This document shows positions 1 to 64,000 of a DNA stretch of 64,000 bases, piece after piece. A model generated the notes under the pieces. It had not been told where the DNA came from, did not search any database, and saw only the letters and a program-made list of their open reading frames with translations. Both the position numbers and the translations under genes were made by a program. The stretch is from Loktanella atrilutea (GTDB lineage Bacteria; Pseudomonadota; Alphaproteobacteria; Rhodobacterales; Rhodobacteraceae), in contig NZ_FQUE01000002.1 in the NCBI RefSeq assembly GCF_900128995.1, positions 186,001 through 250,000 of the forward strand, given 5' to 3'. Position 1 is the first letter of the stretch. Every line of letters begins with the position of its first letter.

Positions 1-1
1 A

Positions 2-520
2 TCACGAGGCGACCCGCGCGGCGGCCTTGGCCAGCGCCTTGTCCAGATGTCCCGCCGACTGCAGGTGGTGCGCGTGGCAGATCGCGATCGCCAGCGCATC
101 CGCCGCGTCGGGCCCCGCCAACGCCACGCCCGGCAGCTGCAACCGCACCATGTGGTCGATCTGTGCCTTGGCCGCGTGGCCCACGCCAACCACCGCCTTC
201 TTGACCGCGTTGGGCGCGTATTCGCCCACCTCGATCCCCGCCTGCGCCACGACCAAAAGCGCGATGCCCCGCGCCTGACCCAGCTTCAGCGTACCGACGG
301 CGTCCTTGTTGACGAAGGTCTGCTCCACCGCCGCCCGATCCGGTGCATGGGCGATCATCACGGCGGACAGGCCTTGGTAAAGCGCCAACAGCCGTTCGGC
401 CAGGTTGTCGCCCAGCCCGTGGCAGATGCCGTTCGCGACATGGGTGATCCGGCTGCCCTGTACGTCGACGACACCCCAGCCCATGTTCCGCAACCCCGGA
501 TCGATCCCCAATACCCGCAT
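2..520 (-). CDS. ruvC: Crossover junction endodeoxyribonuclease RuvC
   Basis: RuvC resolves Holliday junctions together with RuvAB in recombinational repair. The 172-residue product has the usual family length. All four acidic catalytic residues of the RuvC/RNase H fold are visible: D7 in GIDPGL, E66 in AAVEQTF, and D138 and D141 in GPDAAD. The reading frame stays open upstream to 718, but only the ATG at 520 gives the canonical N-terminus MRVLGIDPG, so that start is chosen. The gene reads leftwards and ends at the window edge; ruvA and ruvB, if adjacent, lie outside. Confidence 0.97.
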
Positions 521-814
521 CTCGCCCTCGTTCTTTTCTTGTGATTGCGCCACCGTTAGCACAAAGCGCGAACGCAAACCAAGCGTCCCGTCTCTTGCAT
601 CGCCCCGACCGGCCCCCAAGCTGCAGACCAGCCGACATCCACCCTGGACCCCGTTGCCCGGGAATCGCGCCGCCTGCCCGTTTTCATGGCATTCATAAAA
701 CGCATAAGGGGTGTGCATTTATCGGGGGTAGTGGCATGGCCCGCGCGGGACTAGGTGGCAGGCATCACCGCAATCGCCGCGGATCGCGGCACAGATATTT
801 TCAGGAGCCATTCC
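521..814. other. Intergenic region between ruvC and the DUF1127 gene
   Basis: This 294-base stretch separates two divergent genes and should hold both promoters. I see no convincing coding sequence in it; the open frame continuing from ruvC is the unused 5' extension. An AT-richer patch near 690-720 (aacgcataagg, gcatttatc) is a plausible promoter location, but no clear -35/-10 pair can be assigned. Confidence 0.5.
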
Positions 815-1027
815 ATGGCATCGCTCAATTCGACCCGCATGAACCCCGCCCTGACCGGCGGCATGACGTCCGGGATCTTCACCGCCTTCGTGTCCCGCCT
901 CAGCGCGTGGAACGATGCACGCATCACCCGCAAGTCCCTGTCCCAGCTCTCCGCGCGAGAGCTCGACGATATCGGCCTGTGCTACGGCGACATCAAGGAC
1001 GTGGCCGCCGGCGGCCTGCGCCGCTGA
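815..1027 (+). CDS. DUF1127 domain small protein
   Basis: A 70-residue basic protein whose C-terminal half carries the DUF1127 (YjiS-like) pattern, a W..A.I.RKSL..LS..EL.DIGL core at about residues 30-55. In alphaproteobacteria such proteins are short Arg-rich factors; some have been linked to RNA turnover and to phosphate or carbon physiology, but the role here is unknown. The start at 815 is preferred over the upstream in-frame ATG at 755 because AGGAG lies at 803-807, seven bases before it. A perfect-stem terminator follows at 1052-1086, so the gene is monocistronic. Confidence 0.8.
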   Translation: MASLNSTRMNPALTGGMTSGIFTAFVSRLSAWNDARITRKSLSQLSARELDDIGLCYGDIKDVAAGGLRR

Positions 1028-1051
1028 TCGACCAGCCCGACCGAGACATGC

Positions 1052-1086
1052 AAACGCCGCGCCCGGACCCCTCCGGCGCGGCGTTT
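1052..1086 (+). terminator. Terminator after the DUF1127 gene
   Basis: A perfect 12-bp inverted repeat (AAACGCCGCGCC at 1052-1063 and its complement at 1075-1086) with an 11-base loop, ending in TTT. The A-run and T-run at the two ends allow action in both directions, so it could also stop the leftward gene ending at 1158. Confidence 0.8.
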
Positions 1087-1157
1087 CCACGTCTGCCCTT
1101 CGGCTCACAAGCAATTTCGCTCGCGACCCCCGTCGCCATGCCCCGAAGTTCCGCAGC

Positions 1158-1502
1158 TCAGCGCTGCAGCAGCCGGATCACCCCTGCGAGAGCAACGGAG
1201 GCCGGGTCCGGCTGCATGACCCAGGCGCCCGCCCGCTCTACCGGGCGACCCGTTTCCAGAATGGCCAGCCTGTCCGCATAAGCCGGCGCGTCGAAGGTGG
1301 CCAGCAGATAGGCCTTGAACGCCAGACCGATCAGCAGGGCAAGGCACAGGCCCCGCCACGGAAACACCAGCGTCACGTGCTGCGGGCGCGGCACGATCAG
1401 GTTGTTGCTGTCGACGGTCAGGCCGAAGCCGCCAGCCAGCCTGCGTCGCTGCTGCATGATCCGGCCAACGCGGTTTTCGAAAGGCTTGTGTTCCAGTGCC
1501 AT
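1158..1502 (-). CDS. Small single-pass membrane protein, function unknown
   Basis: A 114-residue protein I cannot assign to a named family. It has a basic N-terminal third, a hydrophobic segment at roughly residues 50-70 (a run rich in L, A, I, F after HVTLVFPW), and a soluble C-terminal part rich in A, V and D. The layout suggests an inner-membrane protein with one transmembrane helix. The start at 1502 (MALEHKP) is preferred over the longer frame to 1577, whose extra residues look non-coding. It lies between the DUF1127 terminator and prmA, with a 94-base gap to prmA. Confidence 0.6.
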   Translation of the reverse strand: MALEHKPFENRVGRIMQQRRRLAGGFGLTVDSNNLIVPRPQHVTLVFPWRGLCLALLIGLAFKAYLLATFDAPAYADRLAILETGRPVERAGAWVMQPDPASVALAGVIRLLQR

Positions 1503-1596
1503 GGCAGTCCCCGAAGGCCCCCACCTTCTGCATCCGAAACTGAGGTCGAATTGTGGCAATTCCAAGGCACGCCGCATTTTCGTACCGGTTTTCGCC

Positions 1597-2463
1597 TTAT
1601 TTGGTTAATGTCAGCGTCGTCCAGTCGACAATGCTGTCCCTTCGGACCTCATTGAAGCCGGCGCGTGCATAAACCGCTGCCACGTCATCCGCCTGTTCGT
1701 TCAGGATGCCCGACAGAATCGCCGTGCCGCCGGCCTGTGTGGCCCGTGCCATGTCATCCGCCAGCGCGATCAGCGGCCCCTTGAGGATATTGGCAAAGAC
1801 CAGATCGAAGGGCGCCGCCGCCGCAAGCTCCGGCGCGTCGAACCCGGCCGCCACGACGCAGCGCACCCGACCGTCCAGTCCGTTCGCCGTCACGTTTGCC
1901 GTCGCGACCTCGACCGCCAGCGGATCGATGTCCGACGCGAGCACGACATTGGGGCTGACATGCGCTGCCGCCATCGCCAGCACGGCCGTGCCGCAGCCCA
2001 CGTCGATCACGTTCTGCGGCACCGTGCCCGCGTCGACCATGCGGTCGAAGGCCAGCAGGCAGCCCAGCGTCGTGCCATGATGACCGGTGCCGAAGGCCAT
2101 CGCCGCCTCGATCAGCAGCGGCACGCGGCCCGTCGGCACCTTGTCCGCATCGTGGCTGCCGTAGACGAAGAAGCGCCCCGCATCGACCGGCGGCAGGTCG
2201 CGCCGCACCTTGGCGACCCAGTCCTCGTCCGGCACATCAGAGACGTTGAAATCCTTGACCCCGTGCACCATGGCCAGCACCGCCAGTCCCGCCCGGTCCG
2301 GGGGATCGGTGAAATAGGCCGCCACCTCGAACAGGCCGGACCCGTCCTCCACCTCGAAGACGCCGATGCCCGTGGGCTCCGGCTGCAACGCCTCCAGCGC
2401 CGTGGCGAGCCCTTCGGCCACCTCGCGCCCGGTCGTCGTGGTCAATGCGGTGTAGGTTGTCAT
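1597..2463 (-). CDS. prmA: Ribosomal protein L11 methyltransferase
   Basis: PrmA trimethylates ribosomal protein L11 using S-adenosylmethionine. The 288-residue product has the family length and the two expected parts: an N-terminal substrate-recognition domain (residues 1-100) and a Rossmann-type methyltransferase domain with SAM motif VIDVGCGTAVLA. The loop motif FANILKGPL corresponds to the N-I-L-x-x-P-L signature of the family. The start at 2463 has a purine-rich AGGAGACAGG just upstream. It is transcribed leftwards after msrA but separated from it by a terminator, so the two are probably independent. Confidence 0.95.
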   Translation of the reverse strand: MTTYTALTTTTGREVAEGLATALEALQPEPTGIGVFEVEDGSGLFEVAAYFTDPPDRAGLAVLAMVHGVKDFNVSDVPDEDWVAKVRRDLPPVDAGRFFVYGSHDADKVPTGRVPLLIEAAMAFGTGHHGTTLGCLLAFDRMVDAGTVPQNVIDVGCGTAVLAMAAAHVSPNVVLASDIDPLAVEVATANVTANGLDGRVRCVVAAGFDAPELAAAAPFDLVFANILKGPLIALADDMARATQAGGTAILSGILNEQADDVAAVYARAGFNEVRRDSIVDWTTLTLTK

Positions 2464-2523
2464 GGCGCCTGTCTCCTTCGCTGGTCGCCAGTTAGGCGCT
2501 GTCCCGCGAGGCGTCAAACGCGA

Positions 2524-2552
2524 AAGGCCCCGGCGTCCACCGCCGGGGCCTT
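2524..2552 (-). terminator. Terminator after msrA
   Basis: A perfect 12-bp stem (AAGGCCCCGGCG at 2524-2535 with its complement at 2541-2552) and a five-base loop. On the minus strand the stem starts seven bases after the msrA stop and ends in TTTCG. It separates msrA from prmA. Confidence 0.8.
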
Positions 2553-2558
2553 GCCGGA

Positions 2559-3206
2559 TCAGGCGTTCACGCCGATCGGACAGGTCACACCCGTGCCGCC
2601 GATCCCGCAATAGCCGTTCGGGTTCTTCGCCAGATACTGCTGGTGATAGCCTTCCGCGAAGTAGAACTCCGGCGCATCGACGATTTCGGTCGTGATCGCG
2701 CCGTAGCCCGCTTGCGTCAGGCGCGGCTGGAACGTCTCGCGGCTGGCCTCCGCCGCTGCCTTCTGCTCCGCGTTCGTGGCATAGATGCCGGACCGGTACT
2801 GGGTCCCCGCATCGTTGCCCTGCCGCATGCCCTGCGTCGGGTCGTGGCCTTCCCAGAAGACCTGCAGCAGATCGTCATAGCCGATCTTCGCGGGATCGTA
2901 GACGACGCGCACCACCTCGTTGTGACCGGTCTTGCCGGTGCAGACTTCCTCATACGTCGGGTTCGGCGTGTAGCCGCCGGCGTAGCCCACGGCCGTGGTC
3001 GTGACGCCGTCCAGCGTCCAGAACATCCGCTCGACGCCCCAGAAACAGCCCATGCCGAAGATCGCCACCGCGTGCCCCTCCGGCACGTCATGGATCGGCG
3101 TATCGAGGACGAAGTGCATCTTTTCCGTCGGGATCGCCTGATCGCGGCCCTTCAGGGCATTTTCGGGCGAGACCATTTCCGACTTGGCGCGGGACATGAA
3201 GAACAT
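2559..3206 (-). CDS. msrA: Peptide methionine (S)-S-oxide reductase
   Basis: MsrA repairs oxidised methionine (S-sulfoxide) in proteins. The catalytic motif GCFWG is present with Cys54 as nucleophile, and the C-terminal tail carries two further cysteines (Cys200 and Cys209) placed as resolving residues for thioredoxin-dependent recycling. At 215 residues it is full length. The start at 3206 is supported by CCTCCT on the plus strand at 3214-3219 (AGGAGG on the coding strand). It is divergent from the exporter gene at 3358. Confidence 0.96.
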
Positions 3207-3357
3207 GTGGAAACCTCCTGTGCGGGTTGCCCCCGTCATATAGGCGGTTCGCGCGACAATGCCACGCCCCGGACCGGCTTTGTCACGGGTCCCCTTGCGA
3301 CCGTCACGCGGGTGTGAGCAACTGCAGCCAGACGGCCACCATCCGCAGGACAGTTCC

Positions 3358-4557
3358 ATGACGATCACGTCGCGTACCGGCACCCACCTTACCGTTCTCG
3401 TGATGCTGGGTGTGTCGCACCTGCTGAACGACATGATGCAGTCCCTGATCCCCGCCGCCTACCCGATCCTCAAGGAGGCCTACGCCCTCGACTTCGTGCA
3501 GATCGGGATGATCACGCTGACCTTCCAGATCGCGGGCGCCCTGCTGCAGCCTGTCGTCGGCCTGATCACGGACAAGCGCCCCGCCCCCTATTCGCCGGTC
3601 GCCGGCATGATGTTTACCCTCTCGGGCCTCGTCTGCCTCGCCTTCGCGCAAAGCTACGCGATGATCCTCGCCTCGGTGGCGCTGATCGGCGTCGGCTCGT
3701 CGATCTTCCATCCAGAAGCGACGCGCATGGCCCGCTATGCCGCAGGCAGCCGCCAGGGGCTTGCTCAGGGCATCTTTCAGGTCGGCGGGCAGGCGGGCGG
3801 TGCCCTCGGTCCCGTCGCCGCGGCGCTGATCATCGTGCCCTGGGGCCAGCCCAGCCTCGCGGCATTCGCGGTCTTCGCCCTGCTGGCGATGCTGCTGCTG
3901 GGCTGGATCGGCAGCCAGCAGCGCAGCATCAGCGCGGCCTTCGCCGCCCGCCGCAAAAGCCAGAGCGACGGCGCGCCGGCCCCATCCCACGGCACACGGA
4001 CCATCGCGATCAGCCTGATCGTGCTGACCTTCCTGATGTTCACCAAGAATACCTACGGCGAAAGCTTCCGCTCCTTCTATACCTTCTACCTGATCGACCG
4101 CTTCGGACTCTCGATCCCGGCCAGTCAGCTGATGCTCTTCGTCTTTCTGCTTGCCGCCGCCGTCGGCGTGCTGGTCGGCGGCATCGTGGGCGACCGGATC
4201 GGGCGGCGCCGGATCATCTGGATCTCGGTCCTCGGTCCGCTGCCCCTCACCCTCATGCTGCCCTACGCCGATCTGTTCTGGACGGGCGTGCTGACGGTGA
4301 TGATCAACCTCGTCATGGCCAGCGCTTTCGCCGCCATCCTGATCTATGCGATGGACCTCCTGCCGGACCGCATCGGGCTGATCGGCGGCCTGTTCTACGG
4401 TCTGAATTTCGGCCTCGGCGGCATCGCCGCGGCGATCCTCGGCGTGCTGGCGGAAAGCTACGGCGTCCAGTCGGTCTACCGCATCTGCGCCTTCCTGCCC
4501 CTCGCGGGCCTGCTGATCTGGTTCCTGCCCAGAATAGAGGAGCCCCACGGCACCTGA
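3358..4557 (+). CDS. MFS exporter, fosmidomycin-resistance (Fsr) type
   Basis: A 399-residue, 12-helix major facilitator protein. The N-terminal stretch [18 protein letters not shown] followed by F.QIG.ITLTFQ and LLQP..G..TD is the hallmark of the Fsr-like branch, whose E. coli member exports fosmidomycin. The G-D-x-x-G-R-R loop (GDRIGRRR) between helices 8 and 9 fits the MFS fold. The true substrate cannot be read from sequence. The start at 3358 (MTITSRTG) is chosen over the in-frame codon at 3259 because the extra residues overlap the msrA promoter region and are not membrane-like. Confidence 0.88.
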
Positions 4558-4799
4558 GATCTGACAAGAGGACAGAGGCCGCAGGGGACGGTGGGCGGGG
4601 CGCCTTCGGGCGTCAGCCCGAACAGCGTCGTCCCACCGTACCGCTGCACGTCACATGTTTCGTCACTGGACCTCCTCTGCCGTTGCGTCTGATCCGATCC
4701 TGCGCCCGAACCCGTTAAAGAACCGTTCAATATGACATAATATGTATCGCATGCGAAACATTTGCATTTTGCAATGTATCTTCGCCCCGCGACGAGGCG
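4558..4799. other. Intergenic region between the exporter and priA 3' ends
   Basis: A 242-base gap between convergent genes. The part from about 4700 to 4790 is clearly AT-richer than its surroundings and contains an imperfect inverted repeat ACATTTGCA-TTT-TGCAATGT near 4757-4777. I see no gene; the short open frames lack coding character. Confidence 0.5.
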
Positions 4800-6992
4800 T
4801 CAGTAAAAGCTCTGGGGATCGATATCGATCGCCATCCTCAGATCGCCGCGCAGCTTGAACTGTCCCGCCCATTCCGCCAGCGCCGCCTGCAGGGGTGCCG
4901 ACTTTTCCGCCTTCACCAGCAGCCGCACCCGGTGTCGCCCCCGGATCCGGGCGATCGGCGCGGGTGCGGGGCCAAAGACCTGCGCCCCGATCCGCCGCAG
5001 TGGCGCATCCGCCCGCGCCAGCGCGGTGCCGAGGTCGAAGACCTCCTGCACGTCCGTCGAACTCAGCACGATCCCGGCCATGCGGCCATAGGGCGGCACC
5101 CCCGCCGCCCGCCGCTCGGCCGCCTCGGCGGCCCAGAAGGCTTCCTCGTCGCCCGCAACGATCGACCGGATGACAGCATGCTCCGGCTGGTAGGTCTGCA
5201 ACAGCGCCTCGCCCGGCGCCTCGGCCCGGCCGGCACGTCCCGCGACCTGCCGCATCAGCTGGAACGTCCGCTCCGCCGCCCGCAGGTCGCTGCCCTGCAA
5301 CCCAAGGTCCGCGTCGATCACCCCCACCAGCGTCAGCTTGGGAAAGTTGTGCCCCTTCGCCACCAGCTGCGTGCCGATGATGATGTCGGTGCCGCCCGCC
5401 GCGATCTCTGCGATATGGGCCTTCATCGCCCGGGCCGAGCCGTAGAGGTCGGAGCTCAGCACCGCGACCCGCGCGTCAGGGAACAGCGCCTGCACCTCCT
5501 CGCCCATCCGTTCCACCCCGGGGCCGACGGCGCTCAGCTTGCCTTCGACCTGACAATGGGGGCAGACGGTCGGCATCGGCTTCGTGGCGCCGCACTGGTG
5601 GCACATCAGTCGCTTCAGGAAACGGTGCTCCACCATTCGGGCGTCGCAGTCGTCGCAGCCGATCTGGTGCCCGCAGGCGCGGCAGAGCGTGACCGGCGCA
5701 TAGCCGCGCCGGTTGAGGAACACGAGGCTCTGCTCTCCCTTGTCCAGCCGGTCCCGCATCGCCGCGCGCAGCGTCGGCGACACCCAGCGCCCGCCGGGGA
5801 GATCCTCGGTCCGCATGTCGATGGCGGCCATCCGCGGCATCACCGCGGGCCCGAACCGCGAGGTCAGTTCCAGCCGGCGATACTTCCCCGCCTCCACGTT
5901 GGCCCAGCTTTCGAGGCTTGGCGTGGCCGAGGCCAGCACCACCTGCGCCCCCGTCCCCGCCGCCCGCAGCACCGCCATGTCGCGCGCGTTGTAAAGCACG
6001 CCATCCTCCTGCTTGTAGGAGGTGTCGTGCTCCTCATCCACGACGATCAGGCCCAGGTCGCGGTAGGGCAGGAACAGGGCAGACCGCGCGCCGACGACAA
6101 GGTCCGCGTCCCCCTGCCCCACCATGCGCCAGCAGCGCCGCCGTTCTGTCTGGGTCACGCCGGAATGCCACTCCGCCGGGCGCTGCCCGAACCGCGCCTC
6201 GACCCGGTCGAGGAACTCTCCGGTCAGCGCGATTTCCGGCAACAGCACCAGCGCCTGCCGTCCGGCCCGCAGGCAGGCGGCGACGGCCTCCAGATACACT
6301 TCCGTCTTGCCGGACCCGGTGACGCCCTTCAGCAAGGTGGTGCCATAGGTGCCCGAGGCCACCGCCTCTGCCAGCACCTTGGCTCCCGCCGCCTGATCGG
6401 GCGTCAGGTCCTTGCCGCCGTGGCCGGGGTCGAGCCGGGGATAGGGCGTGTCGCGCGGCGCTTCTTCCTCGGACACGGCGCCCAGTTTCACCATGCCCTT
6501 GACGACCGAGGTCCCGACCCCCGCCATGTCCGCCAGTTCCTTCAGCGTGAACGACAGCCCGCCGTAGTCGCGCAGGACCTCCAGCACGGCGCGGCGGGCA
6601 TCGGTCATCCGCTCCGGCTCTGTCGATCCGAGGCGATAGACCTTCCGCGTGCCCGGCGCCTCGCCCAGTCCCGGCGCGCGCGTCGCCAGCCGCAGCATGG
6701 CGTCGAGGGGCGTCAGCGTATAGTCGGCCGCGCGGCTCAGGAACGCGCGCATCTCGTCGCGCATCGGCGCCACGTCGAGGACCCGGAAGATCGCCCTGAC
6801 CTTGGCGTAGTCGTAATCGCCCGCCCCGGGCCCCCAGACCACGCCGAGGATCCGCCGTGGCCCCAGCGGGACTTCGACGAAATCGCCGACGAGGCAACCG
6901 TCCTCCGGCGCCCTGTAGTCCAGCACCCGCCCCAGCGGTTGCGTCGTCAGCACGCCGACCAGTTCGCCTGCATTGAAACGGGATTGCGCCAT
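4800..6992 (-). CDS. priA: Primosomal protein N' (replication restart helicase PriA)
   Basis: PriA reloads the replisome at collapsed forks as a 3'-5' superfamily 2 helicase. In the 730-residue product the Walker A motif GVTGSGKT (223-230) and the VDEEH box (318-322) mark the helicase core. Eight cysteines (C437, C440, C446, C449, C464, C467, C477, C480) form the two zinc-binding sites unique to PriA. The N-terminal 110 residues are the 3'-DNA-binding domain. The start at 6992 (MAQSRFNAG) gives the usual N-terminus; the frame continues upstream to 7151 without homology. Confidence 0.97.
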   Translation of the reverse strand: MAQSRFNAGELVGVLTTQPLGRVLDYRAPEDGCLVGDFVEVPLGPRRILGVVWGPGAGDYDYAKVRAIFRVLDVAPMRDEMRAFLSRAADYTLTPLDAMLRLATRAPGLGEAPGTRKVYRLGSTEPERMTDARRAVLEVLRDYGGLSFTLKELADMAGVGTSVVKGMVKLGAVSEEEAPRDTPYPRLDPGHGGKDLTPDQAAGAKVLAEAVASGTYGTTLLKGVTGSGKTEVYLEAVAACLRAGRQALVLLPEIALTGEFLDRVEARFGQRPAEWHSGVTQTERRRCWRMVGQGDADLVVGARSALFLPYRDLGLIVVDEEHDTSYKQEDGVLYNARDMAVLRAAGTGAQVVLASATPSLESWANVEAGKYRRLELTSRFGPAVMPRMAAIDMRTEDLPGGRWVSPTLRAAMRDRLDKGEQSLVFLNRRGYAPVTLCRACGHQIGCDDCDARMVEHRFLKRLMCHQCGATKPMPTVCPHCQVEGKLSAVGPGVERMGEEVQALFPDARVAVLSSDLYGSARAMKAHIAEIAAGGTDIIIGTQLVAKGHNFPKLTLVGVIDADLGLQGSDLRAAERTFQLMRQVAGRAGRAEAPGEALLQTYQPEHAVIRSIVAGDEEAFWAAEAAERRAAGVPPYGRMAGIVLSSTDVQEVFDLGTALARADAPLRRIGAQVFGPAPAPIARIRGRHRVRLLVKAEKSAPLQAALAEWAGQFKLRGDLRMAIDIDPQSFY

Positions 6993-7224
6993 ATCGGCCT
7001 TTTCAGGGTTACACCCCTCAGGTAGACTCCCCTTATCCGAACGCCAACCCGTCCGGTGCTGCGTCAGCCGAAGTTTTTCCCGCCTCACCCCGCTGCACCC
7101 CGGCCAGGCCAACCACTGAACCCCCCGTGCAACAGCCAAGACCCCTTGCACGACCTCTACAATTTACGGGCGAAATCGGGCGAAAGACCTGCTAGCCTGT
7201 CACGAAACAAACAAGAGCAGGCAC

Positions 7225-7941
7225 ATGAGCAGCACACCCCTGATGGATACCTCCATCCGCGACCGCATCATCGCGGACCCTGAACTTCTGCTGGAGGATC
7301 AGGACATCATGCGCGCCCTCGTCGGCGCCAACGACAGCGCAATGGGCGGCAACATCGTCGATCTGCGCGGCATCGCGATGGAACGTCTGGAATCCCGCCT
7401 CGACAGGCTGGAGGATACCCACCGCTCGGTCATCGCCGCCGCCTACGAGAACCTTGCCGGCACCAATCAGGTCCACCGCGCCGTGCTGCGCCTGATGGAC
7501 GCGACCCGGTTCGAGACCTTCCTGCGCGACTTGGCCGGCGATGTGGCCGACACCCTGCGCGTCGACGTGATGCGCCTCGTCCTCGAAAGCGATTCCGATG
7601 GCGAGGATCCGGCAATCCGCCAGTTGGGCGAAGTGCTGAGCGTCGGGCGTCCGGGCTTCTGCGACGCCTATATCACCCGGGGCCGCGACATCCCGGTGCG
7701 CGCCGTCACCCTGCGGCAGGTCCAGAACCACGGGGCAGAGGTCTACGGCGAGAAATCCGACTACGTCCGGTCGGAGGCCTGCCTGAAGCTCGACCTTGGC
7801 ACCGGCCGCCTGCCCGGCATGCTGGTCATGGGGTCGGAGGATCCGCACCTGTTCACACCGCAGCAGGGCACGGACCTGCTGACCTTCTTCGGCGGCGTGT
7901 TCGAGCGCAGCATGAGGCGCTGGCTGATGGCCGGCGTATGA
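7225..7941 (+). CDS. DUF484 family protein
   Basis: A 238-residue cytosolic protein of the DUF484 family, with a helical N-terminal segment containing DPELLLEDQDIMRAL and a GAF-like C-terminal domain. Its biochemical role is unknown, but DUF484 genes very often sit just upstream of xerC, as here: its stop overlaps the xerC start in ATGA at 7938-7941, implying translational coupling. The gene is divergent from priA, with both promoters expected in 6993-7224. Confidence 0.9.
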   Translation: MSSTPLMDTSIRDRIIADPELLLEDQDIMRALVGANDSAMGGNIVDLRGIAMERLESRLDRLEDTHRSVIAAAYENLAGTNQVHRAVLRLMDATRFETFLRDLAGDVADTLRVDVMRLVLESDSDGEDPAIRQLGEVLSVGRPGFCDAYITRGRDIPVRAVTLRQVQNHGAEVYGEKSDYVRSEACLKLDLGTGRLPGMLVMGSEDPHLFTPQQGTDLLTFFGGVFERSMRRWLMAGV

Positions 7942-8852
7942 TCGCGCCGCAGCTGACCGATGCGCTGAACGGCTGGCTGGATCACTGCGCCGCGCTGAAC
8001 GACGCCGCCGAGAACACGATCACCGCCTACCGTGCCGATGTCATGGGTTTCATGGCCTTCATGCAGGTCCACCACGGCGACGCGGTGGGCCTCGGCCCGC
8101 TCGCCCGGATCACCACGGGGGACATGCGGGCGTGGATGGCGCACGAGAGGGGCCGTGGCGTCGGCGCCCGGTCGCTGGCGCGCAGCCTGTCGGCGGTCAA
8201 GACCTTCTACCGCTGGCTGTCGGACCGCGAGGGGTTCGAACCCACCGCCGTCCTGACCATCCGCAGCCCCAAGTTCACCAAGAAGCTGCCACGCCCGCTG
8301 GAGGAGCCCGCCGCCCGCGCGATGATCGACCGCGTCGAATGTCAGGCGAGCGAGCCCTGGGTCGCCGCCCGTGATACCGCCGTCGTCACGGTGCTTTACG
8401 GCTGCGGGCTGCGGATTTCCGAGGCGCTGTCGCTGACCACGCGGCAAAGCCCCCTGCCCGCCACCCTTCGGATCACCGGCAAGGGCGGCAAGGACCGCAT
8501 GGTCCCCGTCATCCCCGCCGCCCGCGACGCCGTCGCAGCCTATGTCCGCCTTTGCCCGCACGACCTGACCGACGGCGGCCCGCTGTTCCGCGGCCAGCGC
8601 GGCGGCGCTCTGAACCCAAGGGCGATCCAGAAGGTGATGGAGGTGTCGCGCCTGCAGCTTGGCCTGCCGGCCACCGCCACGCCGCACGCCATGCGCCACA
8701 GTTTCGCCACCCACCTGCTGACCGCCGGCGGTGATCTGCGCAGCATCCAGGAACTGCTGGGCCATGCCAGCCTGTCGACGACGCAGGCCTATACCTCCGT
8801 CGACGCCGCCCGCCTGATGGAAGTCTACGATGCCGCCCACCCGCGCGCGTAA
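7938..8852 (+). CDS. xerC: Tyrosine recombinase XerC
   Basis: XerC acts with XerD at dif to resolve chromosome dimers. The 304-residue protein has the N-terminal SAM-like core-binding domain (1-105) and the catalytic domain with every active-site residue visible: R159 (GCGLRISE), a lysine in GKGGKDR (about 183-185), H250 and R253 (HAMRHSFATH), H276 (LLGHASLST) and the nucleophile Y285. The DUF484 coupling and lack of mobile-element context argue for the housekeeping recombinase rather than a phage integrase. Confidence 0.93.
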   Translation: MIAPQLTDALNGWLDHCAALNDAAENTITAYRADVMGFMAFMQVHHGDAVGLGPLARITTGDMRAWMAHERGRGVGARSLARSLSAVKTFYRWLSDREGFEPTAVLTIRSPKFTKKLPRPLEEPAARAMIDRVECQASEPWVAARDTAVVTVLYGCGLRISEALSLTTRQSPLPATLRITGKGGKDRMVPVIPAARDAVAAYVRLCPHDLTDGGPLFRGQRGGALNPRAIQKVMEVSRLQLGLPATATPHAMRHSFATHLLTAGGDLRSIQELLGHASLSTTQAYTSVDAARLMEVYDAAHPRA

Positions 8853-8948
8853 GCGGGGTCCGTCGCAAAAGGCTCCCCGGCACACAGTCACAACCCTGTC
8901 CGCACGCGCGCCAACGCCTCTGCCCGAGGTCACCGCGTCCTCCTCGCA

Positions 8949-8975
8949 TTTTCGAAAAATACTCCCGCCGGAGGC
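8949..8975 (+). repeat. Intergenic repeat family, copy 1
   Basis: TTTTCGAAAAATACTCCCGC followed by CGGAGGC. The core ACTCCCGCCGGAGGC recurs at 46717-46731, in slightly altered form at 24361-24384, and inverted at 17725-17753. Read from the other strand it is a short GC-rich hairpin followed by a T-run, like a small terminator. It lies in the 188-base gap between xerC and pcs. Confidence 0.7.
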
Positions 8976-9040
8976 TCCGACCTTCACAATCCGTGCGACC
9001 TTCCGCTAACCTGCGCACAGCCCCAGCCGAAAGCGCCCCG

Positions 9041-9736
9041 ATGACGATCTCGCAAAAAGCCCTCGCCGTTCATCTGCTGACCGCAACCGGCGCCGTCTTT
9101 GCCATGCTGGCCATGCTGGCGGCGGTGGATCACGAATGGGCGCTGATGTTCCTCTGGCTGGTGGTCGCCTTCTTCGTCGACGGCATCGACGGGCCGCTGG
9201 CGCGCCGCTACGACGTGGAGACGAATGCCGCAGAGTTCGACGGCGTGCTGCTCGACCTGATCATCGACTACCTGACCTATGTCTTCATTCCCGCCTACGC
9301 GCTTTACGGATCGGGCCTGATGGACGGCTGGTCGGGCTGGGTGGCGATCATCATCATCACCTATGCCTCTGCCATGTATTTCGCCGACACCCGGATGAAG
9401 ACGACGGACTACAGCTTCTCTGGCTTTCCGGGGTGCTGGAACATGCTGGTTCTGGTGCTTTTCGCGATCGCGCCGGCGTGGTGGGTCTGCCTTGGCCTCG
9501 TCGCGGTGCTGGCGGTGACGATGTTCGTGCCGGTCAAATTCGTCCACCCGGTCCGTACGAAGCGCTGGCAGGTCGTGACCCTGCCGATGGCGCTGGCCTG
9601 GGTCGTCTTTGCGGGCTGGGCGGCCTGGGTGAATTTCGACCCCGGCAGTTGGGCGCATTACGGGCTGATCGTCACCAGCGTCTACCTGACGCTGGCCGGT
9701 GCGGCGCAGCAGGTCGTCTACGGCCGCGACGGCTAG
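9041..9736 (+). CDS. pcs: Phosphatidylcholine synthase
   Basis: Pcs condenses CDP-diacylglycerol with choline in one step to give phosphatidylcholine, a lipid of many alphaproteobacteria. The 231-residue membrane protein carries the CDP-alcohol phosphotransferase signature as DGIDGPLARR, then FDGVLLD and IIDY, with six to eight hydrophobic helices. Family length and the C-terminal FVPVKFVHP motif agree. The start at 9041 (MTISQKAL) is chosen because the earlier in-frame codon at 8993 adds residues unlike the family. Its stop overlaps that of the convergent EamA gene on a shared CTAG. Confidence 0.93.
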   Translation: MTISQKALAVHLLTATGAVFAMLAMLAAVDHEWALMFLWLVVAFFVDGIDGPLARRYDVETNAAEFDGVLLDLIIDYLTYVFIPAYALYGSGLMDGWSGWVAIIIITYASAMYFADTRMKTTDYSFSGFPGCWNMLVLVLFAIAPAWWVCLGLVAVLAVTMFVPVKFVHPVRTKRWQVVTLPMALAWVVFAGWAAWVNFDPGSWAHYGLIVTSVYLTLAGAAQQVVYGRDG

Positions 9737-10569
9737 ATCCGCGTCAGCACCACGCCCGCCACGATCAGCAGGGCGGCCGCGGCCTTTTGCCGGCCCATCG
9801 CCTCGCCGAAGACGCGCCAGCCGATGATGACGGCAAAGAGGATCGAGGTTTCGCGCAGCGCGGCCACAAGAGCGATGGGGGCCTGCGTCATGGCCCAGAC
9901 GACGATGCCATAGGCCATGAAGGAACAGGCCCCGGCGACCAGACCGATGCCCCAGACCCGCCCCGCACGCGGCACCACCGTCCGGCCCCGCAGGGCGAGG
10001 ATCACGGGCACGTAGAACACCGCGGCGGCGATCAGCAGCCAGCCGGTATAGCCCACCGGATCGCCGCCGACGCGCGCTCCGATCCCGTCTGTCAGGGTAT
10101 AGGCCGCGGTGGCGCAGGCGGACCCGGCGGCGAAGGGCAACATGCGACGGCTCTCTCCGCTGTCGAAGACGCCGCGCGCCATGACCGCCAGCCCCGCGCC
10201 CAGCAGCAGGACACCCGCCACCTCTGTCCCCGACACGGCGTCGAGGGCGAAGATCAGGCTGACCGCCAGCACGATCATCGGCGCCCCGCCGCGGGCCAGA
10301 GGATAGACGCGGCTGAGGTCGCCCTGTTCGTAGGCATAGGCGAGGAAGAGCTGGTAGGCCGTATGGATCGCGCCGGAGGCGATGATCCAGACCCAGACCT
10401 CGCCCCCCGGCCAGGGGCGGGTGGCGACGACGCAAAGTCCGGTCAGGGCGTTGCCCAGCGTCAGGACCAGCATCGCGGTCTGCTTGTCGGTCCCGCTGCG
10501 GATCAGCGCGTTCCAGACCGCATGCAGGACGGCCGCGGCCAGCACTGCGAAGAAGACTGTCAATGTCAT
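9733..10569 (-). CDS. EamA-family (DMT superfamily) transporter
   Basis: A 278-residue inner-membrane protein with about ten hydrophobic helices in two EamA repeats, as in drug/metabolite exporters. Motifs at the repeat ends such as AVWNALIRSG and ALVAALRETSILFAVIIGW fit the family. Substrate is unknown. Its ATG overlaps the ogt stop (TGA within 10566-10569), so it is translationally coupled to ogt. The frame continues upstream through ogt in another reading and should not be taken as a longer protein. Confidence 0.9.
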   Translation of the reverse strand: MTLTVFFAVLAAAVLHAVWNALIRSGTDKQTAMLVLTLGNALTGLCVVATRPWPGGEVWVWIIASGAIHTAYQLFLAYAYEQGDLSRVYPLARGGAPMIVLAVSLIFALDAVSGTEVAGVLLLGAGLAVMARGVFDSGESRRMLPFAAGSACATAAYTLTDGIGARVGGDPVGYTGWLLIAAAVFYVPVILALRGRTVVPRAGRVWGIGLVAGACSFMAYGIVVWAMTQAPIALVAALRETSILFAVIIGWRVFGEAMGRQKAAAALLIVAGVVLTRI

Positions 10570-11021
10570 ATCAGCAGGCCCGCCGCTCCTTCCAGCCGCA
10601 GCAGGGCGACCTTGTCCTCGACCCCGCGGGGGCCGGAAAAGCCGCCGAGCCCCTGCGCCCCCAGCACCCGGTGGCAGGGGATGAGGACCGGGATCGGGTT
10701 GGCACCGCAGGCCTGACCGATGGCCTGCGCGCTGACGGCCAAGCCCGCGGCAAGATCGCCGTAGGTGCGCGTCTGGCCGTAGGGGATCCGGGTCAGAGCG
10801 GTGAGGAAGGCGCGCTGGAATGCGCTGCCGGTGATCGCGAGCGGCACCGTGAAGGCGGTCAGCCGACCCGCGAAATAGGCCGCGAGTTCGGTGCGCAAGA
10901 GGTCTGCCAAGGCCCCCTCGGTCAGGGTGCCCGGCCCCCAGCGCAGGCGGGTGATGCAACCATCCTTTGCGTCGGCGCCCAGCGGGCCGAGGGGGCTGTC
11001 GTGCAGGATCGTGGCGGTCAT
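10566..11021 (-). CDS. ogt: Methylated-DNA--[protein]-cysteine S-methyltransferase
   Basis: Ogt/AGT removes the alkyl group from O6-methylguanine by irreversible transfer to its own cysteine. The active-site motif IPCHRV is present with acceptor Cys116, followed by GLGGFSG. The helix-turn-helix region FQRAFLTALTRIPYGQTRTYG is complete. At 151 residues it is the short form lacking the Ada N-terminal regulatory domain. A 16-bp direct repeat surrounds the start region, producing a second, out-of-frame copy of the first codons upstream. Confidence 0.94.
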   Translation of the reverse strand: MTATILHDSPLGPLGADAKDGCITRLRWGPGTLTEGALADLLRTELAAYFAGRLTAFTVPLAITGSAFQRAFLTALTRIPYGQTRTYGDLAAGLAVSAQAIGQACGANPIPVLIPCHRVLGAQGLGGFSGPRGVEDKVALLRLEGAAGLLI

Positions 11022-11049
11022 GGCGGCGTCCGGGGATCGTGGCGGTCAT
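11006..11049 (-). repeat. Direct repeat duplicating the ogt start region
   Basis: GGATCGTGGCGGTCAT occurs at 11006-11021 and again at 11034-11049, 28 bases apart. On the coding strand both copies begin ATGACCGCCACGATCC, so the first five codons of ogt are duplicated. The upstream copy is in a different frame because 28 is not a multiple of three. Confidence 0.8.
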
Positions 11050-11104
11050 CCGGCCGGCCGGATCATCCGCCGTCGTCGCTGCCCGTGTGGTCGCGCACCG
11101 GGTT

Positions 11105-11149
11105 ACGCGCAGGCAGGGCGGATGACAAGCACCTGCCCTGCCTGCGCGT
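11105..11149. terminator. Long perfect hairpin at the 3' end of the transglutaminase gene
   Basis: ACGCGCAGGCAGGGC at 11105-11119 is exactly complementary to 11135-11149, a 15-bp stem with a 15-base loop. Its outer end touches the stop codon of the leftward transglutaminase gene. There is no T-run, so termination may need Rho, or the structure may protect the mRNA 3' end. Confidence 0.6.
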
Positions 11150-11928
11150 CACTGGTCGACGGTGACCTGCACCGACTGGTTCTGCAGGCTGACCGGCCCG
11201 AAGCTGGAGAAGAACGAAACCTCTGCCGCGTCGAGGCCGACGCCGATCCGGGCGATCTGGTTCGCCGCGGCCATGCCCGTCGCATCGACGAGGTGCCACG
11301 TACCGTCGAGGTAGACCTCTGCCACCGCGTGGAAGTCCTGCGGCGTGACGTAGGGGGCATAGACGCTGACGAAGCGGGCCGGAATCGCCGAGGCGCGGGC
11401 CAGCGCGATCATGACGTGGGCATAGTCGCGGCAGACGCCCTGACGCTGCACGAAGGTGTCGAGCGCGGTGGTCTGGCCGTTGCTGGACCCGGGCACGTAG
11501 CTGAACCGTTCGAAGATCCAGTCGCGCATCTGCGCGATGCGCGCGCCGCCGCTGCTGTCGCCGAATTCGGCGGCGACGAAGTTCTGCAGCTCATCCGACT
11601 GGCAATAGCGCGAGGGCATCAGGTAGCGGACCGCATCGCTGGGCAACTGGTGGGGCGGCACCGCGGGCAGCAGTGCGATGTCGAGCGCGGGGCGGTCGAC
11701 CTCGACCCGCGCGGTGTAGTTGCAGGCGAAATCCTTCTCCACCCGCAGCAGCCTGCGCTCGCCCAGCCCCTCCTCTGCCGAGACGGTGGCGTGGTGCAGC
11801 GTGTCGCTGATCGCGATATCGTCGTGGATCACCCGCTGGTCGGCGAAGCTGGGCACGGTGATCTGCAAGATGATGTCGGTGGGGGCCTGCACCGCGTAAC
11901 GCAGCTGGACGCCGATCTGAAGCAACAT
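11149..11928 (-). CDS. Transglutaminase-like (papain-fold) protein
   Basis: A 259-residue protein with an N-terminal beta-rich domain and a bacterial transglutaminase-like core. The catalytic triad is visible as C166 (GVCRDYAH), H200 (DFHAVAEVYL) and D215 (WHLVDATG). The family is usually proteolytic or amide-forming; substrates are unknown. No signal peptide is visible. The start at 11928 (MLLQIGVQL) is chosen because the upstream extension is Pro/Arg-rich shadow. It appears monocistronic, with a strong hairpin at its stop. Confidence 0.88.
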   Translation of the reverse strand: MLLQIGVQLRYAVQAPTDIILQITVPSFADQRVIHDDIAISDTLHHATVSAEEGLGERRLLRVEKDFACNYTARVEVDRPALDIALLPAVPPHQLPSDAVRYLMPSRYCQSDELQNFVAAEFGDSSGGARIAQMRDWIFERFSYVPGSSNGQTTALDTFVQRQGVCRDYAHVMIALARASAIPARFVSVYAPYVTPQDFHAVAEVYLDGTWHLVDATGMAAANQIARIGVGLDAAEVSFFSSFGPVSLQNQSVQVTVDQ

Positions 11929-12097
11929 GGGGTCATCCTTGAATGGCGGGTCTGGCGGCCCCTGCGCGCCGCGACATGCGGACGGTCGCAAACACCGCAG
12001 GATGCGGATTGTTCCGCACCCCCGTGCCGTCGCCGGTGCCGGGGCGCCGGTTGCGGGGCGGGATGCCTTCGGCGAAGTTCCGGGGTCAGGCGAATTT

Positions 12098-12132
12098 GGG
12101 GCGCGGCGCCGCGGGGGGCGGGGCCGCGCCCC
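12098..12132 (-). terminator. GC-rich hairpin after dctM
   Basis: GGGGCGCGGC (12098-12107) pairs with GCCGCGCCCC (12123-12132), placed six bases after the dctM stop on the minus strand. There is no good T-run behind it. The gap 11929-12137 is otherwise GC-rich and appears empty. Confidence 0.5.
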
Positions 12133-12137
12133 TTGCG

Positions 12138-13559
12138 TCACTTGATGATCGTTTCAGGGCCCATGACCGAATTCGGCAGATAGGTGGAAATGATCGGGAT
12201 GTAGGTGATCATGATGAGGAAGACGAAGAGCACGGCCAGGAACGGCAGGGCGGCGCGCACGACGGCCATCATCGGCATGTTCGCCACGCCCGAGGTCACG
12301 AAGAGGTTCAGGCCGACGGGCGGCGTGATCATCCCGATTTCCATGTTCACCACCATGATGATGCCAAGGTGGATCGGGTCGATGCCGAGCGTGATCGCGA
12401 TCGGGAAGACCAGCGGGGCGACGATGACGATCAGGCCAGAGGGTTCCATGAACTGTCCGCCGATCAGCAGAATCACGTTCACCACGATCAGGAAGGTGAT
12501 CGGCCCCAGCCCCGCGCCCAGCAGGGCGTTTGCGATGTGCTGCGGCACCTGTTCGTCGGTCAGCACATGCTTGAGGATCAACGCGTTTGCGATGATGAAC
12601 ATCAGCGTGACGGTCAGCTTGGCGCTTTCGAACAGGGTCGCGCGGGTGTCGCGGTGGAAGAACGCGGTGACGATCGCCACCGGCTTGCGCCAGAGCGGCA
12701 GCGGGCGCTGGCCCGGCCCCTGCGACAGGGGCCCCATGTCGCGATAGATGAAGGAGGCCACGAGGAAGGCGTAGACGGCGGCGACGGCGGCGGCCTCTGT
12801 CGGGGTGAAGGCGCCGCTTTGCCAATAGATGCCGAAGGGAGAGAGGCTGATCCAGGGGTGACCGTAGATGCCACCCATGATGATGACGATCAGCCCAAGG
12901 CCCCAGAGCGAATCGCGAAAGCTGTCACCGACCTCGCCCCAGCCGACCCATTCGCCGGCGGGCATGTTCTTGACCTTGGCCATGACGTAGATCGTGATCA
13001 TCAGCATGACACCGGCCAGCAGGCCGGGAATCACGCCCGCAAGGAACATCCGCCCGACGCTGACGTCGGTGGCGGAGGCATAGACGACCATCACGATCGA
13101 CGGCGGGATCAGGATGCCGAGCGTGCCTGCGTTGCAGATCACGCCGGCGGCGAAGTCCTTGGTATAGCCGGCCTTGGTCATCGCCGCGATCACGATGGAG
13201 CCGATGGCGACCACGGTGGCGGGGGATGAGCCGGAGAGGGCGGCGAAGATCATGCAGGCCAGAACGCCCGCGATGGCGAGGCCGCCCTGCAGGTGGCCGA
13301 CGCAAGCGATGGCGAAGCGGATGATGCGTTTCGCGACGCCGCCCGTGGACATGAAGGACGAGGCGAGGATGAAGAAGGGGATCGCCAGCAGCGTGTAGTG
13401 CCCGGCCATCGCCTGATAGATCGCCTGCGCCACGGCGGCGAGGGAGGTTTCAGAGAACCACAGCTGGAACAGGATCGAGGCGAGGCCCAGCGACACGGCG
13501 ATGGGCATGCCGATCAGCAGGAAGCCGACGATCAGGACGAAGAGGAGGAGGACTTCCAT
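12138..13559 (-). CDS. dctM: TRAP transporter large permease subunit DctM
   Basis: The large membrane subunit of a tripartite ATP-independent periplasmic transporter, which imports organic acids using a sodium or proton gradient. It has 473 residues, slightly over the common 425-440, with about twelve hydrophobic helices. The family pattern SGSSPATVVAIGS and the LGILIPPSI motif are present, and EPSGLIV and TPPVGLN occur in the second half. A charged loop at about residues 275-315 accounts for the extra length. It follows dctQ by three bases. Confidence 0.95.
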   Translation of the reverse strand: MEVLLLFVLIVGFLLIGMPIAVSLGLASILFQLWFSETSLAAVAQAIYQAMAGHYTLLAIPFFILASSFMSTGGVAKRIIRFAIACVGHLQGGLAIAGVLACMIFAALSGSSPATVVAIGSIVIAAMTKAGYTKDFAAGVICNAGTLGILIPPSIVMVVYASATDVSVGRMFLAGVIPGLLAGVMLMITIYVMAKVKNMPAGEWVGWGEVGDSFRDSLWGLGLIVIIMGGIYGHPWISLSPFGIYWQSGAFTPTEAAAVAAVYAFLVASFIYRDMGPLSQGPGQRPLPLWRKPVAIVTAFFHRDTRATLFESAKLTVTLMFIIANALILKHVLTDEQVPQHIANALLGAGLGPITFLIVVNVILLIGGQFMEPSGLIVIVAPLVFPIAITLGIDPIHLGIIMVVNMEIGMITPPVGLNLFVTSGVANMPMMAVVRAALPFLAVLFVFLIMITYIPIISTYLPNSVMGPETIIK

Positions 13560-13562
13560 GGA

Positions 13563-14276
13563 TCAGTTATCCCTGTTCAGAAGGGCGGCCTCGGCCACGG
13601 CGTCTTCGGCTTCATGGCTGACGATCAGGCTGGGCGACCGGTCGGTCCAGATCCGCCAGACCGCCTGCACGACGCGGAACAGGATCAGCAGGGCGGCGAC
13701 CGGCAGCATGGTGTAGGGCACCAGCCGCGGCATCTTGGCGTATTCGTCGGTCAGGATCTGGCCGCCCTGTTCGTAGGAGTTGAAGGTCGTTTCCAGCCAG
13801 GCCTTGAACCATTCGAAGGGGATCGGGATCTGGTCGGTTTCGAAATAGCTTTGGCTGCGGGCGGAGGAATCGAATCCGGTGGGGAACCAGCGTCCCGACG
13901 TCGGGGCCATGTCCGCGAAGGGCGCCCAGTAGTCATAGGCCCCTTTCAGGAACAGCAGCGCGTAGAGAATGCAAAGCACGCCCGCGATCAGGGCCACGGC
14001 CTTGCGCGGCCCCGGCGACAGCAGGTTGGTGACGGCGTCGACGCCCAGATGCGCGGTGACCTTGAAGGCATAGGCGATGCCGAAGAGCACCAGCCATGCA
14101 AAGAGGGTCAGCACGACTTCAAGGCTCCAGATGATGGAGTGGTTGAAGCCGTAGCGCAGGACCACGTTGACGAAGGTCAGAAGGGTCATCACGCCCAGAA
14201 GGGCCGAAATGATGGTTTCCTCGATGCCGTTGACGAAGGCCCCGACCGGTCCCCGCGCCTCGTAATGCTGGCTCAT
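13563..14276 (-). CDS. dctQ: TRAP transporter small permease subunit DctQ
   Basis: The four-helix small membrane subunit that pairs with DctM. Residues 15-40 (IISALLGVMTLLTFVNVVLRY) show the typical DctQ opening, and W.LE..L.LF.WLV.FG.AYA follows. At 237 residues it is longer than the usual 160-180 because of a polar insert of about 60 residues between the third and fourth helices (ADMAPTSGRWFPTGFD onward). Such inserts occur in a subset of TRAP systems with large DctM subunits. The spacing to dctM is three bases. Confidence 0.92.
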   Translation of the reverse strand: MSQHYEARGPVGAFVNGIEETIISALLGVMTLLTFVNVVLRYGFNHSIIWSLEVVLTLFAWLVLFGIAYAFKVTAHLGVDAVTNLLSPGPRKAVALIAGVLCILYALLFLKGAYDYWAPFADMAPTSGRWFPTGFDSSARSQSYFETDQIPIPFEWFKAWLETTFNSYEQGGQILTDEYAKMPRLVPYTMLPVAALLILFRVVQAVWRIWTDRSPSLIVSHEAEDAVAEAALLNRDN

Positions 14277-14306
14277 CTGCCCCGCCCCCGCTGGTGTGAT
14301 GGTGAA

Positions 14307-14333
14307 ACGGCCCGGACGCGAGGTCCGGGCCGT
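14307..14333 (-). terminator. Hairpin between dctP and dctQ
   Basis: ACGGCCCGGA (14307-14316) pairs perfectly with TCCGGGCCGT (14324-14333), and on the minus strand the stem is followed by TTTC. It sits in the dctP-dctQ gap, where a partial terminator would let the binding protein be made in excess over the permease. Confidence 0.65.
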
Positions 14334-14378
14334 GGCGTGTGCCGCAGGTCCGGCGCCGCGCGCCGGGCCTGCGTCGGA

Positions 14379-15389
14379 TTACATGCTTTCGTTGATCTTC
14401 TGGGCGGCGTCGATGTTCTCTTGTCCGACTTCGTCGGCGAACTGCGACCACACCGGCTTCATCACGTCGACCCAGGCCTGACGCTGTTCCGGCGTCAGTT
14501 CGACGATCTTGCTGCCGGCGTCGAGGATCGCCTGACGGGCTTCGAGGTCGACCTGCGTCACGGCGGCGTTCCGTTCCGTCGTCACTTCGTTCAGGATGGT
14601 CAGGAACTGGTCCTTCACCGCCGGATCGAGGCTGTCGAGGAAGTCGGTCGAGGTCACGACCATGTAGTCGATGATGCCGTGGTTGGTTTCGGTGATGCCG
14701 TCCTGCACTTCGAAGAACTTCTGGCCGTAGATGTTGGACCAGGTGTTTTCCTGACCGTCGACGACGCCGGTCTGCAGCGCGCCGTAGACTTCCGAGAAGG
14801 CCATCGGCTGCGGGCTGGCGTTCAGCGCCTTGAACTGGGCGACCAGCACGTCGGAGGGCTGCACCCGGAACTTGAGGCCGGCGGCGTCGGTGGGTTCGAT
14901 CAGGGGCTTGTTGGCCGAGATCTGCTTCATGCCGTTGTGCCAGTAGCCCAGACCCTGCAGGCCGCGGCGCTGCATCATGTCGAGCATGCCCTGACCGGTG
15001 TCGGACGCCTGGAAGGCGTCGACGGCGTCGATGTTCTTGAACATGAAGGGCAGGTCGAACAGGCGGTAGGCCTTGGTGATGCTTTCGAACAGCGACAGGG
15101 AGGGGGCGGCCAGCTGGACGTCGCCGCGCAACAGCGCCTCGATCACCTGCTCGTCGGTGTAGAGCGTGGAGTTCGGAAAGACCTCCATGCACATGGTGCC
15201 GTTCATCTCTTCGTTGACGCGGTCCATCAGCAGCTGGGCGGCGATGCCCTTGGGGTGCTTGTCGGTGTTGGTGACGTGGCTGAACTTGACGACGGTCTCG
15301 CCCGCGTCGCAGCCCGTGCCCTGCGCCAGTGTCGCGGTCGCCGCGACGGACATCGCCGCTGCCAGGGCTGCGGTTTTCAGGAAAGTCAT
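14379..15389 (-). CDS. dctP: TRAP transporter substrate-binding protein DctP
   Basis: The periplasmic receptor of the TRAP system, 336 residues. A Sec signal peptide is clear (MTFLKTAALAAAMSVAATAT, cleavage after about residue 22). Family motifs follow: VVKFSHV near the mature N-terminus, LKFRVQPS (its Arg binds the ligand carboxylate) and a region around GALQTGVVDGQENTWSNIY. The ligand is probably a carboxylate but cannot be named. It is the first gene of dctP-dctQ-dctM; the promoter should lie in 15390-15552. Confidence 0.95.
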   Translation of the reverse strand: MTFLKTAALAAAMSVAATATLAQGTGCDAGETVVKFSHVTNTDKHPKGIAAQLLMDRVNEEMNGTMCMEVFPNSTLYTDEQVIEALLRGDVQLAAPSLSLFESITKAYRLFDLPFMFKNIDAVDAFQASDTGQGMLDMMQRRGLQGLGYWHNGMKQISANKPLIEPTDAAGLKFRVQPSDVLVAQFKALNASPQPMAFSEVYGALQTGVVDGQENTWSNIYGQKFFEVQDGITETNHGIIDYMVVTSTDFLDSLDPAVKDQFLTILNEVTTERNAAVTQVDLEARQAILDAGSKIVELTPEQRQAWVDVMKPVWSQFADEVGQENIDAAQKINESM

Positions 15390-15458
15390 GCTGTCTCCTC
15401 CCAGAGATCGGTTTTGTTGTTCGGACGGGTGCCGAAATGGTTGAACCGTCCTACACCA

Positions 15459-15475
15459 TTGTCCGGGTCAGACAA
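15459..15475. promoter_or_regulatory. Possible operator upstream of dctP
   Basis: TTGTC-N7-GACAA at 15459-15475 is an inverted repeat about 70 bases before dctP. The half-sites loosely resemble TTGT/ACAA sites bound by GntR-family regulators of carboxylate transport, but no such regulator is encoded nearby, so this is a weak call. Confidence 0.25.
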
Positions 15476-15552
15476 GGCGATTTCCATACGTCTGATCACA
15501 ATCTCGCGCAATTTTGCTGCGCGAACAGAGGGGTCGGGCGTCATTGGCGCGA

Positions 15553-16404
15553 TCACGGGGCAGAGGGTCCGTCGTCGCGGGGCGGGGCAAGGCCGGTGAT
15601 CGCGCGCAGCCGTGCTGCGGCCGTGTCAAGGCTGGCGATGGCCGCGTCGGCCCCGCAGAGCGCGGCCACGTCCGGCGCGTCGAGGATCTTGCCCGCGACC
15701 ACGAGGGGCGCGACGGGGGCCGCGATGCGCAGGCCGATGACCAGACGGGTCAGGGTCGCGATGTCGCGGATCGCATTTGCGACGATCACCACGGCGGCGA
15801 AGCGGGTCGTATCGGCGCGCCCCACGATGCTGTCGTGATCCTCTCCGACCGCGAGATCGACGTCCCAGCCGTCGCGACGGAAGAGGTCGGCCGCCATCTC
15901 GCTGGCCAATGTATGCGAATCGCCGGGCAGCACGGCCAGCAGGATGCGGCGGCTGTCGGCGGGCTGGGGGCCGTCGCGGTCGAGCACGTAGCGCAATCCC
16001 CGGATGATCCGGAACAGGCGGCCGGAGGCCATCGTGACCTCTGCGAAGGAGATCTCGTCCTCTTCCCACTGCTCGCCCAGATGACGGGCGGCGGCGGCGA
16101 TGTAGGACAGGTAGATCGTGTGGGCCGAGCTGCCGGCGCGGCGCAGGTTGCGGATGAAACGCTCGGCGGGGTCATCGTCCGCGGCGGTCAGGGTGCTGCA
16201 GAACCGGATGATGTCCGCCCGGGTCGGCCCGTCTGTCCCGGCGCCGTAGCGCGGCAGACGGAAGGCGAGGCGGCGCACGACCTCTTGCGCCACGTGGCTG
16301 ACGGCATCTTCGGGAAGATGGGTCTGCAATCGCTCGAACTGCAGATGCGCCTGCACCCAGGCCGCCCGATCCAGATCGTCCTTGTCGCGTTGCTGACGTG
16401 CCAT
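15553..16404 (-). CDS. Cobalamin-binding domain protein (AerR/PpaA-like regulator)
   Basis: A 283-residue protein with a helical N-terminal half (residues 50-150) and a C-terminal B12-binding Rossmann-like domain beginning at ILLAVLPGDSHTLASEM. The DSHTLA segment corresponds to the D-x-H-x-x-G cobalamin loop with Ala for Gly. In purple bacteria relatives (AerR, PpaA) bind hydroxocobalamin and modulate CrtJ-type repressors; no MerR-type DNA-binding domain is present here. No photosynthesis genes are in the window, so the target is unknown. It is divergent from a P450 gene with a 174-base gap. Confidence 0.8.
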   Translation of the reverse strand: MARQQRDKDDLDRAAWVQAHLQFERLQTHLPEDAVSHVAQEVVRRLAFRLPRYGAGTDGPTRADIIRFCSTLTAADDDPAERFIRNLRRAGSSAHTIYLSYIAAAARHLGEQWEEDEISFAEVTMASGRLFRIIRGLRYVLDRDGPQPADSRRILLAVLPGDSHTLASEMAADLFRRDGWDVDLAVGEDHDSIVGRADTTRFAAVVIVANAIRDIATLTRLVIGLRIAAPVAPLVVAGKILDAPDVAALCGADAAIASLDTAAARLRAITGLAPPRDDGPSAP

Positions 16405-16578
16405 GTGACGGCCCCCGTCCCGATGCCCCCCCCGACCGTGTCCCGCAGGCAAGGGCGTGGCAGCGCCCGTCGGTATTCGATCGTATGCACAGGCTAGCAT
16501 CACAAATCCGGGCGGGGGTGCGTCAGAACGTCGCAACCGGGGTTGCGATGGTGCGCGATCGGACCGATGGTGCCGCCC

Positions 16579-17748
16579 ATGCAGATCATCAGCCAGAGCC
16601 CGACAGACCCCGCCTTCGTGCAGGACCCCTATGCCACCTATGCCCGCATGCGGGCCGCGGGGCCGCTGGTCCGGTGGGCGGACTACGACATGGCCTGCGC
16701 CACGGATCATGCGACGGTCAGCGCGGTGCTGCGCGACAGGCGGATGGGCCGGCAGGTGCCGGCGGAACTGGCCCCTGCCCCGGACCCGGCGCGGGCGGGC
16801 TTCGACGCCGTCGAGGCGCATTCGATGCTGGAACTGGACGGCGCGCACCACGCGCGGCTGCGCGGGGCGGTGCTGCGGTCCTTTACCAGCCGCAGCATCG
16901 CGGCGCTGGCACCCGGCATCCGGGCACTGTGCCACGCCCGGATCGATGCATTCCCGGCGGAGGATTTCGATCTGCTGGACGCCTATGCGCGCCCCGTGCC
17001 GGTGATCACCATCGCCCGCCTGCTGGGCGTGCCGGACGCGGCGGCAGACGACCTGCTGCGCTGGTCGAACGCGATGGTCGCGATGTATCAGGCCCGCCTC
17101 ACCCCGGCGATCATGGCCGAGGCGGAGGCGGCGACGGCCGCTTTCTGCGCCTTCCTGCGCGCTCATCTGGCGATGAAGCGGCAGGCGCCGGTCGACGACC
17201 TGATCTCGACCCTGATCGCGGCGGAGATGCCGGAGGTGGACCTGCTGAGCACCTGCATCCTGCTGCTGAACGCGGGCCACGAGGCGACGGTGCACACATT
17301 GGGCAATGGCGTGGCCCTGATGCTGGCCGCGGGGGTGCGGCGGTCCGATCCGGCGGCGGTCGAGGAGGTCATGCGCCTCGATCCGCCGCTGCACATGTTC
17401 ACCCGCTGGGTGCTGGAGGATTGCGAGGTCGCGGGCGAAACCTTTCGGCGCGGCGACCGGATCGCCTGTCTGCTGGGGTCTGCGAACCGCGACGAAACGG
17501 TCTGGGACCGGGCGGATATCTTCGATCCCGACCGGACCGGGCCCGCGCATGTGGCCTTCGGCGGCGGCGCGCACTTCTGCGTCGGGGCGCCGCTGGCGCG
17601 GATGGAACTGCAGATCGCGCTGGAGGTGCTGTGGGAGCGGTGCCCCGGCCTCATGCTGGCAGAGCCGCCGGTCTACGCGGATGTCTATCATTTCCACGGG
17701 CTGGAGCGGTTGAGGGTGCAGGACGCCTCCCGCGGGGGAGTATTTTGA
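16579..17748 (+). CDS. Cytochrome P450
   Basis: A soluble bacterial P450 of 389 residues. The I-helix motif AGHEAT (232-237), the ExxR pair E263/R266 (VEEVMRLDPP) and the haem loop FGGGAHFCVGAPLAR with thiolate ligand Cys334 are intact, so it should be an active monooxygenase; substrate unknown. No redox partner gene is adjacent. In-frame ATGs at 16543 and 16567 would add 12 or 4 residues. The last residues and the stop (ASRGGVF) are encoded by a copy of the intergenic repeat at 17725-17753, so the extreme C-terminus is probably not ancestral. Confidence 0.92.
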   Translation: MQIISQSPTDPAFVQDPYATYARMRAAGPLVRWADYDMACATDHATVSAVLRDRRMGRQVPAELAPAPDPARAGFDAVEAHSMLELDGAHHARLRGAVLRSFTSRSIAALAPGIRALCHARIDAFPAEDFDLLDAYARPVPVITIARLLGVPDAAADDLLRWSNAMVAMYQARLTPAIMAEAEAATAAFCAFLRAHLAMKRQAPVDDLISTLIAAEMPEVDLLSTCILLLNAGHEATVHTLGNGVALMLAAGVRRSDPAAVEEVMRLDPPLHMFTRWVLEDCEVAGETFRRGDRIACLLGSANRDETVWDRADIFDPDRTGPAHVAFGGGAHFCVGAPLARMELQIALEVLWERCPGLMLAEPPVYADVYHFHGLERLRVQDASRGGVF

Positions 17749-17753
17749 AAAAA
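17725..17753 (-). repeat. Intergenic repeat family, copy 2, forming the P450 3' end
   Basis: GCCTCCCGCGGGGGAGTATT then TTGAAAAAAG, the inverted orientation of the repeat at 8949-8975. It supplies the last codons and the TGA stop of the P450 gene. Read along the plus strand it is a GC-rich hairpin-like core followed by TATTTT, so it may also act as the gene's terminator. Confidence 0.7.
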
Positions 17754-17778
17754 GCGAGGACGGGCGAGCGGGGCGGCG

Positions 17779-18240
17779 TCAGAGCGGCAGGGCGACGGTG
17801 GACTTGATCTCCTCCATCGAGAGGAGGGCGGTGACGTTGTGGACCTTCACCTCTGAAATGAGGGCCTGGTAGAAGGTGTCGTAAGCGCGGGCATTGGCGA
17901 CGCGGACCTTGAGGATGTAATCGATGTCGCCGGCGAGGCGGTGCGCCTCCTGCACCTCTGGCCGCGATTTCAGGGCCTTGAGGAAGCGCTGCTGCCAGTC
18001 GGCGTCGTGTTCAGAGGTGCGGATCAGGACAAAGAAGCAGGCGTCGAAGCCCAGCGCCTCGGCGTCGAGGATGACGGTGGTCTGGCCGATCACGCCGGCG
18101 GCGCGCAGCTTGCGGATGCGATTCCAGACCGGGGTCTTGGAAGAGCCGACCTCTGCCGCGATGTCGTCGAGGGAGCGGCTGGCGTCGCGCTGCAGGGCCG
18201 CGAGAATCTTCCGATCCGTGTCGTCGATGCGGACTGGCAT
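17779..18240 (-). CDS. Lrp/AsnC family transcriptional regulator
   Basis: A 153-residue regulator with an N-terminal winged helix-turn-helix (IDDTDRKILAALQRDASRS, recognition helix around SKTPVWNRIRKL) and a C-terminal RAM (AsnC ligand-binding) domain. The divergent position against cysG and two palindromic GAACAAT-type sites in between suggest that it controls the sulfur assimilation operon and itself. The ligand is unknown; a sulfur amino acid would fit the context. The start at 18240 gives the usual N-terminus; the longer frame to 18318 crosses the operator. Confidence 0.92.
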   Translation of the reverse strand: MPVRIDDTDRKILAALQRDASRSLDDIAAEVGSSKTPVWNRIRKLRAAGVIGQTTVILDAEALGFDACFFVLIRTSEHDADWQQRFLKALKSRPEVQEAHRLAGDIDYILKVRVANARAYDTFYQALISEVKVHNVTALLSMEEIKSTVALPL

Positions 18241-18261
18241 TTCGGTTTTCCCCCGTGTGAT

Positions 18262-18275
18262 GGAACAATGGTTCC
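18262..18275. promoter_or_regulatory. Palindromic operator 1, Lrp-cysG intergenic region
   Basis: GGAAC-AATG-GTTCC is a perfect inverted repeat 22 bases before the regulator start. It shares GAACAAT...GTTC with the site at 18334-18346, so one dimeric protein probably binds both. Confidence 0.55.
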
Positions 18276-18333
18276 CTTCGTCGTTCTGCGTGGAACGCGT
18301 GTCCTTATCTAGCGGCACCCGTGGTCAAAAACC

Positions 18334-18346
18334 AGAACAATGTTCT
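18334..18346. promoter_or_regulatory. Palindromic operator 2, upstream of cysG
   Basis: AGAAC-AAT-GTTCT is a perfect inverted repeat 31 bases upstream of the cysG start. With the related site at 18262-18275 (centres about 71-72 bases apart) it is a likely target of the adjacent Lrp-type regulator. Confidence 0.55.
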
Positions 18347-18376
18347 ATATGGAAGGGCAGCAAGGGAGCCTTCGGT

Positions 18377-19774
18377 ATGGATCATTTTCCAGTCTTCATG
18401 GCAGTCGCGGGGCGGCGGATCGTGGTGTCCGGTGGCGGCGAGGCGGCGCTGGCCAAGCTGCGGCTGATCCTGAAGACGACCGCCCATGTGACGGTGGTGG
18501 CGGCAGAGGCCGCGCCGGAGATCCGGCGCTGGGCCGCAGAAGGCCGGCTGCGGCTGATCCCCCGCGCGATGGAGCCGGGCGATGCGATGTGCGCCGTGCT
18601 GTTCTACGCCGCGAACGAGGATGACGCCGAGGATGCCCGCGTGGCGCGGCTGGCGCATCGCGACGGGGCGCGGGTGAACATCGTCGATAACCTGCTGGAC
18701 AGCCAGTTCATCACGCCGGCCATCGTCGACCGTGACCCGGTGGTCATCGCCATCGGGACGGAAGGCGCCGCGCCGGTGCTGGCGCGGCGGATCAAGCGCG
18801 ATCTGGAAGAGCGGCTTCCCGCGAGCCTTGGCCTGCTGGCGCGGATCGGCAAGACCTTTCGCGCCGCCGCCGACGTGCTGCCGATGGGTGTCGTGCGGCG
18901 CGATTTCTGGACGGCGTTCTACGACCGTGTCGGACCGCAGGCGGTGGAGAGCGACGGTGAGGCGGCCGTGATCCCGGCGCTGGAGACTTTGCTGGACGAG
19001 ACGTTGCGGGCCACCGGCAAGGCCGGCCATGTCGATCTGGTGGGCGCAGGTCCGGGCGATCCCGAGCTGCTGACCCTGAAGGCGCGCAAGGCGCTGGATG
19101 TGGCCGACGTGGTGATCCACGACCGGCTGGTGAGCCGCGAGATCCTTGAACTGGCGCGGCGCGAGGCGGTGATGATCGATGCCGGCAAGGAAGGGTTCGG
19201 CGCCGCGATGGCACAGGCCGACATCGATGCGCTGATCGTGGAACATGCACTGAAGGGCGCCCATGTGGTGCGGCTGAAGGCGGGCGATCCGACGGTCTTT
19301 GGCCGGCTGGACGAGGAGATCGACGCGCTGGCCGCGGCGGGCGTGTCGTGGCGCATCGTGCCGGGCATCACGGCGGCGAGTGCTGCCGTGGCGAGCATCG
19401 GGCAGAGCCTGACGAAGCGCGGGCGCAACTCTGCGGTGCGGTTCATGACGGGGCACGACACGAAAGGTTTTGCCGATCACGACTGGAAGGTGCTGGCGCG
19501 TCCCGGCGAGGTCGCGGCGATCTACATGGGCAAGCGCGCGGCGCGGTTCATTCAGGGGCGGCTGCTGATGCACGGGGCGGACCCCATGACGCCGGTGACG
19601 GTGATCGAGAACGCCTCTCGGCTCGATCAGCGGGTGCTGGCGACGACGCTGGCGGAGCTGGAGCCGACGTTGAGCGAGGCGGGCCTGACCGGCCCTGCCC
19701 TGACCTTTCTGGGCCTTGCCCCGCGCGACGCGGTGGCGGCCACGCAGACCATGAACATCGAGGAGTTTGCCTGA
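18377..19774 (+). CDS. cysG: Sirohaem synthase CysG
   Basis: CysG makes sirohaem from uroporphyrinogen III by methylation, oxidation and iron insertion. The 465-residue protein is the fused form: residues 1-215 are the precorrin-2 dehydrogenase/ferrochelatase part (SGGGEAALAKL, NIVDN, VVIAIGTEGAAPVLAR) and about 217-465 the SUMT methyltransferase part (VDLVGAGPGDPELLTLKA, RLKAGDPTVFGR). Sirohaem is the cofactor of the sulfite reductase two genes downstream. The stop overlaps the next ATG in TGATG. First gene of the operon. Confidence 0.96.
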   Translation: MDHFPVFMAVAGRRIVVSGGGEAALAKLRLILKTTAHVTVVAAEAAPEIRRWAAEGRLRLIPRAMEPGDAMCAVLFYAANEDDAEDARVARLAHRDGARVNIVDNLLDSQFITPAIVDRDPVVIAIGTEGAAPVLARRIKRDLEERLPASLGLLARIGKTFRAAADVLPMGVVRRDFWTAFYDRVGPQAVESDGEAAVIPALETLLDETLRATGKAGHVDLVGAGPGDPELLTLKARKALDVADVVIHDRLVSREILELARREAVMIDAGKEGFGAAMAQADIDALIVEHALKGAHVVRLKAGDPTVFGRLDEEIDALAAAGVSWRIVPGITAASAAVASIGQSLTKRGRNSAVRFMTGHDTKGFADHDWKVLARPGEVAAIYMGKRAARFIQGRLLMHGADPMTPVTVIENASRLDQRVLATTLAELEPTLSEAGLTGPALTFLGLAPRDAVAATQTMNIEEFA

Positions 19775-20073
19775 TGGCGAAAGCATTCACACCCAAGGTC
19801 GTCACGGCGAATGCGCTGCTGGAAGGCGACGCGGTCTGGCTGACCGAGGACGACCGCTGGACCCGGGACATCGCGGAAGCGGAGCTGCTGACCGACGAGG
19901 CCCACGCGGAGCTGCGCCTGATGGAGGCGCAGTGGCGGCAGGACGAGATCGCGGGCGCCTACCTCGCCGATGCGAAGGCGTCCGACCACGGGCCGGTGCC
20001 CACGCATTTCCGCGAGGAATTCCGCACGCGCGGCCCGTCCAACTATTTCCACGGCAAGCAGACGGAGGCTTGA
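19774..20073 (+). CDS. DUF2849 domain protein
   Basis: A 99-residue soluble protein of the DUF2849 family, found almost only between cysG and the sulfite reductase gene in alphaproteobacteria. The N-terminus FTPKVVTANALLEGDAVWLT is diagnostic. No enzymatic residues are recognisable; a small accessory role in sulfite reduction or sirohaem delivery is an inference from position only. It overlaps cysG by one base and precedes the reductase by three bases. Confidence 0.9.
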   Translation: MAKAFTPKVVTANALLEGDAVWLTEDDRWTRDIAEAELLTDEAHAELRLMEAQWRQDEIAGAYLADAKASDHGPVPTHFREEFRTRGPSNYFHGKQTEA

Positions 20074-20076
20074 ACC

Positions 20077-21747
20077 ATGTATAGCTATAGCGAGTTCGAC
20101 GAAGCCTTCGTGCGCGAGCGGGTCAGCCAGTTCCGCGGGCAGGTGGAACGCCGTGTCGACGGCAGCCTGACCGAGGACGAGTTCAAGCCGCTGCGGCTGA
20201 TGAACGGCCTGTACCTGCAGCTGCACGCCTACATGCTGCGCGTGGCGATCCCCTACGGCACGTTGAACAGCCGCCAGATGCGCCAGCTGGCGATGATCGC
20301 CGAGCGCTGGGACAAGGGTTATGGCCATTTCACCACGCGCCAGAACATCCAGTACAACTGGCCGAAGCTGCCGGACGTGCCGGATATCCTCGAAGCGCTG
20401 GCGGACGTCGAGATGCACGCGATCCAGACCAGCGGCAACACGATCCGCAACGTGACGGCGGACCATTTCGCCGGCGCCGCCGCGGATGAGGTGGCGGACC
20501 CGCGTCCCTACGCTGAGTTGCTGCGCCAGTGGTCCACCGACCACCCGGAGTTCCAGTTCCTGCCGCGCAAGTTCAAGATCGCCGTGACCGGGTCCGAACA
20601 GGACCGCGCCGTGATCGCGTCCCACGACATCGGCCTGCAACTGGTCGAGAGCAACGGCAAGCGGGGCTTCCGCGTGCTGGTCGGCGGCGGCCTTGGCCGC
20701 ACGCCGATGATCGGCAAGGAGATCAGCCCCTTCGTGGCCGAAGCCGACCTGCTGCCCTATTGCGAGGCGATCGTGTCGGTGTGGAACCTGCTGGGCCGGC
20801 GCGACAACAAGTACAAGGCCCGTATCAAGATCACCGTCCACGAGCACGGAATCGAGGATATCCGGGCCCGGGTGGAAGAGCGCTTTGCGCAGGTCAGGCC
20901 GACGTTTGCCGGTGTCGATCAGGCGCTGCTGGCGGACATCAAGGCCGCCTTCGCGCCGCCGGTGTTCAAGACGGCCTCCGTCGACGGTTATGCAGCCGCG
21001 CGTGCGGCGAACCCGGCCTTCCGGTCGTGGTCGGACACCAACCTGACGGCGCACGCGAACCCGGACTACGCCATCGTCAGCATCTCGCTGAAGAAACAGG
21101 GCGCGACGCCCGGCGACGCCTCTGCCGATCAGATGCGGGTGATGGCGGACCTGGCGGAGCGGTTCGGCCACGACGAGCTGCGGATCAGCCACGAGCAGAA
21201 CGTGATCCTGCCGCATGTCCACAAGGGCGATCTGGCGGCGGTCTATGCGGCCCTGCGGGAGGCCGATCTGGCGACGGCGAACATCGGGCTGATTTCCGAC
21301 ATCATCGCCTGCCCCGGCATGGACTACTGCGCGCTGGCGACGGCGCGGTCGATCCCGATTGCACAGCAGATCGCACTGCGCTTCGACGAACTGAAGCTGG
21401 AGCATGACGTGGGGCCGCTGAAGATCAAGATCTCTGGCTGCATCAATGCCTGCGGGCACCACCACGTCGGTCACATCGGCATCCTCGGGCTGGATCGCGC
21501 GGGGGTCGAGAACTATCAGGTCACGCTGGGCGGCGACGGCACGCAGGACGCGGCCATCGGCGAACGCGCGGGACCGGGGTTCAGCGCAGAAGAGATCCTG
21601 CCCGCCATCGAGCGGCTGGTGCTGGGCTACCTCGACCTGCGATCGGACCCCGAGGAGACGTTCCTGCAGACCTACCGCAGGCTGGGGATGGACCCGTTCA
21701 AGGCCGTCCTTTATCCGGACAAGGAAGGGGCACGTAATGCCGCTTGA
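20077..21747 (+). CDS. cysI: Assimilatory sulfite reductase, haemoprotein subunit
   Basis: A 556-residue nitrite/sulfite reductase that reduces sulfite to sulfide with six electrons. The four cysteines binding the [4Fe-4S]-sirohaem centre are C412 and C418 (ACPGMDYCALA) and C455 and C459 (SGCINACGHHH). Two ferredoxin-like half-domains and two sirohaem-binding domains are present in the usual order. No CysJ flavoprotein is encoded; the operon ends in a ferredoxin-NADP reductase instead, which suggests ferredoxin or flavodoxin as donor. Nitrite reduction cannot be excluded by sequence, but cysH next door favours sulfite. Confidence 0.93.
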   Translation: MYSYSEFDEAFVRERVSQFRGQVERRVDGSLTEDEFKPLRLMNGLYLQLHAYMLRVAIPYGTLNSRQMRQLAMIAERWDKGYGHFTTRQNIQYNWPKLPDVPDILEALADVEMHAIQTSGNTIRNVTADHFAGAAADEVADPRPYAELLRQWSTDHPEFQFLPRKFKIAVTGSEQDRAVIASHDIGLQLVESNGKRGFRVLVGGGLGRTPMIGKEISPFVAEADLLPYCEAIVSVWNLLGRRDNKYKARIKITVHEHGIEDIRARVEERFAQVRPTFAGVDQALLADIKAAFAPPVFKTASVDGYAAARAANPAFRSWSDTNLTAHANPDYAIVSISLKKQGATPGDASADQMRVMADLAERFGHDELRISHEQNVILPHVHKGDLAAVYAALREADLATANIGLISDIIACPGMDYCALATARSIPIAQQIALRFDELKLEHDVGPLKIKISGCINACGHHHVGHIGILGLDRAGVENYQVTLGGDGTQDAAIGERAGPGFSAEEILPAIERLVLGYLDLRSDPEETFLQTYRRLGMDPFKAVLYPDKEGARNAA

Positions 21748-22477
21748 CGATATACAAGGCCGCGCCGATGCGCTGAACGAGGCCTACCGGCATCATTCGG
21801 CCCATGCGGTGCTGGAACGGGCGCTGAAGGACCCGGACGTGGGGCCGCTGGCGCTGGTCAGTTCCTTCGGGGCGGAATCCGTGGCGCTGTTGCACCTCGT
21901 GTCGATGATCGACCGCAGCACGCCGGTCCTGTTCCTCGACACCGAAATGTTGTTCGCGGAAACGCTGACCTATCAGATGGAGGTGGCCGAGCGGCTGAAC
22001 CTGCGCGACGTGCGGGTGCTGCACCCGGACCGTCAGGAGGTCTTCGAGCAGGACAACGAGGGGCTGCTGCATCTGGCCGATCCCGACAGCTGCTGCGCGT
22101 TGCGCAAGTCTCTGCCGCTGCAACGGGCGCTGATGCCTTTCGATGGCTGGATCACCGGACGCAAGCAATATCAGGGCGGCAAGCGCGCGGCCCTGCCGTT
22201 CTTCGAGGCGGATGGCACGCACCTGAAGGTAAACCCGCTGGCGCATTGGGACCGGCAGGACGTGCAGGACTACATGACCGAGAACCGCCTGCCGCGGCAT
22301 CCGCTGGTGGCGCAGGGGTATCCGTCGATCGGCTGCGCGCCCTGCACGACACGGGTGGCGCCGGGCGAGGACCCGCGGGCCGGCCGCTGGCGCAATCAGG
22401 AAAAGACCGAATGCGGCATCCATTTCGTGAACGGCAAGATGGTCCGGATCCCGGCGCCGGAGGCGAAAGTCGGATGA
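21737..22477 (+). CDS. cysH: Adenylyl-/phosphoadenylyl-sulfate reductase
   Basis: CysH reduces activated sulfate to sulfite. The 246-residue protein has the PP-loop-type N-terminus (ALVSSFGAESVALLH) and the four-cysteine cluster pattern C119-C120 and C200-x-x-C203 that marks [4Fe-4S] enzymes able to use APS, unlike E. coli PAPS reductase. The catalytic C-terminal Cys226 in KTECGIH is present. It overlaps the 3' end of the sulfite reductase gene by 11 bases, so the two are co-translated. Confidence 0.95.
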   Translation: MPLDDIQGRADALNEAYRHHSAHAVLERALKDPDVGPLALVSSFGAESVALLHLVSMIDRSTPVLFLDTEMLFAETLTYQMEVAERLNLRDVRVLHPDRQEVFEQDNEGLLHLADPDSCCALRKSLPLQRALMPFDGWITGRKQYQGGKRAALPFFEADGTHLKVNPLAHWDRQDVQDYMTENRLPRHPLVAQGYPSIGCAPCTTRVAPGEDPRAGRWRNQEKTECGIHFVNGKMVRIPAPEAKVG

Positions 22478-22523
22478 GTTTATCCTGCCAAACGAACAGG
22501 GGCCTGTGCGCCCGGAGGACGAC

Positions 22524-22931
22524 ATGAGCGTGATTGTGACAGATGCCGGCTTTGCGGCCGATGATTTCGACGGCGGCTTCGTGCCGCTGGACGAGGTGGC
22601 GCTGGACGTGCCGGGGGCGGTCGACGTGCCCTCTGACGCGGAACCGGACGCGGTGCGCACCGTAATGCAGGCACCGATGATCCGCATCGCCTTTCCCAGC
22701 TTTTCCGACGGGCGCGGGTTCACCCTGGCCGCGATCCTGCGGCGGGCGGGCTATCAGGGCCGGCTGCGGGCCCGGGGCCATGTCATCGCGGACCAGTACG
22801 CGATGGCGCGGCGGTCGGGCTTCGACGAGGTCGAGATCGACGACGATCTGGCCGCGCGCCAGCCCGAGGACCAGTGGCTGGCCCGCGCCGACTGGCGTGC
22901 CCACGACTATCAGGCGCGGATGCGCGGCTGA
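22524..22931 (+). CDS. DUF934 family protein
   Basis: A 135-residue protein of DUF934, a family tied to sulfate/sulfite assimilation operons and often called a putative oxidoreductase, though no cofactor site is apparent. The core F.DGRGFTLAAILRR.GY.G.LRA.G.VI.DQ is intact. A good GGAGG (22514-22518) precedes the start at 22524. It lies between cysH and fpr on the same strand with short gaps, so it belongs to the operon. Confidence 0.9.
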   Translation: MSVIVTDAGFAADDFDGGFVPLDEVALDVPGAVDVPSDAEPDAVRTVMQAPMIRIAFPSFSDGRGFTLAAILRRAGYQGRLRARGHVIADQYAMARRSGFDEVEIDDDLAARQPEDQWLARADWRAHDYQARMRG

Positions 22932-22978
22932 CTTCCCTTTCCTTGACGAACCGAAGGCGTGGCGTCACAACCGCCGCG

Positions 22979-23830
22979 ATGAATGACATGACAGAGCAAC
23001 GCCCCGTGACCGACACCGCAGCCCAGCCCGTGCTGCCCGACGCGCAGACGGTGACGTCCGTGACGCATTACACCGACCGGCTGTTTTCCTTCCGCGTGAC
23101 GCGCCCCGCGTCCCTGCGGTTCCGGTCCGGCGAATTCGTGATGATCGGCCTGATGGGGGATCCGGACCCCAGGACCGGGCGGCAGAAGCCGCTGCTGCGG
23201 GCCTATTCCATCGCCTCGCCGTCCTGGGACGAAGAGCTGGAGTTCTACTCGATCAAGGTCGAGGACGGGCCGCTGACCAGCAAATTGCAGCACATCGCGG
23301 TGGGCGACCAGATCATCCTGAAGCCCAAGCCCGTGGGCACGCTGGTGCATGACGCTCTTCTGCCGGGCAAGCGGCTCTACTTCTTCTCGACCGGGACGGG
23401 GTTCGCCCCCTTCGCGTCGCTGCTGCGCGAGCCCGAGACCTTTGAGAATTACGACGAGGTCATCGTGACCCATACCTGCCGCGACGTGGCAGAGCTGACC
23501 TATGGCGCCAACCTGATCGCGGACATCACGTCCGACGAGATGATGATCGAGCTGCTGGGCGAGGAGAACCTCGCCAAGATCCGCTATTACCCCACCACCA
23601 CGCGCGAGAAGAGCGCGAAGATGGGCCGGATCACCACGCTGATCGAAAGCGGCGAGCTGTTCACCGATCTGGGCGTGCCGCCGCTGGACCCGGCGACGGA
23701 CCGGGCGATGGTCTGCGGGTCGCTGGCCTTCAACAAGGACATCGCCGCCCTGCTGGAGGCGGCCGGCCTGCACGAGGGCGCCAATTCGGAGCCCGGCGAG
23801 TTCGTGATCGAAAAGGCTTTCGTCGGCTGA
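22979..23830 (+). CDS. fpr: Ferredoxin--NADP reductase
   Basis: A 283-residue FAD enzyme of the bacterial FPR class moving electrons between NADPH and ferredoxin or flavodoxin. The FAD-binding motif RAYSIASP and the NADP-binding STGTGFAPF stretch are present, and the C-terminus EKAFVG resembles subclass I FPRs (bacterial type ending after FVE/K-A-F). As last gene of the sulfur operon it is a good candidate for the electron supply of the sulfite reductase, replacing CysJ. A terminator follows at 23855-23884. Confidence 0.93.
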   Translation: MNDMTEQRPVTDTAAQPVLPDAQTVTSVTHYTDRLFSFRVTRPASLRFRSGEFVMIGLMGDPDPRTGRQKPLLRAYSIASPSWDEELEFYSIKVEDGPLTSKLQHIAVGDQIILKPKPVGTLVHDALLPGKRLYFFSTGTGFAPFASLLREPETFENYDEVIVTHTCRDVAELTYGANLIADITSDEMMIELLGEENLAKIRYYPTTTREKSAKMGRITTLIESGELFTDLGVPPLDPATDRAMVCGSLAFNKDIAALLEAAGLHEGANSEPGEFVIEKAFVG

Positions 23831-23854
23831 CGCGACGGCCCGCCGAAGACGGCG

Positions 23855-23884
23855 AAGGCGCATCCCTTGGGGGTGCGCCTTTTG
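23855..23884 (+). terminator. Terminator of the sulfur operon
   Basis: AAGGCGCATCCC (23855-23866) pairs with GGGTGCGCCTT (23871-23881) around one bulged base with a TTGG loop, followed by a run of Ts. It ends the cysG-fpr operon. Confidence 0.85.
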
Positions 23885-23929
23885 CATTTTGCGCTAGCTT
23901 GGGCGTGACGCGTACGAAAGGACGGAATC

Positions 23930-24307
23930 ATGGATGACGTGACGGGTGGATGCCTGTGCGGACAGGTGCGGCTGACCGCGCGGGGCGCGCCGGACCGGGT
24001 GGCGGTGTGCCATTGCCTCGACTGCCGCAAGCATCACGGGGCGGTGTTCTATGCCGCCGCGATCTTTCCCGCCGCCGCCGTGACCGTCAGCGGTGAGACC
24101 GGCGACTACAAGGGAAGGGCCTTCTGCCCGACCTGCGGATCGTCGGTCCTTGCGCGCGCAGGCGCAGAGGTCGAGGTCTATCTGGGCACGCTGGACGCGC
24201 CGGACCGGTTCGTGCCGGACTACGAAAGCTGGGTTGTCCGCCGCGAGGGCTGGCTGCCCGCCTTCACAGGCACCGTCCTTCACGATCACGACCGGCCCGG
24301 CGACTGA
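23930..24307 (+). CDS. GFA / CENP-V domain protein
   Basis: A 125-residue zinc protein of the GFA (glutathione-dependent formaldehyde-activating-like) family. All seven cysteines of the fold are visible: C8 and C10 (GCLCGQVR), C27, C29 and C32 (CHCLDCRKHHGAVF), C66 and C69 (FCPTCGSS). The family name reflects one member; most have unknown substrates, so no reaction is assigned. It has its own promoter region after the sulfur operon terminator. Confidence 0.9.
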   Translation: MDDVTGGCLCGQVRLTARGAPDRVAVCHCLDCRKHHGAVFYAAAIFPAAAVTVSGETGDYKGRAFCPTCGSSVLARAGAEVEVYLGTLDAPDRFVPDYESWVVRREGWLPAFTGTVLHDHDRPGD

Positions 24308-24360
24308 TCGGCCATGCGGGCCCCCGCGTCGGGCGTCGCCTGCCGCCGCGGTCTCTCTGT

Positions 24361-24384
24361 CTTTGAAATATCCCCGCCGGAGGC
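24361..24384 (+). repeat. Intergenic repeat family, copy 3
   Basis: CTTTGAAATATCCCCGCCGG followed by AGGC. It matches the repeat at 8949-8975 with a few substitutions and lies in the 201-base gap between two convergent genes. Confidence 0.6.
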
Positions 24385-24458
24385 TCTGCAGCCTGCAAGG
24401 ACGCCTGAATGCCAGATGGTCAACCGCGACAGGCGCAACCGGGCGTCGGGCATGTCGT

Positions 24459-24478
24459 GCGGGCCCCATGGGGCCCGC
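24459..24478. terminator. Perfect 20-bp palindrome, likely terminator stem
   Basis: GCGGGCCCCATGGGGCCCGC reads identically on both strands. It sits between convergent 3' ends (24307 and 24509). As RNA it would fold into an eight-bp stem with a CATG loop, but no T-run follows. Confidence 0.5.
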
Positions 24479-24508
24479 TCCGCTGTTTCACGGTCGCGGA
24501 CGCCGGAC

Positions 24509-25225
24509 TCAGAGGCCCATCGCCTCGCGCAGGCGGGTGATCGTGGCCGGCAGCAGCTCGGGGTTTTCGCGGGCGTCGCGGACGGCGGCAGTCAGGGTCG
24601 TCTTCTGCACGACCGACAGGTCGCTGTCGGCGATCCGGGCGATGACCGCGTCGGCGTTGAAGCCTTCCTGTGTCAGCAGGGTGGGCAGGGCGACATCGGC
24701 CGCGGCCTCTGCCCCGGCGCCGGGCGTCATCGTGCCGGCCGCGTCCACCGTCGCATCCACCGATCCTCCGGAGGTCGGCGCTTCGGTTGCTGCGGGCGCG
24801 GGCGCGGTCGAATCGGACGGGGGTGTGTCAGCTGCGGCGGCCTCCGGTGCGGCGGCATCGGTCGCGGGCGTGTCCGATGCGGCGCTGTCGGTCGCGTCCG
24901 GGGCAGCTTCGGCCTCTGGGTTGTCCGTTGCCTGTGGCGCGGGGGCGGCGGTCGCGGTGTCGTCCTCCTCGGCCGGGGTATCGGCGGCAGGCACGGCCTC
25001 GTCCGGCGCGGCTTCGGCGGCGGCGTCATCGGCGGGGTCGGGCGCCACAGCGTCGGGCGCCGTGGCCGCTTCGGCGGCGGGCGCCGCTGCGCCGGTGTCG
25101 ATCCCGGTCGCGCCAAGGCTGTCGGCGCCGGTGACGATGGCATGCGGGTCGCGACCGTTGACCGCATATTGATAGCCGAAATACCCCAGAATCGCGGCGA
25201 TCACGATGATGACGATGGCGCGCAT
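24509..25225 (-). CDS. Membrane-anchored Ala/Asp/Pro-rich protein, function unknown
   Basis: A 238-residue protein with an N-terminal hydrophobic anchor (MRAIVIIVIAAILGYFGYQY), a low-complexity region of about 130 residues made of A, D, P, E and T (residues 40-170), and a compact C-terminal helical domain (about 175-238, ALPTLLTQEGFNADAVIAR onward). The layout suggests a short cytoplasmic tail, one helix, a flexible periplasmic linker and a small terminal domain. I do not recognise the family. Its linker composition resembles those of the OmpA and PRC-barrel proteins in this window. Confidence 0.75.
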   Translation of the reverse strand: MRAIVIIVIAAILGYFGYQYAVNGRDPHAIVTGADSLGATGIDTGAAAPAAEAATAPDAVAPDPADDAAAEAAPDEAVPAADTPAEEDDTATAAPAPQATDNPEAEAAPDATDSAASDTPATDAAAPEAAAADTPPSDSTAPAPAATEAPTSGGSVDATVDAAGTMTPGAGAEAAADVALPTLLTQEGFNADAVIARIADSDLSVVQKTTLTAAVRDARENPELLPATITRLREAMGL

Positions 25226-25406
25226 GACAGTCTCCTCTCGATCCGGCGGCCGAAATCGCCGCCTTGTCCGTTCAGATGCGGTCGCCCTGCCCCCGCGTCA
25301 ACCCAAAGCGGGACATCCGGACCCTTTTCCGCCGGTCCCGCCCCGATTTGCGCCTTGAAGAGACGTGGCCTTGGCATTAGGTTCCCATCACCCATTTCAA
25401 TGATCA

Positions 25407-25422
25407 AAGGATCAAGACCATA
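25407..25422 (+). promoter_or_regulatory. Ribosome binding site and non-canonical start of infC
   Basis: AAGGA at 25407-25411, an eight-base spacer, then ATA at 25420-25422. The next in-frame standard start (GTG at 25450) has only C-rich sequence before it. This supports initiation at AUA, which IF-3 itself would discriminate against. Confidence 0.7.
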
Positions 25423-25965
25423 GGACGCAGACCCCACAACGCACCCCCCGTGCGTGAGACCGGCCCCCGCATCAACGAACGCATCCGCGGCGGAGATATC
25501 CGCCTGATCGGCGCTGAAGGCGAGAACGTGGGTGTCGTCAGCCCCGAGCGGGCGATGCAGATGGCAGAGGAGGCAGGCCTCGACCTGGTCGAGATCTCGC
25601 CCAATGCGTCTCCGCCCGTCTGCAAGATCATGGACTTCGGCAAGTACAAGTACGAGACCCAGAAGAAAGAGAACGAAGCCCGCAAGAAGCAGAAGATCAT
25701 CGAGATCAAGGAAATCAAGTTCCGTCCGAATACGGACAGCAATGATTACGATGTGAAGATGCGCAACGTCTTCAAGTTCCTCGAAGCCGGCGACAAGGTG
25801 AAGATCACCCTGCGCTTCCGCGGCCGCGAGATGGCGCACCAGGAACTGGGACGGCAGTTGCTGGAACGCGTGGCAGAGGACACCAAGGAGCACGGCAAGG
25901 TCGAGAACTTCCCCAAGATGGAAGGCCGCCAGATGGTCATGCTGATCGGGCCGCTGCCGAAGTAG
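25420..25965 (+). CDS. infC: Translation initiation factor IF-3, probable AUA start
   Basis: IF-3 binds the 30S subunit, proofreads start codons and prevents premature subunit joining. The N-domain ([20 protein letters not shown]), the lysine-rich linker ([17 protein letters not shown]) and the C-domain are complete. No in-frame ATG exists. The first GTG (25450) has no Shine-Dalgarno and would remove a ten-residue basic leader, GRRPHNAPP, that I recognise from relatives. AAGGA at 25407-25411 lies eight bases before ATA at 25420, which restores that leader and gives 181 residues. infC of E. coli starts at AUU for autoregulation, so a rare start is expected. Confidence 0.92.
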
Positions 25966-25989
25966 GTCTGCCATTCCGATTTGATCAAG

Positions 25990-26018
25990 CGGCCCCGAGG
26001 TGATCCTCGGGGCCGTTG
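25990..26018 (+). terminator. Terminator of infC
   Basis: CGGCCCCGAGG (25990-26000) and its exact complement (26005-26015) with a TGAT loop, then TTGTCGTTT. infC is therefore monocistronic at its 3' end. Confidence 0.8.
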
Positions 26019-26051
26019 TCGTTTGCACAGTCCAGTCTTGGCGGATGAGGG

Positions 26052-26495
26052 TTAGGGTCGGACCTCGCCCTGCTCCGTGCCGTCCCAGTAGGTGATGCGG
26101 TCGGCGTCGACGCGGATCATGATCATGCCGGGGGTGTCGATGCCATCCTTGAACCAGTATTCCAGTTCGGGGACCCAGTGTTCCTCGAACGTGGCGCGGT
26201 CGTCGATCAGCTGCGCACGTCCCTGCACGTGGATCATCACGCCCGGTTTGCCGACGAGGCCCATGACCCCGCCGGTCCCCTGAAAGGACAGGCCGATCCG
26301 GTCGTCGGCGCGCAGGTCGCGGATCTTGCGGCTGTCCTCGTGGCTGTAGAACCAGCTTTGACCACGGTATTCCACGTCGCCGTTCGAGCTCATCGGACGG
26401 GCGGCGATGCGGCCGTCCTCGCTGTGGGTCTCCATCATGCAGAAGTCGATCTTCGCCATCTGGTCGGCGATGTCCTTCAGGGTCTTGTCGGCCAT
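26052..26495 (-). CDS. Pyridoxamine 5'-phosphate oxidase-like general stress protein
   Basis: A 147-residue flavin-binding split-barrel protein of the general-stress FMN-binding group. The N-terminus (LKDIADQMAKIDFCMM) and the pattern RPMSSNGDVEYRGQSWFYS fit the family that binds FMN or F420-like flavins; the true substrate is unknown. The start at 26495 gives the usual N-terminus, while the frame open to 26660 is shadow. It stands alone between infC and the OmpA-family gene. Confidence 0.85.
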   Translation of the reverse strand: MADKTLKDIADQMAKIDFCMMETHSEDGRIAARPMSSNGDVEYRGQSWFYSHEDSRKIRDLRADDRIGLSFQGTGGVMGLVGKPGVMIHVQGRAQLIDDRATFEEHWVPELEYWFKDGIDTPGMIMIRVDADRITYWDGTEQGEVRP

Positions 26496-26624
26496 GTCGT
26501 GTCTCCATCGGGCGCGGGCTGCGCCATATGTAACGTCAACGCGCGACCGCCCCGCCGGGGTGCGCGACGGAACGCGGAAGCGGTGAATAAGTGCCGACGC
26601 GACCGCCGACCGGTTCGGGAACGC

Positions 26625-26652
26625 AAAAGGCCCGCGTCGTGTGACGCGGGCC
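26625..26652 (-). terminator. Terminator of the OmpA-family gene
   Basis: GGCCCGCGTC (26629-26638) pairs with GACGCGGGCC (26643-26652) around a GTGT loop. On the minus strand the stem is followed by TTTTGCG, a usable T-run, 23 bases after the stop codon at 26676. Confidence 0.8.
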
Positions 26653-26675
26653 CCTTCCATGCCATGTCCGATCGA

Positions 26676-28973
26676 TCAGCTGTTGCTGAGCAGTTGCGAG
26701 ATGTTGCGCACCGCGGCGCGGCGGTTGGCGCGTTCGCCCGACTGCGTGTTCACCTTCAGGAACTGTTCGCCGTAGCCCTGCGTCACGAGGTTTTCCGGCG
26801 GCACCTGAAAGTACTGCGAGAGAGCCAGAGCGACGGTTTCGGCGCGACGGTCGGACAGGGCGAGGTTGTAGCCCGCATCACCCACCGCGTCGGTGTGACC
26901 CTCGACCAGGAAGACGGCAGAGGGGTTGTTGGCGACGATCTGACGGATCGCGCCGCCAAGCGAGGCCAGTTCATCCGCCTGACTTTGCTGGATCGCGGCG
27001 GAGCCGGTCTCGAACGTGATGGCGGCCAGTTCGACCTGCGGGGCCAGAGCGCGGACCTCGCGGATGTCACGCACCTGTTCCAGCGAGTAGGTACGGCCGG
27101 TGTCGGCCCGCAGGCTGGCGGTCAGGGCCGCCTGCAGCGCCGCCTGATCGGTCAGCGCGACCGAGGAGGTCGAGACGGTTTCCTGCGGGACGGGCGGCAG
27201 GCTGGAGACCACGACCGGCGTCGTGTTGTCCAGATCGTCGATCAGGGCGACTTCGGTGCCATCGGCGCGGGTCAGGCTGCGGCGCAGCACGGTGCCGTCG
27301 GCGGCGCGGATCGTGGTCACGACGCTGCCGTCGTCACGGGTGACGGTGGTCAGGGTCGAGCCGTCGTCGAAGGTGCGCGTCGCCAGTTGCGCGCCGGGCT
27401 GGCGCAGCAGGACGTCGTCGTTCTTGAGCACGCGCAGCTCGCCGTCGCGCTGCACGACGACACGGTCGCCGGAGTTCGACACGACCTTGTCGCCGTTCTT
27501 GAGGATCGCACCGACGGCCACGGCGCCGAGGCCGAGGACCAGCGCCTTCTCGAAGGTCGAGAGACCGCCCTTGTCGTTGTTGTCGGCCGTCACGGGCGCA
27601 TCGCCGGTGGTGGCGGAGGCGTCGCCGGTCGTCGTGGTGGTGGTCGTCGTCGTGGTCGTGTCACCGGTCACGGCCGTGTCGAAGTCCTGGTCGGCGGACC
27701 GGACATCATCCTGCGTCACCTCTTCGGTGACGGCCTCGGGATCGTTCGCCAGATCCTCTGTCGTGGCCGTGGCGGCGGCAGAGGCCGCGCGGGCGGCCTG
27801 ACGCTCTGCGTCACGGGCAGCCTGTTCTTCCGCCGTCAGCTGCGGCTGTGCATCGGTCGTGGCGGTGGCATCAGCCGTGGCGGGCGCGGCCTCCGTCGTG
27901 GTGTCCGCTGGCGGGGTGGAGGTTTCGGCGGTCGTGTCGGTTTCGATGTTCGAGGTGGGCGCCGCGTCGGCGGGCGCTGCCTCGGTCGTGGTCACGTCGC
28001 CTGCGGGGGCGGCATCGGCCGGGGCCGCGTCACCCGATTGCGCTGCGATGGCCGCGGCAGCCGCAGCGGCGTCGTCCGTCGCGGTATCAGCGGCTGGCGC
28101 ATCGGCGGTGGTGGTCGCATCGGCCTCAGGTGCCGCGGTCGCATCGGCGGTGGTGGTCGCATCGGCTTCGGGTGCCGCGGTCGCATCGGCGGAGGTGGTC
28201 GCCTCTGTCGATGCGGTCGCGTCGGCGGCCGGCTCGGTTGCGGTCTGGTCCGTCACGGCCTGATCGGCGGCGGCTTGATCGGCAGCGGCCTGGTCGGCGG
28301 CAGCTTGATCGGCTGCAGCCTGGTCAGCGGCAGCCTGGTCTGCTGCAGCTTGGTCTGCTGCAGCCTGGTCTGCTGCAGCTTGGTCTGCTGCTGCTTGATC
28401 CGCCGCGGCCTGGTCTACTGCAGCTTGGTCGGCAGCTGCCTGATCGGCGGCAGCTTGGTCGGCAGCTGCTTGATCGGCGGCTGCTTGGTCTGCGGCTGCC
28501 TGATCCGCCGCGGCTTGATCGGCGGCTGCCTGATCTGCGGCTGCTTGATCCGCCGCGGCTTGGTCAGCGGCGGCCTGGTCGGCAGCGGCCTGATCCGCTG
28601 CGGCGGCGTCGGCGGCGGGCGCTGCGGTCGTGTCGACCGTGGCATCTGCCGAAGCGGCGGCACCCTCGGGGATCAGGACGGCTTTTGCGTCGGCGGAGGC
28701 GGTGGCGAGGGCTGCGGCAAGCTGGTCACCGCCCTCTGCCACGGCCTGCGCGTAAGCGTCGGCGGAACAGACCGTGGCGGGGTCGGCGGCGGCATCGGCA
28801 GTGACCTCGGTGCCGAGGCCAGCGATCAGCGCGCTGGAGAAGGCGGCCGCGGTGTCGACGGTCTGGCCGTCGCCGGTGACGCAGGGAAAGGGCTGCGCGT
28901 CCTGCGCGAAGACCGGTGTCGCCAGCGACAGCGACAGCACGAGTGAGGTCGTGGATTTGAGTGAGAGACGCAT
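26676..28973 (-). CDS. OmpA-family outer-membrane protein with pentapeptide repeat region
   Basis: A 765-residue exported protein. Residues 1-23 are a signal peptide (LSLKSTTSLVLSLSLATPV, cut after AFA). A domain with two cysteines follows, then a tract of 24 A-A-D-Q-A pentapeptides, a long A/T/D/E/P-rich linker, a hydrophobic segment (STFEKALVLGLGAVAVGAIL), a beta-like DDGSTLTTVTRDDGS section, and a C-terminal OmpA peptidoglycan-binding domain (ITFETGSAAIQ, VEGHTDAVGDAGYN, LALSDRRAETV, ERANRRA). It probably tethers the envelope to peptidoglycan. The start at 28973 follows AGGAATACC; an open frame running on to 31700 is antisense to other genes. Confidence 0.9.
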   Translation of the reverse strand: MRLSLKSTTSLVLSLSLATPVFAQDAQPFPCVTGDGQTVDTAAAFSSALIAGLGTEVTADAAADPATVCSADAYAQAVAEGGDQLAAALATASADAKAVLIPEGAAASADATVDTTAAPAADAAAADQAAADQAAADQAAADQAAADQAAADQAAADQAAADQAAADQAAADQAAADQAAADQAAVDQAAADQAAADQAAADQAAADQAAADQAAADQAAADQAAADQAAADQAAADQAVTDQTATEPAADATASTEATTSADATAAPEADATTTADATAAPEADATTTADAPAADTATDDAAAAAAAIAAQSGDAAPADAAPAGDVTTTEAAPADAAPTSNIETDTTAETSTPPADTTTEAAPATADATATTDAQPQLTAEEQAARDAERQAARAASAAATATTEDLANDPEAVTEEVTQDDVRSADQDFDTAVTGDTTTTTTTTTTTGDASATTGDAPVTADNNDKGGLSTFEKALVLGLGAVAVGAILKNGDKVVSNSGDRVVVQRDGELRVLKNDDVLLRQPGAQLATRTFDDGSTLTTVTRDDGSVVTTIRAADGTVLRRSLTRADGTEVALIDDLDNTTPVVVSSLPPVPQETVSTSSVALTDQAALQAALTASLRADTGRTYSLEQVRDIREVRALAPQVELAAITFETGSAAIQQSQADELASLGGAIRQIVANNPSAVFLVEGHTDAVGDAGYNLALSDRRAETVALALSQYFQVPPENLVTQGYGEQFLKVNTQSGERANRRAAVRNISQLLSNS
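28246..28605 (-). repeat. 24 tandem 15-bp units encoding A-A-D-Q-A
   Basis: Counting 15-base units on the plus strand (pattern TGRTC-NGC-NGC-NGC) gives 24 consecutive copies without an insertion or deletion. Each encodes the pentapeptide AADQA; units read VTDQ and AVDQ in two places. Codons differ freely at third positions (GAT/GAC, CAA/CAG, any GCN), so the protein repeat is conserved while the DNA has diverged. Confidence 0.95.
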
Positions 28974-29192
28974 GGTATTCCTCCGAAAGCGCGCCGATTG
29001 CCGGCACCTCTGTTGGAAAGGAAACCGGCAGTCGCTGGATGGCGTTCCGGCGATCCGAAGGCCCTGCGCGGAAATCCGCCGATAATGGGGTGGGATCCGA
29101 CCTTTGATCGGGGAACCGGACCGGGAACTGGAGCCCGGACCGTCGGCGATCCGATCTTGCACGCGGTCCGGCGGACGGCCTAGAACCGGCGC

Positions 29193-31166
29193 ATGTCCGA
29201 TGCCGCCGCCCAGTTGTTGCCGATATGGAGTGTCCTTGGCACCGGGCTTTACGCTGTGGTGATGCTGCTTGCGCTGGCACACGCCGTCGTTCTGACCGGA
29301 TTTGCGGTGCCGCTGACGCCCATTGCCGTCGCGGCGGGGCTGCTGGCGCAACGCGGCTATCTCGATCCGGTCACGCTGGTGTGGAGCCTCGCGCTTGGCG
29401 GCTGGGTCGGCTGCGGGATCAGTTACGGGATCGGGCGGCTGGTGCAGGGCGTTGACGTCAATCTGCGGCATCCGGCGGGCCTGCGTTGGGCCACGGCGCG
29501 GGGTCCGGGCGTGATCCGGGGGCGGCTGTCGGGCGGCACCTTTGCCTTCGTTCCCTTCGGGGCGGGGCGGATGCGGGGCGCGCCGCTGGCGGTCATCGGC
29601 TGGTGCGGGATGGTCGCCGCGGGATTTGCAATAAGCGCAACCCTTGCGGGCATGGCGGCAGGTCTTGTGATCGGGGCGCTGGGAGCCGCGACGCCGCGGC
29701 TGGCGGTGCTGGCGCTGATCCTTGCGGCGATCCTGCTGACCGTGGCACTTGTCCTGCGTCGGGCGCGCAGGGTCGGCCCGGATGTGGTGCGCGTCCTTCG
29801 GGTGGTGGCGGCGCGGATCGGTCGCCGCCTCGGCCTGCGCCGGCTGATCGACCGGCATCCGCGCTGGTCCGGGTTTCTGGCCGCGCGGTTCGGGACAGAG
29901 CGGTTCCTTGGCCTGACAGCGACGGTGCTGGGTCTTCTTCTTCTCTATATCGTCGGGGCCTACGTCGCATCCGTCACCGATTTCCTTGGCACGCGGGGCA
30001 CGGTCACCGCAGACACGCGGATTGCGAACCTGCTTTACGCGATCCGCGACGACCGGGTGATCGCCGTTCTGGGCTGGATCACCGAGGTCGGTGGCCGCCA
30101 CGGCGTGCTGCCGATGCTGGCCGGGACGACGCTGGCGCTGCTGGTGCTGCGCCGGTTCGATTTGCTGGGGGGTCTGTGGATCGCGGCGGCGGGCAACCAG
30201 ATCACCGTCACGCTGCTGAAGGGCTTCTTTGCCCGGCCCCGGTCGGATCTGGGGTATTTCACCGAAACCTCTGGCAGCTTTCCCAGCGGTCACGCGGCGG
30301 GGGCCGTCGCGGTCTGGGCGATGCTGTTCTACCTTGGCTGGCGGATGCGGCTGCTGCGGGCAGAGCTTGCGGGGTTTCTGGCCGTGACCGCCGTGGTGCT
30401 GATCGGGCTCAGCCGGGTCTATCTTGTCGAGCATTACGTGTCGGACGTGCTGAACGGCTACCTCGTGGGGGGGCTGTGGCTGATCCTTGGCATCGCGTTC
30501 TGCGAATGGCGGCGGCGGCGCGACAGGGGACCCGCCACCGCCCTGCGGCGCTGGGCCGCGGCGGCCTGCGTTGCGGCGGCCGTCCTTGCCGCGGTCGTCA
30601 TCGCGACACGGACCGCCAGCCCGATGAACACGCCGGTCGCGCGGGAGACGGTGGTCGTCGCCGGACCGGCAGAGGTACTGGCCGACCCCGCCCTGCCGCG
30701 CGAGACGGCAGCGCTGTCGGGCACGGCGCGGCAGTCGATCGGACTGGCCGTGGCAGCGCCGGGGCCGGAAGAGCTGACCGCCGCCCTGACGGGCGCGGGC
30801 TGGCAGGCGGCACCGCGGCCCGGCCCGGCCTTGCTGGCACAAGCGGGTCTGGCGGACTGGACCGGCGGCCCCCTGCCCCGCCCGCTGGTCGTGCCGACCT
30901 TCTGGGACAACCGGCCGAGCGCGCTGGGTTTCGCATGGCCCGAGGACACGGCGAATGGCCACCGGCTGCACCTGCGGTTCTGGGACAGCCTGCGTCGGAC
31001 TCCCGACGGCGCGCCGGTCTATATCGGCACTCTGACGGCAGAGGCGCCGCTGGACTGGACGATGACCGACGATCCGGTGCGCACGCCTGACGACAGCGTC
31101 ACCCGCGCCATGGCGCAGGTCCGTGCGGTATTGGATGCGGCGGGGCTGCCGGCGGCAGCCCCCTGA
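29193..31166 (+). CDS. DedA / PAP2 phosphatase / LssY-C fusion membrane protein
   Basis: A 657-residue multi-domain membrane protein. Residues 1-190 are DedA-like (scramblase-related) helices. Residues 230-430 carry a PAP2 lipid phosphatase with all three motifs: KGFFARPRS, PSGHAAG and SRVYLVEHYVSDV. The C-terminal 190 residues, after a last helix, resemble the soluble LssY-C domain (WDNRPSALGFAWPED, HRLHLRFW). Such fusions probably dephosphorylate a lipid carrier or phosphatidate at the periplasmic face. It is divergent from the OmpA-family gene; no SD is obvious at 29193, so the exact start is less certain. Confidence 0.85.
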   Translation: MSDAAAQLLPIWSVLGTGLYAVVMLLALAHAVVLTGFAVPLTPIAVAAGLLAQRGYLDPVTLVWSLALGGWVGCGISYGIGRLVQGVDVNLRHPAGLRWATARGPGVIRGRLSGGTFAFVPFGAGRMRGAPLAVIGWCGMVAAGFAISATLAGMAAGLVIGALGAATPRLAVLALILAAILLTVALVLRRARRVGPDVVRVLRVVAARIGRRLGLRRLIDRHPRWSGFLAARFGTERFLGLTATVLGLLLLYIVGAYVASVTDFLGTRGTVTADTRIANLLYAIRDDRVIAVLGWITEVGGRHGVLPMLAGTTLALLVLRRFDLLGGLWIAAAGNQITVTLLKGFFARPRSDLGYFTETSGSFPSGHAAGAVAVWAMLFYLGWRMRLLRAELAGFLAVTAVVLIGLSRVYLVEHYVSDVLNGYLVGGLWLILGIAFCEWRRRRDRGPATALRRWAAAACVAAAVLAAVVIATRTASPMNTPVARETVVVAGPAEVLADPALPRETAALSGTARQSIGLAVAAPGPEELTAALTGAGWQAAPRPGPALLAQAGLADWTGGPLPRPLVVPTFWDNRPSALGFAWPEDTANGHRLHLRFWDSLRRTPDGAPVYIGTLTAEAPLDWTMTDDPVRTPDDSVTRAMAQVRAVLDAAGLPAAAP

Positions 31167-31183
31167 TCCTGCGGTGGCCGGGT

Positions 31184-32743
31184 TCAGCCCCGGGCCTTGA
31201 CCTCGTCCCGCAGAAGGCGGCGCAGGATCTTGCCGGAGGCGGATTTCGGGATCGTATCGACGAAATCGATGCGGTGGACCTGCTTGTAGGACGACAGGGT
31301 CCGCGACAGGTGATCCTTGATCGCTTCCGCATCCGGGCCGTCGTCGGTGCGCACGACGAAGGCCATCGGGATCTCTCCCGCGTCCGGGTCCGGCAGGCCG
31401 ACGACGGCGGCATCGGTCACGCCGTCCATGCTGACGATCGCGGCCTCCAGCTCTGCCGGGGCGACCTGGAACCCCTTGTACTTGATCAGCTCCTTCAGGC
31501 GATCGACGATGAACATGTGCCCGTCGGCGTCGATGTAGGAGATGTCGCCGGTGCGCAGCCAGCCGCCCTCGACGATCGTATCCGCCGTGGCCTTCGCGTT
31601 GTTGAGGTAGCCCTGCATGACGTTGGGCCCCTTGACCCAAAGCTCGCCCTCTTCGCCCGGCCCCATGTCCTCGCCCGTTTCGATGTTCACGATGCGGCAC
31701 TGGACGTTGGGAGCGGCGAGGCCGGAGGCGCCGGGCTTCGCTTCCTCTCGGGGCGACAGGTGGCTGACGGGGGACAATTCGGTCATGCCGTAGCCCTGCA
31801 GCGACACGCAGTTCAGGCGGCGGCCCACGGCGTTCGACAGGTCGGCCCCGAGGGGGGCGGCGCCGCAGAAGATTTCCTCCAGCGACGACAGGTCGAACTG
31901 GTCGACCAGCGGGTGCTTAGCCAGCGCCAGCGCCACGGGCGGCACGATCCACATGCGCTTGGACCGATGGTCCTGACTGACGCGCAGGAAGAGTTCCAGA
32001 TCGAAGCGCGGCAGGGTCACGAGGCCGCCGCCGCCCGCAAGGTGGACGTTCATCATCACGGTCATGCCGTAGATGTGGAAAAAGGGCAGGAAGGCGGCCG
32101 CGACCTCGCCCCGGCGAAAGTTCACGCCCTCGATGATCTGATCGACATTGGTGACGAGGTTGCGGTGCGACAGCATGACACCCTTGGGCAGGCCGGTGGT
32201 GCCGGAGGAATAGGGCAGCACGACCGTATGGGCGTCGAAATCCACCGCGACCTGATGCGACAGCGGATCGCCCATCAGGTCCGCAAGCTCCGGCGTGTCG
32301 GGTGCCTGTCCGATGGTCACGAGTTCCGTCACGGCGGTCTTTGCCATGGCGGCGCGGGCGGTGTCGCGGAAGGCCGGCACGGTGATCAGGCACTCGGCCT
32401 GGCTGTCCTGCAACTGGTGGCGGACTTCCGATTCCGTGTAAGTCGGGTTGATCGTGGTGATCGTGCCACCGGCGTAGGCGACGGCATGGAACACGACGCA
32501 GTATTCCGGGCAGTTCGGTGCCATCAGCGCCACCGTATGGCCAGCGCCGAAGCCGCGCGCCGTCAGGCCGCCCGCCAGCGATTCCACCTGATCGATGAAC
32601 TGCGCCGCTGTCAGGGTACGGCCCGTGGGGCCATCGGTCAGCACGACCTCGTTCGGACGGTCACGCAGCCCCTCGAACACGCGATCTGTGATCGAGACGT
32701 CGCGCAGGACGATCGGATCGAAGGTACTTTCGAAAATGGACAT
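31184..32743 (-). CDS. AMP-binding acyl-CoA synthetase, 4-coumarate--CoA ligase-like
   Basis: A 519-residue ANL-superfamily enzyme that activates a carboxylic acid with ATP and joins it to CoA. The AMP-binding loop YSSGTTGLPKGVMLSH, the A5 motif QGYGMTELSP, the hinge TGDISYIDADGH and the C-terminal catalytic lysine motif PKSASGKILRR are intact. The closest named relatives are plant-type 4-coumarate ligases, but substrate specificity cannot be read. The start at 32743 is preceded by GAGGAGAC. It stands alone and converges with the DedA/PAP2 gene. Confidence 0.92.
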   Translation of the reverse strand: MSIFESTFDPIVLRDVSITDRVFEGLRDRPNEVVLTDGPTGRTLTAAQFIDQVESLAGGLTARGFGAGHTVALMAPNCPEYCVVFHAVAYAGGTITTINPTYTESEVRHQLQDSQAECLITVPAFRDTARAAMAKTAVTELVTIGQAPDTPELADLMGDPLSHQVAVDFDAHTVVLPYSSGTTGLPKGVMLSHRNLVTNVDQIIEGVNFRRGEVAAAFLPFFHIYGMTVMMNVHLAGGGGLVTLPRFDLELFLRVSQDHRSKRMWIVPPVALALAKHPLVDQFDLSSLEEIFCGAAPLGADLSNAVGRRLNCVSLQGYGMTELSPVSHLSPREEAKPGASGLAAPNVQCRIVNIETGEDMGPGEEGELWVKGPNVMQGYLNNAKATADTIVEGGWLRTGDISYIDADGHMFIVDRLKELIKYKGFQVAPAELEAAIVSMDGVTDAAVVGLPDPDAGEIPMAFVVRTDDGPDAEAIKDHLSRTLSSYKQVHRIDFVDTIPKSASGKILRRLLRDEVKARG

Positions 32744-32890
32744 GGATGGGTCTCCTCCTCGCTGGAGTGTGCCTTGCCGTGCGGCGCCTGTCACCGGTTT
32801 TGACATGCGCCGTGGGGTGCGAGCGGCGCTGTCAGGGCGTGCGCTTGCCGTCGGACCCTCCGGGGGGTTTACCGGTCAGATGAATGCGGA

Positions 32891-33322
32891 TCAGAGCACG
32901 CCGATCGCCGCCAGCGCCTTTTGCAGGTCGGGCGGCAGGGCGTCCTCGTGGGCCTGGGCGCCGGTCAGGTCGCGGGGCGCGTCGGCGGGGGCGAGGTAGC
33001 GCCAGCCCTGGAACGCCTTCTTGGGGACCGAGGCGGTACGGATGACATCCGGCGCCAGCACGAGGCCACAGCGGCGGATGCCGTCCTGTCCCACGATTTC
33101 CCTGAGTGCGGTGATGCGCTGGCGGCACTGGATGACCCCCTTGATGACCCAGTAGATACTGCCACCGTCAAGCAGCTCGGCATCACGCTTGGGCCACATG
33201 CGGGTGACGTGATAATACTGGCCATCCGTCACCTGCTGCGACCGGTGCCGCTGCCATGTCTGCAGATCGTCGATGGACTCCGTTCCGACGGAGAGTTTTA
33301 CCAGATTTATGTGGTTGCCCAA
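32891..33322 (-). CDS. DUF1489 family protein, probable TTG start
   Basis: A 143-residue soluble protein of DUF1489, conserved in alphaproteobacteria with unknown function. The signature MWPKRDAELLDGGSIYWVIK, then Q.RQRI..L....G.DGIRRCGLVL and FQGWRYL..ADAPRDL, is unmistakable. The frame is open to an ATG at 33487, but homologues begin just before HINLVKLSVG. The TTG at 33322 gives MGNHINLVKL and the usual length, so it is preferred over the ATG, whose extra 55 residues look non-coding. Confidence 0.85.
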   Translation of the reverse strand: MGNHINLVKLSVGTESIDDLQTWQRHRSQQVTDGQYYHVTRMWPKRDAELLDGGSIYWVIKGVIQCRQRITALREIVGQDGIRRCGLVLAPDVIRTASVPKKAFQGWRYLAPADAPRDLTGAQAHEDALPPDLQKALAAIGVL

Positions 33323-33597
33323 TTCACCGCCCCAGATGTAGTATGCAGACCCGGCTTTAACCGATTCTTTACCTTTTGAACAGGTAGGTCGGAGGCGCCG
33401 TGTTTCAATTGACCCGCCCCGGAGCAGGCCGTAGCAATTGGTCCAAGTCAAGTAGCGGCGATGCTGGGTTAAAGCGCCTGCGGCCAATCCAACTTCACCG
33501 GCGACGGCGACCGTATTGGCTCACAGTAAGAGAATTGCGGCGCCCGTTCGGTCAGATTCCACGGCTAATGACAACGTTCGGATGAGGCTTGAAACTG
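33323..33597. other. Lower-GC stretch without a recognisable gene
   Basis: From about 33323 to 34042 the DNA is visibly richer in A and T than the flanking genes. In this first part only short frames occur, none with recognisable similarity. It could be the remnant of an inserted element or a long regulatory region. Confidence 0.4.
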
Positions 33598-33777
33598 ATG
33601 AAAAAATTGGAGTCGAAACGACGGCACAGTCCTCCACGGTGGCTATCAATCAAGTTTAGTTGGCGAGAATTAACCGCCGAGGCCTCCGGCGATGCCGTGG
33701 CGACGACCCTCGTTGCCGGCTTAATACTGGCGGCCCTCCTGTTGGCAATCTGGATCGCTGCGCCGGCGATAAGCTGA
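33598..33777 (+). CDS. Possible small membrane protein
   Basis: A 59-residue reading frame with a strongly basic N-terminal third (MKKLESKRRHSPPRW) and one clear hydrophobic helix near the C-terminus (TTLVAGLILAALLLAIWIAA). A GATGAGG lies about ten bases upstream of the ATG. The layout is that of a positive-inside single-pass protein. I do not recognise a family, and base composition differs from neighbouring genes, so this is a tentative call. Confidence 0.4.
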   Translation: MKKLESKRRHSPPRWLSIKFSWRELTAEASGDAVATTLVAGLILAALLLAIWIAAPAIS

Positions 33778-33882
33778 CTATCCATACGTCAAACCTGCAA
33801 AGCCTTCGAAAAGGAACGCTGCCTGCATGTATCATCGCCCTCAACGACGGGCATATGATCCACCCCTACCCAACCGAAATCG

Positions 33883-33898
33883 AGACCATATATAGGCG
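33883..33898. promoter_or_regulatory. NrdR-box-like site 1 upstream of nrdJ
   Basis: AGACCATATATAGGCG matches the NrdR consensus core C-w-ATATAT-w-G in all but one position. It is paired with the site at 33914-33929; the centres are 31 bases apart, three helical turns, as is usual for tandem NrdR boxes. Confidence 0.65.
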
Positions 33899-33913
33899 CC
33901 GCAGGTCAGCATT

Positions 33914-33929
33914 GCGCCATATGTGGTGC
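33914..33929. promoter_or_regulatory. NrdR-box-like site 2 upstream of nrdJ
   Basis: GCGCCATATGTGGTGC is a weaker match (C-c-ATATGT-g-G-TG) but correctly phased with site 1. It ends 113 bases before the nrdJ start, a position compatible with repression of the RNR promoter. Confidence 0.6.
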
Positions 33930-34042
33930 CCTCCGAGGACTGCCGAATAAAAAGTAGCCCTTCCTGCAATTGCCAATCGCCGATGGCAGTCTTACACAGT
34001 TCCTCCTTAGCTCCCCGATTCCCCGCCTCAAGGATTGCCTAA

Positions 34043-36310
34043 ATGACCCGTTTCAGTGCCCCCATTGCCGAGCAGATCTGGGACATGAAGTACCGCTTCA
34101 AGGCAGCCGACGGCACGCCGAAGGATGTCACGGTCGAGGACACCTGGCGCCGGATCGCGCGGTCGCTGGCGGTGGTGGAGACCGACCCCGCGGCGTGGGA
34201 GGAGACCTTCTTCGACGCGCTGTCGGATTTCAAATATCTGCCGGCGGGCCGGATCACCGCCGGTGCGGGCACCGCACGGCAGGTGACGCTGTTCAACTGT
34301 TTCGTCATGGGGACGGTGCCCGACAGCATGGCGGGCATCTTCGACATGCTGAAGGAGGCCGCGCTGACCATGCAGCAGGGCGGCGGCATCGGCTATGACT
34401 TCAGCACGATCCGGCCCAAGGGGTCGGCGGTGCACGGGGTTGCGGCGGACGCCTCCGGTCCGCTGTCCTTCATGGACGTCTGGGATGCGATGTGCCGCAC
34501 CATCATGTCCGCCGGTTCGCGCCGCGGGGCCATGATGGCGACGATGCGCTGCGACCACCCAGACGTGGAAGATTTCATCACCGCCAAGCACGACGCAGCG
34601 CGCCTGCGGATGTTCAACATGAGCGTGCTGATCACCGACCCCTTCATGGACGCGGTGAAAGCCGGGGGTGACTGGGATCTGGTGTTCGGCGGCGAGGTCT
34701 ATCGCACCGTGAAGGCGCGCGATCTGTGGGACGCGATCATGAAGTCCACCTATGAGGTGGCGGAGCCGGGCGTGATCTTCATCGACCGGATCAACGCGGC
34801 AAACAACCTGAGCTATTGCGAGACCATCGCCGCGACCAACCCCTGCGGCGAGCAGCCCCTGCCGCCCTACGGCGCCTGCCTGCTGGGGTCGATCAACATG
34901 GCGCGGCTTGTGTCCGATCCCTTCGGCGCCGCGGCGGCGCTGGATGTCGATGCCCTTGGCAAACTGGTCGCCACCGCGGTCCGGATGATGGACAATGTCG
35001 TCGACGTCAGCCAGTTCCCGCTGGAGGCGCAGGCTCAGGAAGCCCGCGCCAAGCGCCGGATCGGACTTGGCGTCACCGGTCTGGCCGACGCGCTGCTGAT
35101 GGTCGGCCTGCGCTACGGGTCCGAGGAGGCCGCGCGGCAGACCGACCGTTGGATGCACGCGATCGCCCGCGCCGCCTATCTGGCCTCGGTCGATCTGGCG
35201 AAGGAGAAGGGCGCGTTTCCGCTGTTCGACGCGGAGGCCTACCTCGCCTCTGGCGCGATGCAGGAGATGGACGACGATGTCCGGGACGCGATCCGGCAGC
35301 ATGGCATCCGCAACGCGCTGCTGACCTCGATCGCGCCGACGGGGACGATTTCGCTTTATGCCGGGAACGTGTCGTCGGGGATCGAGCCGGTCTTTGCCTA
35401 TGCCTATACCCGCAAAGTGCTGCAGAAGGACGGGTCGCGGACCGAGGAAGAGGTCGTCGACTACGCCGTCCAGCTGTGGCGCGAGTTGAAGGGCGACGCC
35501 CCCCTGCCCGACTATTTCGTCAATGCACAGACACTGGCCCCGCTGGAGCATGTGCGGATGCAGGCCGCGGCGCAGAAGTGGATCGATTCCTCGATCTCGA
35601 AGACGATCAACTGCCCCGAGGACATCAGCTTCGACGATTTCAAGGAGGTCTACATGGCCGCCTGGGATCAGGGCTGCAAGGGCTGCACGACCTACCGGCC
35701 CAACGCCGTCACCGGGTCGGTGCTGAGCGTGTCCGAGGACAAGCCGGTCGCCGTCGCGCAAGACGGCGGCGGGGCCGAGGTCGTCTACATGACCGAGCCG
35801 CTGGACCGCCCGACCGAGCTTGAGGGTGCGACCTACAAGCTGAAGTGGCACGACAGCGAGCACGCGATCTACATCACCGTCAACGATCTGGTGGTGGCGG
35901 GACACCGTCGGCCCTTCGAGGTCTTCATCAATTCCAAGAACATGGAGCATTTCGCCTGGACCGTGGCGCTGACGCGGATGATCTCTGCCGTGTTCCGGCG
36001 CGGTGGCGACGTCACCTTCGTTGTCGAGGAGCTGAAGGCCGTCTTCGACCCGCGCGGCGGGGCCTGGATGCAGGGGAAATACGTGCCTTCCATCCTCGCG
36101 GCCATCGGCGGCGTGATCGAGAAGCACATGATCGCGACGGGCTTTTTGTCCGGCGAGGGTCAGGGGCTGAAGACCGATCCCCAGGCGGACGTGGTCAACC
36201 TGACCGGCGCCCCTCGTGGCAAAGCCTGCGGATCCTGCGGCAGCTACGACCTGCGGATGGTCGAAGGCTGCATGACCTGCGGCAGCTGCGGGTTTTCGAA
36301 GTGCGGATGA
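34043..36310 (+). CDS. nrdJ: Adenosylcobalamin-dependent (class II) ribonucleotide reductase
   Basis: NrdJ reduces ribonucleotides to deoxyribonucleotides using adenosylcobalamin to start the radical, and works with or without oxygen. The 755-residue protein has the active-site Cys86 in LFNCFVMG, the finger-loop motif NPCGEQPLPPYGACLLGS, the radical-region SIAPTGTISL, and a C-terminal cysteine-rich tail (ACGSCGSYDL, then CMTCGSCGFSKCG) used for re-reduction. No ATP-cone is present at the N-terminus. AAGGA at 34030-34034 supports the start. Two NrdR-like sites precede it; no B12 riboswitch is seen. Confidence 0.95.
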   Translation: MTRFSAPIAEQIWDMKYRFKAADGTPKDVTVEDTWRRIARSLAVVETDPAAWEETFFDALSDFKYLPAGRITAGAGTARQVTLFNCFVMGTVPDSMAGIFDMLKEAALTMQQGGGIGYDFSTIRPKGSAVHGVAADASGPLSFMDVWDAMCRTIMSAGSRRGAMMATMRCDHPDVEDFITAKHDAARLRMFNMSVLITDPFMDAVKAGGDWDLVFGGEVYRTVKARDLWDAIMKSTYEVAEPGVIFIDRINAANNLSYCETIAATNPCGEQPLPPYGACLLGSINMARLVSDPFGAAAALDVDALGKLVATAVRMMDNVVDVSQFPLEAQAQEARAKRRIGLGVTGLADALLMVGLRYGSEEAARQTDRWMHAIARAAYLASVDLAKEKGAFPLFDAEAYLASGAMQEMDDDVRDAIRQHGIRNALLTSIAPTGTISLYAGNVSSGIEPVFAYAYTRKVLQKDGSRTEEEVVDYAVQLWRELKGDAPLPDYFVNAQTLAPLEHVRMQAAAQKWIDSSISKTINCPEDISFDDFKEVYMAAWDQGCKGCTTYRPNAVTGSVLSVSEDKPVAVAQDGGGAEVVYMTEPLDRPTELEGATYKLKWHDSEHAIYITVNDLVVAGHRRPFEVFINSKNMEHFAWTVALTRMISAVFRRGGDVTFVVEELKAVFDPRGGAWMQGKYVPSILAAIGGVIEKHMIATGFLSGEGQGLKTDPQADVVNLTGAPRGKACGSCGSYDLRMVEGCMTCGSCGFSKCG

Positions 36311-36424
36311 GGACGGGAGTGGTGTGGTGACGCGCATGAACTGACAATGATGAATTGGTCATCTGGCCCGTTCAGATGGCCATTCTGAAGAGGAAAGACC
36401 GTTCATTGCAGGCTCATGGATCCG

Positions 36425-37909
36425 TCACGACATCCGGGCGGTGATCTCTCTCCAGAAGAGGGGTGTCACCAGCACCAGGACGGTCAGCAATTCCAACCGC
36501 CCCAAAAACATGCCGAGCACGAGCGTCAGCTTGGCCGGATCGCCGATCGACGAGAAATTGCCGGCCGGGCCGATGATCGCACCGATGCCAGGTCCGACAT
36601 TCGCAAGGGCAGTCAATGCACCGCTGGTTGCCGTCGACACGTCCAGACCAAGAAAGGTCAATACGAACGACAGGACGGCAAACGTGGCGAGATAGACCGC
36701 GAAGAACGTAATCAGGCCCGCGATAACATCGGCATCGACCCTCTGGCCTTCGTAGCGCACGGTTACCACACGGTGGGGCGAATGCAGGGCCTGAACCTGT
36801 GCCTTGATGGACCGGCTGAGCAAAAGCCAGCGCATGGCCTTGGCACCGCCCGCCGTGGACCCCGTGCAGCCGCCGACAGCCGTGAGCACGAAGAACATGG
36901 CGACCGCGAAGGGCCCCCACAGGGTGTAATCCGTCGTCGCATAGCCGGTTGTCGTGACGACGGACACCACGTTGAACGAAACCTGGCGCAGAGCGGTCAA
37001 CGGCGGCATCCCCGTTCTGGCCATGACCCAGACCGTCAGCATCAGGATGACGATCGTCAGGGTCTGGATCATGGCACCCACCTGTTCGCTGCGGAACGTG
37101 CCGCCCTGGGCCACCCGGATATACCACGCGAAGGGCAGCGCCCCCATCAGCATGAAGAAGGTCGCCGCCCATTGCAGGAACGCGCTTTGGAAGAAGCCGA
37201 ACGAGGCGTCGTGTCCCGAATAGCCGCCGGTCGAGATCGTCGTCATGGCGTGGGTGATCGCGTCGAAACCGCTCATGCCGCCGGCAAGATAGACGATGGC
37301 GCAGAGCATGATCAGACCGGCGTAGATCTGAAGGGTCGCGGATGCGAAGAGCGCCGCGCTCTTCAGTTCCTTTTCGCCCTTGTCGGAGCTTTCGGTGCGA
37401 AACAGCTGCATGCCGCCCACCTTCAGCAGAGGCAGGATGGCAATGCCCGTCACAATGAATCCGACGCCCCCCACGGCTTGCAGCGCCGCGCGCCACATGA
37501 TGATGCCGTGCGGCATGGCGTCCAGACCGGCCAGGACCGTCGCACCCGTGGTGGTGATGCCCGACATCGACTCGAACAGGGCGTCGGTCGCGGTCATCGA
37601 CCAGACCATCAGGGGGACGGCGCCGGCCACCGCGGCCATGAACCAGACCGTCGAGGTCAACAAAAAGGTATGTGCCCGCCGCAGGCCCGCGTCCGATGAC
37701 GACGACACCATGGCCAGCAGGAGGCCCGGCACCCCCACGAGCGCCATCGCGAAGAGGAACACGGGTGCGGTCGCCGGAAAGAGCAGCGCATCTAGCCCCA
37801 TCAGTGAAGCGAAGAAGATCAGGACCAGCCCGTTGATGAAGACCACGAAACTCATGGGCAGGGGAACACTTCTGACGGTTGACACGGGCGACGGTGCGTG
37901 GGCGTCCAT
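36425..37909 (-). CDS. trkH: Trk-type potassium uptake protein TrkH
   Basis: The membrane subunit of the Trk K+ uptake system, 494 residues with eight to ten long hydrophobic segments. Selectivity-filter loops of the four repeats are recognisable, for example SGITTTGATVL, TISTGGYS, VVTTTGYATTD and LANVGPGIG. The partner TrkA is not in the window. It lies directly beside a decayed kdpB on the opposite strand. The ATG at 37909 is taken; MSFVVFIN at residue 19 is an alternative start. Confidence 0.93.
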   Translation of the reverse strand: MDAHAPSPVSTVRSVPLPMSFVVFINGLVLIFFASLMGLDALLFPATAPVFLFAMALVGVPGLLLAMVSSSSDAGLRRAHTFLLTSTVWFMAAVAGAVPLMVWSMTATDALFESMSGITTTGATVLAGLDAMPHGIIMWRAALQAVGGVGFIVTGIAILPLLKVGGMQLFRTESSDKGEKELKSAALFASATLQIYAGLIMLCAIVYLAGGMSGFDAITHAMTTISTGGYSGHDASFGFFQSAFLQWAATFFMLMGALPFAWYIRVAQGGTFRSEQVGAMIQTLTIVILMLTVWVMARTGMPPLTALRQVSFNVVSVVTTTGYATTDYTLWGPFAVAMFFVLTAVGGCTGSTAGGAKAMRWLLLSRSIKAQVQALHSPHRVVTVRYEGQRVDADVIAGLITFFAVYLATFAVLSFVLTFLGLDVSTATSGALTALANVGPGIGAIIGPAGNFSSIGDPAKLTLVLGMFLGRLELLTVLVLVTPLFWREITARMS

Positions 37910-38029
37910 AACACGCGAAGGACGGGTTGGTCACGGCAGGGAATGAACATCGAAAGATCTACCGTCGGGTCACCGAAAGCCGAAGGGATAATGGTCTGAC
38001 GGCCCCCTGTCGATCAGAGATTGGATGAA

Positions 38030-38567
38030 TTCCGGGCCCATACGGACCCCACACCCTTACGTCCTTCCACCGCAGCTGTCAGAGACATGTCGGTCTTCGT
38101 AGGACGCGATGTCATGCTCGATGGTGCAGAGGTTCTCGGCGCCGACGAGGATCAGCGGCATCGACATGGACGAGCGGCAGATCCGCAAGGGCGCTGTGGG
38201 TGCGATCCGCGAGGTGCATCCCTTCGACCCGGACGCCGGGAGGAAGTTGCGCCAACCGACTGAAAGCACCTTGCGATCCGGCGGCACACTGCTGGCGGTG
38301 GCGGATGGCAGCCGGCTTCTTGCCGCGATTAACCGGTTGGAGATCGCGATGATCGGCATCAATATGCGATGCGCGAAACTGCGGCGCATAGGCAACCGCA
38401 GCGTGATGATCCACGGGGACAACCCGCGGACGGCGGCTGCTATCGCGGCGGCGTCCGGTGTTAACGACTACCTTGCCGAAGCCACGCCAGAGGATGAATT
38501 GACGCTGATCCGCACTGGTCCTCGGCGGAACGGCGGCCCTGTCATGGCCGCCGCGGAGGTTGGATGA
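38030..38567 (+). pseudogene. kdpB remnant (K+-transporting P-type ATPase, catalytic subunit)
   Basis: A decayed fragment of the P/N domain of KdpB. In one frame from about 38112, RFSAPTRISGIDMDERQIRKG matches the KdpB stretch FSAQTRMSGVDLDGRQIRKGA, and further on SVMIHGDNPRTAAAIAA, then SGVNDYLAEATPED, matches the [26 protein letters not shown] region. The preceding frame (TDPTPLRPS, RDMS) looks like upstream KdpB, so a frameshift lies near 38100. The DKTGT phosphorylation site, all transmembrane segments and kdpA, kdpC, kdpD and kdpE are missing. It cannot be functional. Confidence 0.75.
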
Positions 38568-38717
38568 AGCGCGCCGTGGACCCGGCGTCCGACCGGTTGA
38601 CGGGCTGGACAGCCTTCGCCGCCGTGAACCCCGTATCGCGCCGGGCGCTGTCGCGTCCGGCAACACCGTTAAATGTGAGGATGCACCAAGGGGGCACCTT
38701 CGGCAGATTGACCTGAC

Positions 38718-39554
38718 TTACATCTCGGCGGGCGGCGCGGTGGGGCCCGAGCGGAGGTAGAGGATCACGGCCGAAAGGTCCTGATCCGTCATCTTCGCAA
38801 GGTAGGGATAGGGCATTGGCGGCAGCATCCGGTTCCCGTCGGGACGGATGCCGTGCTGGATCATGGCCGCGAGGTCCGCATCGGAATACTTGCCGATCCC
38901 GTCCTCGCCCGCGGTGATGTCCGGTGCAACGGACACGCCCCAGGGGCCCGCAAACTCCAGCCCGCCCTGCCCGTAGTGCCCGGCCAGATCGGGCACGCCC
39001 TCGACCGGGGTGGAGTGGCATTCGAAGCAATGCGAGATGGACGCGACGTAGCCACCCCATTCGGCCGTCTCACCCTCCGCCGGGGCCGAGACGGAGGTCA
39101 GCGGCGGGCCGTAGGCCGGCGGCAGGGGGATGTTGTAGACGCTCTTGCCCGGGTCGTTCTCGACCGCGTGAACGGTGCGCAGATAGGCCACGATCGATCC
39201 GAGGTCGTCGTCCGAGATGTGACGGTAGAGGCCGATCGGCATCGGTGGCCCGATGACGCTGCCGTCGGGGCGGATGCCTTCGCGGATCGCTTTCGCCAGT
39301 TCGTCGTCGGACCAGTCCGCAATGTCGCCCGCCGGCGTGATGTTGCTGGCGATAGCGGTGAAGCCCGGATTCTGGTCGACCAGCATCCCCGAAAGCTCTG
39401 CCCCCGGGATGGGTCCGTCCGCGCCCTGCGGCGTGTGACAGTTGCCGCAGCCCATCGGCCCTGTCACGAGATATTCGCCCCGTTCGACGGAGACATCGGC
39501 CATCGCCCCGGTCGCGGTCAGCCCGAGGATGGCTGCCTTCAAAACGTGTTTCAT
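38718..39554 (-). CDS. Dihaem cytochrome c
   Basis: A 278-residue periplasmic protein with a signal peptide (residues 1-19, MKHVLKAAILGLTATGAMA) and two class I cytochrome c domains. Haem sites are C36-G-N-C39-H40 and C176-F-E-C179-H180; GPPMP and LPPMPYPYL supply likely Met axial ligands. The two-domain layout resembles the cytochrome subunit of membrane-bound alcohol/sugar dehydrogenases and similar electron carriers, but no dehydrogenase is adjacent, so the partner is unknown. The start at 39554 follows GGAACGAC. Confidence 0.9.
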   Translation of the reverse strand: MKHVLKAAILGLTATGAMADVSVERGEYLVTGPMGCGNCHTPQGADGPIPGAELSGMLVDQNPGFTAIASNITPAGDIADWSDDELAKAIREGIRPDGSVIGPPMPIGLYRHISDDDLGSIVAYLRTVHAVENDPGKSVYNIPLPPAYGPPLTSVSAPAEGETAEWGGYVASISHCFECHSTPVEGVPDLAGHYGQGGLEFAGPWGVSVAPDITAGEDGIGKYSDADLAAMIQHGIRPDGNRMLPPMPYPYLAKMTDQDLSAVILYLRSGPTAPPAEM

Positions 39555-39661
39555 GTCGTTCCCCTTTCCGCGGCTCGTTTTGATGCACCGCTTGACGCAG
39601 GGTAATCCGCCATTGGCGGGAAAATCTGTCGCGTTCGCGACACGGGATTTGTCGCCCGATC

Positions 39662-39880
39662 TGTGACATCGATGCGATCATCGACGTACGCGCGAACGGA
39701 GCGCATTGCGACCTGATCCTCGGTCCAGGCAATGCCCGTGGAGAACCCTTCAGCGAATTGACCGTGATCTCTTATGACGAGATCACCGCCGCGAAAGCGG
39801 TGCATGACGTCGAGGACGAGGACAACTCGATCCATGCATTGCAAGCAGGATGGGCATCTTTCACGGTGCCTCTGGGCTGA
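39662..39880 (+). pseudogene. Coding-like remnant, not identified
   Basis: A 73-codon frame ending in TGA at 39878 with strongly coding-like third-position bias (ATC, GAC, GAG, GCG) and a sensible acidic protein (ANGAHCDLILGPG, ELTVISYDEITAAKAV). There is no ATG, GTG or TTG near its beginning, only ATT upstream. It is probably the 3' end of a truncated gene, or a gene with an unrecognised start. I cannot name the family. Confidence 0.4.
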
Positions 39881-40306
39881 AGGTCTTTCCCTTCCCGGTA
39901 CCTTTCAGGCGTAGGTAGACTTCAACAGCCTCTGACAGGCTTAGATTTGCGGCTTAGACATCATGGTGTGGCGGGGTCCGTCCTGATCGATGTTGATCCC
40001 GCATCTTCAACAGATGCTTCCCAGGTAGTTCTGCATCCTGTGACCGCAGATGAAACCAATATTCATCAAGCTGACCAGCTGCTCGTACAGCCCTTGAAGC
40101 CGCAACTGACTTCGACCGGGTCCGCAGAGAATATGAAATCCCAGGCGATGTGTAGTGCTTCCGAAGAACGGCAGGGACACGCCTGTGAAAGTAGTAAATC
40201 CCGTCCTTCTGGAAGGTATGGGGGGGCAGAATTGCGCTCCGGCATGTACTACGGCTCCGGCTAAATTACGTTTAGCTGAAGCTTCTGAATGGCTTGGAGA
40301 TATAAA
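39881..40306. other. Gene-poor, lower-GC region next to tRNA-Phe
   Basis: This 426-base stretch has lower GC than the surroundings and no convincing gene; short frames on both strands look random. Its place directly 3' of a tRNA gene, a common integration point, suggests eroded acquired DNA, but no integrase or attachment repeat is visible. Confidence 0.4.
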
Positions 40307-40381
40307 TGGTGCCCAGGGGCGGAATCGAACCACCGACACGAGGATTTTCAATCCACTGCTCTACCCCTGAGCTACCCGGGC
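40307..40381 (-). tRNA. tRNA-Phe (GAA)
   Basis: On the minus strand the acceptor arm GCCCGGG pairs with CCTGGGC (one G-T pair), followed by an encoded CCA. The D-arm is AGCTCAGGGGTAGAGC, the anticodon loop TTGAAAA (anticodon GAA), and the T-arm GGTTCGATTCC. Length is 75 bases including CCA. The anticodon stem has one T-T opposition. The gene closes the conserved murA-to-yacG block. Confidence 0.95.
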
Positions 40382-40458
40382 ACCGGGATGGCGTGAGCCA
40401 TCGGGTAGCGGGGTTCTAGGTCAGGCGTGGCGGGGTGTCCAGAGGCTTTTCGCCGAAA

Positions 40459-40632
40459 TCAGTGGGGTTTTTCGGGGTCGGGCCAGTCGCCGTCGTCGGC
40501 CTGTTCCTCGGGCGCCGCGGGGATCGCGTAGGACCCGGTCAGCCATTTCGCAAGGTCCACATCGGCGCAGCGGCGCGAGCAGAAGGGGCGGTATTTCGGG
40601 TCGGTGTCGCGATCGCAGATCGGGCAATTCAT
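40459..40632 (-). CDS. yacG: DNA gyrase inhibitor / zinc-ribbon protein YacG
   Basis: A 57-residue zinc protein with four cysteine ligands C3, C6, C18 and C22 (CPICDRDTDPKYRPFCSRRC) followed by the conserved ADVDLAKWLTGSYAIP. In E. coli YacG binds GyrB and inhibits gyrase. Its ATG overlaps the rng stop (40629-40632), and it ends the infA-maf-rng-yacG run. Confidence 0.95.
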   Translation of the reverse strand: MNCPICDRDTDPKYRPFCSRRCADVDLAKWLTGSYAIPAAPEEQADDGDWPDPEKPH

Positions 40633-41660
40633 GTCGGCAGACCCTGCCACGGCAGACGCTCGCGCTTGCGCTGCAACTCGAACAGCCCCATCGTCGTCCA
40701 GCCGACCAGCGAGGTTTCCACCGCGTCGGCCTTGAAAGCAGCGCGCAGAGACTGCTCGACCTGCTTGCGGTGCGCCTTGGACATCGGCGCGAAGTCGACG
40801 GCGATCTGCCCGCCGAAGCCGCGCAGGCGCAGTGCGCGCGGCAGGACGCGGGCGGCGGCGAGGTTCACCTTCAGCGCTGCCGCCGGAGAGGTATCGCCGC
40901 CGGTGTTCACATCGACGGCGACCAGCGCGCGCGTCGCCTCGACATACATCGTGCCGTCGGACAGGGGGATGCGGGGTCGGGAAATATCGTCGATCTGATC
41001 CATGACGCCGAGCCGGTCGAACCCACCGGGTTCGGTCACGACATCGGCCGGGATGACCCATTCGCGCCAGGCCAGCGCGTGGGGGCCGTCGCCTTCGGTC
41101 AGCGCCTCGGGTTCGGTGCCCTGCGCTTCGGCCATGACCGTCGCGGCAAGGTCCTGCATGGCGACGATGTCCTCGGCGATCTCATCCTCTGTCGCATGGG
41201 CACATGAGGACCGCAGGATCAGGCCCATGCCATCCGCGTCGTCGAAGACGCCGTGGGCCACCGCCAGCAGCGCGTCGCGCTGGTCGTCGTCGGTGATCTG
41301 GCGGCTGACGTTCAGTCCCGGCTTGCCGGGGGTGACGATGGCATAGCGGCTCTTGAACAGGACGCGGTCTGTCACGGGCACGGCCTTGCCGTCTTCGGCG
41401 TAGCCGGTGACCTGCACCAGCATCGGCTGACCGGGACGCAGGCCCTTAGCGCTGCGCAGAAAGGCCGTGCCGCCCGCTGGCAGACGCAGCATCATCCCGC
41501 CCTGCCCCTTCAGCGGCCGGTCGCAGATGCCGCGAAAGATCGCGCCGGGCCGAGGTGCATCGGGTGTGTCGATCAGCAGATCGTCGAGTTGCCCGTCCAC
41601 CAGCAGGGCGGCGGCCTCGATCCCGTTCAGATCGTCCAGGATGATGGTACGGCCCTTCAT
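40629..41660 (-). CDS. rng: Ribonuclease E/G family protein, short form
   Basis: A 343-residue endoribonuclease of the RNase E/G family, much shorter than E. coli RNase G (489 residues). It keeps the S1-like N-terminal part and the catalytic core with the two metal-binding aspartates in [10 protein letters not shown] and [10 protein letters not shown], but lacks the zinc-link and the C-terminal small domain. This short form is usual in Rhodobacteraceae between maf and yacG. Its ATG overlaps the maf stop by four bases. Confidence 0.9.
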
Positions 41661-42247
41661 GCGGGACCTCCGTTCATATGATAGCCTGCGGCGGTCAGAA
41701 GCGTTGCGGTTTCGGCCAGCGGCAGGCCGACGACAGCAGTGAAGCTGCCGTTGATCCAGGGGATGAAGGCGCCGGCGGGGCCCTGAATGGCATAGCCCCC
41801 GGCCTTGCCCCGCCAGTCGCCGGACGCGATGTAGCCGTCGGTTTCCGCGTCGGACAGGCGCTTCATCATCACGACGGTCTGCACGTCGCGCGCCGTGACG
41901 CGGCCGTTCCGGCGCAGCGTGACGGCGGTGATGACCTTGTGGCGCCGTCCGGACAGCAGCGCGAGAAAGGCCCGCGCCTCGTCTTCGTTGGCAGGCTTGC
42001 CCATGATCCGCCGGCCCAGCGCCACCGTCGTATCGGCGCAGAGGACAATGGCATCGTCGGTGGCCGTCACCGCAGCGACCTTCTGGGCCGCGATCCGCTT
42101 GACGTAGTCGCGCGGCAGTTCGGCGGGCCTCACGCTCTCGTCGATGTCGGGCGGCAGGATGGCATCCGGCACAACGCCAATTTGCGCCAGCAGGTCCAGC
42201 CGCCGGGGCGACCCGGAGCCGAGGATCAGTTGCGGTCTGTCAGTCAT
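41657..42247 (-). CDS. maf: Maf-like nucleotide pyrophosphatase
   Basis: A 196-residue Maf-family house-cleaning enzyme that hydrolyses non-canonical or pyrimidine nucleoside triphosphates. Conserved elements are the N-terminal [16 protein letters not shown] with the catalytic Asp, GKP near residue 85, and the GGYAIQG loop. The start at 42247 ([16 protein letters not shown]) is clear. It lies 89 bases downstream of infA and overlaps rng. Confidence 0.94.
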
Positions 42248-42336
42248 GGTCTGCACCCGATGTTCGTGCCGGGTGTCGGTCGCGGTCTGCCGGATGCAAA
42301 CCGCAGGCCCGCAAAGGCGCGACACCGCGCCCTTGA

Positions 42337-42555
42337 TTACTTGAAGCGATAGTTGATCCGGCCCTTGGTCAGATCGTAGGGGGTCATCTCGACCTGCACC
42401 TTGTCGCCCGCGAGGACACGGATGCGGTTCTTGCGCATCTTGCCAGCCGTATGTGCGATGATCTCATGGCCGTTTTCCAACTCGACCCGGAATGTCGCAT
42501 TCGGCAGCAGTTCCTTCACGACGCCCGGGAATTCGAGAAGTTCATCCTTGGCCAT
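42337..42555 (-). CDS. infA: Translation initiation factor IF-1
   Basis: The 72-residue S1/OB-fold factor that occupies the ribosomal A site during initiation. The sequence ([20 protein letters not shown], then [28 protein letters not shown] in separate segments) is essentially canonical. It opens the infA-maf-rng-yacG run; a bidirectional promoter region of about 250 bases separates it from the PRC-barrel gene. Confidence 0.98.
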
Positions 42556-42804
42556 GTGGTCTCCTGTCTGGATTTGTGCCGCGTCGGATGCGGCTGCGGC
42601 GTGTAAATGCGCCTGATTGCCCGGATTTTCAAGTGCTAAAGAGGCGTGCCTTTAAAAGCCTTGTGGCGGCAGGACAAGAAGAAAAGGCGGAAAGGGCGAA
42701 AACCAAAGGCAGGTTTAGTAATCACGGATCGGTGAACCGATGTCGGAACGGTATCGGCCCCCGGCCCGTTGGCCCGGCACAACAGACCCCAACCGGAGAG
42801 TTCA

Positions 42805-44343
42805 ATGACCCGCCAATTCCCACGCCTGCTTTTGACAACGGCCCTGTGCCTGCCCATCGCCACGGCGTCTTTCGCCCAGTCCGACGCCGCCTGCGAAGAC
42901 CTTGGTGTCGCGCTGAACGACGGTCTGCCCGAAAACCTGTCCGGTGACGTGCAGCGCATCACCGATGTGCAGGCCGCCGGGGACCCCGCCGCCTGCGACG
43001 TGGAACTTGTGGCCATCAAGTCCGTGACGGAGGGGAGCGATCAGGCCAGCGATGAAGAGACGCTCGCCGAGACCGACCAACTGACGGTCAAGCTGCAGGA
43101 CGAGATGACCGTGCAGGGCATGGTCTACTTGGATCGCCAGCCGGCAAACGTGGATATCGCGGGTGGCGACACCGAGGTGTCGGTGACGAGCGAACAGCCC
43201 GATGTGACCGTGACCGAAGGTCAGGCCAACATCGTCATCCGTCAGGCCGCCGCGAACGTGGTCGTCGAGATGCCGCAACCGACGATCCGCATCGAACAGC
43301 CCGCGCCTGAAGTCATCATCACGATGCCGGCGCCCGGCGTCGATGTCGCGAATGCCCGGCCGCAGGTCGAAGTGCGTCAGGCCAAGCCGACGGTCACCGT
43401 GACGCAGGCCGCGCCGAAGGTCGATCTGGAACTGGAGCGCGTGCCCGAGGGCGAAACCGCGTCGACGACCGTGACCGACCGCGCCAGCGGCAGCACCTAT
43501 GCAGCCGGTGAAGCCGGAGAGTCGATGGCGATGGACGATGCGACCGTGAACATGCCGGAGGTCGAGCCAAAGGTCGTCTATCAGGACGGCGAAGCCAAGA
43601 CGCCCACCGTCAACCGCGCCGAACCGACCGTCAGCTTCGAATCCGCCCAACCGAACGTGCAGGTCACGTCCATGGGTGAGCCGCAGATCGAAATGGTGCA
43701 GACCGGTGATCCCGTCGTGACCATCGAACAATCGGCGGATGCGTCCGACAGCACGCCGGCCGCCGCAGCCGACAGCACGGCCCCTGAGGCCGATGCCGAT
43801 GCGCCCGAGTCCGACGCAGCTGCCGCTGAGGGCACGGAAGCGACGGATGCGGCTGCAGAGTCGCAGACCGAAGATCAGGCAGCGGCTGACACGCCGCCCG
43901 CCGACGTGGCGCCGATCTCTCAGGACGGTGCCGCGGCCATGGACAGTGCCGAAGGCGAAACCGCGACCGAGGCCGGTGACGCAGCCGACGCAGACGCGGC
44001 GACGGATACCGCTGCGGCAGACACCGCAACGGCCCCTGTCGTGACGCGTGACGGCTACACCGCGGTGCCGCTGGCCGATCTGCGGGCAGACACGCTGCAA
44101 GGCATGAAGGTCTATGGCGTCAACGACGAAGACGTTGGTGACGTCGGCACGGTGATCGAAACGGCCGAAGGTGCCGTGCAGGGTCTGGTCGTGGAAGTCG
44201 GCGGCTTCCTCGGTCTGGGCGAGCGCAAGATCGAAGTGCCTGTAGAGATGGTCTCTGTCTTGTCCGACGGCAACGGCGAGATGCGGGTCTATGTCGACGC
44301 GACCGAAGACCGGCTGAAGGACATGCCCGAATACGAGGGTTGA
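42805..44343 (+). CDS. Exported PRC-barrel domain protein with repetitive beta region
   Basis: A 512-residue exported protein. Residues 1-24 are a signal peptide (MTRQFPRLLLTTALCLPIAT, cut after SFA). Residues 105-210 form alternating-polarity strands with imperfect repeats (QPDVTVTEGQANIVIRQA, QPTIRIEQPAPEVIITMPAP, KPTVTVTQAAPKVDLEL). An A/D/E/T-rich linker follows at about 310-410, then a C-terminal PRC-barrel (LQGMKVYGVNDEDVGDVGTV). Function is unknown; envelope association is an inference. The start has GGAGAG eight bases upstream. It interrupts an otherwise co-directional conserved gene block. Confidence 0.85.
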   Translation: MTRQFPRLLLTTALCLPIATASFAQSDAACEDLGVALNDGLPENLSGDVQRITDVQAAGDPAACDVELVAIKSVTEGSDQASDEETLAETDQLTVKLQDEMTVQGMVYLDRQPANVDIAGGDTEVSVTSEQPDVTVTEGQANIVIRQAAANVVVEMPQPTIRIEQPAPEVIITMPAPGVDVANARPQVEVRQAKPTVTVTQAAPKVDLELERVPEGETASTTVTDRASGSTYAAGEAGESMAMDDATVNMPEVEPKVVYQDGEAKTPTVNRAEPTVSFESAQPNVQVTSMGEPQIEMVQTGDPVVTIEQSADASDSTPAAAADSTAPEADADAPESDAAAAEGTEATDAAAESQTEDQAAADTPPADVAPISQDGAAAMDSAEGETATEAGDAADADAATDTAAADTATAPVVTRDGYTAVPLADLRADTLQGMKVYGVNDEDVGDVGTVIETAEGAVQGLVVEVGGFLGLGERKIEVPVEMVSVLSDGNGEMRVYVDATEDRLKDMPEYEG

Positions 44344-44364
44344 TCTTCTCTCTTCCTGACGACG

Positions 44365-44395
44365 ATGGCCGTCCCCTGTCGGGGCGGCCATTTTT
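44365..44395 (+). terminator. Terminator of the PRC-barrel gene
   Basis: ATGGCCGTCCCC pairs with GGGGCGGCCAT around a TGTC loop with one bulged T, followed by TTTTT. It is a textbook intrinsic terminator 22 bases after the stop. Confidence 0.9.
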
Positions 44396-44414
44396 GCGTG
44401 CGCCGATAGAGCAG

Positions 44415-44894
44415 TCAGTCCGATGTGACCGGCGGCCCGAACCGTTCCGTCAGCCGCGCGATGATCTGGTCGCGCGTCTGACGGTAGAGCGCCATGCGCG
44501 CCTCGCGCTGGTCGGCCATGCCGGTGGGGTCCAGCACCGGCCAGTATTCGACGTCGAGGTGGTAGAATTGGGTCAGGTCCAGCGCCCGCCGCTGGCTGGC
44601 AGGCGACAGGGCGAGGACGAGATCGAAGGACGACAGGTCGTCGCCCCACTGTTCCATCTCATCGAAGCTGCGGGACCGGTGGCGTTGCAGTTCCACCCCG
44701 ATCTCGGCGCAGACCGCCACAGCGAAGCCGTCGATTTCCATGTCGTTGTTGACGCCGACGGACTGGATGTAGGCCCGGGTGCCGTAGAGCTTTTTCATGA
44801 TGCCTTCGGCCATGGGCGAACGCACGGCATTATGGTCGCAGCAAAACAGGACGGATTGCGGCAGGGGTGCCGCGTGACCTGCCCCCTCATCCAC
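44415..44894 (-). CDS. Low-molecular-weight protein-tyrosine-phosphatase family protein
   Basis: A 159-residue protein with the LMW-PTP/arsenate reductase fold. The P-loop C-x5-R-S is present as C19-DHNAV-R25-S, and the general-acid LDPTG motif lies near the C-terminus. The loop is atypical for arsenate reductases, so phosphatase activity is the more likely role. The start is uncertain: GTG at 44894 is chosen, TTG at 44897 is possible, and no in-frame ATG lies before the catalytic loop. It overlaps the upstream UPF0262 gene by eight bases. Confidence 0.85.
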
Positions 44895-45366
44895 CAAAAT
44901 GCAGCACGCAGATCAGGGTGAAGAGGCGACGCGCGGTGTCGATATCGACGTCCGCCTTGCCGTCCAGCCGTTCCTGCAGGACGCGCGCGCCTTCGTTGTG
45001 GATGCCGCGCCGTGCCATATCGATGGTTTCGATCTGGCTGGGCGGCATGGTCTTGACCGCGTCGAAATAGCTTTCGCAGATCTGGAAATAATCTTTCACC
45101 ACTTGCCGGAACGGACCCAGCGACAGATGAAAGGCCCCCGCATCGCCCAGTTCCGCATCGGTGATGTCGAAAACCAGCCTGCGTTCGCGAATCGACAGTT
45201 CCAACCGGTAGGGTCCGGGCGGCACCGCGCGGTCGGCACGCTGCGGCAGAACGAATGTATTATCCTCCAGCAGGTCGAAGATCGCGACCTTGCGTTCCTG
45301 CTCGATCTCCGGCGAGGGTGCGGGAAGCCCGGTATCGTCGAGCGCGATATGGACGATGCGCGTCAC
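44887..45366 (-). CDS. UPF0262 family protein
   Basis: A 159-residue soluble protein of UPF0262, restricted to alphaproteobacteria and of unknown function. Conserved blocks are [37 protein letters not shown] and [13 protein letters not shown]. The GTG start at 45366 overlaps the hisD stop in GTGA, so translation is coupled to hisD. It belongs to the murA-to-yacG gene block. Confidence 0.93.
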
Positions 45367-46667
45367 CCGCGGTTCAACCGGTCAAGGCGGGCCTGCACGC
45401 TGAGCCCGTGGGCCTCGAGGCTTTCCGAGCGTGCCAGCCGCGCCGCGGCGGGGCCGATGGCGGCCAGTGCGGCGGGTGTCATCCGGGCGAGTGTCGTGCG
45501 CTTGATGAAATCCATGACGGACAATCCACTGGAAAAGCGGGCCGACCGTGCCGTGGGCAGCACATGGTTCGGTCCCCCAATGTAGTCACCGATCGCCTCC
45601 GGCGTCCAGCCGCCGATGAAGATCGCGCCCGCGTGGGCGATGCGGCCGCTCAACGCTTCGGCATCCGCCACGCAGAGTTCGAGGTGTTCGGGTGCGATCC
45701 GGTCCGACAGGGCGACGGCGGTGTCGAGGTCGGGCACCGTAATGACGGCGCCGAAGTCCTGCCAGCTGGCGCCTGCGATGGCGCGCCGCTCCAGCGTCTG
45801 CAGGCGCGCATCCACCGCATCGGCGACGGAGCGACCAAAGGCGGCGTCGGTGGTGATCAGGATCGACTGGGCACTCTCGTCGTGTTCGGCCTGGCTCAGC
45901 AGGTCGAGGGCGATCCAGTCCGGATCGTTGTCGGCGTCGGCGATCACGAGGATTTCCGACGGGCCAGCGATCATGTCGATGCCGACCTTGCCGAAGACCC
46001 GCCGCTTGGCCGCCGCGACATAGGCGTTGCCGGGCCCGGTGATCTTGTCCACCGGCGCGATCGTTTCCGTTCCGTAGGCCAGCGCGGCGATCGCCTGCGC
46101 GCCGCCGACGCGATAGATCTCGTCCACGCCGGCGATCCGTGCCGCCAGCAGGACGAGCGGGTTCAGCACCCCGTCGGGACTGGGCACGACCATCGCGAGG
46201 CGTGCCACCCCAGCCACCTTCGCCGGGATCGCGTTCATCAGGACGGAAGAGGGATAGTTTGCAAGGCCGCCCGGCACGTAGAGCCCGGCTGCCGCCACTG
46301 GCGTCCAGCGCCACCCCAGCGTCGCACCGGCCTCGTCGGTCCACTGCTGGTCCTCCGGCATCTGGCGAGCGTGATAGGCGCGGATCCGTGCCGCCGCCAG
46401 TTCCAGCGCCGCCCGGTCTTCTGCCCCGACTTCGGCGCAGGCGGCATCGACGTCGGCGGTTGAGATGCGCAGGCGATCCGCCGTCAGCGTCAGACGGTCG
46501 AAACGCGCGGTCAGGTCGATCAGCGCGGCATCCCCGCGCGCCCGCACGTCGGCGATGATCCCCGCGACGGCGTCGTCGACGTCAGGACTGTCCTCGCGCT
46601 TGGCGCCCAAGAGCGCGCGGAACCTTGCTTCGAAATCCGCGTCACGCGCGTCCAGAAACTGTGGCAT
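45363..46667 (-). CDS. hisD: Histidinol dehydrogenase
   Basis: HisD carries out the last two steps of histidine synthesis, oxidising histidinol to histidine with two NAD+. The 434-residue protein has the normal length. Signature segments are GLYVPGG, the NAD region [16 protein letters not shown], the zinc-ligand segment [17 protein letters not shown], and APEHLEL. Other his genes are absent, as usual for this locus. It follows DUF2948 by 89 bases that include a copy of the intergenic repeat. Confidence 0.96.
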
Positions 46668-46710
46668 GTCGTATCCTTCGGGCCGGTGCGGGTCAGCCCT
46701 TCATGTGGCC

Positions 46711-46731
46711 AGATAAACTCCCGCCGGAGGC
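46711..46731 (+). repeat. Intergenic repeat family, copy 4
   Basis: AGATAAACTCCCGCCGGAGG then C, sharing the ACTCCCGCCGGAGGC core with the copy at 8949-8975. It lies in the 89-base gap between DUF2948 and hisD, inside a co-directional gene run. Confidence 0.65.
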
Positions 46732-46756
46732 ATAGAATCTTTTCGTGGACCGGCAA

Positions 46757-47233
46757 TCAGTCCGGATGTCGCGGGGCCTTACGTGACGGTGCGACATAGG
46801 GCCGCGTCACGTCGCGCAGGATCACCTCCAGCGCCTCGACGCTGCAGGAAATCACGCCGTCCCCCGCCAGTGTCATCACCACCTCGCCCGTACCATCCTC
46901 GCCGGGGCGAAATTCCAGCGCCAGGAGCGACAGGATCGTGTCGGCATCGCCCTTGGGCACACCTTGCGACCGCACCGCCATCACGTCCTCGATCAGCAGC
47001 ACCGCCTGCACCCGTTCGAAATCGCGACGACCCTGCGCCTTCGGCGCATCTTCCCAGCGGAACCGATTGAGCAGGATGGCAAAGCGCCGGTTCGCCGGGG
47101 TCCAGCGCATTTCCGAGGCAGGAAATACCGCATCCTGCGCCAGGGCCGAGATCACCTGCAGATCCTCCGCATCGCAGGCCATCAGGGCCAGCGGCCTGTC
47201 GACCCCGTCCTCGAAACGTGCATCTTCGGTCAT
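46757..47233 (-). CDS. DUF2948 family protein
   Basis: A 158-residue soluble protein of DUF2948, found next to murA and hisD in alphaproteobacteria; function unknown. Recognisable stretches are [20 protein letters not shown] and the C-terminal [18 protein letters not shown]. Its ATG overlaps the murA stop by four bases (47230-47233), so it is coupled to murA. Confidence 0.92.
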
Positions 47234-48498
47234 GTGCCGCTCACCCGTTCGATCTGCGCGCCGACGGCGCCCAACTTGTCCTCGACATGCTCGTAACCGC
47301 GATCCAGATGGTAGACCCGGTTCACCACGGTCTCTCCCTCCGCCGCCAGCCCCGCAAGGATGAGCGAGACGCTGGCGCGCAGGTCCGTCGCCATCACCGG
47401 TGCGCCCTTCAGGGTTTCGACACCGTGCACCGTCGCATGCCCTCCGTGGACGTCGATCCGGGCGCCCATGCGCACCAGCTCGGGCGCGTGCATGAACCGG
47501 TTCTCGAAGATCTTCTCTTCCAGCACCGACGTTCCATCGGCCAGGCACAGCATTGCCATCATCTGCGCCTGCAGGTCCGTGGGAAAGCCCGGGAAGGGTT
47601 CGGTCACGACATCCACGGCGCGGGGCCGGTCGCCCCGCAGCTTTACCTTCAGACCCTTGTCGGTCTCGGTCACGTCGACGCCGGCGGCATCCAGTTTTTC
47701 GGCGAAGGCAGCGACAAGGTCCATCCGCCCGCCGAGACATTCCACCTCGCCGCCGCAGAACACCGGGGCCAGCATGTAAGTGCCCAGCTCGATCCGGTCG
47801 GTCACGACGGGGTGGGTCGCGGCGCCCAGCCGGTCAACCCCCTGCACGATGATGGTCGAAGTCCCCTCACCCTCGATCTGCGCCCCCATGCGACGCAGGC
47901 AATGGGCCAGATCGACGATTTCCGGCTCGCGGGCGGCGTTCTCGATCACCGTCGTGCCCTTTGCCAGCGTGGCCGCCATCAGCACGTTTTCGGTCGCACC
48001 GACGGAGGCGAAGCGCAGCGGCACCTTTGCCCCCTTCAGCCCGCCGGGGGCCTTGGCGTGCAGGTAGCCGTCACGCAGGTCGATCTGCGCGCCCATCGCC
48101 TCCAGCGCCGTGACGTGGATGTCCATGGGACGCGCGCCGATGGCGCAGCCGCCGGGCAGCGAGACGACGGCCTGATGGTGCCGTGCCAGCAGGGGACCGA
48201 GGACGAGGTTCGAGGCCCGCATCTTGCGCACGATCTCGTAGTCGGCGGTCGTCGAGGTCATGGCATGGCTCGACAGGACCTGCACCTTGCCGTTCTGCAT
48301 CGACGTCACCTCGACCCCCAGCGACTGCAGCAGGGCGGTCATGGTCTTGATGTCCGACAGGCGCGGCGCGTTGGTCAGGGTCAGGGGGTCTTCGGACAGG
48401 AGGGTCGCCGGCATCAGCGCCAGCGCCGCGTTCTTGGCCCCGGCGATGGCAATCTGGCCGTGCAGGGCCTTGCCCCCCGTGACGACGATGGAATCCAT
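47230..48498 (-). CDS. murA: UDP-N-acetylglucosamine 1-carboxyvinyltransferase
   Basis: MurA transfers enolpyruvate from PEP to UDP-GlcNAc, the first committed step of peptidoglycan synthesis. At 422 residues it has the family length and two inverse alpha/beta barrels. The catalytic Cys118 in [12 protein letters not shown] is present, so the enzyme should be fosfomycin-sensitive in principle, and the K22-N23 pair in GAKNAAL is conserved. First gene of the leftward murA-DUF2948-hisD-UPF0262-LMW phosphatase run. Confidence 0.97.
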
Positions 48499-48607
48499 GA
48501 TGCGAAACTTTCCTGGCTGCGCCCGTTGGTCGGGGTGTTACCCCGCCAGCCGGGTGTCGTCCAGTCACAGGCGCCGGATCGTCCGGACGACCCGGCGGCT
48601 CTTGCGG

Positions 48608-48754
48608 TCAGTCCGACGCGTCCTCGGCCCTGCGGGCCTTCGCCTGCGCCTTGCGCTTGGCCATGTTTGCCTTCAGCGCCGCCTTCAGCCGCGCTTCGCG
48701 CAGTTCGGCCGCCGTCTGCGGGCGGGGGGCGGGGCTTTCTGGTTTTTCGGTCAT
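48608..48754 (-). CDS. Small basic protein, function unknown
   Basis: A 48-residue protein with a Pro-rich beginning (MTEKPESPAPRP) and a helical Lys/Arg/Ala-rich remainder (TAAELREARLKAALKANMAK). It may bind nucleic acid or ribosomes by charge alone, but no family is recognised with certainty. The start at 48754 is preferred because the frame open to 48865 runs through tRNA-Thr. It precedes murA by 109 bases on the same strand. Confidence 0.6.
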   Translation of the reverse strand: MTEKPESPAPRPQTAAELREARLKAALKANMAKRKAQAKARRAEDASD

Positions 48755-48837
48755 CCCGCGTCCTACCATTTGCCGGAATTTCCGTCCAGAGAGGGCTTGC
48801 GCCCTGCAGAAAGGTCCGCTAATTCCCCGCCACGGAT

Positions 48838-48912
48838 GCTGTGGTAGCTCAGTGGCAGAGCACACCCTTGGTAAGGGTGAGGTCGAGAGTTCAATCCTCT
48901 CTCACAGCACCA
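48838..48912 (+). tRNA. tRNA-Thr (GGT)
   Basis: Acceptor GCTGTGG pairs with TCACAGC, followed by encoded CCA. The D-arm is AGCTCAGTGGCAGAGC; the anticodon stem ACCCT/AGGGT carries loop TTGGTAA (anticodon GGT); the T-arm is GAGAGTTCAATCCTCTC. Length is 75 bases with CCA. Confidence 0.96.
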
Positions 48913-49214
48913 TCCTTCATTGTTTCGAAGATGTTGAGCGCAACCTTTGGGTTGGAATGTTCTTGTCGTTACACAAGGACGGAACGCACATGGTTGCGAA
49001 TGCCCGGACAAATGACCCGGGACCGGGCCATGTCGATTTCGGAGGACATGCTGACTACGACGGAAGCAGTGGCCGTGATGCTGTCAGGTACTTCCATCTA
49101 AGGGACTGAATTGACGTCAGAACCAGCTTCGCCCATCGCGATACCGGCTATTTGGCCGTGATCAGGAAAATACCCCGAGCGCTGCCGCTGAATTGCAGGT
49201 CGGAATTGAAGAGA
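48913..49214. other. Intergenic region after tRNA-Thr
   Basis: 302 bases between tRNA-Thr and the stop of the phytochrome gene. Two overlapping short frames (to 49101 and 49109) show no family resemblance. The region is somewhat AT-richer. No terminator with a clear stem was found for bphP here. Confidence 0.4.
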
Positions 49215-51782
49215 TCAGTTGTTGGTCAACAGATCCTTGAAGATGTCGCGCAGCGAGGCGAGGGTGTAGGGCTTTGAAAGTACCGGGGCGTCGGCGATGT
49301 CGTCGGGACGCGGGATGCCTTCGCCGTAGCCGGTCGCGAAAACGAAGGGGATGTTGCGTTTCGAGAGCGCCTGCGCCACCGGAATGCTGGTTCCGTCACC
49401 CAGATTGACGTCGAGCAGGGCAAAGTCCGGCGGGTTCCGTTCGATCGCGCGCAGGGCGTCCGCGGCGGAGGATGACGTGGTGACCGAACTGGCGCCGAGC
49501 TCCATCAGCATGTCCTCGGCATCGAGGGCGATGAGCATGTTGTCCTCGACCAGCAGCGCCTGCCCCGAGAGGGCGGCGGATGTCCGCGGCTGGACGGCTT
49601 CGGTTAAAGCGGGGGCAGTCACAGCGGGCGGCGCGCCCAGAGAGACGGAGGCCGCCGGCAGGACGAAACGTGCCTGCACCCCGGTCAGCGCGTAGGTTAT
49701 CCTCGCCTCGCCCTTCAGTTCGTAAGGGATGGAGCGTTCGATGATCGTCGTGCCGAAGCCGCGACGGCTGGGTGCCTGCACGGCCGGACCGCCATGTTCG
49801 CGCCAGTCGATGACCAGCCGGTCAAGTGTATCGAGATGCCAGTCGATGGTCACATACCCGGAGGTGTCCGACAGGGCGCCGTATTTCGCCGCGTTCGTCA
49901 CCAGTTCATGCAGCACGAGTGCAAGGGTGGAAAAGGCCTGCGGTTCGAGCAGGATCGCCGGACCGGAGGCCCGCATCCGCGTCACCTGATCGTTGAGATA
50001 GGCCACCGCCTCCAGCCGGATCAGTTCCGACAGGGAACCGGGGCCCCAGTTGTTCGTCGTGACCTGATCGTGCGCCCGTGCGAGGGCCTGAATCCGGCCC
50101 CCGATGACGGTGGCGAAATCCTCGACCGTTCCGGCGCGCGACTGCGACTGGGTAACGAGGCCGCGGATCAGGCCGAGAATGTTGCGGACCCGATGATTGA
50201 GTTCCGCGATCAGCAATTCCTGCCGATCCTGTGCCGACTGACGGTCGCGGTCGCTTTCGTCCTTCATGCGCAGGATGACCTCGAGCAGCGTCACGCGCAG
50301 GGATTCCGCGATGCTGATCTCCGTGCTCTTCCAAGGGATGGACTGGCCCCGCACCGTGTCCTGCCAGGCGGCAAAACTTTTGCGGGGGGTCAGCCGCGTG
50401 CCGTTGGGGCCTACGGACACGGGCTTGTCCGGATTGCCGGCCCATGTGACGGACCTCGCGAATTCACGACGGAAGAAGACCAGATAGTCGCGCGGCAGCC
50501 GCGAGATGGGGATGGCGAGGGCACCGGCCACGCGGTCGCTGTAGTCTGCCGCAGGCGGGTGAAAGGCAGCAAGCTCCTCTGTCGCATAGATCTTGCCGGC
50601 GGGGGCCTGATTGAGGTGACGCACGAGGCTGGTGAATTCCTCCATGCTGGGGGTTTTGCCGTGCAGTTCTACCTGCCCGTCGATCCAGACCCCGACACCA
50701 TCCGCCATCACGAGGTCCGACAGCTGGTCGATCTGGCTGAGGATGGCATCGACGGTGGAACCATTGGCGGCAACCGCACGCATCAGACCGTCGTGCAGCA
50801 ACTGCGCCTTGTCGCGATAGGATTCGGCGTCGTCGCGCTGGCGCGATTCCAGCAGATAGGAAAACACCTGCCCGAACAGCTCTGCCGCCGTGCGGCGTTC
50901 CAGCGAGATGCGCCGCGGTTCCATGTGGTGACAGGCGAAGAGACCCCAGAGCCTGCCGTTCACAATGATCGAGATCGACAGCGACGCCCTGACACCCATA
51001 TTCGTCAGATATTCAAGATGGATCGGCGACACCGCGCGCAATACGCTGAGCGACAGGTCGAGCGGCGCTCCGGCAGGGTCGCGTGGCGGGACGATCCGGG
51101 AACCGGGCTCTGTCGTATCCCAGATCAGGCGCAGGGCATTGCGCAGGTAGAGGGCGCGGGCCTGCCGGGGGATATCGGATGCGGGGTATTTCAGGCCGAG
51201 ATAGCGGTCCAGTCCGCCGGCGACGACTTCGGCGACGACCTCGCCGGCGCCGTCACGGTCGAACTGGTAGACCATGACGCGATCGAAGCCGGTCAGCAGT
51301 CGCACCTGACGCGCCGCTTCGCGCAGCAGGCCGTCGATGCCGGCGGTCGCCTGAAGCCGGCCGATCATCGTCTTGACAGCCGCGGCGGCACGGGTCTCGT
51401 CACGTTCCGACGGTTCGGCCTCGATGACGATCAGGTGGCCGGACTGGTGCATCGCGATGTCAAAGTTGCCCTGCCCGGACACCAGAGGGACGCCGAATGT
51501 ACGCTCTACCGAGTCCGGCCCGCGCAGACCCTGTGACAGACCGCGCAGCCTGTGGATGACGTCCCGGTCGAACACGGCGTCCAGCGACGACCCCAGCAGG
51601 GTCTCTGTCGCGATGCCGAGGGTGTCGGCGGCGTTTTCGGACACACGCGACACGATCCAGTCCGTCGACACGGCGATCAGGAACCCGAAGGATTGCACGG
51701 CACCCAGCAGGTGGATCGGCTCTCGATCGCAGGATGTCAGATCGACATCGTCGTCCGGAGAGATCATGCTGTCATTCGTCAT
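49215..51782 (-). CDS. bphP: Bacteriophytochrome HWE histidine kinase with receiver domain
   Basis: An 855-residue red/far-red photoreceptor. Domain order: PAS with biliverdin-binding Cys18; GAF with the PASDIP box (200-205) and chromophore-pocket H255 and H285; PHY with tongue motif PRKSF (467-471); an HWE kinase with phospho-acceptor H530 (ELNHRVRN), N-box HELVTNAAKYG and W660-x-E662; and a receiver domain (741-855) with phospho-acceptor D791, T817 and K837. A fused receiver with no output domain implies phosphotransfer to a separate partner. Its ATG overlaps the haem oxygenase stop, so chromophore and receptor are co-expressed. Confidence 0.95.
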   Translation of the reverse strand: MTNDSMISPDDDVDLTSCDREPIHLLGAVQSFGFLIAVSTDWIVSRVSENAADTLGIATETLLGSSLDAVFDRDVIHRLRGLSQGLRGPDSVERTFGVPLVSGQGNFDIAMHQSGHLIVIEAEPSERDETRAAAAVKTMIGRLQATAGIDGLLREAARQVRLLTGFDRVMVYQFDRDGAGEVVAEVVAGGLDRYLGLKYPASDIPRQARALYLRNALRLIWDTTEPGSRIVPPRDPAGAPLDLSLSVLRAVSPIHLEYLTNMGVRASLSISIIVNGRLWGLFACHHMEPRRISLERRTAAELFGQVFSYLLESRQRDDAESYRDKAQLLHDGLMRAVAANGSTVDAILSQIDQLSDLVMADGVGVWIDGQVELHGKTPSMEEFTSLVRHLNQAPAGKIYATEELAAFHPPAADYSDRVAGALAIPISRLPRDYLVFFRREFARSVTWAGNPDKPVSVGPNGTRLTPRKSFAAWQDTVRGQSIPWKSTEISIAESLRVTLLEVILRMKDESDRDRQSAQDRQELLIAELNHRVRNILGLIRGLVTQSQSRAGTVEDFATVIGGRIQALARAHDQVTTNNWGPGSLSELIRLEAVAYLNDQVTRMRASGPAILLEPQAFSTLALVLHELVTNAAKYGALSDTSGYVTIDWHLDTLDRLVIDWREHGGPAVQAPSRRGFGTTIIERSIPYELKGEARITYALTGVQARFVLPAASVSLGAPPAVTAPALTEAVQPRTSAALSGQALLVEDNMLIALDAEDMLMELGASSVTTSSSAADALRAIERNPPDFALLDVNLGDGTSIPVAQALSKRNIPFVFATGYGEGIPRPDDIADAPVLSKPYTLASLRDIFKDLLTNN

Positions 51783-52369
51783 TGTGACGATCCTTCGGTC
51801 TGGCAGGGCATCAAGGTGGTTGCGGCATCCAGGAAGATGTCGAAAGCTGTCAGTGCACCGGCTTTTGCCATGATGAAATCCGTTTCACTGGTAACGTGGG
51901 TTTCCAGCAGATCGAGGAAATCGGGCCATAGGGGCTGATCCTGACCGTGCCGGAGGTAGCGGAGGTTGCGGCTGACCCGCGGATCGGAGCTGGCCGATGC
52001 GCGGCCCAGCAGGATGCGCGCACCCAGGCGGGAGCCTTCGAGGACATAGAGGGCGCCCAATGCCTCCGGGACGGACTTGGGCAACCACTGCCTGACCGGC
52101 CCGGCGGCGCGCTCGCCCAGGGCGGACAGGTCGGCATCCAGACAGTCCAGGCGACGCGCGGCTGGCCAGTTCGGGTAGATCGCCCCGATGCCGAAGGCGT
52201 CGAGAGCGATCTCCACCTGGCTGATCCCGCGGTGAGAGATCATCAGGAAGGCCGTGTAGTCCGTGGCAGAAGTCAAATCCAGCCTGTCCATACAGGTGTC
52301 GAGGCGGCGATGGGATGTCGCCGTCGCATCGCGCAGGAACCACCTGATGTCGTCCAAGGATTTTACCAT
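51779..52369 (-). CDS. bphO: Biliverdin-producing haem oxygenase
   Basis: A 196-residue haem oxygenase that opens haem to biliverdin, the chromophore of the phytochrome encoded immediately downstream. The proximal haem ligand is probably H20 (ATSHRRLD), and the distal helix ALYVLEGSRLGARIL (106-120) matches the Gly-containing distal helix of the family. The stop lies in the ATGA overlap with bphP. The promoter should be in the 126 bases before 52495. Confidence 0.92.
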   Translation of the reverse strand: MVKSLDDIRWFLRDATATSHRRLDTCMDRLDLTSATDYTAFLMISHRGISQVEIALDAFGIGAIYPNWPAARRLDCLDADLSALGERAAGPVRQWLPKSVPEALGALYVLEGSRLGARILLGRASASSDPRVSRNLRYLRHGQDQPLWPDFLDLLETHVTSETDFIMAKAGALTAFDIFLDAATTLMPCQTEGSSQ

Positions 52370-52495
52370 GGGAGTCCCTGGAGCGTGCGGTGGGTCAGCC
52401 GGAGATGCGGTAATGGAGGGCAGAGATAACGCCTCGGGGGCCGGGGTTCAAGGCCGGCGCGCGACGGTGCAACCGTCAGGCCCAAGCAACGACCT

Positions 52496-53440
52496 TCAAT
52501 GCGCAACACCGCAAGTCGAGGTCATGTCCAGTGCCGCTTCGAGTGCCCGGATGTGCGGCAACAGATCGCTTGCGCGTAGCCGATCCTGTGGCGTTACGAG
52601 CGGGGGCCACGGGCCCAGCAGGCCGCTGTCGCGTGCGGCGATCAGGCGCTCTGCCGGTGGCAGCGCATCGTCGATCAGGTAGTCGGTCCGGTCAGCCCGC
52701 GCGCGCAACGCCGCCGACATGCCGTCGCGGGCACGACCGTCCAGTCGGCAGGATGCGGTGACGGTCACATCGCCGGCGTGGAGGACAGCATGACCGGTGG
52801 CCTTCAGGCGCCGGACCAGATCGCGATCCTCTCCGGTTGCCAGATCTGCGAAACCACCGACCGCCTGCAGGGCGTCCCTGCGTACCGCAAGGCTGGCACC
52901 CGCCGCGTGTGCATGTTCCCCGTCGAGGCCAAGGGGGCCGGGCCTGTGACGCCGGTAGAAGGCGGTCACGAGCGCCTCGTACCGCCCTTCCATCTCGGCG
53001 AGCGGAATATCCATGTCTTTCAGGACAAAGAGTTCTTCGGGCATCGGATTCACCCGCCCGCAGACGGCCGCAACCCGCGTCAGATGATGCCGGTTGCGGG
53101 CGATCCAGTCCGCGCCGGTCAGGCAGTCCGCATCGGTGAACAGCAGGGCATCCGCCGCGGGCCAGGATCGCAGGGCATGCTCGCATCCCAGACGGCGTGC
53201 GGTGCCCACCCCCTCTTCGCTGCCGAGCGTGACGTTGACGACATCCAGCCGCATTCCGGCGGCGGTGGCAGCGGCACGGGCGGCTGCCTCGGTCGCGTCG
53301 ATGCAGTTGTTCGCCACGACGACGACGGCCAGATCCAAGGCCGATTGAGCCGCCAGCGCCGCAAGGCAGGCGGGAATGCGATCCGCCTCGTTACGGGCGG
53401 GGATGACGACGACGGTTCTGACACGGGAATCGGGTGTCAC
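52496..53440 (-). CDS. Glycosyltransferase family 2
   Basis: A 314-residue soluble GT-A enzyme. The N-terminal nucleotide-sugar site VVVIPARNEADRI, the metal-binding TDADC at about residues 101-105, and a downstream GEDRDLVRRL acidic motif are present. Acceptor and sugar are unknown. The GTG start at 53440 overlaps the methyltransferase stop (GTGA). It is the last gene of a seven-gene leftward operon (59231 to 52496). Confidence 0.88.
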   Translation of the reverse strand: MTPDSRVRTVVVIPARNEADRIPACLAALAAQSALDLAVVVVANNCIDATEAAARAAATAAGMRLDVVNVTLGSEEGVGTARRLGCEHALRSWPAADALLFTDADCLTGADWIARNRHHLTRVAAVCGRVNPMPEELFVLKDMDIPLAEMEGRYEALVTAFYRRHRPGPLGLDGEHAHAAGASLAVRRDALQAVGGFADLATGEDRDLVRRLKATGHAVLHAGDVTVTASCRLDGRARDGMSAALRARADRTDYLIDDALPPAERLIAARDSGLLGPWPPLVTPQDRLRASDLLPHIRALEAALDMTSTCGVAH

Positions 53441-53994
53441 GCTGCGGCGGGTCCGACGATGCCGCGGTCGATGCGGTATCTGCCCGTATCGACCACCGGC
53501 GAAAGAGGCACCACCTTGTCGAATATGGCCAGCGTGTCGAGGCCCTGCAGGGCCTGCGCCGTGTCGCCGAGATAGGTCACGCAGACGACCTCGACCCCCT
53601 GCGCAGTCTCCAGCACCTCCTTTGCCAATTGCCGGATCATTGCTGGTGTCAGGAAATAAAGAACCTCAGACAGCACCATCAGGTCGGCGTCGGCTAGCGG
53701 CAGGTCGCAGGGATAGGTCCCCTGTTGGAAATGAGCGTCCGGTACGGCCCTGCGGGCGGCCTCTACGGCGCGCGCGATGGCGTCGATGCCGGTGTAGCGG
53801 TCGCAGAGCGGGGCGAGATGCCGCGCAAGGGCACCGTTTCCGCAGCCGATTTCCAGCCCGAAGCGGTAACGAACCCTGCTCAGGGCGGCACGAGTCGCCT
53901 TGAACTTGTCCTGCTCGTAGGGACTGGTTGCGAAATCCCACGGATCATCGGTCCGGGCGTACAGCGTTTCCAGATGGTCGAGGACGGAGGACAT
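53437..53994 (-). CDS. NodS-like SAM-dependent methyltransferase
   Basis: A 185-residue class I methyltransferase. Motif I GLEIGCGNGALARHLA, acidic GID (YTGIDAI) and the post-motif LSEVLYFLTP resemble the NodS group, whose rhizobial member N-methylates the de-N-acetylated end of Nod-factor backbones. Here it follows a PIG-L deacetylase gene with one shared base (53994), so methylation of a freed amino group on a sugar is a reasonable but unproven role. Confidence 0.85.
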   Translation of the reverse strand: MSSVLDHLETLYARTDDPWDFATSPYEQDKFKATRAALSRVRYRFGLEIGCGNGALARHLAPLCDRYTGIDAIARAVEAARRAVPDAHFQQGTYPCDLPLADADLMVLSEVLYFLTPAMIRQLAKEVLETAQGVEVVCVTYLGDTAQALQGLDTLAIFDKVVPLSPVVDTGRYRIDRGIVGPAAA

Positions 53995-54710
53995 CAGGCG
54001 GCGCGCCAGAAGATTTCCGGCTCTTTCGCGAAGGCGTCGATGAAGTCGAGCGGCAGGCTGAAGCCCTTGGGATCATCCTCGATCACCAGTCCGCGCTGTG
54101 TGCGGTGCGCCGCGATGGCAAGCCTCTTGCGTGCCTGCCACGTACGCGAGTCGAGCGCCACGGGATGGCGCGCGGCCACATGGTCCAGCAGATCGGGATC
54201 GTCCCAACGGCTCCATACCGGATAGCTGAAGAGCGCAAGGTCCGGCATCGCCTGCGCCACGCGCCGCGCGATCCGCGCGGTGGAGCGGTGATCCTCGTGG
54301 TGATCCTCTGGCGCCGGGGCGAAGAGGTGCCGCGCGCCGCAGCCCCGACAGATCGCCACGATATCGGCTACGATCCGGTCCGTATCCTGCGTTCCAAGCC
54401 AACCGTCGGGATGTCCCAGCCATGTCATGTCCGTCGGCATTCCGCCCAGACGCACGATGGCGTGCGACAATTCCTGCCAGCGCATGGCGGCCAGCCGTTC
54501 GGCGGGCCAATCGGTGGAACCGGGATGCGATCCGCTGCCGTCGGTCATGCAGACGACATGGGCGCCATGCGTGTCGAAGGCGTGGGCCAGCAGCGCGCCG
54601 CAGCCAAGACTTTCGTCGTCCGGGTGCGGGGCAAGAACGACGATCGGTGCGCCACCGGTCAGGCTTTCAGCAGAAACCCGCGGCAGATGCGTGGTCAGAT
54701 GTAGTCCCAC
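53994..54710 (-). CDS. PIG-L/LmbE family deacetylase, GTG start
   Basis: A 238-residue zinc deacetylase of the PIG-L (LmbE) family, which remove acetyl from N-acetylglucosamine-type substrates. The metal motif PHPDDE (residues 28-33) and H138-x-x-H141 (HHEDH) are intact. The GTG at 54710 is chosen because AGGAGG lies seven bases before it, within the end of the upstream gene; the overlap with that gene is 16 bases. The frame open to 55130 is antisense-like and has no homology. Confidence 0.88.
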   Translation of the reverse strand: MGLHLTTHLPRVSAESLTGGAPIVVLAPHPDDESLGCGALLAHAFDTHGAHVVCMTDGSGSHPGSTDWPAERLAAMRWQELSHAIVRLGGMPTDMTWLGHPDGWLGTQDTDRIVADIVAICRGCGARHLFAPAPEDHHEDHRSTARIARRVAQAMPDLALFSYPVWSRWDDPDLLDHVAARHPVALDSRTWQARKRLAIAAHRTQRGLVIEDDPKGFSLPLDFIDAFAKEPEIFWRAA

Positions 54711-55795
54711 AGGGTATCCTCCTCGTTGAAACAGGCCTCGCCCACGCGGGTCTGGAAAGCGTCGCGTGCCGCTTGCCGCAGGTAGACCGACAGGTCGCGC
54801 GCCTTGCGTCCGGTGGCGGAATCGTCCGCGAAATGCGCGAGCCCGACGGATTGTTCCACGGCACGGATTGCATCGAGGGCGACCTCTTCCGTCGCCAACC
54901 GCGCGGCGGCGGACAGGATCGGCGCGCGTCGCGCCGCATCTGGCGCAGAAGGCAACGCTGCCTGGGCCGCACGGGTCACGAGAGCGGAGGCAGCCATTGC
55001 GCCGATCGTCGCGGAGGACAGGCGCGCCATCTGTGCCGCGGCCGCCAGCCGGTCGCGGGCTCGCAGATGGGCGGCGGCAGACTCCAGCAGGCCAAGGGCG
55101 GCACCGACCTGCAGGGCGGCGATACGCCAAACGCCGCCGACGAAATGCGGCTCCGTCACGTAGTCCCCTGCCCCGCCAAGCCAGATCACGTCGCGCAAGG
55201 GGGTGCCGTCGAAGTCGTAGCGCCCCGAGTCCGTGGAGCGCATGCCCGACATCTGCCAGGCGTTTGCGTCTGCACGCGCGGTGTCGTTCACCGCGACCAG
55301 CGCCAGCCGCACGCGAGGCCCGGAAGAGACGGTGATGACCGCATGGGTGACAGTGCCGAGGCCAGAGGCAAAAAGCTTGTGCCCCATCAGCATATCATGG
55401 GGCCCGGGTGCGACCGGCTCTGGCCCGTCGGCACCCCAGACGCCGAGGATCGCGCCGTCGGCGACGAGCGCGCGCACGCGCGCATCGGCCTGACTGTCGC
55501 CATGGACGTTGGCGAGGTAGAGGGCGTTCATGTGCCCTTCCCACAGCCGGCCGACGGGCAGGTTCGCCGCGCCGACGCGTTGCAGACGGCGCGCGGTCAG
55601 GACGGGATCCGCGGTGCCGTCGTCGTCCAGCCAACCGGCATCGCGCAGATGGCGCAGGGATCCGGCGATGGCGGTCGTCCCCGCCTCCTCCGCCGCGGCG
55701 GAGGCGGCGAGGGTCCGGGCCAGACGGGTCGTCGGATCCGGCGAGGTGGGGGCGGCGTCGGCGGAACCGGGACGGGGATCTCTCTCGATCAGCAT
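54695..55795 (-). CDS. Acyl-CoA dehydrogenase-like protein
   Basis: A 366-residue protein with the overall layout of acyl-CoA dehydrogenases: helical N-terminal domain, central beta domain (HKLFASGLGTVTHAVI), and C-terminal four-helix bundle (AQMARLSSATIGAMAASALV, then VGLAHFADDSA). The usual catalytic glutamate and flavin-stacking residues are not clearly recognisable, so it may act on a sugar-linked or carrier-linked substrate or be non-catalytic. It is the fourth gene of the glycosyl cluster and is tightly packed on both sides. Confidence 0.75.
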   Translation of the reverse strand: MLIERDPRPGSADAAPTSPDPTTRLARTLAASAAAEEAGTTAIAGSLRHLRDAGWLDDDGTADPVLTARRLQRVGAANLPVGRLWEGHMNALYLANVHGDSQADARVRALVADGAILGVWGADGPEPVAPGPHDMLMGHKLFASGLGTVTHAVITVSSGPRVRLALVAVNDTARADANAWQMSGMRSTDSGRYDFDGTPLRDVIWLGGAGDYVTEPHFVGGVWRIAALQVGAALGLLESAAAHLRARDRLAAAAQMARLSSATIGAMAASALVTRAAQAALPSAPDAARRAPILSAAARLATEEVALDAIRAVEQSVGLAHFADDSATGRKARDLSVYLRQAARDAFQTRVGEACFNEEDTLWDYI

Positions 55796-56824
55796 TCAGG
55801 CGACCCTTTCCATGTTGCGGGCAGCGCGCGACATCAGTCGATCACGCCAGCGACGGCAGACGGCATCCAGCGTGAAGTCGGGATTGCCGCAGACCTCCGG
55901 GCGTTGACTGCGCCACGCCAGAAGTCGCGCCAGAATTGCCGTATCGTCCGCAGCATCCAGCAACTGCCCGGGCGTCGCGACCACTTCGGCGTTGGCGCCG
56001 AGGCGGTCGTGCGCCAGCACCGGCAGGCCAACAGACTGCGCCTCTGCCATGACGAGGCCGAAGGTCTCTGCAAAGGTGGTCTGTGGATAGAACAGGCAGA
56101 GCGATCGGCGCATCTGCGCAATCAGTTCCGTATGCGGCAACGGCCCGAGGAAGGTTACGCCGTCGGGCACCGGTCCGGTGTCCCACGCAAGATACCCGGG
56201 ATCGGCGACGGCGAGGGTCAGGGTCGGGATGGCGTCGCGCGCCGTGCGGAAGCGGGCGAAGACCTGCGCCAGTCCCTTGTGCGGCGAACTGGCAAAGAGC
56301 AGGCGGTCGGGGTCATGGCGCGTGCCGTCGGGCCGTAGCCCCGGCGCAATGGGATTGTGAATATGATCGATGGACAACCCCGGCCCAGCCGACAGGAAAC
56401 GGCGCAGCGACCTGGCGTGGCTGGCGGAGACGCAGATGACTTCCACGCCTGCCTCTGTCAGCGCCCGCGCCATGGGGCGGTTGTGGCGACCCGGATGGTT
56501 GTGCAGCCAGAGAACGATGCGCGCCGCCGGCTGGGTCTTTCGCAATTTGCAGGCGACCTTCCACGCATTGATGACGATCAGCGTCGGGGTGGCGTCGGCT
56601 GTGAAGACGTCAGCGAGCGGTCGCATCACGCCTGCCTTGGTCGCGTCCCGTTCAGTGCGTCCGCGCTGGTAGTGGGTGATCGCCATGTCGCGCGACAGCA
56701 CGGTCATCACGCGCAAGACCGTGGCCTCTGTCCCGCCAAGCCCGCCGGCCAGCAGGGTCGCGGGGGTGTAGCCGCGGGCGCAGCAGGGGTCGACGACGGC
56801 GATATCCGGGACTGCCGCCATCAT
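55796..56824 (-). CDS. Glycosyltransferase, GT4-like (group 1)
   Basis: A 342-residue GT-B glycosyltransferase. The C-terminal domain shows the donor-binding signature LFYPQTTFAETFGLVMAEAQ, with the E-x7-E pair, and LLFASSPHKGLAQV. It has no membrane segments and probably works at the cytoplasmic face. The start ATG at 56824 overlaps the preceding GT2 stop (ATGA); a second ATG follows directly at 56821. Confidence 0.87.
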   Translation of the reverse strand: MMAAVPDIAVVDPCCARGYTPATLLAGGLGGTEATVLRVMTVLSRDMAITHYQRGRTERDATKAGVMRPLADVFTADATPTLIVINAWKVACKLRKTQPAARIVLWLHNHPGRHNRPMARALTEAGVEVICVSASHARSLRRFLSAGPGLSIDHIHNPIAPGLRPDGTRHDPDRLLFASSPHKGLAQVFARFRTARDAIPTLTLAVADPGYLAWDTGPVPDGVTFLGPLPHTELIAQMRRSLCLFYPQTTFAETFGLVMAEAQSVGLPVLAHDRLGANAEVVATPGQLLDAADDTAILARLLAWRSQRPEVCGNPDFTLDAVCRRWRDRLMSRAARNMERVA

Positions 56825-57777
56825 TCGGCGGCCACCGGACGTGTGACATCGACGTGCAGGCAGCGCGCGACGGCGGCACGGGTCGCGTCGGTCATCGGCA
56901 GGTCGCGCCGGCGCAGGTGCGCGGGGTTGCTGACGAAGGCAAGCGCAAGGTCGGGCATGTCGATCGGAACCGGATCGACGCGGCCTTCGGTCCGCCACTG
57001 GCGCACCTTGTCCCAGACCATCGCGCGGTCGGCCTTGCGCCGTGCGCTGTCATAGTCCGTGTCCTGCGACTGAGTGAGGCTGTCTGGCGTCTCTATCTTG
57101 GTCAGTAGCAGTTCCTGCACGATCCAGATGATTTCTCCATTGAACATCAGCCGGTTGCGGAATTCGCGATCCTCTTCGATGCAGGGCGCGAAGCCGCCGT
57201 TGCGGGCCAGCAGTTCCTGCCGGAACAGGCCGGAGTTGATGTGCGTCCACTCTCCCGGCACCTGCCCGCCCATCTGCATGTTCGGGAACACGTCGTCGAA
57301 AAGCGACAGGTCGCGGCGGATCGGGACGCGTCGCCCGTCCGGCAGGACCAGCTCGTGCTGCACCAGCGCGGCACCGACCTGCAGGATGCTGCCGGGCTCT
57401 TGCCCGACCATGCGCCAGTTCAGGCACTCATGCGCCCCGATGGCGGGCTGGGACAGGATGCGCGCCTGATGCAGGACCTTGTCGCGATGCGGGATGTCGT
57501 CGGAATCGTGGAACGTCACTGCATCCCCGTCCGTCAGCAGAAGGCCCGCATTCTTGGCCAGCGCCGTGCCGACGTTGTGCGCGAGCCGGATGTAGGTGAA
57601 GCGCGGATCATCGAAATGCCGGGCCAGACGCCCCTGCGTATCGTCGGTGCTGCCGTCATCGATGACGGTGACGCGGGTATTCCACCACGACTGGTCGAGT
57701 GCGGCGCGGACGGCGGTGTCGATCATGTGAGCGCGGTTGTGGGTCGGGATGATGATGTCGACGGACAGGTCGGTCAT
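56821..57777 (-). CDS. Glycosyltransferase family 2
   Basis: A 318-residue GT-A enzyme with VDIIIPTHNRAHMID at the N-terminus, VTVIDDGSTDDT, the DSDD metal motif (FHDSDDIPH), and CIEEDREFRNRL as the catalytic acid region. Sugar and acceptor are unknown. It lies two bases downstream of the membrane glycosyltransferase and overlaps the following GT4-like gene by four bases. Confidence 0.88.
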   Translation of the reverse strand: MTDLSVDIIIPTHNRAHMIDTAVRAALDQSWWNTRVTVIDDGSTDDTQGRLARHFDDPRFTYIRLAHNVGTALAKNAGLLLTDGDAVTFHDSDDIPHRDKVLHQARILSQPAIGAHECLNWRMVGQEPGSILQVGAALVQHELVLPDGRRVPIRRDLSLFDDVFPNMQMGGQVPGEWTHINSGLFRQELLARNGGFAPCIEEDREFRNRLMFNGEIIWIVQELLLTKIETPDSLTQSQDTDYDSARRKADRAMVWDKVRQWRTEGRVDPVPIDMPDLALAFVSNPAHLRRRDLPMTDATRAAVARCLHVDVTRPVAAE

Positions 57778-57779
57778 GG

Positions 57780-59231
57780 TCAGGCTCCGATCGGTTGCAT
57801 GGTGACGTGGCGTCGGTAGCGGTCCAGCACCCGAGCCAATGCCAGTCCCGCAGGCAGCGGGACCAGAAGCGCGAGCACGGCTCCGGTCACCAGCACGCTG
57901 TGGGTCAGGGTCAGCGGCACGGCGGCCCCGGCGGTGGCGAAGAGGATGAGGCTCGCACCCGAAGCGCCCGTCGGTCGCGCCACGCCGGCCTTGTCGGTGA
58001 CGGCAAAGGCAAGCGGTCGGCCACACACGGCGCTGACGGTCGCACAGGCCGCGACAGGCGCAAGGGCGGCGCGATGACAGATGGCGGCGAAGCGGATCCG
58101 TCCGGGCATAGGTTCGGGCCGCCCCTGCCCCAGAAGCCGCAGGACAATGTCGAACACCGTAAGCCATACGGAAAGGCTCGCCAGCTGGATCAGCGTCTCT
58201 CCGCCACCGCCGGTCGCCAGACTGCAGAGCAGCGCGGTGACGGGAAGCAGGGACAGGGTCAGCCAAGCGGTCAGTTGTGAGAGGATCGCGGCACGCTGAC
58301 GGACGGTCATGCCGACACGCCACGGCAGGAGTGCAGCGGCATGGGCAATCAGCGTTTGCAGATTGCCGCTGGCCCAACGGTGGCGCTGACGCTCCAGCCC
58401 GCGCAGGGAGAACGGCAGAAGGCCGCGCCCGACGATCTGATTGATGAAACGACCGGTGAAACCGGCCCGGCAAAGCCGCACGCCAAGGTCCGCATCCTCC
58501 GTGACGGTGCGGCCCGACCAGCCGCCGACCGCCCGCAGGGCGGGCACCGAGATGACGCAGAGCGTGCCGGTCAGCAGCACGGCCTCTGCCACGTCGGCCA
58601 TTTGCGCGCTTCCTTGGAAATATTCCGCGAGTTCCGCATCGACGCCATCGGCCACGCCGGCGCAGCCGGCATAGGCCTGAGGGAATTGCACGTAGTCGGC
58701 GCCGGTCAGGGACAGTGCCGCGGCGGCACTGGTCAGAAAGTCCGGATCGACGGCATAATCGGCATCCACGGTCACCACATGGGTCGCGTCGGTGCGGGTA
58801 TGGTCCAAAGCGATGTTCAGGGCGCCGGCCTTGGCGCCCGCCACGCCGGTCCGATGCAGGAAGCGGACCCGGTCGCCAAGCCGGTCACATTCATCGCGCA
58901 CCGGCTGCCAGACGGCCGAATCCTCGGTGTTGTTATCGATCACGACAATCTCGACCGCGGAGGCCGGCCAGTCCTGCCGCGCAAGCGCGCGAACGGTTGC
59001 AATCACCAGCGACGGGGGTTCGTTGTGCGTCGCGACGTGGACCGAAAAGACTGGCGTTGCCTGCGGGATCGGCCGCAGCGGCACGCGCAGATCCTGACCG
59101 TTCGCCCAATACCGCATGACCAGCCCCGCAACCTGGAGGAAGATTAATGCTGCGCAAAGCGCCGCGACAAGGCCGGGCAGGACGAGGACGCACAGACAGA
59201 TGACCGCCAGAAAGATCGGCAGGACGAACAT
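57780..59231 (-). CDS. Membrane-bound processive-type glycosyltransferase (GT2)
   Basis: A 483-residue inner-membrane enzyme with two N-terminal helices, a cytosolic GT-A domain and four to five C-terminal helices, as in cellulose, hyaluronan and chitin-oligosaccharide (NodC) synthases. The D, D-x-D, TED and Q-x-x-R-W residues of processive enzymes appear as VIDNNTED, TVDADYAV, VTEDADLGVRL and QRHRWASG. It is the first gene of the seven-gene operon. The ATG at 59231 (MFVLPIFL) is preferred over that at 59246; the promoter should lie in 59232-59416. Confidence 0.88.
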   Translation of the reverse strand: MFVLPIFLAVICLCVLVLPGLVAALCAALIFLQVAGLVMRYWANGQDLRVPLRPIPQATPVFSVHVATHNEPPSLVIATVRALARQDWPASAVEIVVIDNNTEDSAVWQPVRDECDRLGDRVRFLHRTGVAGAKAGALNIALDHTRTDATHVVTVDADYAVDPDFLTSAAAALSLTGADYVQFPQAYAGCAGVADGVDAELAEYFQGSAQMADVAEAVLLTGTLCVISVPALRAVGGWSGRTVTEDADLGVRLCRAGFTGRFINQIVGRGLLPFSLRGLERQRHRWASGNLQTLIAHAAALLPWRVGMTVRQRAAILSQLTAWLTLSLLPVTALLCSLATGGGGETLIQLASLSVWLTVFDIVLRLLGQGRPEPMPGRIRFAAICHRAALAPVAACATVSAVCGRPLAFAVTDKAGVARPTGASGASLILFATAGAAVPLTLTHSVLVTGAVLALLVPLPAGLALARVLDRYRRHVTMQPIGA

Positions 59232-59416
59232 GACGTGTCTCCACACAGGGCATGGGTTTTCGAGGCTTCGAAAACAAAATGGTTCACGCCTAGCTAGATA
59301 ACGCCGGTGCGGGTCACGAGTTCCCCCGAGGTCGCCGCCGGCCCCTCACCGCGCGCACGGCACAGGTTGTCACGAGAGGAGGAAGGACGCTTCAAACTGC
59401 ATTGACGGAGGGGGAG

Positions 59417-60154
59417 TCAGTTTTCCGGAAACCAGGAGGTATCCATGTCGGCGTAGCGATTATTGAAGTCGGTCATGTCCGCCAGGTCGTCTTCCCGCAG
59501 TATCCGCAGGCGATCCCCGATCCGCTGGATATAGCCGTCCTCTTCCATCTTGATGAGGGTGCGACTGATGTAGACGTTCGTCAGACCCAGGTAATCGCCG
59601 ATCTGGCTTTGCGTCAGCGGCAGGCGGATCGTGTCTGTCATCCGGCGGTTCGTGATGCGCAGGCGCGCGATCAGGTCCAGCACCATGTAGGCCACCCGCT
59701 CCTGCGCCTTCATGCGTCCCATCGCGCGCAGCAGATCGATGAAGACGACCTGATCGCGCAGCCCGATCGACAGCAGCAGCGCCGACAGGCGAGGCGATTC
59801 GCGCAGAATGACGTCCAGCGAAGACTTTGGAAACGGACAGAGCGTGACGGCCTCTGACGTTCGCAAGGTCGTTGTCATGTGTTTGAGGGCGACGTCGGGA
59901 AAGCCGATGATGTCGCCGGGATGATGTATCTTGACGATCTGCCGACGGCCGTCCGGAAGATCGGTATAGCTGAACAGCCAGCCGCGCTTGACCACGTAAA
60001 GGTCCCTTGCCGCATCGCCGTTCTGATAGATCTCGACGCCTTCCTCGAAGTCCCGCTCCGCCTTTTCGAGGCTTGCAAGCTGTTCCCGGTGGGTCTCGTC
60101 CAAGGTGATGTAATGCGACAGTTTCGTCACGAGACAGCTTGATTGATCGTCCAT
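59417..60154 (-). CDS. Crp/Fnr family transcriptional regulator
   Basis: A 245-residue regulator with an N-terminal cyclic-nucleotide-like effector domain (about 20-140) and a C-terminal winged helix (LTQSQIGDYLGLTNVYISRT, 178-197). The N-terminal cysteine pattern of oxygen-sensing Fnr is not present (only C14 in SSCLVTK and one in TLCPF), so it is not a classical Fe-S Fnr. It is divergent from ku-ligD, with a 16-bp palindrome in the shared gap. ATG at 60154 has GGAAGG upstream; GTG at 60175 is an alternative. Confidence 0.9.
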   Translation of the reverse strand: MDDQSSCLVTKLSHYITLDETHREQLASLEKAERDFEEGVEIYQNGDAARDLYVVKRGWLFSYTDLPDGRRQIVKIHHPGDIIGFPDVALKHMTTTLRTSEAVTLCPFPKSSLDVILRESPRLSALLLSIGLRDQVVFIDLLRAMGRMKAQERVAYMVLDLIARLRITNRRMTDTIRLPLTQSQIGDYLGLTNVYISRTLIKMEEDGYIQRIGDRLRILREDDLADMTDFNNRYADMDTSWFPEN

Positions 60155-60202
60155 GGAACCTTCCTGACCGGACACGACATTCGCTGGCTTATCAGCCGGA
60201 AG

Positions 60203-60218
60203 TTCACGCTAGCGTGAA
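60203..60218. promoter_or_regulatory. Perfect 16-bp palindrome between the Crp/Fnr gene and ku
   Basis: TTCACGCTAGCGTGAA reads the same on both strands and lies 49 bases before the regulator start and 113 before ku. Its half-site spacing suits a Crp/Fnr dimer, though it is not the classical TGTGA-N6-TCACA or TTGAT-N4-ATCAA. Autoregulation and control of the repair pair are both possible. Confidence 0.5.
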
Positions 60219-60330
60219 TGGGATATGGATGACCAGCGTCATCTGCTTTGGCACCAACCTGTCGATACAGTTTGCGGAACCCTTTGCCCCCGACAGCGTT
60301 CGATCAGATGACTGGTCGAAGGGGATCCTG

Positions 60331-61155
60331 ATGGCATCGCGTGCACTTTGGAAGGGGCAATTGCGGTTGTCGCTCGTCTCGATCCCGGTCGAGATCCATT
60401 CGGCGACAAAATCGTCATCTTCGATCTCGTTCCGGCAGATTCACGAGCCGAGCGGGAAGCCCGTGAAATATCAGAAGACCGTCGCCGGGATCGGGCCAAT
60501 CGATACCAAGGACATCGTGAAGGGCTACGAGACGGGCGACGATAACTACATGCTGATCGACCCCGAGGAGCTTGACGCGATCCGCCTTGAAACCAAGAAG
60601 ACCTTCGAGTTGGTGCAGTTCGTCGACGCCTGCGAAATTTCGCCACTCTACTTCGACAAGCCCTATTACATCGTTCCGACGGACGACCTGGCGCAGGACG
60701 CCTATCGGGTCATCCGCGATGCGTTGCGCACGGCCGGCAAGGTCGGGCTGGGCCAGTTCACCATGCGCGGCAAGGAATACCTTGGGGCCGTAAAACCGTG
60801 TGGCGACGGCCTTTTGATGGAAACGTTGCACTACGCCGACGAGTTGCGGAACGCCGACCCCCTGTTCAATGACATCGCAGACGAGACGTCAGACAAGGAC
60901 CTGCTGGAGGTCGCGACGGCCCTGATCGACCGCAAATCCGGGCCTTTCGATGCGGCAGCCTTTACCGACCACTATTCCAAGGCCCTGCATGACCTGATCG
61001 AGGCCAAGCGGAAGAACCGCAAGACGAAGCACGTCGCGGCCGCCGAGGACGATGCGTCTCAAGGGGAAAATGTCGTCGATCTGATGGCGGCGTTGAAGCA
61101 GAGCCTGAAGGGCACGAAGACGCCTGCGAAGGGCGGGCGCAAGAAGGCCTCCTGA
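60331..61155 (+). CDS. ku: Non-homologous end-joining protein Ku
   Basis: A 274-residue bacterial Ku that forms a homodimeric ring on broken DNA ends and recruits LigD. The N-terminus (ASRALWKGQLRLSLVSIPVE) and core (DKPYYIVPTDDLAQDAYRVI) are typical, and the Lys-rich tail (about 235-274) is the usual C-terminal DNA/LigD-interacting extension. The ATG at 60331 follows GGGGATCCTG. ligD starts one base after its stop, so the two form an operon. Confidence 0.96.
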   Translation: MASRALWKGQLRLSLVSIPVEIHSATKSSSSISFRQIHEPSGKPVKYQKTVAGIGPIDTKDIVKGYETGDDNYMLIDPEELDAIRLETKKTFELVQFVDACEISPLYFDKPYYIVPTDDLAQDAYRVIRDALRTAGKVGLGQFTMRGKEYLGAVKPCGDGLLMETLHYADELRNADPLFNDIADETSDKDLLEVATALIDRKSGPFDAAAFTDHYSKALHDLIEAKRKNRKTKHVAAAEDDASQGENVVDLMAALKQSLKGTKTPAKGGRKKAS

Positions 61156-61156
61156 C

Positions 61157-63622
61157 GTGGCCCGCGGGCCGGATCCCCTTGCCGCCTATAATGCCAAGCG
61201 CGATTTTGCCCTGACGGAAGAGCCGCGCGGCAAAAGCGGCGCGGCCAGCACGACGGGTCTTCGGTTCGTCGTCCAGAAACATGACGCCCGTCGGTTGCAC
61301 TACGACTTTCGCCTCGAATGGCAGGGCGTGCTGCTTAGCTGGGCGGTGACCCGCGGCCCCAGCCCGGACACGCGAGAGAAGCGGCTTGCGGTCCGGACGG
61401 AGGACCACCCGCTGTCTTATCGTGATTTCGAGGGCACCATCCCGGCCAAGGCCTATGGCGGCGGGACCGTGATGCTGTGGGACGAAGGTCTTTGGCTGCC
61501 GGAGAACGATCCGGCGCAGGGCCTGAAGGACGGCAAGCTCGGGTTCACCCTGCAAGGGCAGCGGATGACCGGCAGCTGGGCCCTGGTCCGGATGAAGAAC
61601 AAGGGCGAGAAACGCGAGAACTGGCTGCTGATAAAGCACCGCGACAGTGCTGCCTGTGACGATCCGGACGCCTTGACGGATGGCTTCGACACCTCCGTCA
61701 CCACCGGTCGTACGATGGCGCAGATCGCGTCGGGCGCAAAGGCGAAACCGCAACGCAAACCTTCCGCGACGCAGGGCGGCAAGCGTCCCGCCTTTCGGAA
61801 ACCACAGCTTGCGACGCTCGTCAGCGACGCCCCGGGCGGCGACGACTGGATCTTCGAGACGAAGTTCGACGGCTACCGCTGCCTGGCGGCGCTGGGCAAG
61901 GGCGGTCCCCGCCTGTGGACCCGCAACGGTCACGACTGGACCGATCGGTTCCAGTCCCTGACGGCTGCTTTCGGCGCCTTGCCCTGCAAATCCGCGCTGA
62001 TCGACGGCGAAGTCATGGCCGCCCGGATCAAGGGATCGGCCTTCTCGTCCCTGCAGGCGGCGCTGGCAGAGGGGCGACCGCTGGTCTTCTATGCCTTCGA
62101 CCTGCTGTCGCTGGACGGCAAGGATTTGACCGACGCACCGTTGCTGGATCGCAAGGCGCGTCTGGCCAAGCTGCTTGACGGCTTGCCGGAGGACGGACCG
62201 CTGCGGGTCAGCACGCATATTCCCGGCGACGGCGCCCAAATCCTTGCCCATGCCTGCAAGACCGGGGCGGAGGGGATCATCGCCAAGCGCGCCGGGGCGC
62301 CCTATCGCGGGCGACGCACCACCGACTGGCTGAAGGTGAAGTGCACGAAGCGGCAGGAATTCGTGATCGGCGGGTATTCTCCTTCGGACAAGCCGGGCCG
62401 GCCCTTTGCATCGCTGCTGGTCGGAGAGATGGGGCCGGAGGGTCTTCGGTATCGCGGGCGCGTGGGCACTGGCTTTGCCGAGGGCGACTTCGATGAGCTG
62501 CAGGCGGCCCTCAGGACGCGCAAGACCAGCCCGTTCATCGACGTGCCCAGCGACATTGCCGCCGGTGCGGTCTGGGTGACACCGGGGACGGTCATCGAGG
62601 TCGATTTCACCGAATTGACGGCGGACGGGCACATCCGTCACGGCAGCTATCTGGGATTAAGGAAGGACAAGACGGCGAAGGAGGTCACGCTGGAGGTGCC
62701 GCGCAAGGCACCGGCAACAAGGTCGGACAGGGTGACGGTGGCCGGTATCGCGATCACGCATCCCGATCGCCTGATCTTTCCCGGCACGACGATTACCAAG
62801 GTCGATGTCGCGCGTTACTACGACCGCGCCAGCGCGCGGCTGATGGACATTGCCGGCAAGCGACCGTTGTCCCTGCTGCGGCTGCCGGAGGGGCAGGGCG
62901 GCGAAAGCTTCTTTCAGAAACACGCCGGCGCCGGGTTTCCCGCAGCCTTGCACCGGGTCGAGATCACGGACAGCAGCGGCGGCGCCACGACTGCCTTCGA
63001 TGCCACGAAGGCCGCGGCCTTCGTGGCGGCGGCGCAGATGGGGACGGTCGAGGTCCACATCTGGGGCGCACGGACGGACCGGCTCGACCGCCCGGACCGG
63101 CTGGTCTTCGACCTTGACCCGGACGAAGGTCTTGGCTGGTCGGATGTGCGCCGCGCCGCTTTCGACCTGCGCGACCTGCTTGCGCAGCTGGACCTTGCCA
63201 CGGTGCCCGTCGTGACCGGCGGCAAGGGCATTCACGTCTGTGTCTGCCTGCGGCGCACGCAGGGCTGGGACACGGTGAAGCTTTTCACCAAGACCGTCGC
63301 CTACATGATGGCCGAGCGGGAACCGAAGCGGTTCACCGCCGTCATGTCGAAGTCGAAGCGCAAGGGGCGGATCTTTATCGACTGGCTGCGCAACGAGCGG
63401 GGGGCGACCGCCATCGCGCCTTACGCGATCCGCGCGCGAACCGGCGGGCCGGTCGCGGTGCCGGTCACCTGGGACGCGTTAGACGAGATCGCCGGGGCGG
63501 ATGCCTTCGACATCGATGCCGCCATCGCCCACCTGTCGGCCCCCTGCCCCTATATGACGGCCCTGGCGCAGCCGCAGACCCTGACGGCACGGACGCTGGA
63601 TGCGCTATCGTCGCTGATGTAG
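61157..63622 (+). CDS. ligD: ATP-dependent DNA ligase LigD (phosphoesterase-ligase-polymerase)
   Basis: An 821-residue three-domain NHEJ enzyme. Residues 25-190 are the 3'-phosphoesterase domain (FVVQKHDARRLHYDFRLEW). Residues 225-525 are the ligase domain with adenylated lysine K236 in ETKFDGYRC, followed by an OB fold. Residues 545-815 are the primase-polymerase domain (LIFPGTTITKVDVARYYD, FDLDPDEGL with the catalytic Asp pair). The GTG start at 61157, one base after the ku stop, implies tight co-translation with Ku. Confidence 0.96.
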   Translation: MARGPDPLAAYNAKRDFALTEEPRGKSGAASTTGLRFVVQKHDARRLHYDFRLEWQGVLLSWAVTRGPSPDTREKRLAVRTEDHPLSYRDFEGTIPAKAYGGGTVMLWDEGLWLPENDPAQGLKDGKLGFTLQGQRMTGSWALVRMKNKGEKRENWLLIKHRDSAACDDPDALTDGFDTSVTTGRTMAQIASGAKAKPQRKPSATQGGKRPAFRKPQLATLVSDAPGGDDWIFETKFDGYRCLAALGKGGPRLWTRNGHDWTDRFQSLTAAFGALPCKSALIDGEVMAARIKGSAFSSLQAALAEGRPLVFYAFDLLSLDGKDLTDAPLLDRKARLAKLLDGLPEDGPLRVSTHIPGDGAQILAHACKTGAEGIIAKRAGAPYRGRRTTDWLKVKCTKRQEFVIGGYSPSDKPGRPFASLLVGEMGPEGLRYRGRVGTGFAEGDFDELQAALRTRKTSPFIDVPSDIAAGAVWVTPGTVIEVDFTELTADGHIRHGSYLGLRKDKTAKEVTLEVPRKAPATRSDRVTVAGIAITHPDRLIFPGTTITKVDVARYYDRASARLMDIAGKRPLSLLRLPEGQGGESFFQKHAGAGFPAALHRVEITDSSGGATTAFDATKAAAFVAAAQMGTVEVHIWGARTDRLDRPDRLVFDLDPDEGLGWSDVRRAAFDLRDLLAQLDLATVPVVTGGKGIHVCVCLRRTQGWDTVKLFTKTVAYMMAEREPKRFTAVMSKSKRKGRIFIDWLRNERGATAIAPYAIRARTGGPVAVPVTWDALDEIAGADAFDIDAAIAHLSAPCPYMTALAQPQTLTARTLDALSSLM

Positions 63623-63717
63623 GGGCCTTTGGCGCGGACCGACACCTGACCCTTCGCCTTCTGTTTTTCGGCACGGGACGCTATCAGGGTCGCAGGGTGT
63701 TACGGGGAATATGATCG

Positions 63718-64000
63718 ATGGGTCCAAAATGGTCGAAGACCCCGACATCGCGGATCGACAGGCTGCTGTCGTCCATGGGCTACGGGTCCAGAACCGAAAT
63801 CGCGCGGATTGCGCGGGCTGGAAAGGTGATGCTCGACGGTGAGGCACTGCGGGACGTCACGGCGCGGATCCCCGTCACGCCCGATCTGTCGGCCCGGATG
63901 ATGGTTCAAGGCGAAGCGCTGGACCCCGTGGCAGGCATGGTCGTCCTGATGAACAAGCCCCTCGGCGTGACGTGTTCCCACAAGGACGAGGGCACCTTGA
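63718..64000 (+). CDS. RsuA/RluB-type pseudouridine synthase, N-terminal part
   Basis: A 94-codon fragment open to the window end. Residues 10-60 form an S4 RNA-binding domain (SRIDRLLSSMGYGSRTEIAR), and the catalytic domain begins with VVLMNKPLGVTCS, a motif of the small RsuA/RluB/RluE/RluF group that modifies 16S or 23S rRNA. The catalytic Asp motif lies beyond the window, so the exact target cannot be told. The ATG at 63718 overlaps an out-of-frame ATG at 63711. Confidence 0.85.
   Translation, partial: MGPKWSKTPTSRIDRLLSSMGYGSRTEIARIARAGKVMLDGEALRDVTARIPVTPDLSARMMVQGEALDPVAGMVVLMNKPLGVTCSHKDEGTL

Follow-up and report, generated by a model that had tools for sequence, protein, structure and literature searches.

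A conserved seven-gene operon of Loktanella atrilutea that probably builds a modified amino-sugar compound under stress

Organization of the operon

The window analyzed in this study, a 64,000-nucleotide stretch of the Loktanella atrilutea genome, contains an operon of seven minus-strand ORFs (52496-59246). Its genes, encoding four glycosyltransferases (GTs), an acyl-CoA-dehydrogenase-fold (ACAD-fold) flavoprotein, a PIG-L deacetylase and a methyltransferase, are listed below in transcription order, followed by the upstream and downstream features; core and add-on genes are distinguished by their conservation in related loci.

57780-59246, minus strand: mGT2, membrane-bound cellulose-synthase-like family 2 GT; add-on (alternative ATG at 59231)
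56821-57777, minus strand: GT2b, soluble family 2 GT; add-on (PF00535)
55796-56824, minus strand: GT4-like GT; add-on (PF00534)
54695-55795, minus strand: ACAD-fold flavoprotein; core (flavin suggested by the fold; lacks the dehydrogenase catalytic Glu)
53994-54710, minus strand: PIG-L deacetylase; core (PF02585, HPDDE and HEDH motifs; GTG start chosen)
53437-53994, minus strand: NodS-like SAM methyltransferase; core (PF05401)
52496-53440, minus strand: GT2a, soluble GT-A glycosyltransferase; core (PF00535, DAD motif, GTG start)
59300-59324, minus strand: EcfG-type motif GGAAC-N16-CGTT preceding the operon (its first base lies 78 bases ahead of the GTG and 93 ahead of the ATG)
59417-60175, minus strand: Crp/Fnr-family regulator, directly upstream of the operon
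60276-60300, plus strand: EcfG-type motif before Ku (30 bases to the Ku start codon)
60331-61155, plus strand: Ku (non-homologous end joining, NHEJ)
61157-63622, plus strand: DNA ligase D (LigD)
51779-52369, minus strand: small protein downstream of the operon (putative haem oxygenase, solely from its position beside the phytochrome)
49215-51782, minus strand: bacteriophytochrome-like protein with an HWE histidine kinase and a C-terminal receiver-like region

The junctions between the genes measure, in transcription order and for the chosen starts, +2, -4, 0, -16, -1 and -4 bases, and the close packing claimed in a previous sequence-only reading of this DNA (seven leftward genes with overlaps or gaps of at most two bases) therefore holds. 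The gene set given in that reading was also correct, but its boundary at 59231 is an in-frame ATG within the mGT2 ORF, whose longest form starts with a GTG at 59246. Copies of the Crp/Fnr regulator (62-80% identical) precede several related operons. The small downstream protein produced zero matches in Pfam and NCBIfam. None of the seven genes was recognized as encoding a flavin reductase, an acyltransferase, a flippase (also noted as absent in the earlier reading) or an exporter.

Predicted enzymes

The mGT2 protein matches PF13632/PF13641, carries the TED and QRHRW motifs and has seven hydrophobic windows. It had been described as a membrane-bound processive-type GT2 with NodC-like motifs; the membrane location and the motifs stand, but a close tie to NodC is not supported, the best curated model being CelA (95 bits, cut-off 699.1) versus 37.5 bits for NodC (cut-off 550). 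GT2b and GT2a match PF00535 and the third GT matches PF00534, as expected for two soluble GT2 enzymes and a GT4-like one. A single strongly hydrophobic 19-residue window is present in GT2a (residues 25-43); none was detected in the ACAD-fold, PIG-L and methyltransferase proteins.

The PIG-L protein (PF02585, 90.5 bits) retains the HPDDE/HxDH residues that are kept in the family alignment, in agreement with its earlier placement in a deacetylase family other than that of NodB. Its NCBIfam matches are solely to BshB1 (37.8 bits, cut-off 182.5) and BshB2 (37.5 bits, cut-off 195.25). Among solved structures TT1542 matches best, followed by archaeal deacetylases, one of them diacetylchitobiose deacetylase. 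A related cluster of Rubrobacter encodes a CE4 deacetylase, which is matched best by the NodB model (113 bits, cut-off 240), and contains no PIG-L gene in the 16.5 kb examined; sugar de-N-acetylation is therefore supported.

The methyltransferase belongs to the NodS family of Pfam (PF05401, 52.2 bits, cut-off 24). With the curated NodS model it reaches 58.6 bits versus a cut-off of 300, a value exceeded in none of 289 genomes of the class, the host included. In a phylogenetic tree, five true NodS proteins form a separate clade outside that of the module enzymes (branch length 1.68, support 99/99). A true NodS query retrieved rhizobial NodS proteins first and then the module methyltransferases (among the 40 of 149 matches listed).

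The ACAD-like protein of this genome gave zero Pfam or NCBIfam matches at E 0.001. Its predicted model (pLDDT 94.5) has the ACAD fold (VIA Z scores up to 35.9; rmsd 2.5 over 332 residues), which bears out the fold implied by its earlier description as acyl-CoA-dehydrogenase-like, but the catalytic Glu is absent, none of 48 aligned rows having Glu at positions 338-345. An invariant Gln (Q341) aligns with the Glu of two annotated dehydrogenases (YEGT and FEGT), and the position before R224, which we take to be the isovaleryl-type alternative site for this residue, is Trp in 47 of the 48 rows. Profile searches ranked DszC (1.4e-20), TdsC (1.6e-19) and MsuC (1.5e-16) above the best acyl-CoA dehydrogenase (3.7e-13), the DszC and TdsC matches spanning the first 217 positions only, and TdsC was the top Foldseek match of the model. 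VIA alignment does not separate monooxygenases from dehydrogenases and places the latter slightly ahead: the 32 best rows (Z 35.9-34.5) include no named monooxygenase, the first of which appears at Z 34.4. The flavoprotein would more likely act as a reduced-flavin/O2 monooxygenase than as an acyl-CoA dehydrogenase.

Conservation and distribution

The operon has a two-part structure, with a core (ACAD-like, PIG-L, methyltransferase and GT2a genes) and an add-on (mGT2, GT2b and GT4 genes). It emerges from 80 named loci, the best of at least 495 relatives that were confirmed for the ACAD-like protein; chosen in this way, they are not an unbiased sample. In these loci the ACAD-like gene is accompanied by PIG-L (79), the methyltransferase (80) and GT2a (77), a gene order far beyond chance. 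The glycoconjugate-type pathway proposed previously is supported as a conserved one, and the possibility that its genes seldom co-occur elsewhere does not hold. Each add-on gene is found in 26-28 of the 80 loci, which were selected by the flavoprotein. The add-on travels with the core: when 149 genomes of the order were searched for GT2b (E 1e-30), five contained it, and all five also carry the ACAD-like gene.

In Pseudomonadota outside the class, the ACAD-like gene is linked to PIG-L in 18, the methyltransferase in 20 and GT2a in 17 of 20 loci (20 of 21 such matches). The core is also present in Deinococcus sp. NW-56, D. gobiensis, Nostoc, Kitasatospora and plasmids of Acinetobacter and Bradyrhizobium, while Methylobacterium FF17 has the flavoprotein without the rest of the core. 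Its spread is patchy (strong matches in 10 of 149 genomes of the order; 46 of 72,556 plasmid records with a match). The earlier reading stated that parts of such clusters occur in other alphaproteobacteria without a known product; in the open papers searched, no product name for the core was found.

Stress-related neighbourhood and promoter motif

A catalase gene lies near 32 of the 80 loci versus none of 40 control stretches, and DUF892 (22), DUF421 (21), zinc alcohol dehydrogenase (Zn-ADH; 18), Ku (8) and LigD (8) genes, each found in 0/40 controls, are also neighbours. SDR (15/80 versus 4/40) and ABC-transporter genes (16/80 versus 8/40) are not commoner than in the controls. In Salipiger bermudensis a catalase gene is situated within the operon, 18 bases after GT4 and overlapping GT2a. 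Near the 20 non-alphaproteobacterial loci, catalase was found only twice and Ku/LigD once; recurring genes around them encode an alpha-amylase-family protein (916 residues; 5/20), an isoamylase-type protein (5/20) and GT20 trehalose-phosphate synthase (3/20), and the Acinetobacter core is flanked by otsA, otsB and catalase genes.

The EcfG-type motif is present upstream of the operon (59324-59300), and the host genome encodes PhyR (350 bits, cut-off 240) and, in an adjoining gene, a sigma factor (325 bits, cut-off 270); the two divergent motif copies between these genes served as a positive control. A relaxed motif was detected in 31 of 78 upstream regions of related operons, compared with a mean of 1.06 and a maximum of 4 in 200 shuffles, 3 on the opposite strand and 0 for the reversed motif; 47 of the regions lack even this form. 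The strict motif occurs in 10 of the 78 (shuffle mean 0.2). After thinning at 75% identity the values were 22/56 (relaxed) and 7/56 (strict). In 14 of 18 related loci starting with mGT2, the motif stands 104-121 bases ahead of the start; of three seven-gene relatives whose genes all form one run (L048-L050), the strict form precedes L048 alone. Genome-wide the motif is a weak predictor, with 80 matches in the host versus 68 for the reversed control. With the upstream motif, PhyR and the sigma gene in place, the operon may be transcribed by EcfG; outside the alphaproteobacteria the core may be regulated otherwise.

Proposed function and alternative explanations

We consider it reasonably probable that the operon serves the biosynthesis of a modified amino-sugar compound and is turned on by the general stress response (PhyR-EcfG); the seven genes probably build this compound under stress. 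The analysis establishes the gene content, its conservation, the promoter motif, the neighbourhood, the predicted folds and the conserved residues, whereas EcfG-driven transcription, the substrates, the sequence of steps, the type of oxidation, the product and its role in the cell are inferred as follows. In a stressed cell PhyR-EcfG would activate the operon; the core would produce a glycoside, in that GT2a would join a sugar to an acceptor, PIG-L would free an amine by removing an N-acetyl group, the NodS-like enzyme would methylate, probably at this nitrogen, and the flavoprotein would oxidize the product. In this and related Rhodobacterales, mGT2, GT2b and GT4 may elongate the product to a longer or membrane-associated glycan. 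Together with catalase and NHEJ repair, the pathway most likely helps the cell to survive oxidative stress, drying or light.

A plausible alternative, to which we give a substantial but lesser chance, is that the core yields a small, soluble product, either a compatible solute or a thiol/antioxidant-like glycoside (cf. mycothiol, bacillithiol and glucosylglycerate), and not an envelope glycan, with the add-on GTs as decorating enzymes; it differs from the preferred explanation in product class only, and the two therefore overlap. The lack of strongly hydrophobic windows in all core proteins except GT2a, the NCBIfam matches of PIG-L, which are to BshB1/BshB2 only, and the amylase-type, GT20 and otsA/otsB/catalase neighbours are consistent with this, although the BshB scores are well below cut-off and no cysteine-adding gene was recognized among the seven. 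Glucosyl-3-phosphoglycerate and mannosylglycerate synthases resemble GT2a in fold, but so do many other, general GT-A enzymes, a large number of them polysaccharide synthases, and the membrane GT2 suits an exported or membrane glycan. It is quite unlikely that the operon decorates the envelope or exopolysaccharide and has reached stress islands by transfer, its link with stress being incidental: the patchy spread and the plasmid copies would fit, but the motif upstream of this operon, its regular placement in mGT2-first loci and the catalase gene inside the Salipiger operon argue against it.

More improbable still is a Nod-factor-like lipochitooligosaccharide, for which mGT2 would build a beta-1,4-GlcNAc chain, PIG-L de-N-acetylate it, the NodS-like enzyme N-methylate it and the ACAD-like protein tailor a fatty acyl chain. 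The processive-GT motifs, the retrieval of module methyltransferases by true NodS (among the matches listed) and the NodB-like CE4 enzyme of Rubrobacter speak for such a product; the preference of mGT2 for CelA, the separate NodS clade, the flavoprotein without a dehydrogenase base and the presence of mGT2 in only 26 of the 80 core loci (some of which end at contig boundaries) speak against it, as does the finding that none of the seven products matches NodA or NodB at E 0.001, which upholds their previously reported absence.

Returning to the stress-induced amino-sugar compound, its most specific form would be a multi-phylum stress pathway for a de-N-acetylated, N-methylated amino-sugar glycoside, N-oxidized by a nitrososynthase/DszC-like flavoenzyme, under a general stress sigma factor with catalase and NHEJ. 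We regard this as unlikely, though if true it would represent a previously undescribed, new class of stress protectant. The core is widely annotated piecemeal (acyl-CoA dehydrogenase, PIG-L deacetylase, SAM methyltransferase, glycosyltransferase), and a general-stress metabolite pathway would explain the joint inheritance of these orphan genes in lineages as far apart as Rhodobacterales, Deinococcus and Nostoc. It would also predict one compound whose appearance in alphaproteobacteria depends strictly on an active stress sigma factor.

Comparison with known systems

The operon shares with the rhizobial Nod factor system (nodABCSU) a processive-type GT2, de-N-acetylation and PF05401 SAM methylation. 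The polymerase-like, deacetylase and methyltransferase genes on which the idea of Nod-factor-like chemistry was based are indeed present, but a close tie to Nod factors is not supported, given the GT and methyltransferase scores below the NodC and NodS cut-offs and the separate NodS clade. In the nod clusters seen, nothing corresponds to the flavoprotein, and the stress-type promoter motif also sets the operon apart from nod genes; "Nod-factor-like" is only an analogy. The earlier reading did not bring out the stress-sigma motif, the stress-related neighbours, the division into core and add-on, or the missing dehydrogenase base.

The mycothiol and bacillithiol pathways (MshA/MshB, BshA/BshB) combine a GT4 with a PIG-L deacetylase and are linked to oxidative stress, features common to the operon. 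They differ in that the MshA and BshB models score far below cut-off, no cysteine ligase was recognized, and the flavoprotein and methyltransferase are additional.

DszC, TdsC and MsuC, together with the nitrososynthases DnmZ and KijD3, have the ACAD fold and include the best profile matches of the flavoprotein, which lacks the dehydrogenase Glu and retains the DszC-aligned Ser and Trp (S144 in 46 and W180 in 47 of 48 rows). Its identity with these enzymes is about 15-21%, the C-terminal His of MsuC corresponds, in a weakly aligned stretch, to the invariant Gln341, and no reductase gene was recognized in the operon of the window; a gene resembling ferredoxin-NAD reductase, scoring below cut-off, is present in the Rubrobacter cluster.

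In the text of the open papers searched, no description of the core as an EcfG regulon member was found. PMC6599016 reports that in Sphingomonas melonis two catalases are EcfG-regulated, that reporters confirmed the EcfG dependency of the Ku and Zn-ADH upstream regions, and that there are EcfG-dependent glycosyltransferases (#3505-#3509). This EcfG/PhyR regulon (PMC6599016) shares the promoter motif with the operon and its relatives, as well as the Ku, catalase and Zn-ADH genes located near such operons.

Operon organization and gene products

The operon probably encodes a conserved pathway for an amino-sugar product, with links to stress. Its seven genes are separated by junctions of +2, -4, 0, -16, -1 and -4 bases. 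In the window, it is flanked by a gene for a bacteriophytochrome-like HWE kinase on one side and by Crp, Ku and LigD genes on the other. The features concerned are as follows.

Features of the operon and its surroundings (window coordinates)
49215-52369: genes adjoining the operon, for the HWE kinase and for a small protein that may be a haem oxygenase
52496-59246, minus strand: operon of seven genes
59324-59300: sequence GGAAC-N16-CGTT, within the 170 bases that separate the operon from the next gene upstream

Relatives of both the HWE kinase and the small protein were also observed beside the core genes (defined below) of Tepidamorphus (L155).

Comparison with Pfam and NCBIfam assigned six of the products to families: (i) a membrane family 2 glycosyltransferase, (ii) a soluble family 2 glycosyltransferase, (iii) a GT4-like glycosyltransferase, (iv) a PIG-L deacetylase, (v) a methyltransferase of the NodS Pfam family and (vi) a second soluble family 2 glycosyltransferase. 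The remaining product, a flavoprotein resembling acyl-CoA dehydrogenases (ACAD-like), had no match in either database at E 0.001; its AlphaFold2 model (mean pLDDT 94.5) has the acyl-CoA dehydrogenase fold. The motifs HPDDE and HEDH are present in the PIG-L protein, DAD in one of the soluble family 2 enzymes (GT2a), and TED and QRHRW in the membrane glycosyltransferase. A fold search with GT2a for a clue to donor or acceptor returned general GT-A matches only and was uninformative. A search for phage-defence genes (PADLOC) gave a single weak match, to the methyltransferase, and the structured RNAs found in the window were two tRNAs and nothing else.

Two-part structure of the operon

The operon consists of two parts, a core (ACAD-like flavoprotein, PIG-L deacetylase, NodS-like methyltransferase and GT2a) and an add-on (membrane GT2, the other soluble enzyme GT2b, and GT4). 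This division is based on gene counts and on the arrangement of two loci. We inspected 80 named loci, which are the best of 495 confirmed flavoprotein relatives among the matches listed and not a random sample. Counts from these loci and from the other genomes were kept separate, some loci being common to both sets. In this set the flavoprotein gene is accompanied by genes for PIG-L (79/80), the methyltransferase (80/80) and GT2a (77/80 by tblastn, 78 by ORF search), and the add-on genes are present in 26 (membrane GT2), 27 (GT2b) and 28 (GT4) of the loci. In Notoacmeibacter (L099) the two parts run divergently. Salipiger bermudensis (L141) has a catalase gene between the two parts, in the same orientation as both; it follows GT4 at a distance of 18 bases and shares 4 or 37 bases with GT2a, according to which start is chosen. 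The seven-gene form is also carried by Paracoccus isoporae DSM 22220 (L087) and P. sediminicola (L072). The closest named relative among the matches listed, Loktanella fryxellensis (L081; flavoprotein identity 71%), carries the core, GT4 and a Crp gene; a search of this locus found no membrane GT2 and no GT2b. These relatives suggest that the window itself is from Rhodobacterales. One genome (L052, L058) contains extra ACAD and PIG-L copies, which are apparently incomplete.

Within the order, 15 of 149 genomes matched the flavoprotein, 10 of them strongly; the remaining five matches, at E 8e-6 to 8e-4, were regarded as different proteins and excluded from the count. GT2b was detected at E 1e-30 in five of the 149 genomes, all of them among the 10 with the flavoprotein.

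Distribution of the core

The core is old and widespread. A flavoprotein profile search identified matches with E of at most 1e-20 in 34 of 398 Pseudomonadota genomes. Twenty of the 21 matches outside the class, probably from beta- and gammaproteobacteria, were fetched with their surroundings, and the genes near the flavoprotein included the methyltransferase in 20/20, PIG-L in at least 18/20 and GT2a in at least 17/20, these counts being lower bounds because overlapping ORFs were given one label. The core also occurs on plasmid records of Sulfitobacter, Paracoccus, Limimaricola, Deinococcus, Komagataeibacter, Jiella, Sphingomonas, Bradyrhizobium, Acinetobacter, Kitasatospora and Nostoc, as well as on a Cupriavidus plasmid record, where the PIG-L gene is a few kb away. 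In D. radiodurans (L213) the flavoprotein, PIG-L and methyltransferase genes are present, with a DEAD/DEAH helicase gene between the latter two (4231-6843); no GT2a was found within the stretch fetched. A counter-example is plasmid pB of Methylobacterium FF17 (L079), where the flavoprotein gene has none of its core partners beside it. No paper on this core was found among the titles and abstracts listed in searches of the open PMC library.

Evidence for a possible sugar substrate

A cluster on a plasmid of Rubrobacter indicoceani (L212 5951-10602) encodes a CE4 polysaccharide deacetylase, for which NodB was the top-scoring model (113 bits; cut-off 240), together with a ferredoxin-NAD reductase-like protein; no PIG-L gene was found in the stretch fetched. 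This cluster supports the deacetylation step. Gene fusions, in turn, suggest that the substrate is a sugar. The flavoproteins of D. radiodurans (L213 1175-3514) and D. gobiensis (L075 8585-10933) carry at the N-terminus an additional, fused domain of about 400 residues, which by eye resembles clan-A glycosidases, with family scores under the cut-off; that of Deinococcus NW-56 has no such fusion. For this domain, the matches to GH53 (E 0.014 and 0.022) and GH35 (E 0.0086) were all under the cut-off, and among solved structures none matched at better than E 0.86. On Mesorhizobium and Rhizobium plasmids (L237 4480-7392 and L239 4321-7380, respectively) a NodS-like methyltransferase is contained in proteins of 970 and 1019 residues, the former annotated as a glycosyltransferase.

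Predicted activity of the flavoprotein

In functional terms, "acyl-CoA dehydrogenase" may be a misnomer. In a search with a profile of 48 relatives, DszC (1.4e-20), TdsC (1.6e-19) and MsuC (1.5e-16) all ranked above the first dehydrogenase (3.7e-13), the matches to DszC and TdsC stopping at position 217. Foldseek placed TdsC, MAB_4123 and DszC on top and ranked nitrososynthases before the first dehydrogenase. VIA-align did not separate the groups, listing dehydrogenases first (Z 35.9 down) and the first monooxygenase at Z 34.4. The residue aligned with the catalytic Glu of two dehydrogenases is an invariant Gln (Q341), and none of the 48 flavoprotein rows has Glu at 338-345; because this catalytic residue is lost, a dehydrogenase function is disfavoured, as judged from the alignment. 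A Ser and a Trp aligned with DszC are kept in 46/48 and 47/48 rows, and such residues have functional roles in DszC. Q341 also lines up with the C-terminal His of MsuC, in a weak part of the alignment. N-oxidation is a candidate activity of the flavoprotein.

Association with stress genes

A catalase resembling HPII, scoring under the HPII cut-off, is encoded no further than about 10 kb from the core in 32 of the 80 loci (34 in a separate count), compared with 0/40 control stretches. The controls were 20 kb stretches at fixed positions in ten genomes holding a flavoprotein match (five inside and five outside the class), and were neither randomly drawn nor taken from the genomes of the 80 loci themselves. 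Other neighbours, each present in 0/40 controls, were DUF892 (22 loci), DUF421 (21), Zn-alcohol dehydrogenase (18), SRPBCC (12), MgtC (10), Na/H antiporter (9), Ku (8) and LigD (8); Crp was found near the core in 17/80 loci versus 2/40 controls. SDR and ABC transporter genes seemed recurrent, but they were not enriched (15/80 versus 4/40 and 16/80 versus 8/40, respectively). Among the 20 loci outside the class, catalase was near the core in two and Ku/LigD in one; some carry an alpha-amylase-family gene and an isoamylase-type gene (5/20 each) or a GT20 trehalose-phosphate synthase gene (3/20).

According to a study of Sphingomonas melonis (PMC6599016), two catalases belong to the EcfG-dependent set, and reporters confirmed the EcfG-dependency of the upstream regions of Ku and of the Zn-alcohol dehydrogenase, the latter being described as a putative indirect target.

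Promoter sequences

The sequence upstream of the operon is of the promoter type that the same study (PMC6599016) attributes to EcfG, the general-stress sigma factor of alphaproteobacteria. It lies 78 or 93 bases before the operon start, according to the start chosen. A second such site in the window is located 30 bases ahead of the Ku start codon; a third motif of this type occurs at 42745-42770. The genome itself encodes PhyR (350 bits; cut-off 240) and, on the opposite strand, a sigma factor (325 bits; cut-off 270). Between the two genes the site occurs twice, in divergent orientation, an arrangement to be expected if the system regulates itself. Genome-wide the pattern shows hardly any enrichment (80 matches versus 68 for the reversed pattern), so a lone site is little proof.

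A comparative promoter test is stronger evidence than the single site. It covered the upstream regions of 78 of the 80 loci, all alphaproteobacterial (the other two had too little sequence upstream and were dropped). The relaxed motif was found in 31/78 regions, with three occurrences on the opposite strand and none of the reversed motif, against a mean of 1.06 and a maximum of 4 in 200 shuffles; the strict motif was found in 10/78 (shuffle mean 0.2). After thinning at 75% identity, the counts were 22/56 and 7/56, respectively. At loci starting with the membrane GT2, the site lies 104-121 bases ahead of the start codon in 14/18 cases. The relaxed motif is absent from 47/78 regions, 31 of which belong to loci starting with GT2a. 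In seven of these (L115, L119, L128, L129, L138, L141 and L142) the membrane GT2 group is located further upstream on the same strand, and thus the stretch tested may not be the operon promoter. On the basis of these upstream regions, EcfG-type control of the pathway is predicted for at least some of the alphaproteobacteria carrying it.

Relation to Nod factor synthesis

The sequence-only reading had described a glycoconjugate operon with Nod-factor-like chemistry. The two best PDB matches of the operon methyltransferase include a solved NodS, and a search with true NodS gave rhizobial NodS first, followed by relatives from the family of the operon enzyme (in the 40 of 149 matches listed). A tree of 73 methyltransferases was built from every third of the 80 loci with named and other additions, midpoint rooting being used for drawing only. 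The five true NodS form their own clade (99/99), outside a 62-row clade (96/82) that contains every row taken from a core locus; because of this separation, the operon methyltransferase is best regarded as a relative of NodS, not as NodS. The tree gives no sign that NodS arose inside the stress core; NodS branches outside the module clade, its branch is long, and the tree carries a warning of long branches. A close tie to Nod factor is rejected on the basis of the curated-model cut-offs and this tree. In the earlier description the comparison of families is implausible, whereas the series of steps is plausible as an analogy with Nod factor synthesis.
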